DNA of 32,561 bases from an uncultured Actinomycetes bacterium (lineage in GTDB: Bacteria > Actinomycetota > Actinomycetes > Nanopelagicales > Nanopelagicaceae), in contig CAIJYZ010000042.1 of NCBI GenBank assembly GCA_903825015.1, forward strand, positions 1-32,561, in the 5' to 3' direction. The notes below the pieces were generated by a model. It made no database searches and was not told the DNA's origin. It worked only from the letters and a program-made list of their open reading frames with translations. The position numbers and the translations under genes were made by a program. Below are positions 1-32,561 of this stretch, piece by piece. The first letter of the stretch is position 1. Every line of letters starts with the position of its first letter.

Positions 1-423
1 GAAGGCCTAGTTCACATTTCAGAGTTGGCTGAACGCCACGTTGAAATTCCAGAGCAGGTCGTTCAAGTTGATGATGAACTATTTGTGAAGATCATCGATA
101 TCGATCTAGAGCGCCGTCGTATTTCACTATCTTTGAAGCAAGCTAATGAAGGACATGAGATCGAGATCGAAGCATTTGATCCAACTCAGTACGGAATGGC
201 TGCTCGCTACGATGCAGAAGGAAACTTCATCTATCCAGAAGGTTTCGATGCCGAAGCACAAGAGTGGAAGCCAGGATTTGAAACTCAGCGCGAAGAGTGG
301 GAACAGCAATACGCCCAAGCTCAAGAGCGTTTCTTGGCACACAAGAAACAGAAGGCTGAAGCCAAAGCTGCAGATGCCGCTGCAACACCAGCAGATGAAG
401 AAGAAACATCAGCTGCTGAATAA
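1..423 (+). CDS. rpsA: 30S ribosomal protein S1, 3' end (partial)
   Basis: This is the C-terminal 140 residues of ribosomal protein S1, which helps load mRNA on the 30S subunit; the 5' part lies outside the window. The reading frame is open from base 1. The first ~45 residues are the end of an S1 (OB-fold) RNA-binding repeat, with EGLVHISELAERHVE and the closing strand RRISLSLKQ. A low-complexity tail follows: the stretch AFDPTQYGMAARYDAEGN, then a Glu/Gln/Trp-rich segment, then an Ala/Glu-rich end. That tail after the last S1 repeat is the actinobacterial arrangement, as in mycobacterial RpsA. An intrinsic terminator follows the stop within 15 bases, so rpsA ends its own transcript. Family assignment is very secure; the number of S1 repeats cannot be judged here. 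Confidence 0.97.
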   Translation, partial: EGLVHISELAERHVEIPEQVVQVDDELFVKIIDIDLERRRISLSLKQANEGHEIEIEAFDPTQYGMAARYDAEGNFIYPEGFDAEAQEWKPGFETQREEWEQQYAQAQERFLAHKKQKAEAKAADAAATPADEEETSAAE

Positions 424-436
424 ACACACTTAAATA

Positions 437-470
437 AAAGGGACTCGACTTAATTGTCGGGTCCCTTTTA
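437..470 (+). terminator. Intrinsic terminator after rpsA
   Basis: A 13-bp stem AAAGGGACTCGAC (437-449) pairs with GTCGGGTCCCTTT (456-468) around a 6-nt loop, with one T-G wobble, and leads into TTTTA. It begins 13 nt after the rpsA stop and ends 22 nt before the coaE start codon. It is the strongest terminator in the window. Confidence 0.9.
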
Positions 471-480
471 TTGTGTCCAC

Positions 481-486
481 TATCCT
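481..486 (+). promoter_or_regulatory. Candidate -10 element of a leaderless coaE promoter
   Basis: TATCCT fits the actinobacterial -10 pattern TANNNT and ends exactly 6 nt before the coaE ATG, which would place the transcription start at or next to the A of ATG. There is no Shine-Dalgarno before coaE, and the upstream terminator isolates it from rpsA, so a promoter is needed here. No convincing -35 is visible. The same spacing recurs at ctaA, DUF3099 and fabG. Inference only. Confidence 0.45.
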
Positions 487-492
487 TTGGCT

Positions 493-1089
493 ATGCGCGT
501 GATTGGTTTGACTGGCGGGATTGGCAGTGGCAAATCTCTTGCTGCCGAATTCTTTGCTGATTTAGGTGCACTGGTTATTGATGCCGATCAGCTAGCGCGC
601 TCTGCTATCGAACGTGGTTCAAAAGGTTTTGATGAAGTTGTGGCTGTTTTTGGCGATTCGATTTTGATAAATGGAGATATTGATCGGCGCGCGTTGGGGG
701 AGTTAGTCTTTAAAGATGCTGGGCTGAAGGCGAAACTTGAAAATATCATTCATCCTTGGATACGAAATGAGTTTGAGGAAGCGGTTGCATCGCTTAAGGC
801 CGGTGAAGTTTTGGTCTATGAGATTCCGTTGCTCTATGAAACCAATGCCCAGGATCGATTTGATGTGGTGATAACAGTTGAAGCAGCTATGGAAAATCGA
901 ATCTCTCGGTTACGTGCCAAAGGTCTACATATCTCAGAAATCGAATCTCGTATAGCTTCCCAGGCAACGCGCGAGCAGCGAGAATCAATTGCTGATTTTC
1001 TCATTGAAAATGATGGAAGCGAAGATGATTTGCTGCGTAAAGTTGAAAACATCTGGGATGAACTCGCGGATGGGGTTGTTAAAAAGTAG
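493..1089 (+). CDS. coaE: Dephospho-CoA kinase
   Basis: CoaE phosphorylates the 3'-hydroxyl of dephospho-CoA with ATP, the last step of coenzyme A synthesis, in the cytoplasm. The 198-residue protein opens with MRVIGLTGG and a P-loop GGIGSGKS (residues 8-15). It then shows the family's DADQLAR segment, an IIHPWIRNEF helix and the lid/substrate region YEIPLLYE. Its length is normal for stand-alone CoaE; mycobacterial CoaE carries an extra C-terminal UPF0157 domain that is missing here. The frame stays open further upstream, but only through the terminator stem, so ATG 493 is the start. uvrB follows after 9 nt, so coaE probably heads the uvr transcript. rpsA-coaE-uvrB adjacency is common in actinobacteria. 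Confidence 0.95.
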   Translation: MRVIGLTGGIGSGKSLAAEFFADLGALVIDADQLARSAIERGSKGFDEVVAVFGDSILINGDIDRRALGELVFKDAGLKAKLENIIHPWIRNEFEEAVASLKAGEVLVYEIPLLYETNAQDRFDVVITVEAAMENRISRLRAKGLHISEIESRIASQATREQRESIADFLIENDGSEDDLLRKVENIWDELADGVVKK

Positions 1090-1098
1090 GCTTGGCAA

Positions 1099-3180
1099 AT
1101 GCGCCCGATCTCTGAACTTCAGCGAAGAGTCGAGCCTTTTCAAGTAATTAGCGACTACGTACCTGCCGGTGATCAGCCCGAAGCCATTGCTGAAATCGCC
1201 CGACGGATCAATGCCGGTGAGCAAGATGTTGTTCTTCTTGGCGCAACTGGAACTGGAAAATCTGCCACAACTGCCTGGCTCATTGAAAAGCTGCAGCGTC
1301 CCACACTTGTCCTGGCGCCAAATAAGACTTTAGCTGCCCAGTTAGCCAATGAGTTCCGTGAACTTTTACCCAATAACGCTGTGGAGTATTTCGTTTCTTA
1401 TTACGACTACTACCAGCCAGAAGCTTATGTTCCTCAAACTGACACATTTATCGAAAAGGATTCAAGTGTCAATGATGAAGTAGAACGGCTGCGTCACTCT
1501 GCAACTAACTCACTACTTACCCGGCGCGATGTGATTGTGGTTGCCACGGTCTCATGCATTTACGGTTTAGGTACGCCACAAGAGTATGTAGATCGAATGA
1601 TCAAGTTACGCGTTGGCGATGAGATCGAACGCAACGCGTTGTTGCGTAAATTCGTCGATGTTCAGTACAAGCGCAATGATGTTGCCTTTGAACGAGGCAC
1701 CTTCCGCGTGCGTGGTGACACTATAGAAATCATTCCTATGTATGAAGAGCTCGCGATTCGTATTGAAATGTTTGGCGATGAGATTGAAAAAATCACTACG
1801 CTTCATCCACTTACCGGTGAAATCATGCGCGATGAGACCGAGATGTATATCTTTCCGGCAACTCACTACGCCGCAGGTCCTGAAACGATGAAGCGAGCAA
1901 TCGGGGATATTCAAGATGAACTTCAGGTTCAACTCAACTTGTTAGAAAAACAGGGCAAGTTACTAGAAGCTCAACGCTTAAGAATGCGCACGACTTTTGA
2001 TATTGAGATGATGGAACAAATCGGTTTCTGTAGTGGTATTGAAAACTATTCGCGCCATCTAGATGATCGCGGCCCTGGCTCTGCCCCAAACTGTCTGCTT
2101 GATTATTTCCCTGAGGACTTCCTCGTGGTTATTGATGAAAGCCATGTAACCGTTCCGCAGCTTGGCGCGATGTTTGAAGGCGATGCCTCTCGCAAGCGAA
2201 CACTTGTAGAACATGGTTTTAGATTGCCAAGTGCACTAGATAATCGTCCGTTAAAATTTCCAGAGTTTCTAGAGCGCACCGGACAAAAACTCTATTTATC
2301 TGCAACTCCAGGAAAATATGAAATGGCTAAGGTCGATGGTGATGTTGTTGAGCAGGTTATTCGCCCAACGGGACTTGTCGATCCACAGATTGTTATTAAA
2401 CCGATTAAGGGCCAGATAGATGATCTGCTCAACGAAATTCATATTCGCGCAGAACGCAATGAGCGCGTGCTGGTAACTACATTGACCAAGAAGATGAGCG
2501 AAGATTTAACAGATTATTTGCAGGAGAAAGGTGTGCGAGTTCGATATTTGCACTCTGAAGTAGATACATTGCGTCGAGTCGAACTCTTACGCGAACTTCG
2601 AATAGGTGAATACGATGTCTTAATCGGAATTAACCTGCTGCGCGAAGGTTTAGATCTTCCAGAAGTCTCACTTGTCGCAATCCTGGATGCGGACAAAGAA
2701 GGCTTTCTTCGTTCTGCCACTTCGCTTATTCAAACAATCGGGCGCGCGGCTCGAAATGTTTCAGGTGAAGTTCATATGTATGCCGATAACATCACTGCAT
2801 CAATGGCTAAAGCAATTGATGAGACAAATCGTCGTAGGGCTAAGCAAGTTGCATATAACCTTGAAAAAGGTGTCGATCCTCAGCCACTTCGTAAGAAGAT
2901 TGCCGATATTACCGACCTTATTAATCGTGAATCCGAAGATACAGAAGAGTTATTGGCCTCAAACAAAAAGGCCAACCAAAAGGGCGCCACAACTGCCGGT
3001 TTGTATGTGAAATCGCTGGCATCTCTGCCGCGCCAAGAGCTTATGGCGTTGATAGGCTCGCTCACTGATCAGATGCGAGCAGCAGCCGGAGATTTGCAAT
3101 TTGAAGTTGCGGCTCGACTGCGTGATGAAATCAAGATTCTTAAGAAGGAGCTACGTTCGATGGAAGAGGCTGGGGTTTAG
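1099..3180 (+). CDS. uvrB: Excinuclease ABC subunit B
   Basis: UvrB is the damage-verifying helicase-like subunit of nucleotide excision repair: UvrA loads it on the lesion and UvrC then binds it to incise. The 693 residues show the Walker A GATGTGKS (48-55), the conserved beta-hairpin [12 protein letters not shown] (101-112) that inserts between DNA strands, a DESH Walker B/motif II, helicase motifs LYLSATPG and the QTIGRAARN motif VI, and a C-terminal UVR motif ([13 protein letters not shown]) that docks UvrC and UvrA. Length is typical. The start is ATG 1099, 9 nt after coaE, with only weak Shine-Dalgarno character. Its stop TAG shares one base with the GTG start of uvrA, implying translational coupling. 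Fully intact. Confidence 0.98.
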
Positions 3181-6038
3181 TGACTATAGACAAACTCATC
3201 GTTCGTGGAGCGCGTGAACATAACCTCAAAAACGTATCCATCGAACTTCCACGTAATGCACTCATTGTCTTTACTGGACTCTCTGGATCAGGTAAATCTT
3301 CACTGGCCTTTGACACAATCTTTGCCGAAGGCCAGCGTCGCTATGTTGAATCCTTATCTGCTTATGCCCGCCAATTTTTGGGCCAGATGGATAAGCCGGA
3401 TGTTGATTTCATTGAAGGTTTATCACCAGCTGTATCTATCGATCAGAAATCAACCAATCGAAATCCTCGCTCGACAGTAGGAACAATTACTGAGGTTTAC
3501 GACTACTTACGTTTGCTCTTCGCTCGTGCTGGTCGTCCACACTGTCCCAATTGTGGCAAGGCCGTAACACGTCAATCGCCTCAACAAATAGTTGATCAAA
3601 TTTTGACTATGCCGGCTACAACTAAGTTCCAGGTTTTGGCTCCGATTGTTAGGGCACGAAAAGGTGAGTTTGTTGATCTATTTGCAGACCTAATTACTCA
3701 AGGCTTTTCTCGTGCCCGAGTTGATGGGGAAGTCATCCAACTTACAGATGTACCAAAGTTAAAAAAGCAGGAAAAGCACACAATTGAAGTTGTTGTTGAT
3801 CGTCTAACTGCCAAAGCTGAATCCAAGACGCGTTTAACTGATTCGATTGAAACAGCGTTGCGCCTGGCATCTGGAATTGTTCTACTCGATTTCGTTGATG
3901 CTAAGGGTGATGAAAAAGAACGCACATATAGCGAACACTTGGCTTGCCATGATTGCAACTTGTCTTTTGAAGAGCTTGAGCCACGTTCATTTTCATTTAA
4001 CTCACCATTTGGTGCCTGCCCGCAATGTTCTGGAATCGGTACCAAGCTTGAAGTAGATAATGAACTAATTATTCCCGATGATTCAATTTCGATCAATGAA
4101 GGTGCAATAGCGCCATGGTCAGGTGGCCAATCCTCGGACTACTTCCTGCGCTTACTGGAAGCTCTGGCAAAAGATATGCCTTTTTCTCTCGATACTCCAT
4201 GGAAGAAGATTTCAGTAAAGGCCCGTGATGCAATCATCAATGGCTACGAGTATGAAATTAAAATGAAGTACAAAGGTCGCTATGGCACCAAAAACTACAC
4301 AACAGGTTTTGAAGGCGTAGTCCCTTTTATTCATCGACGACACAGTGAAACTGATAGTGATTACAGCCGCGATAAATACGAGGCTTACATGCGCGAAACC
4401 CCTTGCGATGTTTGTAACGGCGCCCGTCTTAAACCTGAGGTACTAGCAGTAACTCTTGGTGGCAAGAACATCAGCGAAATTACCGAACTCTCCATCATGG
4501 ATTGCGCCGAATTCCTAAAGGCGATCAAACTTAATAAACGCGAAGCTCAAATTGCTGAACGGGTCATGAAGGAAGTCCACGCGCGTCTGGGCTTCTTACT
4601 AGATGTTGGCTTGGATTATCTATCCCTTGCGCGCCCTGCTGGCACACTTTCTGGGGGAGAAGCTCAGCGCATTCGATTAGCAACTCAGATCGGTAGCGGT
4701 TTAGTCGGTGTGCTTTATGTATTAGATGAGCCAAGTATCGGCTTACATCAGCGCGATAACCGTCGACTCATTGATACCTTAACTCGGCTTCGCAATTTGG
4801 GTAACACACTCATCGTCGTTGAACACGATGAAGAAACAATTCGTACTGCTGACTGGGTTGTAGATATAGGTCCCGGTGCGGGAGAACATGGTGGCGAAGT
4901 TGTCGTTTCAGGAAGCTATGAGGATCTCATTGCTTCTAAAGAATCAATTACCGGAGCTTATCTTTCAGGCCGTAAATCAATTGCGATTCCAGAAAATCGC
5001 CGGCCAATAGACACCAAGCGTCAACTTGTTGTTAAGGGCGCCAAAGAAAATAACTTACAAAATATCGATGTCGAAGTTCCGCTCGGTGTCTTCGTATCAG
5101 TTACTGGTGTTAGCGGTTCTGGTAAATCAACATTAGTAAACGATATTTTATATACGGTCCTGGCTAATAAACTCAATGGTGCGCGAATGGTACCGGGCCG
5201 TCACCGCACAGTTACAGGCATCGATCTTCTAGATAAAGTTGTGCACGTTGATCAATCTCCAATCGGTCGTACCCCACGATCAAATCCGGCAACATACACA
5301 GGGGTATTCGATAAGGTCCGCGCTCTCTTTGCCGAAACATCTGAGGCAAAAATTCGTGGCTATCAGCAGGGTCGCTTCTCGTTTAACGTCAAGGGTGGGC
5401 GCTGCGAAAACTGTTCAGGTGATGGCACGATTACGATCGAAATGAACTTTTTGCCAGATGTTTATGTTCCTTGTGAAGTCTGTCATGGGGCTAGATATAA
5501 CCGAGAGACATTGGAAGTTCACTATAAAGGCAAGACAATCGCCGATGTATTAGATATGCCCATCGAACACGCAGCTGAGTTCTTTGAATCAGTACCAGCT
5601 ATTGCGCGCTATTTAAAGACTCTCAACGATGTTGGACTTGGCTATGTACGTTTAGGACAATCGGCACCAACACTTTCTGGTGGTGAGGCACAGCGCGTTA
5701 AATTGGCTACCGAATTACAACGTCGTTCAACTGGAAGAACAATTTATGTCTTAGATGAACCAACAACTGGGCTGCACTTTGAAGATGTCAGCAAACTTTT
5801 GGGCGTACTTAATCGTTTAGTTGATACCGGCAATACCGTTGTGGTTATCGAACATAATTTGGATGTCATTAAATCCTCCGATTGGGTCATCGATATGGGA
5901 CCTGAAGGAGGCTTCCGTGGGGGACTAGTAGTTGCCGAAGGAACACCTGAGGATGTCGCGAAAGTAAAAGCCAGTTACACCGGTCAGTTCTTAGGTGAAA
6001 TCTTGGCAAGTAATCGAAAAGTAGCGACTAAGAAGTAG
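3180..6038 (+). CDS. uvrA: Excinuclease ABC subunit A
   Basis: UvrA is the dimeric ABC-type ATPase that finds DNA damage and loads UvrB. The 952-residue protein has two nucleotide-binding modules. The first has Walker A GLSGSGKS (33-40) and is interrupted by a zinc-binding cysteine set (C122/C125 with C256/C259) and the UvrB-binding insert. The second has Walker A GVSGSGKS (643-650) and a C-terminal zinc finger (C742, C745, C765, C768) that probes lesions. Two LSGGEAQR signatures are followed by [10 protein letters not shown] and [10 protein letters not shown] Walker B segments. The start is GTG 3180, overlapping the uvrB stop by one base; the N-terminus [16 protein letters not shown] matches where UvrA normally begins. 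uvrC follows after 5 nt. Confidence 0.98.
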
Positions 6039-6043
6039 CTGTT

Positions 6044-7963
6044 ATGGCAGATCCCCAAAGTTATCGCCCAACCGATATTCCAAAGCTTCCTGGGGTCTAT
6101 CGCTTCTACGATGCTACTGACACGGTTATCTATGTAGGCAAGGCGATTAATTTAAAAAATCGACTCAGCAATTATTTTCAAGGCAATTTAGCGGAGAAGA
6201 CTTATCGAATGGTTCATCAAGCCGTTCGAGTTGACTGGACGATTGTGGACACCGAAGTAGAGGCTCTACAACTAGAGTTTTCGTGGATTAAACAATATGC
6301 GCCTCATTACAACGTGCAGTTTCGTGACGACAAGTCTTATCCCTATCTTGCGATAACTAGTAATGAAGAATTTCCCAGAATTTTTATAACGCGAAAATCA
6401 AAACGCCCTGGTATTTCATATTTCGGACCCTTTACTCATACATGGGCCCTGCGAAGCACTTTTGATGTAATTCTTAAAACCTTTCCAATACGCTCATGCA
6501 CCACAAGTAATTTCCAACGCGCACAACGTTCAAAACGACAATGCTTATTAGGCGACATTGGTAAATGTGCAGCACCCTGTGTTGAATGGATTAGTAAAGA
6601 GGATCACAAGGAGCTCTCTAATCGTTTAGTCTCTTTTATGTCTAACGGCAATGCCGATATTGTTCCGACGTTGAAATCAGAGATGGCGCTTGCTGCTCAA
6701 CGCGAAGAGTTTGAACGAGCAAGCAAGATTCGGGACTCAATAGGTGCAATCGAACGGGCACAAGAGTCAGCTGAAGCAGCTCTTCCTGAAAACCTCACTG
6801 CCGATATTGTTGCGATTCATCATGATGGGGCACATGCGGCGGGATCAATATTCATTGTCCGCGGAGGCGCCATAAAGGGTTCTCGTTCTTGGATTGTCGA
6901 TCAGAGTAGATCTCTTGAAGGTGACGATGAAATGGGTGCGCTCTTTTACTCAATCTATAGTCAAAGTTCACCCAGTGATATTCCCGCAGAAATCTTGATA
7001 AATGAACGCCCGTTAGATGCATCAGCGTTAGAAGCCTGGCTTACTGGGCTACGAGGGGCACCAGTTTCTTTAAAAGTTCCGCAGCGAGGTGAAAAAGTAG
7101 AAATCCTCGCCACCGTAAAACGAAACGCCCAGTACTCCCTTATTCAATTCCTAAGCAAGAGAGCAAGTGATGCCGCTGTTAGCGGTAAAGCGCTACTTGA
7201 AATCGAGGGAGCTTTAGATTTAGAGCGCACGCCACTTCGTATTGAGTGTTTTGATATTTCAAATATTTCAGGGACATCAGTGGTTGCTTCGATGGTTGTT
7301 TTCGAAGATGGGCTAGCTAAGAAAAGTGAATATCGCAGATTCATTATTAATACCGATGAGGGTTTTGATGACACCCGTGCTATGCATCAAGTTATTACTA
7401 GAAGGTTAAAGCGCTTGCTTGATGATCGAAGTGTGGATGAGGCCGAGGTGGCCGAACTCGGCGGCAAATTGAGTAAGTTTTCTTACCCGCCTCAACTTAT
7501 AGTTGTCGATGGCGGTCAACCACAAGTCAATGCTGCCGCCCGCGCTTTATCTGAACTCGGTATTACAGATATCGCTTTATGCGGACTTGCCAAGCGATTG
7601 GAAGAAGTATGGATTCCAGGTTCACCTGATCCATTGATTCTGCCGCGTTCAAGTGAAGGTCTCTACTTGCTGCAACGCATCCGCGATGAAGCTCATAGAT
7701 TCGCAATCACATTTCATAGGTCGCGACGATCCAAAGTGATGCTGGAATCGATTCTCGATGAAATTCCTCAGCTAGGACAAGCCCGTAGAAAAGCATTGCT
7801 AGAGCGTTTTGGATCAGTTGCAGCAATTAAGAAGGCAACGGTCGAAGATATTGCTGCAACGCCCGGCATAGGTCCAAAGATCGCCACAGTCATAGTTGAG
7901 GATCTTTTAACAATGCATAAGCAACAAATTAATACCGCCACTGGCGAGATTCTAGAAAACTAG
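6044..7963 (+). CDS. uvrC: Excinuclease ABC subunit C
   Basis: UvrC makes both incisions around a lesion held by UvrB. In order: an N-terminal GIY-YIG nuclease (LPGVYRFYDATDTVIYVGKA, about residues 15-34) for the 3' cut; a Cys-containing region ending CLLGDIGKCAAPC; a UVR motif near 210 (MALAAQREEFERASKIRD) that binds UvrB; an RNase H-like nuclease for the 5' cut with the presumed triad D404 (CFDIS), D489 (VVDGGQ) and H551 (RDEAHRF); and paired helix-hairpin-helix motifs ending TPGIGPKIA. The 639-residue length is normal. One oddity: the usual DISH motif reads DISN, with Asn at 407. Close packing (5 nt after uvrA, 2 nt before the kinase gene) puts the whole excinuclease in one transcript. Confidence 0.97.
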   Translation: MADPQSYRPTDIPKLPGVYRFYDATDTVIYVGKAINLKNRLSNYFQGNLAEKTYRMVHQAVRVDWTIVDTEVEALQLEFSWIKQYAPHYNVQFRDDKSYPYLAITSNEEFPRIFITRKSKRPGISYFGPFTHTWALRSTFDVILKTFPIRSCTTSNFQRAQRSKRQCLLGDIGKCAAPCVEWISKEDHKELSNRLVSFMSNGNADIVPTLKSEMALAAQREEFERASKIRDSIGAIERAQESAEAALPENLTADIVAIHHDGAHAAGSIFIVRGGAIKGSRSWIVDQSRSLEGDDEMGALFYSIYSQSSPSDIPAEILINERPLDASALEAWLTGLRGAPVSLKVPQRGEKVEILATVKRNAQYSLIQFLSKRASDAAVSGKALLEIEGALDLERTPLRIECFDISNISGTSVVASMVVFEDGLAKKSEYRRFIINTDEGFDDTRAMHQVITRRLKRLLDDRSVDEAEVAELGGKLSKFSYPPQLIVVDGGQPQVNAAARALSELGITDIALCGLAKRLEEVWIPGSPDPLILPRSSEGLYLLQRIRDEAHRFAITFHRSRRSKVMLESILDEIPQLGQARRKALLERFGSVAAIKKATVEDIAATPGIGPKIATVIVEDLLTMHKQQINTATGEILEN

Positions 7964-7965
7964 CT

Positions 7966-8946
7966 ATGAATAATATTTTCTTTGAGCTTTCAATTGAAGA
8001 GCAAGTAAAATCCCTAACATTTAGCGCTCACGGCATTCTCAAGGAGTATGGGCTAATAGATGCAGAAATTAAATCTATAAATTATGAATTTAATGCAACA
8101 TTTTCAGTCGTTACACAATCTGCGGAACAGTTCGCCCTACGCATAAATATAAATTCAACTAGAACGCTAGAAAATATGTTGGCAGAGATTGAATGGGTTA
8201 ATTTTCTCGCTAGAATTCCAGGAATAACCGTTCCTCGCCCAGTTGCAAATCAATCTAATGAGTTTATAACTGTGTCATTGCATGAGGATTCTGGTCGTAC
8301 TTTAAAAGCAGTTCTCTATACCTGGCTCGATGGGGAAGAGGTTGGTGATGATGCGGTTCCAGAACAGATGTTTCAGGTAGGAATGGCTATGGCAACTTTG
8401 CATAGGAGCTCTAAGGATTTCACTTTAACCGCGCCTGCCAAGCTGCCGACTTTTGATCATTGGTTGTGGGGCACCGAAGACTTTCTACTTTGTGAAAACT
8501 CTCTCGTGCCTTCGGGGCAATTGAGGCTTATTCGCGAAGCGGTAGAAATTATTCAATTCGACACTCGCGATTTATATGTAACAACTCCAAATCAGATAAT
8601 TCACGGAGATTTACATGGATGGAACCTCATGTGGCACGAGGGTCAACTGGCACTCTTTGATTTTGATGATTGCGGATTCGGCATCCCTCAACAGGATTTA
8701 GCCGTATGTCTCTACTATCTCGATACGCCAGAGCAAAAGGAGGCGTTGCTAGAGGGATATCGTGCAATCCAACCTTTGCCAAGCTATACCCATCAACAAA
8801 TGGCATCGCTTTTACTGCAGCGACGGCTAGTACTGCTCAATTATTTGTATGAAACCTCCAATTCTGAACATAAAGCCATGCTGCCTGCTTATTTGGATAA
8901 GACAATGGAACGTGTTGCTGGGTTCTTGACAGATGTAAGAGGATGA
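7966..8946 (+). CDS. APH-fold phosphotransferase, substrate unknown
   Basis: A 326-residue kinase-like protein of the aminoglycoside phosphotransferase / choline kinase superfamily. It has the Brenner catalytic motif HGDLHGWN (213-220, presumed base D215) and a metal-binding DFDD (232-235) followed by CGFGIPQQDLA, as in SrkA/RdoA and homoserine kinase II relatives. An N-lobe segment NATFSV...FALRIN (43-62) fits the nucleotide-binding strands. No signal peptide or membrane segment is seen. It lies 2 nt after uvrC and 4 nt before rapZ, positions usually adjacent in actinobacteria, so it is co-transcribed with both. Its 5' part is AT-rich: 63 of 180 bases at 7981-8160 are G or C, lower than neighbouring genes by eye. 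The substrate could be a small molecule or a protein; I cannot say which. Confidence 0.85.
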   Translation: MNNIFFELSIEEQVKSLTFSAHGILKEYGLIDAEIKSINYEFNATFSVVTQSAEQFALRININSTRTLENMLAEIEWVNFLARIPGITVPRPVANQSNEFITVSLHEDSGRTLKAVLYTWLDGEEVGDDAVPEQMFQVGMAMATLHRSSKDFTLTAPAKLPTFDHWLWGTEDFLLCENSLVPSGQLRLIREAVEIIQFDTRDLYVTTPNQIIHGDLHGWNLMWHEGQLALFDFDDCGFGIPQQDLAVCLYYLDTPEQKEALLEGYRAIQPLPSYTHQQMASLLLQRRLVLLNYLYETSNSEHKAMLPAYLDKTMERVAGFLTDVRG

Positions 8947-8950
8947 AGCC

Positions 8951-9808
8951 ATGACTACCAACGAAGTTTTGGTATTGACGGGAATGTCTGGGGCGGGACG
9001 CTCTACTGTTGCCCACGCACTTGAAGATTTGGGTTGGTATGTTGTCGATAATCTTCCGCCGGCATTGTTACCAGCGTTGGTAAGTAAAGGAACTGGAGCT
9101 GCAGGAAAAGAATATGCAGTTGTTGTGGATGTTCGAGGCGGTCATTTCTTCGACGAACTTACTGCAGCATTAGCTGAATTAAAAAGTAATAATTCCGCCT
9201 ACCGATTGGTCTTTCTCGATGCAACTGATCAGGCTTTAGTTCAACGCTTTGAATCGACTCGCCGTCCGCATCCATTACAAGGCGGAGATCGAATCGTCGA
9301 TGGAATCGCGCGCGAACGTGCAAAGTTGGAAAAAGTACGGGCTGAGTGCGATATAGCTATCGATACATCTAATCTCAATGTTCATCAACTAGAAAAACGT
9401 ATTGGCGAAATCTTCGGTGGAGGAAAGATTCAGGGAATTCGAATCAATGTGCTTTCATTCGGTTATAAGTATGGAATTCCAGTTGATTCAGATCTGGTTC
9501 TGGATTGTCGGTTTATTCCAAACCCCCACTGGATACCTGAACTTCGTCCCCTTACCGGATTGACTCAACAAGTGAGCGAAAAAGTATTAGGAAGCGAGGG
9601 CGTATCTGATTTTGTACAGGATTATGTCCATCTCATTTCATCAATGCTTCCTGGTTACATGCACGAGGGAAAAAAGTATGTGACTATTTCTGTTGGCTGT
9701 ACAGGTGGAAAACATCGAAGTGTGGCAATTGCCGAGGAGATTGCTCGGCAATTAACTGCCGGTGATGTATCTGCTTATGCAACTCACCGAGATGTCGGTC
9801 GAGAGTAA
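8951..9808 (+). CDS. rapZ: RNase adapter / nucleotide-binding protein RapZ
   Basis: RapZ (YvcJ in Bacillus) binds ATP/GTP. In E. coli it delivers the sRNA GlmZ to RNase E and senses glucosamine-6-phosphate; in actinobacteria the role is not settled. The 285-residue protein has the family's variant P-loop GMSGAGRS (11-18, Arg for the usual Lys), the segment GWYVVDNLPPALLP, and the conserved C-terminal block NPHWIPELRPLTG followed by GCTGGKHRSVAIAEEI, which forms the metabolite/RNA-binding domain. ATG 8951 is the start, 4 nt after the kinase gene. It is followed by yvcK and whiA with 3- and 4-nt gaps, the conserved rapZ-yvcK-whiA cluster of Gram-positives. E. coli GlmZ has no obvious counterpart here. 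Confidence 0.96.
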   Translation: MTTNEVLVLTGMSGAGRSTVAHALEDLGWYVVDNLPPALLPALVSKGTGAAGKEYAVVVDVRGGHFFDELTAALAELKSNNSAYRLVFLDATDQALVQRFESTRRPHPLQGGDRIVDGIARERAKLEKVRAECDIAIDTSNLNVHQLEKRIGEIFGGGKIQGIRINVLSFGYKYGIPVDSDLVLDCRFIPNPHWIPELRPLTGLTQQVSEKVLGSEGVSDFVQDYVHLISSMLPGYMHEGKKYVTISVGCTGGKHRSVAIAEEIARQLTAGDVSAYATHRDVGRE

Positions 9809-9811
9809 AAC

Positions 9812-10756
9812 TTGCAAAAAATAGTTGCACTTGGGGGAGGACATGGTTTAGCGGCGACCCTGTCTGCGCTTCGACAGCTGACAAATGAAATTACTGCAGT
9901 TGTTACTGTTGCCGACAATGGCGGATCAAGTGGCCGTTTGAGGGAAGAGTTTCCAATACTTCCACCGGGTGATTTGCGTATGGCGTTAGCGGCCCTTTGC
10001 GCCGATGATGAATGGGGCCGAACATGGGCCAACATCATGCAACATCGATTTGAAAGCGAGGGTTCACTTAACGGCCATGCAATGGGCAATCTTTTACTTG
10101 CTTCTCTGTGGAATGAGAATGAAGATCCTGTAGTAGGGCTCGATCGAGTTGGACAACTTTTAAAAGTTATCGGGCGCGTTCTTCCAATGGCCGCGATTCC
10201 TTTAGATATTGAAGGAACTTTTAATACTTCAACTGGTCGCATAGTCGTTCGCGGACAAAAAGAGGTAGCTACTGCAAAAGGTCGTATCGAATCACTTCGC
10301 GTCATTCCAGAAAATCCTCAAGCTCTGCCAGAGGTATTAACCGCCATTAGGACCGCCGATTGGATAACAATGGGACCTGGTTCATGGTTTTCATCGGTGA
10401 TGCCTCATTTGATGGTCCCAATGCAACAAGATGCTCTGATTCGCACTAAGGCAAAGAAGGTTTTGATCCTTAATCTAGATGCATCTAGTTCAACAACCGG
10501 AGAAGAGTTTGCAGGTTCGACTCCTGAAGAACATCTTGAATTTTTTCATAATTATGCCCCCGATTTAACAATTGACTACTGCCTCGTTGACTCATCAGTG
10601 GTGCGAAACTCAGTTGCCCTAAATGATGCAGCCGCCAAGTTGGGCGGCCGGGTCATAACTACCGATATTCGCAGAGCGCCAGGCAGCGTGCATCACGATG
10701 TCGCAAAATTGACTCTTCATTTGGACCACATCATGGGCCCAAAACTGGTTGGATAA
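9812..10756 (+). CDS. yvcK: Gluconeogenesis / morphogenesis factor YvcK (CofD-like)
   Basis: YvcK/CuvA proteins bind UDP-sugars and support peptidoglycan synthesis and growth on gluconeogenic carbon sources; they share the CofD fold. The 314-residue protein starts [18 protein letters not shown] with the nucleotide-binding Gly-rich loop (8-12), then [15 protein letters not shown] (31-44) and [12 protein letters not shown], followed by the family block NLLLASLW and [15 protein letters not shown]. The start codon is TTG 9812, 3 nt after the rapZ stop; no ATG or GTG lies at a suitable place, and the conserved N-terminus begins only a few residues in. No clear Shine-Dalgarno precedes it, so translation probably depends on coupling to rapZ. 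Confidence 0.95.
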
Positions 10757-10760
10757 GACC

Positions 10761-11738
10761 ATGGCAATGACAGCATCAGTTAAAGACGAACTTAGTCGTA
10801 TCTCAATAACTAAGCCTTGCTGTCGAAAAGCCGAAGTTTCATCTCTTCTTCGTTTCGCCGGCGGCCTACATATTGCAGCTGGAAAGATTTTGATTGAGGT
10901 CGAACTTGATACTTCACAAAGTGCCAGAAGGCTTCGCAAAGATATTGCCGATATTTACGGACATGACTCCGACTTAGCGGTTCTGTCTTCAAGCGGTCTG
11001 CGCAAAGGTTCGCGTTATGTGGTTCGTGTAATTGAAGCTGGTGATTCTCTTGCACGACAGACTGGATTAGTCGATGCAAATGGTCGACCAGTTCGTGGAC
11101 TTCCTCCTCAAGTTGTTTCTGCCGCAATATGCGATTCAGAGGCTGCATGGCGAGGTGCGTTTATAGCTCATGGTTCACTCACCGAACCGGGTCGATCGTC
11201 ATCTCTTGAAATTACTTGCCCCGGACCTGAAGCCGCCCTTGCACTCGTAGGTGCCGCTCGTCGAATGGGAATAGTCGCCAAGGCTCGTGAAGTTCGAGGA
11301 GTCGATCGAGTAGTTATTCGAGATGGTGATGCAATTGGAGTTCTTTTAACACGGTTAGGTGCACATGAATCCGTACTTGCCTGGGAAGAACGACGGATGC
11401 GCCGCGAAGTCCGGGCCACGGCTAATCGACTTGCAAACTTTGACGATGCCAACCTTCGACGCTCGGCGCGAGCGGCAGTAGCTGCTGCTGCCCGAGTCGC
11501 GCGTGCAATGGAGATCCTTGGTCCGACAATCCCAGATCATTTAAAGGAGGCTGGCGAACTGCGCATTAATCACGGCCAAGCATCTCTTGAAGAGCTGGGC
11601 TCTTTGGCCACGCCTCCTATGACAAAGGATGCAATTGCCGGGCGCATACGACGATTACTTGCCATGGCCGATAAACGAGCCTCAGAGTTAGGGATTCCAG
11701 ATACTGAAAGTGGCCTTTCGCCAGATTTGTTGAATTAA
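10761..11738 (+). CDS. whiA: DNA-binding developmental/cell-division regulator WhiA
   Basis: WhiA has a degenerate LAGLIDADG homing-endonuclease fold joined to a C-terminal helix-turn-helix. In Streptomyces it works with WhiB to switch on sporulation septation; in non-sporulating Gram-positives it affects division and chromosome segregation. The 325 residues are very close to the Streptomyces family pattern: N-terminal [26 protein letters not shown], then [13 protein letters not shown], the block [20 protein letters not shown] (about 210-230), and the HTH region [21 protein letters not shown]. The frame is open to a TTG at 10749 inside yvcK, but ATG 10761 gives the familiar [11 protein letters not shown] start. 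It closes the run that begins at coaE. Confidence 0.97.
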
Positions 11739-11795
11739 ACACCTGCGTTACCGAAGAGTTCACGCAATAGCCACTGCTAGCATTACTCCTAAGAC

Positions 11796-12876
<1,081 letters not shown>

Positions 12877-12877
<1 letters not shown>

Positions 12878-14064
12878 TGTCAGATCTTGCAACTATTGAT
12901 GTAGTTGGAAAGCGAGTCTTTCTACGCTGTGATCTCAACGTCCCTTTGAAAGAAGGGGTTATTAAAGATGATGGCCGTATCAAGGCCTCGCTTCCAACTA
13001 TTGAACTGCTACTTGAAAAAGGTGCATCCTTAGTAATCGCTGCTCACTTGGGCCGGCCAAAAGGTGAAGCTAAACCTGAACTTTCATTAGCACCGGTTGC
13101 AAAGCGTCTTGGGGAGCTTTTAGGTCGCGAGATTATCTTTCTTTCAGAAGTAACTGGTTCTGCGGTCACGAAAGCATCTTCTGCTTTGTTGCCCGGACAG
13201 ATACTTCTTCTAGAAAATATTCGATTTAGTGCTGCAGAAACTAGTAAAGAAGAATCTGAACGCGCTGTCCTAGCAGCAGAGTTAGCGAAGTTGGCAGATT
13301 TTTACGTAGGCGATGGTTTTGGTGCAGTCCACCGCAAGCACGCTTCAGTATTTGATCTTCCTAAGCTCTTGCCACATGCTGCAGGAATTTTAGTTGCCGC
13401 CGAAGTTGAGGTTTTGAAGAAACTTACAATCAATCCAGAGCGTCCTTATGGCGTTGTTTTGGGTGGGGCAAAGGTTTCTGACAAGTTAGGTGTTATTGAA
13501 AATCTGTTGGGCAAAGTCGATGTCTTAGCAATTGGTGGCGGAATGGTTTTCACTTTTCTAAAAGCCCAAGGCAAAGAGATTGGTACTTCACTTGTTGAAG
13601 AAGAGATGCTCGACGTAGTTAAGGGCTTAATTGCAAAGGCTGCCGAAAAGGGAGTAAAGCTGGTTCTTCCAACAGATATTGTGGTTGCGCCATCATTTTC
13701 AGCCGATTCACAACCTACTTTGGTTTCAACGGATTCAATTCCTGCAGATCAAATGGGATTAGATATCGGACCAGAGTCTGCCAAGTCATTTGCAGTAGAG
13801 ATTGAAAAATGTAAGACGGTATTTTGGAACGGCCCTATGGGAGTATTTGAGTTTGCTAACTTTGCCGCCGGCACAAAAACAGTTGCCGAAGCTTTAACAA
13901 AGGTCTCTGGAATCTCTGTTGTCGGTGGGGGAGACTCGGCCGCTGCAGTTCGTGCTTTAGGTTTTGCAGATTCTGATTTTGGATATATTTCAACTGGTGG
14001 GGGAGCCTCATTAGAATATTTAGAGGGCAAGGAACTTCCTGGCCTTCAAGCACTTGGCTTATAG
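12877..14064 (+). CDS. pgk: Phosphoglycerate kinase
   Basis: Pgk transfers the acyl phosphate of 1,3-bisphosphoglycerate to ADP, the first ATP-yielding step of glycolysis. The 395-residue protein shows the substrate-binding RCDLNVPL (17-24), DGRIKASLPTI, HLGRP (57-61), the AVHRKHAS segment usual in actinobacteria, then the nucleotide-binding GGAKVSDKLGVIENL and FWNGPMGVFE, and the C-terminal VVGGGDSAAAVR loop. All key motifs are present at normal spacing. The start ATG 12877 uses the final A of the gap stop codon (TAATG), implying translational coupling. tpiA follows after 9 nt. Confidence 0.98.
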
Positions 14065-14073
14065 GGAGTAATA

Positions 14074-14850
14074 ATGCGTAAACCATTAATGGCTGGAAAC
14101 TGGAAGATGAATCTCAATCACCTTGAGGCGATTGCAGTTGCCCAGAAACTGGTTTATTCCCTTGATGACAAAGATTACGACGCAGTTGATGTTGCAATCA
14201 TCCCGCCATTTACAGATATCCGTTCGATCCAAACTCTTATTGATGGCGATCGCTTGCGCTTAACTTATGGTGCGCAGGATCTTTCACCTGAAGCAAGTGG
14301 AGCCTTTACTGGTGACATTGCAGGATCAATGTTGCATAAGTTGGGTTGCACCTACGTTTTAATCGGTCACTCAGAGCGACGTGCAATTCATGCTGAATCC
14401 GATGCGCTGATTAACCGAAAGATTAAGGCAGCACTTGCAAATGAAATTATTCCAATCTTCTGTGTTGGCGAAGAGCTAGCAATCCGCGAATCTGGTGCTC
14501 ATGTAAGTCATGTGATCCGCCAGGTTCGTGCCGGCCTTGAAGGTTTCACCAAGCCAGAACTTAAAAAAATTGTTATCGCTTACGAGCCAGTTTGGGCCAT
14601 CGGTACAGGCAAGGTCGCTACTCCTGAAGATGCTCAAGAGGTCTGTGCGGCTATTCGTGAAGAGATTGAAAATATCGGCTCTGCTGAGATTGCCTCAAAT
14701 ATGCGTATCCTTTATGGCGGTTCAGTAAAATCTTCGAACGTCGCTGAAATCATGAAAAAGGAAGATGTAGATGGAGCCCTAATTGGGGGAGCCAGCCTTG
14801 ATCCTGAGGAATTAGCCAAGATTGTTAAGTTCCACGCGCAATCCGAGTAA
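14074..14850 (+). CDS. tpiA: Triosephosphate isomerase
   Basis: TPI interconverts dihydroxyacetone phosphate and glyceraldehyde-3-phosphate. The 258-residue TIM barrel has MAGNWKMN with the substrate-binding Asn and Lys (N9, K11), the electrophilic His in LIGHSERR (H99), the catalytic Glu in [12 protein letters not shown] (E171) with the mobile loop right after it, and the phosphate-binding [11 protein letters not shown] and GGASLD. ATG 14074 has the Shine-Dalgarno AGGGAG at 14063-14068, overlapping the pgk stop. It is the last gene of the gap-pgk-tpiA operon, and a short hairpin begins on its stop codon. Confidence 0.98.
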
Positions 14851-14866
14851 GGCCTAGCCGGCTTTT
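14849..14866 (+). terminator. Candidate short terminator after tpiA
   Basis: AAGGCC (14849-14854, starting in the tpiA stop) can pair with GGCTTT (14860-14865) around a 5-nt loop, with one G-T wobble, followed by T then A. The stem is short and the T run is only four, so it would be a weak terminator. It precedes a promoter-like hexamer for secG. Confidence 0.35.
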
Positions 14867-14871
14867 ACAGG

Positions 14872-14877
14872 TATCCT
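14872..14877 (+). promoter_or_regulatory. Candidate -10 element for secG
   Basis: TATCCT matches TANNNT and is the same hexamer as the one before coaE. The predicted start would leave a ~24-nt leader containing AAGGAG (14893-14898) before GTG 14908. No -35 is recognisable. Low-confidence inference, helped by the terminator-like hairpin just upstream. Confidence 0.35.
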
Positions 14878-14907
14878 TACCCTCTACGAAACAAGGAGTT
14901 CGACAAC

Positions 14908-15135
14908 GTGAAATTAGCTCTATCAATCCTGCTTGTCATTACCAGCGTTCTCATGATTCTTCTCGTCCTTCTGCACAAGGGCAAGGGCAGCGGACTTTCA
15001 GACCTATTTGGTGGTGGAATCTCAACTAACTACGGCGGATCATCTGTTGTAGAAAGAAACCTTGATCGCATCACAATCGTTGTTGGCGGATTGTGGTTCG
15101 CATTTGTCGTTGCCTTGAGTCTTGTACTTAAGTAA
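14908..15135 (+). CDS. secG: Preprotein translocase subunit SecG
   Basis: SecG is the small non-essential subunit of the SecYEG channel. This 75-residue protein has two hydrophobic helices (about residues 3-22 and 52-73) joined by the conserved cytoplasmic loop LLVLLHKGKGSGLSDLFGG, which continues into an SVVERNLDRIT segment; these are family hallmarks. The start is GTG 14908 with Shine-Dalgarno AAGGAG nine bases upstream. The position after tpiA and before rbpA is the common actinobacterial arrangement. Insertion in the inner membrane is inferred from the family. Confidence 0.95.
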   Translation: MKLALSILLVITSVLMILLVLLHKGKGSGLSDLFGGGISTNYGGSSVVERNLDRITIVVGGLWFAFVVALSLVLK

Positions 15136-15179
15136 AACTTTCTGCCCTCTTCATTTTTTTAAGTTAAAAGGAGTAATAC

Positions 15180-15521
15180 ATGGCAAGTGCAATTCGCGGA
15201 AGCCGAGTCGGCGCCGGCCCAATGGGCGAGGCAGAACGCGGTGATTCGATTGCTCGCGCATATGTTTCATATTTCTGTGCCAATGGACATGAAGTCCGTC
15301 CATCGTTTGCAGTAGAAGAAACGGTAGTAATCCCTGCTGAATGGGATTGCCCAAAGTGTGGTTACCCAGCAGGTCGCGATCGCAATAATCCGCCTAGCCC
15401 AGTTAAGAATGAGCCATACAAGACTCACCTTGCCTACGTTAAAGAGCGTCGTACAGATGCCGAAGGTGAAAAGATTTTAGAAGAAGCACTTCGTAAACTT
15501 CGTGGAGATGACGAAGACTAA
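15180..15521 (+). CDS. rbpA: RNA polymerase-binding protein RbpA
   Basis: RbpA is an actinobacteria-specific activator that binds RNA polymerase and group I/II sigma factors and stabilises the open promoter complex. The 113-residue protein has the N-terminal tail MASAIRGSRVGAGPMGE, a core domain with C33, H37, C57 and C60 (YFCANGHE...WDCPKCG; zinc binding is known for some family members), then the basic linker and the sigma-interaction domain EPYKTHLAYVKERRTDAEGE. Length is typical. ATG 15180 is preceded by AAAGGAG at 15168-15174. The stop TAA at 15519 interlocks with the stop of the opposing pgi gene (shared bases 15518-15521). This gene is a strong taxonomic marker for Actinobacteria. Confidence 0.97.
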   Translation: MASAIRGSRVGAGPMGEAERGDSIARAYVSYFCANGHEVRPSFAVEETVVIPAEWDCPKCGYPAGRDRNNPPSPVKNEPYKTHLAYVKERRTDAEGEKILEEALRKLRGDDED

Positions 15522-17047
15522 AGAGCTTTTACCGCATTAAGTAGTTCAGTAATACCCGCACTGCGATTTGTAAGATTGAATCGAAGGAGCGGGTATTTTC
15601 TTGAGGCTAACGCTTTCCCATCGCCCAAAGCTTGTGCAGCCACGAGCGTTTTAAAACCAAAGCTCTGACCAGGAATCGCAATATCAGTATTGCTATCGCC
15701 GGTGATCTGAAGGAAGGCTCCATTTTGTTGGCCACCTTTATGGAACTGACCGGTGGAATGTAGGAAGCGCGGACCCCATCCAAAGGTAACTGGGCGTCCA
15801 ATTTTGTGACTTAACTCGGATCGAATCTGCGCAATAGCCGCGTCATCCTTGCGATCCAAATAAGCCATTACCGCTACATAGCCACCTTCAGGAATTGATT
15901 GAATAAAGCTTTTCAAGGAAATTTCTAGATTTGCTCCTTCGCCAAAAATTTCCACTTCACCCTCTTTGTTTGTAGCGGTGAAAGTTGGAAGCACGCCATT
16001 CCACTCCTTGAGCAAGGATGATGTTGCTTCTTTGGCTTCAGTTACATTGGGTTGATTGAACGGATCGATAGCAAGTGCTGCACCAATCAACGCCGTTACC
16101 CATTCCCAAATAATGAATTGTGAAGCAAGATCTGCGTCAACAACTAGATCGGCAGTTCCTGCATACGCGATAGAGAAAACATTGGGGGAGTCTTCGCTCT
16201 TTTCAATAACGATAGGCAATCTCCCCACTTGATTTTTTCCTGTTGATTCAGCAACCAGCTGTTCTGCCCAATCACTTAAGCCAGGCATATCTGAACCGAA
16301 ATCAGTAAAGGAGAGATACTGCCCTGCGCAATATGCGAGCAAGTAAGCGATATCTACAACAATGTTTGGATCTGCGATAAATGCTGATTTGGAGTCACTG
16401 GCATTATCAAGAAGAACTGAAACATCGACACCGATAAGTGCTGCAGGAACTAATCCAAATGCACTAAGAACGCTAAATCTTCCACCAACATTGGGGTCTG
16501 CATTAATTACTGTGTATCCATCGCTACGTGAAGCTTTATCTAGCGGTGAACCTGGATCGGTAACAATAACGATGTGATCTTGTGGCTTAAGTGATGCATT
16601 AGTGAAAGCTGCTTCAAACAGGGCCCGCTGTGATGCGGTTTCTATAGTTGAACCAGATTTAGAGCTAACTACAACAATCGCTTTTTCGAGATCGCAATCG
16701 AGAGCATGTGCCACGTAATTGGGGTCAGTTGAATCTAGGACAAATAGATTCTTTTTAAAGCTTTGAGCGATAACTTCTGGGCCAAGGGATGATCCACCCA
16801 TTCCGCACAAAATTACAGTTTCCTTATCGCGATGCTTTGCACACAGAGCATCTAGCGCTGGAAGCAGTTCGCGAGAGGTTTCTGGAAGATCGATCCAGTT
16901 CAATCGAAGCGCGGCCTCGGGCTGGGCATCTTGACCCCAGATAGTTGAATCTTTAGTTACTAGGCGTAAATGCGCAGCCAATATCGCTAAATACCGCGGG
17001 TCATTGCGATCGATTTTAGTTAGTGACTTTCCGGTAATTGAAATCAT
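15518..17047 (-). CDS. pgi: Glucose-6-phosphate isomerase
   Basis: Pgi interconverts glucose-6-phosphate and fructose-6-phosphate. The 509-residue protein carries SIS-fold motifs: CGMGGSSLGPEV (81-92), SKSGSTIET (129-137), GGRFSVLS (188-195), AESTGK with the probable catalytic E267, and FHKGGQQNG with H436/K437. It is closer to the isomerase half of the bifunctional transaldolase-isomerase proteins of some bacteria than to E. coli Pgi, judged by pattern only. The start ATG 17047 overlaps the tal stop by four bases (ATGA). Last in the ctaA-tkt-tal-pgi run, it ends tail to tail with rbpA and no terminator is visible between them. Confidence 0.93.
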   Translation of the reverse strand: MISITGKSLTKIDRNDPRYLAILAAHLRLVTKDSTIWGQDAQPEAALRLNWIDLPETSRELLPALDALCAKHRDKETVILCGMGGSSLGPEVIAQSFKKNLFVLDSTDPNYVAHALDCDLEKAIVVVSSKSGSTIETASQRALFEAAFTNASLKPQDHIVIVTDPGSPLDKASRSDGYTVINADPNVGGRFSVLSAFGLVPAALIGVDVSVLLDNASDSKSAFIADPNIVVDIAYLLAYCAGQYLSFTDFGSDMPGLSDWAEQLVAESTGKNQVGRLPIVIEKSEDSPNVFSIAYAGTADLVVDADLASQFIIWEWVTALIGAALAIDPFNQPNVTEAKEATSSLLKEWNGVLPTFTATNKEGEVEIFGEGANLEISLKSFIQSIPEGGYVAVMAYLDRKDDAAIAQIRSELSHKIGRPVTFGWGPRFLHSTGQFHKGGQQNGAFLQITGDSNTDIAIPGQSFGFKTLVAAQALGDGKALASRKYPLLRFNLTNRSAGITELLNAVKAL

Positions 17048-18129
17048 TGTCTTTGCGCTGCCTTTACATTCTCTAGTAGTTCATTCCATGCTTGTGCAAA
17101 TTTCTTTACTCCATCAATTTCTAATTCAGAAGTCACTGTATCCAGTGAGATATTGAGTGCAGACAGAGCTTTGAATACTTCGACGGCGGCCGGGTATTGC
17201 GAAGTAATTGCGTTACCTCTAACTTTTCCATGATCCATAACCGCGTCAAGTGTTGCTTGTGGCATTGTGTTAACTGTTTCGGGGGCGATTAATTCGACAA
17301 CATAGCGAGTGTCATCGTATGCAGGATCCTTAACTCCAGTTGATGCCCACAGTGGGCGCTGTTTAACTGCGCCTCGCTCGACCTGGGTTTGCCATCTTGG
17401 TGAAGAAAATTTCTCTTCAAATAATTGATATGCCAAATGCGCGTTTGCGATTGCTGCCTTACCAAGCAAAGCAGTAGCAGAATCCGACCCATCCTTTTTA
17501 AGAAGTGCGTCGACGGCAGAATCGATGCGACTGACGAAGAATGAGGCTACCGAATGCACATGACCCGGATTAGTTGCTGCTTCAATTCCCCTCATGTACG
17601 CATCGATAACAGCGCCGTAGCGCTTGACTGAAAAAATTAATGTGACATTAACTGATATACCGGCGGCAATGAGCGCAGTAACTGCTGGAAGGCCTTCAAT
17701 GGTTGCCGGAACTTTAATCATCAAATTCGGACGATCAACTATCGCCCACAATTCTTTGCCCGCAGCAATCGTTGCATCAGTCTCATGTGCAAGACGTGGA
17801 TCTACCTCAATACTTACGCGACCATCTACACCCTTTGTGGCAGAGTAAATATCCTTAAATAGGTCACAAGCTGCGCGAACATCATCGGTAGTTAATTTCT
17901 GAACTACTGAATCGACATCGAGGTTTTTCATCGAAGCGATATCTGCAGAATATTCTTCTGCTCCCGCGATCGCAGCTCCAAAAATCGAGGGATTAGTTGT
18001 TACGCCAACAACACCGGAGTGTGCGATTCGAGATGGCAATGAATGCGCATCCGATCCCCTGATTTTTGCCCTTGATAAATCATCAAGCCAGATAGATGTT
18101 CCACCGGCAGCTACATCGGCAACGCTCAT
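17044..18129 (-). CDS. tal: Transaldolase
   Basis: Transaldolase moves a dihydroxyacetone unit between sugar phosphates in the non-oxidative pentose phosphate pathway. The 361-residue protein has the N-terminal SIWLDDLSR, TTNPSIFGAAI (44-54), SIEVDPRLAHET (106-117), and the Schiff-base lysine in NLMIKVPAT (K139), followed by INVTLIFS-type strands. Its length matches the longer actinobacterial form. The start ATG 18129 directly abuts the tkt stop (0 nt gap) and its stop overlaps the pgi start by four bases. tkt-tal is the normal actinobacterial order; zwf and its partners usually come next but are absent here. Confidence 0.96.
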   Translation of the reverse strand: MSVADVAAGGTSIWLDDLSRAKIRGSDAHSLPSRIAHSGVVGVTTNPSIFGAAIAGAEEYSADIASMKNLDVDSVVQKLTTDDVRAACDLFKDIYSATKGVDGRVSIEVDPRLAHETDATIAAGKELWAIVDRPNLMIKVPATIEGLPAVTALIAAGISVNVTLIFSVKRYGAVIDAYMRGIEAATNPGHVHSVASFFVSRIDSAVDALLKKDGSDSATALLGKAAIANAHLAYQLFEEKFSSPRWQTQVERGAVKQRPLWASTGVKDPAYDDTRYVVELIAPETVNTMPQATLDAVMDHGKVRGNAITSQYPAAVEVFKALSALNISLDTVTSELEIDGVKKFAQAWNELLENVKAAQRQ

Positions 18130-20175
18130 TTATAAGGCCGCCGTAATCTTGTTAACAATTGCATCAACCGAGAAGCCAAATTCGTTGAAAAGCCTCTTTG
18201 CATCAGCTGATGCTCCGTAATGCTCAAGGGAGATTGCAATGCCAGCATCACCGATTAGTTCACGCCAACCCTGTGCGATTCCAACTTCAATACTGACCTT
18301 CAATTTAACTGAAGGGGGCAGAACTGAGTCTTTGTAAGCTTGATCTTGTTCGGCAAACCATTCAAGACAGGGAGCGCTTACAACTCTCACTGCAATTCCT
18401 TGCGCAGCCAGTGCCTTTTGAACATCAATAGCAAGTGAAACTTCAGAGCCCGTTGCAATCAAAATCGCTTTAGCATCGGTAGCGTCCTTGAGAACATATG
18501 CTCCCTTGGCGCTGCCCGTTGCAGGAGCACAATCATTGCGATCAAATACGGGTAAGTTTTGGCGCGATAACAATATTCCTGCAGCCCGTCCACGAATAAG
18601 AATTTGCTTCCAGCATTCGGTTACTTCGTTGGCATCACCAGGTCGAATAACATCTAGACCCGGGATAGCGCGAAGGGCTGCAAAGTGTTCGATGGGTTGA
18701 TGGGTAGGACCATCTTCGCCCACACCAATTGAATCGTGCGTCCACACAAATGTTGATGCAACATTCATAAGCGCTGCTAATCGAACTGCGCCACGCATGT
18801 AATCGCTAAAGACAGCGAATGTGCCACCAAATGATCGGCTAAGTCCATGAATTGCAATTCCATTTAGAATTGAACCCATTGCATGTTCTCTAATACCAAA
18901 GTGGATTATGCGACCGTAGGGATTGGCGCCTTTAATTGCACTCGTTGCAGGTAGAAATGATCCACCACCTTCAATACTGGTGTTATTTGATCCAGCAAGA
19001 TCAGCTGAGCCTCCCCAAAACTCAGGCAGTCTCTTTGCGATTGCATTGATTACTTGGCCCGATGCTGCGCGAGTTGCGACATCTTTACCAGGAACAAATA
19101 CTGGAATATCTGCATCCCAACCTACGGGAAGCTCTTTAGTAAGAAGGCGTGCTAACAACGTTGCTTTGTCTGGATTAGCAGATTGCCATAATGCAAATTT
19201 TGAATCCCAATCAGTACGCAACTTTGCGCCTCTTACTTTAACTTGGCGTGCATGTTCCAATACTTCGGCAGGCATTGCAAACTTTTCATCTGGATTTAAT
19301 CCCAGTGCAACTTTAGTTGCTGCAATCTCTTCATCACCAAGGGCTGAACCATGTGAACCAGCGGTACCCTGTGCCTTTGGAGCTGGCCAAGCAATCACTG
19401 ATTTCATACGAATCAAAGTGGGTTTAGTGGTTTCATTTTTTGCTTCAACCATTGCCTTATCTAGTGAAGCCAGATCAACATTTCCATTTGCAGCGGCAGC
19501 AACATCGATTACATGCCACCCGTAAGCACGGTAACGCGCAGATACATCTTCAGTAAATGCATTATGGGTATCGCCTTCAATCGAAATGCGATTGTCATCA
19601 TAAATAACATTGAGTGCGCCTAATTCTTGTGTGCCAGCAAGGGATGATGCCTCTGCACTTACTCCTTCTTGCAAATCTCCATCTGAACAGATAACCCAGA
19701 TACTGTGATCAAAGAGGGAATTACCGGCGGGTGCAGCGGGATCTAGTAATCCACGTTCATAACGTGCTGCCATTGCCATTCCAACAGCGGTTGCAACACC
19801 TTGGCCTAATGGACCAGTTGTCATTTCAACACCAACGGTATGGCCGAACTCAGGGTGACCTGGTGTCAATGAACCCCAAGTACGAAACTCTTGCAGATCT
19901 TTTAGTTCTAATCCATATCCACTTAGAAAAAGTTGAATATATAGAGTTAAAGATGAGTGGCCACATGACAAGATAAAGCGATCTCTGCCAAGCCATTTTG
20001 CATCAGAAGGGTCATGGACTAGATGACGCTGAAATAGGTTATAGGCAACCGGTGCCAAAGACATCGCAGTACCTGGGTGGCCATTGCCAACTTTTTGTAC
20101 CGCATCTGCAGCTAAAGCACGGGCATAAGCCACGGCGCGATCATCTAATTCTGACCATCCTGTAATTGGACTCAT
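18130..20175 (-). CDS. tkt: Transketolase
   Basis: Transketolase shifts two-carbon units between sugar phosphates using thiamine diphosphate. Over 681 residues the protein shows GHPGTAMSLAPVAY (32-45), GPLGQG (121-126), the cofactor/Mg motif SDGDLQEG (164-171) with YDDNRISI (192-199), the catalytic-glutamate segment GVGEDGPTHQPIEH, and the C-terminal domain with ATGSEVSLA. Length is typical. ATG 20175 overlaps the ctaA stop by one base (TAATG), so tkt lies in the same transcript as ctaA. No promoter of its own is evident. The gene is intact. Confidence 0.98.
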   Translation of the reverse strand: MSPITGWSELDDRAVAYARALAADAVQKVGNGHPGTAMSLAPVAYNLFQRHLVHDPSDAKWLGRDRFILSCGHSSLTLYIQLFLSGYGLELKDLQEFRTWGSLTPGHPEFGHTVGVEMTTGPLGQGVATAVGMAMAARYERGLLDPAAPAGNSLFDHSIWVICSDGDLQEGVSAEASSLAGTQELGALNVIYDDNRISIEGDTHNAFTEDVSARYRAYGWHVIDVAAAANGNVDLASLDKAMVEAKNETTKPTLIRMKSVIAWPAPKAQGTAGSHGSALGDEEIAATKVALGLNPDEKFAMPAEVLEHARQVKVRGAKLRTDWDSKFALWQSANPDKATLLARLLTKELPVGWDADIPVFVPGKDVATRAASGQVINAIAKRLPEFWGGSADLAGSNNTSIEGGGSFLPATSAIKGANPYGRIIHFGIREHAMGSILNGIAIHGLSRSFGGTFAVFSDYMRGAVRLAALMNVASTFVWTHDSIGVGEDGPTHQPIEHFAALRAIPGLDVIRPGDANEVTECWKQILIRGRAAGILLSRQNLPVFDRNDCAPATGSAKGAYVLKDATDAKAILIATGSEVSLAIDVQKALAAQGIAVRVVSAPCLEWFAEQDQAYKDSVLPPSVKLKVSIEVGIAQGWRELIGDAGIAISLEHYGASADAKRLFNEFGFSVDAIVNKITAAL

Positions 20176-21053
20176 TAATTTATTTCCATTTCCTTAAACT
20201 GAACTGAAAGCCAGATTTGCCACGCTGCAATCCAAACTAAAGCCGAACCTAATAAATGCGCTGCTACTAAAAGCTGCGGCACACCTTGCAGATATTGAAT
20301 GTAACCAATCGATCCTTGTGCCATTGAAACTAAGAAAAAGATTAAGAGTCGGCTCTTAGTTAATGAAGAAATATCTTTGCGCAAATAGAAAGCAATGGTA
20401 AAGAAGATAAGAATGGCAACTGCAACTCCATGCATCAATGCTGCCTCTTGAATCCTGATGTGTAAGCGAGGCGCTTGAAAATCTCCAGCGTGTGGGCCGG
20501 CACCAGTAACTACGGTTCCTAAAATAATTACAAAAGTTGCCCACATAACGTGAACCTTTGAATAGCTATTTATCTGTCCCTTAATTCCAGTTTTTACCGC
20601 TGGTGCTTTGCGCCGTGAATGAAGAGATGTAGCTGCAGCGATTAAGATCGTTGAGAGTAAGAAGTGGCTTGCCACAGATATCGGATTCAGGTGCGTAAGA
20701 ACTGTTATGCCGCCAAGCACGCCTTGACCAAAAATTCCCAAAAATTGGCCAATTGCAAGGAAGCGAAGATCTTTTCGGCCTGCCTTGAACACTGCGATTA
20801 ATGTCGCAATAGCAATGGCAACCATCACGAAAGTTAGCAATCGATTTGTAAACTCAATCCAGGAGTGAACTGTTCCTTCTGCCTGATTTTTGATTGGCAC
20901 GTATGAACCCGGAGTGCACTCGGGCCATGTGGGGCATCCAAGTCCCGAGCCTGTCAGCCGAACCGCGCCTCCCGTAACGACGATCGCGGCTTGAGAAATA
21001 AGTAAGGCCAAGGTCAGAGGGGAAAGGGCACGAGCTGCGCGTGTGGATGCCAT
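20175..21053 (-). CDS. ctaA: Heme A synthase (CtaA/COX15 family)
   Basis: CtaA oxidises a methyl of heme O to make heme A for aa3-type cytochrome c oxidase, in the cytoplasmic membrane. The 292-residue protein has about eight hydrophobic helices, TGGAVRLTGSGLGCP near 27-41, a cysteine pair C40/C46 in the first external loop, the EXXXH motif (E59, H63), and further candidate heme ligands H130, H208 and H266. ATG 21053 is the start. It is the first gene of the - strand ctaA-tkt-tal-pgi unit. In many actinobacteria ctaB and ctaA flank this region; no ctaB is present here. The upstream TAGGGT suggests a leaderless transcript. Confidence 0.93.
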   Translation of the reverse strand: MASTRAARALSPLTLALLISQAAIVVTGGAVRLTGSGLGCPTWPECTPGSYVPIKNQAEGTVHSWIEFTNRLLTFVMVAIAIATLIAVFKAGRKDLRFLAIGQFLGIFGQGVLGGITVLTHLNPISVASHFLLSTILIAAATSLHSRRKAPAVKTGIKGQINSYSKVHVMWATFVIILGTVVTGAGPHAGDFQAPRLHIRIQEAALMHGVAVAILIFFTIAFYLRKDISSLTKSRLLIFFLVSMAQGSIGYIQYLQGVPQLLVAAHLLGSALVWIAAWQIWLSVQFKEMEIN

Positions 21054-21059
21054 AGCCCA

Positions 21060-21065
21060 ACCCTA
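21060..21065 (-). promoter_or_regulatory. Candidate -10 element of a leaderless ctaA promoter
   Basis: On the - strand TAGGGT ends 6 nt before the ctaA ATG (intervening TGGGCT). No Shine-Dalgarno is present, so transcription would begin at the start codon. No -35 is recognisable. Same arrangement as coaE, DUF3099 and fabG. Confidence 0.4.
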
Positions 21066-21101
21066 TGGCTCAGGCGCCTTAGGCGGGCCGAGTGGCCGAA
21101 G

Positions 21102-21130
21102 GTGTCGAATTACGACACAATACTGTTGTG
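21102..21130 (+). promoter_or_regulatory. Probable SufR operator: two overlapping inverted repeats
   Basis: Two perfect inverted repeats overlap just ahead of sufR. The first is GTGTCG-AATTA-CGACAC (21102-21118), the second CACAA-TACTG-TTGTG (21116-21130); both have 5-nt spacers. They cover the region where the sufR promoter must lie (CACAAT at 21116 or AATACT at 21119 are possible -10 elements). SufR homologues are known autorepressors that bind inverted repeats upstream of suf genes, so operator function is likely by position; binding is inferred. Confidence 0.6.
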
Positions 21131-21133
21131 AAA

Positions 21134-21814
21134 ATGAGCAGCCAACCCAGCGCACTTCCCGGTGATGATTCACGCACCCGTGACCTTGTGGCCCGCTCAA
21201 TTCTTGAAAATGGACCATCAACTGCAGCCGTATTGGGTGAGCGTTTAGGACTGACAGCTGCAGGAATCCGTCGACACCTGGATCTTCTTGTTGGAGATGG
21301 AGTACTTCAGGCGCGCGAACCACATTCGGCACTTATTCGTGGTCGAGGTCGTCCTTCAAAAGTTTTTGTAATGAGTGATAAAGGTCGAGAGCAGTTTGAA
21401 CATTCTTATGATGATTTAGCTGTTGCAGCACTTAAATTTATGTCAGTGCACTCTGGAGATCACTTAGTCACCAGCTTTGCTCAATCAAGAGCAGAAGACA
21501 TCGAACGTAAAGCAAATGTCTCAATTTCCAGTAAGGCAAATAAATCTGAAGCAATCGCAGAATTCTTAAGCGAGCAAGGCTACGCCGCGAGTATTCATCA
21601 AAAACCAATGGGTGAAGAGCTTTGCCAGCATCACTGCCCAATTGCACATGTTGCATCTGAGTTTCCTCAACTTTGTGAAGCCGAGACTGAAGCGCTTTCT
21701 CGTCTTCTTGGAACTCATGTTCAGCGCTTAGCAACAATTGCGCACGGTGATGGCGTGTGTACGACTTTTATACCGAAAATATCCGCCCCAACAAAGCGAA
21801 AGGTACGTGCATGA
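21134..21814 (+). CDS. sufR: Fe-S cluster sensing transcriptional repressor SufR
   Basis: SufR represses the suf operon when it carries an Fe-S cluster and releases it under iron or oxidative stress. The 226-residue protein has an N-terminal winged helix-turn-helix ([29 protein letters not shown], about 29-57, shown in segments: [11 protein letters not shown] is the recognition part) with a wing GRGRPSK (70-76), and a C-terminal cysteine set C164, C168, C181, C209 suited to binding a cluster. ATG 21134 is chosen; GTG 21128 two codons upstream is equally possible and would suit a leaderless mRNA. The stop overlaps the sufB ATG by four bases. It heads the suf operon and is preceded by twin inverted repeats. 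Confidence 0.93.
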
Positions 21815-23220
21815 CTATCGCACATCCAGAACTCGAAGGAATCGGCAACTATGAATATGGTTGGTCCGATAAGTCCGATGTAGGCACAAATGCAAAACGT
21901 GGACTTAATGAAGATGTTGTGCGCGATATTTCTGCGAAGAAATCTGAACCACAGTGGATGTTGGATCTACGCCTTAAAGGTTTGGGACTCTTTGAAAAGA
22001 AGCCGATGCCTAACTGGGGATCAGATCTCTCCGGAATCTTTTTCGATACGATCAAATATTTCGTTCGCTCAACTGAAAAGCAAGCAGCGACTTGGGATGA
22101 TTTGCCTGATGAGATCAAAAATACTTACGATCGCTTAGGTATCCCTGAAGCAGAGAAGCAGCGCTTAGTTTCTGGTGTAGCCGCTCAGTACGAATCCGAA
22201 GTTGTTTATCATTCAATTCGTGAAGATCTTGAAAAACAAGGCGTGATCTTTCTTGATACAGATAGCGCGCTCAAGCAGCACCCTGAACTCTTTAAAGAGT
22301 ATTTCGGAACTGTAATTCCTGTTGGTGATAATAAATTTGCCGCTCTAAATACATCGGTTTGGTCGGGCGGATCCTTTATCTATGTCCCTAAAGGCGTGCA
22401 CGTAGATATTCCACTTCAAGCATATTTCCGTATTAATACTGAGAATATGGGGCAGTTCGAACGCACACTAATCATTGCCGACGAGGATTCCTATATTCAC
22501 TACGTAGAAGGTTGTACTGCACCAATCTATAAATCAGATTCGCTGCACTCAGCTGTTGTAGAAATCATTGTGAAAAAAGGTGCACGTGTTCGTTACACCA
22601 CGATTCAAAACTGGTCTAACAATGTTTACAACTTGGTAACAAAGCGCGCTACCTGTGCAGAGGGCGCGACAATGGAATGGGTGGATGGAAATATTGGTTC
22701 AAAAGTAACCATGAAGTACCCAGCTATCTTTTTGATGGGGCCACACGCAAAGGGCGAGACGCTGTCTCTTGCTTTTGCTGGAGAAGGCCAGCATCAAGAT
22801 TCAGGTGCAAAGATGGTTCACGCCGCTCCTTACACATCATCATCTGTAATTTCGAAATCTGTTGCACGCAATGGTGGTCGCACTTCATACCGTGGACTTG
22901 TCCAAGTTCAAGAAGGCGCGCATCATTCCAAGAGCACTGTTAAATGCGATGCCCTGCTTGTTGACACGATCTCACGTTCAGATACATATCCCTATGTAGA
23001 TATTCGTGAAGATGATGTATCAATGGGACACGAAGCCACTGTTTCAAAAATCTCAGATGATCAACTTTTCTATTTGATGTCAAGAGGATTAACTGAAGAT
23101 GAAGCCATGGCGATGATTGTTCGTGGATTTATCGAACCAATCGCCCGAGAACTTCCTATGGAATATGCCCTCGAACTCAATCGTCTTATCGAACTTCAAA
23201 TGGAAGGTGCCGTTGGTTAA
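21811..23220 (+). CDS. sufB: Fe-S cluster assembly scaffold protein SufB
   Basis: SufB is the scaffold subunit of the SufBC2D complex on which Fe-S clusters are built. The 469-residue protein has the N-terminal [15 protein letters not shown], the core beta-helix region with VEGCTAPIY (C235), and the C-terminal block with C379 (STVKCDALL) and H407/E408 (SMGHEATVS), which line up with the cluster-assembly Cys and His/Glu of E. coli SufB. The frame is open into sufR, but ATG 21811 overlaps the sufR stop (ATGA) and gives the usual start [10 protein letters not shown]. The stop shares one base with sufD. Fully intact. Confidence 0.97.
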
Positions 23221-24302
23221 TGTCAGTTTTAGCAACTAATTACTTAACACCGACTGGACGAGAAGAAGCGTGGCGTTTCACGCCGCTCAAACGACTTCGC
23301 GGTCTGCACGATGGGACATGCGTTACATCGCAGCGCCATTCTCTTATTTCAAAGGCACCTCTACCTGCTGGTGTCACGTTTACGCGTGAAGCACTTTCCC
23401 CTCTTGCAGTTAGCGATGACGTAATTATCGAACGAGTTCGTGGCGGCGCTGTTGATGTTGCACATCTTTCAATCGCCAGCAATACAGAACTGGCAGATGC
23501 AATCTTTTTGACGCGCTCAGAAGGCTCTCTCGATTCTGCAGAGCTTTCTCGTGTTCGTATTTCACTTGGAACTCATGCAAAAGCTACGGTGATTGTTGAA
23601 AATATTGGTGAGACAGTATTAGCTGAAGATTTTGAAATCTCCTTAGCACCAGGGTCTTGTCTGACTTTTGTTTCATTGCAAGAGTTCGATTCAAAGAGTG
23701 TATATACAGCCCGTCACCACGCAGTGGTGGATAAAGATGCAACCTTTAAATCAATAACGGTCACCGTCGGGGGAGATGTTGTCCGGATCCTTCCAACGGT
23801 TGAATTCACTGCCCCCGGAGCATCTGCAGAACTCTTAGGTGTTTACTTTGCAACCACAGGTCAGTTTTTTGAACACCGTATGCATGTCGATCACGCAGTT
23901 CCACATGCTAAATCTCGAGTCAATTACAAAGGCGCTCTAGCTGGCAGAGATGCACACACTGTTTGGATTGGTGACGTGTTGATTCGCGCCGTTGCCGAAG
24001 GTACTGATACTTATGAACTCAATCGAAACCTTCTTTTAACTGACGGTGCGCGAGCAGATTCAGTGCCAAATCTTGAAATCGAAACTGGTGAAATTGTCGG
24101 TGCGGGGCACGCAAGTACCACTGGCCGCTTTGATGACGAGCAGCTGTTCTATTTGATGTCACGTGGAATCACACTCGAAGATGCTCGACGATTGGTCGTG
24201 CGTGGTTTCTTCAATGAAATCATCTCCGAAATTAACAACGAAGAAGTCCAGGAACGTCTCATGAATCGCATAGATGGCGAACTTGAAAGAGCTGGTGCCT
24301 AA
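23220..24302 (+). CDS. sufD: Fe-S cluster assembly protein SufD
   Basis: SufD is the SufB paralogue that pairs with it in SufBC2D and is needed for iron entry. The 360-residue protein begins with GREEAWRFTPLKRL (13-26), typical of SufD, and ends with a domain matching SufB: VNYKGALAGRDAHTVW, NLEIETGEIVGAGHAS with H297 in the position of the conserved SufD histidine, then [17 protein letters not shown] 23220 overlaps the sufB stop by one base. The ferredoxin gene starts directly after its stop codon. Sequence between about residues 60 and 150 is less conserved, as usual for this family. Confidence 0.96.
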   Translation: MSVLATNYLTPTGREEAWRFTPLKRLRGLHDGTCVTSQRHSLISKAPLPAGVTFTREALSPLAVSDDVIIERVRGGAVDVAHLSIASNTELADAIFLTRSEGSLDSAELSRVRISLGTHAKATVIVENIGETVLAEDFEISLAPGSCLTFVSLQEFDSKSVYTARHHAVVDKDATFKSITVTVGGDVVRILPTVEFTAPGASAELLGVYFATTGQFFEHRMHVDHAVPHAKSRVNYKGALAGRDAHTVWIGDVLIRAVAEGTDTYELNRNLLLTDGARADSVPNLEIETGEIVGAGHASTTGRFDDEQLFYLMSRGITLEDARRLVVRGFFNEIISEINNEEVQERLMNRIDGELERAGA

Positions 24303-24599
24303 ATGTCTGATTTAACTTTGGACCAGCTTTCACCAGGTAAACCGATGCGCATTGAAAAAGATGGCAAAAGCATTTGCGTCACAAAGATCGGTGATCAAGT
24401 TTTCGCCGTTGATGACACTTGTACGCACTCGGATGCATCACTTTCTGAAGGTGACATTACGGATTTCAAGATTGAGTGTTGGTTACATGGCGCAGAATTT
24501 GATCTTCGCAACGGCCAGGCCCTTACATTGCCAGCAACGCAACCTTTAGAAACTTATGCAGTAAAAATCGACGGAAATTCCGTCACGGTAGAGATTTAG
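24303..24599 (+). CDS. Rieske-type [2Fe-2S] ferredoxin of the suf operon
   Basis: A 98-residue single-domain Rieske protein with Cys-X-His at C40/H42 (DDTCTHSDASLSEG) and Cys-X2-His at C59/H62 (ECWLHGAEFDL). This is the form annotated as the ferredoxin subunit of non-heme oxygenases. Within actinobacterial suf operons a gene like it commonly lies between sufD and sufC, so electron supply or cluster trafficking for SUF is plausible but unproven. It lacks the disulfide Cys pair of respiratory Rieske proteins. ATG 24303 immediately follows the sufD stop with no gap. No signal peptide or membrane segment, so cytoplasmic. Confidence 0.92.
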   Translation: MSDLTLDQLSPGKPMRIEKDGKSICVTKIGDQVFAVDDTCTHSDASLSEGDITDFKIECWLHGAEFDLRNGQALTLPATQPLETYAVKIDGNSVTVEI

Positions 24600-24622
24600 T
24601 ACACGAGAAGAGAAGAGAAAAA

Positions 24623-25375
24623 ATGAGCACTCTAGAAATCCGCGGACTGAAAGTTTCAGTCAATACAGATAATGGAACAGTCGATATTCTTAAAGGTGTT
24701 GACCTAACGATTAAATCTGGCGAGACTCACGCAATCATGGGGCCTAACGGCTCAGGAAAATCAACTCTTGCTTACTCCATTGCAGGTCATCCTAAATACA
24801 CAATCACTGGCGGTTCTGTAACTCTTGATGGTGCCGATGTATTGGCTATGACAGTTGACGAACGTGCCAAAGCGGGGCTCTTTCTTGCAATGCAATATCC
24901 GGTAGAAGTTCCGGGGGTTTCGGTTTCAAACTTTCTTCGCACTGCAGCTACTGCTCTACGCGGTGAAGCTCCAAAGCTTCGTACATGGGTTGCAGAAGTT
25001 AAAGGCGCAATGGAGGCTCTTAATATGGATGCATCATTTGCCACAAGAAATGTAAACGAGGGATTTTCTGGAGGCGAGAAGAAGCGCCACGAGATTATGC
25101 AGCTTGAGCTACTAAAACCAAAGATGGCGATTTTAGATGAAACAGATTCAGGGTTAGATGTAGACGCCCTGCGCATTGTTTCTGAGGGAGTTAATCGAGC
25201 AAAGGCAGATAACAATCTCGGAGTTCTCCTAATTACTCACTACACACGAATTCTAAAATACATTAAGCCAGATTTCGTTCATGTCTTTGCTAACGGACAC
25301 ATTGTTGAAGAAGGTGGCCCGGATCTAGCTGACAAGCTAGAGGCAAATGGATATGCAGATTACGTGACTAAGTAA
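24623..25375 (+). CDS. sufC: Fe-S cluster assembly ATPase SufC
   Basis: SufC is the ABC-type ATPase of the SufBC2D scaffold. The 250 residues show Walker A GPNGSGKS (40-47), the Q-loop AMQYPVEVPGVS, the signature FSGGEKKR (148-155) in the family form ending KKRHEIMQL, Walker B MAILDETDSGLD (168-179, catalytic E173), and the switch His in LLITHYTRI. The LDETDSGLD segment is characteristic of SufC rather than transporters. The 23-nt gap after the ferredoxin gene holds a purine-rich run AGAAGAGAAGAG that can act as Shine-Dalgarno for ATG 24623. sufS follows after 6 nt. Confidence 0.97.
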   Translation: MSTLEIRGLKVSVNTDNGTVDILKGVDLTIKSGETHAIMGPNGSGKSTLAYSIAGHPKYTITGGSVTLDGADVLAMTVDERAKAGLFLAMQYPVEVPGVSVSNFLRTAATALRGEAPKLRTWVAEVKGAMEALNMDASFATRNVNEGFSGGEKKRHEIMQLELLKPKMAILDETDSGLDVDALRIVSEGVNRAKADNNLGVLLITHYTRILKYIKPDFVHVFANGHIVEEGGPDLADKLEANGYADYVTK

Positions 25376-25381
25376 TTTTCG

Positions 25382-26632
25382 ATGAGTTTTTCTGTTGCGA
25401 ATGTACGCAAAGATTTCCCAATCTTTGAACGTACTATTCGCGACGGCAAAAGATTGGTCTATTTAGATAGTGGGGCTACAGCTCAAAAACCTTGGGCGGT
25501 AATCAATGCCGAAAGTGATTTTTACTCAAAACATAACGCTGCAGTCCATCGTGGCGCGCATCAATTAGCCGAAGAAGCAACTGATGCATATGAAGGTGCG
25601 CGAGCAATTGTCGCCGAATTTATCGGGGCAAATGAAAATGAAATCATATTTACTAAAAACGCCACCGAATCTCTCAATCTTGTGGCTTACGCCATGGGCA
25701 ACGCCGATAAAGGAAATCGCTTTGCTCTCAACAGCGATGACTCAATTGTTGTAACCGAGATGGAGCACCACGCAAATCTGATCCCTTGGCAGCAGTTGGC
25801 AAAGCGCACTGGCGCTGCACTTTCTTGGTTCAAAGTAACTGAAGGCTCGCGTTTAGATTTGAGTAATATCAATCAAGTTATTACAAGTAACACCAAAGTT
25901 GTCGCAGTTACCCATCAATCAAATGTTCTTGGCACTATCAATCCGCTTGAGGCGATAGTCGCGCGAGCACATGAGGTTGGTGCCGTTGTAGTGCTGGACG
26001 CTTGTCAATCAGTTCCACATATGAAAGTTGATGTCACAGAACTCGGTGTTGATTTCTTAGCTTTTTCAGGACATAAAGCAGTTGGACCAACTGGTGTCGG
26101 AGTTCTATGGGGTAAACCTGAACTACTTGACGCGCTGCCACCATTTTTAACTGGTGGCTCTATGGTCTCCAGCGTGACGATGACTGATGCAACCTGGGCG
26201 GACGTCCCACAGAAATTTGAAGCGGGCGTTCCGAACATGGCTCAAGCTGTTGGGCTTGGTGCAGCATTGAACTATCTCTCCACTATCGGCATGGACGCGA
26301 TTCGCGAACATGAAATCTCTTTGACTGAATACGCACTTGAGAAAATGCTTGCTATTCCAGGAATCAGAATTATTGGGCCTCAAAACAATGTTTCCAGAGG
26401 CGCAACGATCGCCTTCACAATTGAGGATATCCATCCTCACGATGTGGGTCAGTTTGTGGATAGTCAAGGAGTTGCAGTTAGAACTGGACATCACTGTGCC
26501 TGGCCACTTGCTAAGTGCATGAATGTACCTGCAACCACACGCGCTTCCTTCTATCTATACAACGACGAACAAGATGTTGATGCTTTAGTTGAAGCAGTTG
26601 TAGGTGCTCAGAAATACTTTGGGAGGTTTTGA
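25382..26632 (+). CDS. sufS: Cysteine desulfurase SufS
   Basis: SufS is a PLP enzyme that takes sulfur from L-cysteine as a persulfide for Fe-S assembly. The 416-residue type II desulfurase has YLDSGATAQKP (27-37), EMEHHANLIPW (126-136), D206 for the PLP ring nitrogen, the Schiff-base lysine in FSGHKAVGPTG (K232), and the persulfide-forming cysteine in RTGHHCAWP (C372). ATG 25382 is the start, 6 nt after sufC. The stop shares one base with sufU, its usual sulfur-accepting partner in Gram-positives, which fits a SufS-SufU transfer pair. Confidence 0.97.
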   Translation: MSFSVANVRKDFPIFERTIRDGKRLVYLDSGATAQKPWAVINAESDFYSKHNAAVHRGAHQLAEEATDAYEGARAIVAEFIGANENEIIFTKNATESLNLVAYAMGNADKGNRFALNSDDSIVVTEMEHHANLIPWQQLAKRTGAALSWFKVTEGSRLDLSNINQVITSNTKVVAVTHQSNVLGTINPLEAIVARAHEVGAVVVLDACQSVPHMKVDVTELGVDFLAFSGHKAVGPTGVGVLWGKPELLDALPPFLTGGSMVSSVTMTDATWADVPQKFEAGVPNMAQAVGLGAALNYLSTIGMDAIREHEISLTEYALEKMLAIPGIRIIGPQNNVSRGATIAFTIEDIHPHDVGQFVDSQGVAVRTGHHCAWPLAKCMNVPATTRASFYLYNDEQDVDALVEAVVGAQKYFGRF

Positions 26633-27075
26633 TGCAACTAGATTCTCTGTATCAAGAAGTAATTTTGGATCACTACAAACACCCGCAGCACAAAGGTTTA
26701 AGCCCAATTTTTACCGCTCAGGTTCATCATGTGAATACTAGTTGTGGTGATGAAATTACTCTCAATCTCAACATTGAAAACAATGTGATCACTTCACTAA
26801 CTTGGGATGGTCAAGGCTGCTCTATCTCGCAGGCAAGCGTTTCAATGCTTAGTGATTTATTAATCGAAAAAAGCCTAGAAGAAGCAGATGTGATTGCTAA
26901 ATCATTTTCGCAACTAATGGCGAGCAAGGGCACTTCCGATGGGGATCCTGAGATTCTCGAGGACGCTGTTGCTTTTGCTGGAGTATCAAAGTTTCCAGGA
27001 CGGGTAAAGTGTGCCCTGCTTGGATGGATGGCCTTTAAAGATGCAGCAATTCAGTCACAAGGAGAGAGTAAATGA
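26632..27075 (+). CDS. sufU: Zinc-dependent sulfurtransferase SufU
   Basis: SufU accepts sulfur from SufS and passes it to SufB; it is IscU-like but works as a zinc protein in Gram-positives. The 147-residue protein starts MQLDSLYQEVILDHYKHP and has the ligands C38 and D40 (TSCGDE), C63 (QGCSIS) and C127 (RVKCALLGW). The ~18-residue insertion between the second and third cysteines, typical of SufU, is present. A TTG one codon upstream is in frame, but ATG 26632, overlapping the sufS stop, has the Shine-Dalgarno GGGAGG (26621-26626). Its stop overlaps the next ATG by four bases. Confidence 0.96.
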   Translation: MQLDSLYQEVILDHYKHPQHKGLSPIFTAQVHHVNTSCGDEITLNLNIENNVITSLTWDGQGCSISQASVSMLSDLLIEKSLEEADVIAKSFSQLMASKGTSDGDPEILEDAVAFAGVSKFPGRVKCALLGWMAFKDAAIQSQGESK

Positions 27076-27383
27076 CTACAAGTGTTGATGATGTAACTGA
27101 GGCGATGAAGGATGTCGTCGACCCCGAACTGGGAATCAACGTTGTTGATCTCGGGCTTATATATGACGTTATGGTCGATGAAGCCAATATTGCAATATTG
27201 AATATGACTTTAACCTCTGCTGCATGTCCGCTGCAAGATGTTATCGAAGATCAAACACGTTCGGCATTAGCTGGCATGACTAGCGATGTAAAGATTAACT
27301 GGGTATGGATGCCACCTTGGGGTCCGGACAAAATTTCTGATGACGGTCGTGACCAACTTCGAGCACTTGGATTCACGGTCTGA
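27072..27383 (+). CDS. sufT: SufT / MIP18-like (DUF59) Fe-S assembly factor
   Basis: A 103-residue DUF59 protein, related to SufT and PaaD and to eukaryotic MIP18, which help mature Fe-S proteins. Family signs are VDPELGINVVDLGLIYDV (16-33) and LTSAACPLQD with the conserved C52. ATG 27072 overlaps the sufU stop (ATGA), and its place at the end of the suf operon supports the name SufT. Its specific clients are unknown. PaaD proper has an extra C-terminal zinc ribbon, missing here. No terminator is seen in the 24 nt before the transporter gene. Confidence 0.9.
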   Translation: MTTSVDDVTEAMKDVVDPELGINVVDLGLIYDVMVDEANIAILNMTLTSAACPLQDVIEDQTRSALAGMTSDVKINWVWMPPWGPDKISDDGRDQLRALGFTV

Positions 27384-27407
27384 GCATTAACTCAATAAGG
27401 TAGTCAC

Positions 27408-29279
27408 ATGTCTCAACATGCGGCTTGGATGACTCACAGATCGATGACAGCTGATCCTTCAGTTAAAGCACAGAAGTTAAAGCCTGGAACGGTCAAACGG
27501 ATCTTTACTTTTGCAAAGCCGTATCGATTAAGTATCTGGATTTTTCTATTTACAGTTGTAGTAGATGCTGTGTTAATCGTTGCAACTCCACTTCTGTTAC
27601 GTCAACTCATCGATAAAGGTGTCATTCCAAAGGATGGCGCACTTGTCACAAAACTTGCCATCTATGTTGGGTTACTAGCAATTGCAGATGCTGGCATGAG
27701 CTTGTTGGGTCGTTACTACTCCTCTCGTATTGGCGAAGGATTAATTTATGATCTTCGTTCTCTAGTTTTTGGCCATGTTCAAAAGCAGTCCATCGCATTC
27801 TTTACTCGAACTCAGACTGGCGCACTTATTTCTCGAATTAACTCCGATGTTATGGGCGCGCAACAGGCTTTTACTGCAACACTTTCTGGCCTTGTCAGCA
27901 ATGTTGTAAGTCTTGTTCTCGTTGGTGCCACGATGTTGATTTTGTCTTGGCAGATTACTATCTTCTCTCTTTTACTTTTGCCGGCATTTCTGATTCCAAC
28001 TAAGTGGGTCGGCCGCAAACTTCAAGCTTTAACCCGCGACTCCTTCAACACCAACGCTGAGATGTCGAGCACCATGACCGAGCGTTTTAATGTTTCAGGT
28101 GCCATGTTGGTTGCCCTGTACGGTCAACCTGCTCGCGAACGCGAATACTTCAGATCTAGAGCACGAAGAGTTGCAGACATTGGAATCAAAATGGCTATGC
28201 TCAATCGGCTCTTCTTTATCGCTTTAACAAGCGTTGCAGCGATCGCCACTGCCTTTGCATATGGAATCGGTGGACATTTAGCAATCAGTGGTGGAGTCAC
28301 GGTCGGAACTTTGCTTGCAATCACGGCGCTATTGGCACGCCTATATGGTCCCTTGACGGCGCTTTCAAATGTTCGTATCGATGTTATGACTTCATTGGTT
28401 TCATTTGAAAGAGTTTTTGAAGTCTTAGATCTAGAGCCTATGGTTAAGAATCGTCCTAACGCCATTGAACTAAAGACAACACATCCGACAATTGAATTTA
28501 GAAATGTTAGCTTCTCTTATCCGCGCGCAGAGGAAATCTCTCTTGCTTCACTTGAATCTGCAGCAAAGCCTGAAACAGTGCAAAGTGGTGAAATCCTTCA
28601 TGGGCTTTCATTTACGGCACCAGCCGGAACACTTACTGCACTTGTAGGTCCATCAGGTGCGGGTAAAACTACGATAAGCGCCCTATTGCCAAGACTCTAT
28701 GACGTAACATCTGGTTCAATAGAAATTGATGGAAAAGACATTCGTGACTTAACTCTTGAGACATTGCGCGGTGCAATCGGTGTCGTAATGCAGGACGCAC
28801 ATTTATTCCATGAAACAATCGCTGAAAATCTTCGTTATGCAAAAATCGACGCTACTGAAGATGAAATGCGTGCAGCATGCGAGTCTGCACAAATATGGAA
28901 ACTCATTGAGTCTCTTCCAAATGGATTAGACACGATGGTGGGGGAGCGAGGACACCGGTTATCAGGCGGTGAGAAGCAACGGCTAGCCATTGCGCGGTTG
29001 TTGCTTAAAGCCCCTTCAGTAGTAATTTTAGATGAAGCGACTGCTCATTTGGATTCAGAAAATGAAGCCCTCGTTCAGGCAGCACTGCAAAGTGCACTGA
29101 AGGGCCGAACAAGTATTGTCATAGCACATCGCCTCAGCACTGTTCGAGAAGCTGATCAAATTCTTGTACTTGAAAAAGGTGTGATCGTGGAACGAGGAAC
29201 GCACGATCAACTTGTCATACGCGCGGGTCTATACGCCGACTTATACAACCGGCAGGATTTAACGGGGGCGACGAATTAA
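27408..29279 (+). CDS. ABC exporter, fused permease and ATPase
   Basis: A 623-residue half-transporter with six predicted membrane helices (roughly residues 42-320) followed by an ATPase domain: Walker A GPSGAGKT (414-421), signature LSGGEKQ (518-524), Walker B VVILDEA (538-544) with catalytic E543, and switch H574 (VIAHRLS). All catalytic residues are present, so a homodimer is possible; no partner half is adjacent. An insertion of about 20 residues (near 374-395) lies between the first beta strand and Walker A of the ATPase. The substrate is not identifiable. It sits 24 nt after sufT with AAGG (27397-27400) before ATG 27408, so it may be read from the suf promoter. The last 21 bases overlap the opposing SURF1 gene. 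Confidence 0.93.
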   Translation: MSQHAAWMTHRSMTADPSVKAQKLKPGTVKRIFTFAKPYRLSIWIFLFTVVVDAVLIVATPLLLRQLIDKGVIPKDGALVTKLAIYVGLLAIADAGMSLLGRYYSSRIGEGLIYDLRSLVFGHVQKQSIAFFTRTQTGALISRINSDVMGAQQAFTATLSGLVSNVVSLVLVGATMLILSWQITIFSLLLLPAFLIPTKWVGRKLQALTRDSFNTNAEMSSTMTERFNVSGAMLVALYGQPAREREYFRSRARRVADIGIKMAMLNRLFFIALTSVAAIATAFAYGIGGHLAISGGVTVGTLLAITALLARLYGPLTALSNVRIDVMTSLVSFERVFEVLDLEPMVKNRPNAIELKTTHPTIEFRNVSFSYPRAEEISLASLESAAKPETVQSGEILHGLSFTAPAGTLTALVGPSGAGKTTISALLPRLYDVTSGSIEIDGKDIRDLTLETLRGAIGVVMQDAHLFHETIAENLRYAKIDATEDEMRAACESAQIWKLIESLPNGLDTMVGERGHRLSGGEKQRLAIARLLLKAPSVVILDEATAHLDSENEALVQAALQSALKGRTSIVIAHRLSTVREADQILVLEKGVIVERGTHDQLVIRAGLYADLYNRQDLTGATN

Positions 29280-29951
29280 TATTCGTCCATAGACAACAAG
29301 TCCAGCGAAAAAGAGCCACTGCAATGCATATGCCATATGCGGACCATCACTTAGTTCTGGCAGTTGCGCCGTGACAGCTGGAGTGAGCGAAGGATCCGAT
29401 CCACTCAATAAATCAATGTAATAGTCTTCGGTATTGAGTCGGGATTGTGCATCTAGTTTTGAAATTAATCCCGAGCCATTTGCCGGAAGTGCAAAAAATG
29501 AGCCTCGCGGTAGCGATGAATCAAGTCGAACTCTGCCATTAATAGTTACTACACCTTCGGGAACCTTCCTAATTACAGGCTGTGTCGTAGCATTTGCACC
29601 AGCTTTAACCCACCCTCGATCGACCCAAAACTTCTTTTGGTTTTCATCCTTAAAGAGTGTCAAGACTTCAAAACCATAGACACCTTCAGAGTATCTATTT
29701 CTAAGGAGAATCTGTTGTGTTGGATCAAATTTGCCCAAGATGCTCACAGTTCGCCACTCTGCAGCAAGCGGGGTGATTGCCGCAGAACTAGGAATTTCGG
29801 AAAGAGCTATGCGCTTTTCAATCATTGAATTGCGAGCATGCCTATCAACGCCTCGATGGTATTGCCATTGCGCTGCAACTAAACATAAGAAAATTAAAGC
29901 AAGTGCTACCAGTGATTTGAGATATGCATAGGGTTCTCGAACTTTGCTCAT
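29259..29951 (-). CDS. SURF1 family cytochrome oxidase assembly protein
   Basis: SURF1 proteins help insert heme a into subunit I of aa3 cytochrome c oxidase. The 230-residue protein has the classic layout: an N-terminal membrane helix (about 11-28) ending in LVAAQWQYHRG, an external domain with LLRNRYSEGVYGFEVLT and FWVDRGWV, then a C-terminal helix beginning with GPHMAYALQWLFFAGL. It agrees with the presence of ctaA in the window. ATG 29951 is 3 nt after the DUF3099 stop, so the two form an operon. The stop at 29259-29261 lies inside the end of the opposing ABC exporter gene, an overlap of 21 bases. Confidence 0.92.
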   Translation of the reverse strand: MSKVREPYAYLKSLVALALIFLCLVAAQWQYHRGVDRHARNSMIEKRIALSEIPSSAAITPLAAEWRTVSILGKFDPTQQILLRNRYSEGVYGFEVLTLFKDENQKKFWVDRGWVKAGANATTQPVIRKVPEGVVTINGRVRLDSSLPRGSFFALPANGSGLISKLDAQSRLNTEDYYIDLLSGSDPSLTPAVTAQLPELSDGPHMAYALQWLFFAGLVVYGRILIRRPR

Positions 29952-29954
29952 AAT

Positions 29955-30227
29955 TTAATCGAGAGATAAAGGTTTTTCTTGGATGATCTGATTGTTATTT
30001 GTCATCGTTTCCCGACCGGCATTTGCAATTACAACGGCAAAATACGGAAGTCCAGCGGCTCCGGCGAGTGCGATCCACCTAAAGGGGCTCGGCAAAAGTA
30101 CGGTCAAAATAAAGCAGAGAGTTCGGATCATCATCGAGATGAAATATCTCTTTTGGCGACCTGCCTGATCATTAGTTAGGGCTAAAGGTGCATTGGTTAT
30201 ATCGAATACTTTCTTTTCTTTAGCCAT
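29955..30227 (-). CDS. DUF3099 small membrane protein
   Basis: A 90-residue protein matching DUF3099, an uncharacterised actinobacterial family. The family pattern is visible as QKRYFISMMIRTLCFI followed by two hydrophobic segments (about 32-48 and 50-68) separated by a Pro/Trp turn (PSPFRW), then VIANAGRE. The N-terminus (MAKEKKVFDITNAPLALTND) is hydrophilic and likely cytoplasmic. It is first in a two-gene unit with SURF1 and divergent from fabG; this neighbourhood is common in actinobacteria as far as I recall. A role in respiration or envelope assembly is only a guess from context. Confidence 0.85.
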   Translation of the reverse strand: MAKEKKVFDITNAPLALTNDQAGRQKRYFISMMIRTLCFILTVLLPSPFRWIALAGAAGLPYFAVVIANAGRETMTNNNQIIQEKPLSLD

Positions 30228-30233
30228 GTATCA

Positions 30234-30239
30234 AGAGTA
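30234..30239 (-). promoter_or_regulatory. Candidate -10 element of a leaderless DUF3099 promoter
   Basis: TACTCT on the - strand ends 6 nt before the DUF3099 ATG (intervening TGATAC), fitting TANNNT with a start at the ATG. No Shine-Dalgarno is seen. A short inverted repeat GCGC-ACTGAT-GCGC (30247-30260) lies just upstream, between this and the fabG promoter. Confidence 0.4.
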
Positions 30240-30265
30240 GTGCTCGGCGCACTGATGCGCTTCTT

Positions 30266-30293
30266 TTGAATACCTCACGGTAACTAGTAAGTT
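30266..30293 (+). promoter_or_regulatory. Candidate fabG promoter (-35 and -10), leaderless
   Basis: TTGAAT (30266-30271) and TAAGTT (30288-30293) are separated by 16 nt, and the -10 ends 6 nt before ATG 30300. This is the best-formed of the four leaderless-type promoters because a -35 is also visible. Inference from consensus only. Confidence 0.5.
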
Positions 30294-30299
30294 TTGGGC

Positions 30300-31004
30300 A
30301 TGAGTTCTTTGGCCTTAGTCACTGGCGGAAACCGCGGAATTGGATTAGCAATCGCACATTCTCTGGCTAAGGCCGGTCACGATGTTGTTGTGACTTATCG
30401 CAGCGGCCCAGCCCCCACTGGATTTAAGGCCGTGGTGATGGATGTAACTAGTACTGAGAGCGTCGATAAAGCCTTCAATGAGATTGAAGAACAATGGGGA
30501 ATACCTGAAATTATTGTGGCCAATGCTGGAATCACCAAAGATGGCCTAGTAATGCGAATGAGTGATGAAGATTTTGAATCAGTCATTGATGCGAATTTAA
30601 CCGGTGCATTTCGTGTCGCACGTCGCGCAACTAAAGGTTTACTCAAGTTAAAAAGAGGTCGGTTAATTTTCGTGGGTTCAGTTGTAGGTGCTCTAGGTTC
30701 GGCGGGACAAGTTAACTACTCATCCTCAAAATCTGGCCTTGTTGGAATGGCTCGTTCATTTGCCCGTGAGATTGGAAGCAGGGGAATCACAGCAAATGTC
30801 ATCGCCCCTGGTTTTGTTGAAACCGATATGACAGCAACCCTTGATGAAAAACGCCGCAATGAAATCGCTGGCTCGATTCCATTGGGACGTTTTTGTTCGG
30901 CGGAGGAAATCGCAGATGTAGTAAGTTTTATTGCATCTCCACAAGCAAGCTATATCTCTGGTGCTCTCATTCCAGTTGATGGCGGATTAGGAATGGGTCA
31001 CTGA
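30300..31004 (+). CDS. fabG: 3-oxoacyl-ACP reductase, FabG/MabA type
   Basis: FabG reduces beta-ketoacyl-ACP with NADPH in type II fatty acid synthesis. The 234-residue short-chain dehydrogenase has GGNRGIG (9-15), ANAGIT (74-79), N99, S127, Y140 and K144 (YSSSK), and the PGFVETDM segment. The catalytic tetrad is complete. The frame extends to a TTG at 30294, but ATG 30300 fits the family start and the promoter spacing. It lies one base before the enoyl reductase gene, giving the mabA-inhA type pair of actinobacteria. Without the pair, FabG would be hard to tell from other SDRs; with it the call is firm. Confidence 0.93.
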   Translation: MSSLALVTGGNRGIGLAIAHSLAKAGHDVVVTYRSGPAPTGFKAVVMDVTSTESVDKAFNEIEEQWGIPEIIVANAGITKDGLVMRMSDEDFESVIDANLTGAFRVARRATKGLLKLKRGRLIFVGSVVGALGSAGQVNYSSSKSGLVGMARSFAREIGSRGITANVIAPGFVETDMTATLDEKRRNEIAGSIPLGRFCSAEEIADVVSFIASPQASYISGALIPVDGGLGMGH

Positions 31005-31005
31005 A

Positions 31006-31776
31006 ATGGGTCTACTTGACGGGAAAAAGATTCTTGTAACTGGAGTATTGACTGATGGATCGATTGCATTTCATATTGCACGCCTTGCGCAAGAACAGGG
31101 AGCGCAAGTTGTTCTCTCATCTTTTGGTCGCGCGCTTTCATTGACTACCCGAATTGCTGGACGACTTCCACAGGCCGCTCCCATCATTGAACTCGATGTT
31201 ACAAATGCAGCAGACCTTGAAGCACTTGAATCACGCGTCCGTGAACATTTCCCCGACGGTTTAGATGGTGTAGTTCATTCAATTGGTTTTGCGCCAGAGG
31301 CAGCACTTGGCGGTAATTTTCTCAATACTTCATGGGAAGATGTTGCAACTGCGATGCACGTATCTGCATATTCCCTTAAAGGGCTAACGATGGCTGCGCG
31401 TCCACTATTTAATGGTGGGGGATCAGTTGTTGGCCTTGATTTTGATGCATCCGTTGCCTGGCCAAAATATGACTGGATGGGCGTTGCAAAAGCAGCCCTT
31501 GAAGCAACCTCGCGTTATTTAGCCCGTGATTTAGGTCCTGAAAATATCCGCATCAACTTAGTTGCAGCTGGCCCGATTCGTACGATCGCTGCAAAATCGA
31601 TTCCAGGTTTTGAAGAGTTTGAACATGTGTGGAATGAGCGCTCTGCTCTGACCTGGGATGTGAACGACCCGGTACCTGCTGCTCAGGCCGCCGTTGCCTT
31701 ACTTTCAGATTGGTTCCCAAAGACCACCGCCGAGATCATCCATGTTGATGGTGGCGTTCATGCCATGGGTGCCTAA
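31006..31776 (+). CDS. fabI: Enoyl-ACP reductase, InhA type
   Basis: FabI/InhA reduces enoyl-ACP with NADH, the last step of fatty acid elongation. The 256-residue protein has the variant NADH loop VTGVLTDGSIAFHIA (11-25), HSIGFAP (91-97) with S92 in the position of InhA S94, the catalytic pair Y155 and K162 (YDWMGVAK), and VAAGPIRT (186-193) followed by a flexible substrate loop. The F at 146 (GLDFDAS) corresponds to InhA F149. It resembles mycobacterial InhA more than E. coli FabI. ATG 31006 follows the fabG stop by one base. No clear terminator follows; the 210-nt infC leader starts here. Confidence 0.94.
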   Translation: MGLLDGKKILVTGVLTDGSIAFHIARLAQEQGAQVVLSSFGRALSLTTRIAGRLPQAAPIIELDVTNAADLEALESRVREHFPDGLDGVVHSIGFAPEAALGGNFLNTSWEDVATAMHVSAYSLKGLTMAARPLFNGGGSVVGLDFDASVAWPKYDWMGVAKAALEATSRYLARDLGPENIRINLVAAGPIRTIAAKSIPGFEEFEHVWNERSALTWDVNDPVPAAQAAVALLSDWFPKTTAEIIHVDGGVHAMGA

Positions 31777-31805
31777 GCGCTCAATTTCACCTTTTTCGCC
31801 CTTAA

Positions 31806-31860
31806 CGGTAACCTTTGCCCCAGACCAGTGGCTTAACAACCACTGCAAGAGGAGTTACCG
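31806..31860 (+). ncRNA. Structured RNA element in the infC leader
   Basis: The 210-nt spacer between fabI and infC (31777-31986) holds nested inverted repeats. CGGTAAC (31806-31812) pairs perfectly with GTTACCG (31854-31860), enclosing a second perfect hairpin CAGTGG (31826-31831) / CCACTG (31840-31845) with the loop CTTAACAA. A further 8-bp palindrome CACTAGTG lies at 31877-31884. I do not recognise a known riboswitch class. It could be a leader controlling infC or a processed 3' element of fabI. No protein-coding gene is supported in this spacer. Confidence 0.5.
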
Positions 31861-31902
31861 CTCCCACCTTCATCGCCACTAGTGCGAGCTGGTATGTCGG
31901 AT

Positions 31903-31980
31903 AAGAGATTTATTTCTCTTTTTCCTTGCGGTTTTCTTTTGCAGCGCTGTTAAACCAAAGCGTTAGACAAAGCCGAAGGA
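31903..31980 (+). promoter_or_regulatory. Possible attenuator hairpin and Shine-Dalgarno-masking stem of infC
   Basis: AAGAGA (31903-31908) pairs with TCTCTT (31915-31920) around TTTATT, followed by a T run, a weak terminator shape. Directly downstream TCCTT-g-CGG (31923-31931) can pair with CCGAAGGA (31973-31980, one bulged G), which would bury the infC Shine-Dalgarno GAAGGAG (31975-31981). Either could control infC expression. The pairings are read by eye; their stability was not computed. Confidence 0.4.
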
Positions 31981-31986
31981 GCACAA

Positions 31987-32561
31987 ATCACAACTGACCC
32001 GCGCATCAATGATCGTATTCGCACACCAGAAATTCGTTTGATCGGTTACACCGGTGAACAAGTTGGAGTTGTCGATATCGATACCGCGCTCAAAATGGCA
32101 GATGAAGTTGGTCTCGACTTAGTCGAAATCGCGCCAGATGCTAATCCTCCCGTTTGCAAAATAATGGACTTCGGTAAATATAAATACGAAGTTGCACAAA
32201 AAGCACGGGAAGCGCGACAGAACCAGACCCACATTGTGGTGAAGGAAGTGCGGTTGACACCAAAGATCGAAACTCATGACTACGAAACAAAACGTAGCCA
32301 GGTTGAGAAATTTCTTAAAGGTGGAGACAAGGTGAAGGTGACGATGAAGTTTCGTGGCCGCGAACAAACGCGACCTGAGATGGGCTACAAACTCTTGCAA
32401 CGTCTTGCAGAAGATGTAAAAGAGTTTGCCTTTGTTGAGTTCGCTCCCAAGCAAGAGGGACGAAATATGACAATGGTTCTAGGTCCAACAAAGAAGAAGA
32501 CAGAAGCAGTAGCTGAAGCAAAAGCAGCGCGTAAGGCAAAGGCCGATGCCGCAGCAGAGAC
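31987..32561 (+). CDS. infC: Translation initiation factor IF-3, 3' end missing, ATC start
   Basis: IF-3 binds the 30S subunit, prevents early 50S joining and checks the start codon-initiator tRNA match. The visible 191 codons cover the N-domain ([15 protein letters not shown], then [20 protein letters not shown]) and the C-domain ([20 protein letters not shown], then [14 protein letters not shown]), and a Lys/Ala-rich tail that runs off the window. Between the in-frame stop at 31951 and the conserved RINDR block there is no ATG, GTG or TTG. ATC 31987 lies 5 nt after the Shine-Dalgarno GAAGGAG (31975-31981), giving [10 protein letters not shown]. Rare start codons (AUU, AUC, AUA) are a known autoregulation device of infC. 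The frame is otherwise uninterrupted, so a frameshift is unlikely. Confidence 0.92.

Follow-up and report, generated by a model that had tools for sequence, protein, structure and literature searches.

A clade-specific second palindrome overlapping the putative SufR promoter-operator of the suf operon in a genus of Nanopelagicaceae

The window (the whole analysed stretch of DNA, 32,561 nt, from a bacterium that probably lives in fresh water) contains the divergent genes ctaA and sufR, with two overlapping palindromes, P1 and P2, at the start of sufR (Table 1), which heads an operon for the assembly of iron-sulfur clusters. Directly 3' of sufR lies sufB (PF01458), followed by SufD-, Rieske-, SufC-, SufS-, SufU- and SufT-like frames, and sufR is, as in the Rv1460 type, the first gene of a sufB-D-C-S-U-T operon, all genes of which except sufB were named by eye. 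The gene name sufR, already given in an earlier note on this DNA, is correct: the frame is of the SufR type, its cysteines are spaced as in Rv1460, and sufB is next to it. The protein matches TIGR02702 (SufR_cyano) with E=3.3e-18 and 66.1 bits, below the curated cut-off of 178.8; a Pfam search assigned no family to it, and a PDB search produced three distant proteins only (E 0.002–0.005). C170, C183 and C211 are kept in all eight aligned SufR proteins, and their spacings, 13 and 28, equal those of C203, C216 and C244 in Rv1460 (numbering from PMC6034842). The reported cluster ligand pattern C-X12-C-X13-C-X14-C (PMC8593673) is not matched, as C170-X12-C183 is present, no cysteine is found at 197, and the next one is C211.

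Table 1. Coordinates of the genes and of the observed and predicted control elements in the window
Feature	Position	Strand	Remarks
ctaA (heme A synthase, COX15-CtaA)	20175–21053	–	divergent neighbour outside the element; PF02628, 79.3 bits (cut-off 29.9)
–35-like hexamer GTGGCC (relatives: TTGGC or TTTGC)	21092–21097	+	putative promoter element, 18 bp 5' of the –10
P1 palindrome GTGTCG-N5-CGACAC	21102–21118	none	dyad centre 21110; spacer AATTA
P1 left arm GTGTCG	21102–21107	+	clade-specific box inside the –35/–10 spacer
–10 hexamer CACAAT	21116–21121	+	putative; P2 left arm within it
P2 palindrome CACAA-N5-TTGTG	21116–21130	none	dyad centre 21123; spacer TACTG; putative SufR operator core
GTG start codon, putative +1 of leaderless mRNA	21128–21130	+	in the P2 right arm
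sufR, SufR-type winged-helix repressor, C-terminal cysteines	21128–21814	+	GTG start; first suf operon gene

The divergent ctaA is present in 39 of the 41 genus loci found by protein search, the other two, L006 and L041, having just about 20–24 bp of upstream sequence. This gene also looks leaderless, with TAGGGT on the minus strand (21054–21065), six bases ahead of the ATG; many of the clade rows inspected by eye read ACCCTA or AGCCTA there.

SufR matches were found in 282 of the 296 genomes of the class sample. In one family, f36, SufR matches are absent from 11 of 13 sampled genomes and weak in the remaining two, and this family seems to have lost or replaced SufR. Three records titled 'Bifidobacterium breve' (L195, L199, L201) encode SufR 74–81% identical to that of the window and are probably mislabelled metagenome bins.

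The genus alignment comprises 99 rows anchored on GTTGTGAA in frame, with L006, L030, L031, L041 and L073 dropped. Sixty of these rows were retrieved by a right-hand motif search, hence their right-hand conservation is selected, while the left arm of P1 lies outside the search pattern. With at most three mismatches this search matched 201 of the 296 genomes of the family, including 120 of the 135 in the genus; the 15 genus misses are nine assemblies without a sufR match, one fragment, one cut contig, and G463, G492, G511 and G526. The class alignment started from 44 loci (40 plus four retrieved), reduced to 42 as L179 and L186 were dropped. For the tree, identical proteins were collapsed into one, and L137, being too short, was left out.

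Both palindromes are perfect and lie exactly where the earlier note had placed them, with CAC at 21116–21118 common to the two. As that note also proposed, the pair overlaps the probable –10 region, CACAAT, recognized from relatives with TACATT at the same place: eight of the 55 genus species outside the clade described below have this variant, which supports CACAAT as the –10 hexamer. A21117 and T21121 are invariant in 96 genus species and occur in 42/42 and 39/42 class loci, respectively. In the –35-like hexamer, columns 21093–21095 are conserved in the genus, and most class rows have TT at 21092–21093 (33/42 and 37/42). A scan with the sigma-70 consensus found no promoter.

The sufR start codon lies inside the right arm of P2, a point absent from the earlier note. 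The start is most likely GTG 21128, since relatives lacking the ATG six bases downstream still read GTGAAA; this GTG is present in 99 genus and 42 class rows, thus in all alignable class rows, in alignments that are anchored on this very spot. The gene is probably leaderless, and the start point would coincide with the GTG codon, in part by analogy with the position described for Streptomyces avermitilis (PMC11995493).

As palindromes, P1 and P2 are unremarkable singly: the window contains 12 perfect 6-N5-6 palindromes compared to 9.6 per shuffle, and 39 of the 5-N5-5 type compared to 36.9. Overlapping twins of the P1/P2 type are somewhat unusual (two, versus 0.2 per shuffle). With counts so close to chance, the case for P1 and P2 rests on conservation across relatives. 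The genome from which the window comes (G000) has one exact match to the P1 pattern and five to the P2 pattern. The additional P2 matches were considered as a possible regulon and rejected, as L270–L272 lie inside open frames (636, 1018 and 366 bp) and L273 just past a stop codon. At L273 (positions 501–515, contig C120) CACAA-N5-TTGTG is followed by AAAA, as at sufR, and no long frame begins right there.

A P2 site is found directly at the GTG in 40 of the 41 protein-found genus loci, using a pattern that permits variants at several positions; the single locus without it, L006, has its contig end about 20 bp upstream. Phylogenetic footprinting gives a divided answer for P2: it is kept within the genus, where 87 of 99 rows have CACAA as the left half, and outside the genus just the core CACA-N7-TGTG tends to persist. 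Among 31 dyad centres tested in 42 class loci, the best is 21123 (0.57), owing to CACA-N7-TGTG, followed by 21119 (0.52) and 21121.5, the published centre (0.47). In the 42 of 44 class loci that aligned (anchored on TGTG), A21108, A21117, T21126–G21130 and A21132 are invariant. A 20-bp consensus across P2, allowing for up to three mismatches, has a single match in the own genome. Part of the P2 conservation has other causes, namely the start codon and the –10 hexamer.

The central base of P2, 21123, alternates between C and G, having changed 26 times in 96 species, of which 52 have G, 43 have C and one has A, a pattern unlike that of any variable four-fold site of sufR. It fits a dyad, but was rejected as proof of one, as CACAA rows outside the genus set also have A or T at this position (7 of 12 distinct rows).

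The SufR operator described for S. avermitilis is CAAC-N6-GTTG, with its first part over the –10 AACAAT and the last G of GTTG at the start point; Corynebacterium glutamicum is reported to have nearly the same operator (PMC11995493). Of 16 named Streptomyces, 15 (all except L262) have CAAC-N6-GTTG at this place, with the last G of GTTG in the GTG codon, as is that of the GTTG in the window. By alignment, the left half of the operator in the window would likewise lie over the –10 hexamer and its right half would end at the predicted start point. Unlike the S. avermitilis operator, perfect CAAC-N6-GTTG is absent from the window; ACAC-N6-GTTG is found instead at 21115–21128, and the better palindrome, CACAA-N5-TTGTG, is shifted by 1.5 bp. 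Since position and register coincide, P2 would be a diverged version of the published operator. The earlier note had proposed that one of the two palindromes could be the SufR operator, and for P2 this agrees with the class-wide operator-promoter core in the S. avermitilis register, with SufR binding predicted from that agreement. P2 is thus an ordinary class-wide SufR promoter-operator, a putative binding site, and a promoter-operator of this kind, fused to the start codon, is recognizable by sequence in 42 of 44 sampled class loci.

The arrangement resembles that of M. tuberculosis Rv1460 (SufR), for which a leaderless start, autorepression and a ChIP-seq site near the start codon are described (PMC6034842), Rv1460 also being the first gene of its suf operon; leaderless transcription of sufR in the window is predicted here. 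The passages of the same paper considered here mention no second palindrome, unlike what is seen in the window. P1 is also absent from the Streptomyces rows.

In some other actinomycete families a further kind of box is seen upstream of sufR. The motif T[T/A]AGG-N4-CCTT, which we take to be an IdeR/DtxR-like box, was found in 10 of 37 class loci scanned, at about –51 from the sufR GTG in L155–L158, L161, L167, L169 and L187, and at about –86/–88 in L162 and L165. These boxes are candidates for iron control of suf outside the genus of the window.

The left arm of P1 has a different history. Among the 99 genus rows it reads GTGTCG in 37, ATGTCG in three and GAGTCG in one, and these 41 cluster together in a tree of 139 SufR proteins, corresponding to one gain and one later change (L120). 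The group has SH-aLRT support of 86 on the protein tree, computed without bootstrap, and in a DNA tree the same 41 lie on one side of a branch with SH-aLRT 94. In the 41-species clade the six left-arm columns have undergone 2, 1, 0, 0, 0 and 0 changes (three in total), compared to 8, 10, 6, 10 and 11 (45 in total) in the five columns 21097–21101, and to 84 changes in the same six columns of the 55 non-clade species. Thirty-five four-fold sites of sufR have a mean of 14.0 changes in the clade; when six such sites were drawn at random 200,000 times, the sum was never three or less. From these comparisons, the GTGTCG box is under strong selection in the clade and free elsewhere; by sequence evidence, it was gained once and then held by strong purifying selection. 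Footprinting therefore answers for P1 in two ways as well, the left arm being kept inside the clade and not outside it, in relatives that have sufR-sufB.

The right arm of P1, CGACAC, belongs to the old operator: G21114, A21117 and C21118 are invariant in the 55 non-clade species too, and these species have A21115 in 52 cases and C21116 in 47, other letters being frequent at the right arm outside the genus. C21113 changes five times in the clade and its partner G21107 never; as these changes are uncompensated, strict palindromy is not kept beyond GTGTC/GACAC.

In a whole-genome scan of 296 family genomes, GTGTCGAATTANGACAC occurs exactly once in each of 45 of the 135 genus genomes and in none of the 161 other family genomes. 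All 45 copies are at the sufR operator: 37 are in rows of the genus alignment, and of the eight placed separately, seven are beside a SufR frame and one (L278) is at the same operator, cut by the contig end. P1 arms with other spacers yield 12 scattered single cases in the 296 family genomes, and a reversed control pattern is scattered too; with a free spacer, GTGTCG-N5-CGACAC is found outside sufR in three clade genomes only (G452, G010, G482) out of 59 genomes. P1 was also considered as an element of ctaA and rejected, as the ctaA–sufR gap in 12 clade loci ranges between 74 and 96 bp, and with it the distance of P1 to ctaA, while its distance to the sufR GTG is constant.

The earlier note had suggested that one palindrome might serve a second, iron or redox, regulator. 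A global site of the Fur, DtxR or Rrf2 type would be expected several times per genome, and the single copy of P1 with its spacer, at sufR, speaks against a genome-wide regulon under iron or redox control; such a role for P1 was rejected. Four regulator families were searched for in 26 genus genomes, 13 with the box and 13 without, and no link to the clade was observed. Rrf2, the family to which IscR belongs, had no match in any of the 26. For DtxR/IdeR none of the 26 had a match above the cut-off, the two weak matches being one on each side of the clade boundary. Fur and TetR were each found in all 26, hence on both sides of it. Among the frames at 17000–32561, inspected by eye, no other regulator gene was seen.

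The same note had alternatively proposed two SufR sites giving graded repression. This is unlikely as worded, since P2 reads ACA...TGT and P1 reads TGT...ACA, half-sites of opposite polarity that one dimer geometry cannot read in both cases. The recognition helix of SufR corresponds to residues 44–56 of the predicted structure (mean pLDDT 81.5), where no clade-specific change was found at the threshold used. Co-evolution of P1 with SufR specificity was therefore regarded as weak: A20L, T83S and F190L are nearly fixed in the clade, but lie outside the helix and may be merely other changes on the same branch.

For P1 to be palindromic with the old half-site by chance, some six bases would have to match at one of just a few spacings, and a dimeric protein would be its natural reader. 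This protein may quite possibly be SufR in a second mode, to which we give slightly less than an even chance; in its favour, no other regulator is known to have a site here, and the four other families searched in 26 genomes show no link to the clade. A dedicated second dimeric protein is nearly as likely.

The main rival to our interpretation is that P1 is the operator of a dedicated second dimeric repressor or activator, acting at sufR only in the clade and competing with SufR for CGACAC. The opposite polarity of P1, the unchanged recognition helix of SufR, and the palindromic, single-copy character of P1 with this spacer at sufR all agree with it, and yet no clade-specific regulator is seen among the Rrf2, Fur, DtxR and TetR proteins of the 26 genomes or, by eye, in the frames around sufR, so that we regard it as possible, tentatively. 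It is unlikely that P1 serves as another SufR operator equivalent to P2. SufR is the sole regulator known to act here, GTGTCG resembles the GTGTTG located 21 bp downstream (five of six bases where 21123 is G, four of six in the window), and Synechocystis is described as having high- and low-affinity SufR sites (PMC6034842); the opposed half-sites make the same dimer geometry unusable, making 'two equal SufR sites' improbable, and most of the genus has no P1. Still less probable is that GTGTC and GACAC are inverted cores for monomeric WhiA rather than a site for a dimer. WhiA footprints of S. venezuelae are described as centred on GACAC, with GTGTC at other targets (PMC3781837), but the pair with this spacer is confined to sufR, and the GTGTC core is broken in 4 of 41 clade species (ATGTC, GAGTC). 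Finally, it is hardly credible that the two palindromes are random inverted repeats that happen to lie in a conserved promoter and do not act as operators, for near-random palindrome counts and the demands of the start codon and –10 hexamer on P2 leave unexplained both the conservation of C21118, A21119 and GTGTCG beyond that of a TANNNT-like –10 and the published SufR operator in the same register (PMC11995493).

Known systems provide partial parallels for two sites in one control region. Cyanobacterial SufR sites are described as CAAC-N6-GTTG, with high- and low-affinity sites in Synechocystis (PMC8593673, PMC6034842). These lie between the divergent sufR and sufBCDS, one per transcript unit; the palindromes of the window belong to one promoter, where they overlap and are unlike in sequence and polarity. 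The type 1 and type 2 sites of IscR (PMC6034842) are a precedent for a cluster-sensing regulator with two distinct motifs. By this analogy, the SufR of the clade might read both overlapping palindromes of opposite polarity depending on its cluster state, a rather improbable variant in our estimate. In it, a hexamer added so as to complement half of the old operator would give a single promoter three states in place of the two of a repressor switch, and we rate this step just as low.

Our preferred interpretation, which we consider likely, is that a leaderless sufR-suf operon, repressed by its own SufR, has its promoter-operator in these 29 bp, with P2 as the ancestral SufR operator and P1 as a later accessory contact. 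P2 would be the ancestral operator of Actinomycetes in the form characteristic of this genus, on which a cluster-loaded SufR dimer would keep RNA polymerase out by occupying the –10 hexamer, the start point and the GTG codon. As the right arm of P2 contains the start codon, the bound repressor would cover all three together. Loss of the cluster would release SufR, as suggested by published work on this regulator. One clade then gained GTGTCG in the –35/–10 spacer, a hexamer that complements the CGACAC which the genus operator already had. With the middle half-site common to both palindromes and 13 bp between their centres, dimers on each would compete or touch; and as P1 lies in the –35/–10 spacer and has three bases in common with P2, its occupancy would both block the promoter and interfere with P2. 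P1 would thereby be an accessory contact tuning repression of the single sufR promoter, as far as its sequence and position indicate.

The SufR operator itself was already known, and what is new is the clade-specific second palindrome overlapping it; a limited literature search found no papers naming both SufR and Nanopelagic. The locus catches the birth of a regulatory site, as 45 genomes with the arm and 55 sampled species without it allow a comparison of one and the same promoter, in a set of small-genome bacteria whose single-contig genomes in this genus are 1.3–1.5 Mb. If SufR does read P1, the clade would serve as a simple model for how regulators come to recognize an additional motif.
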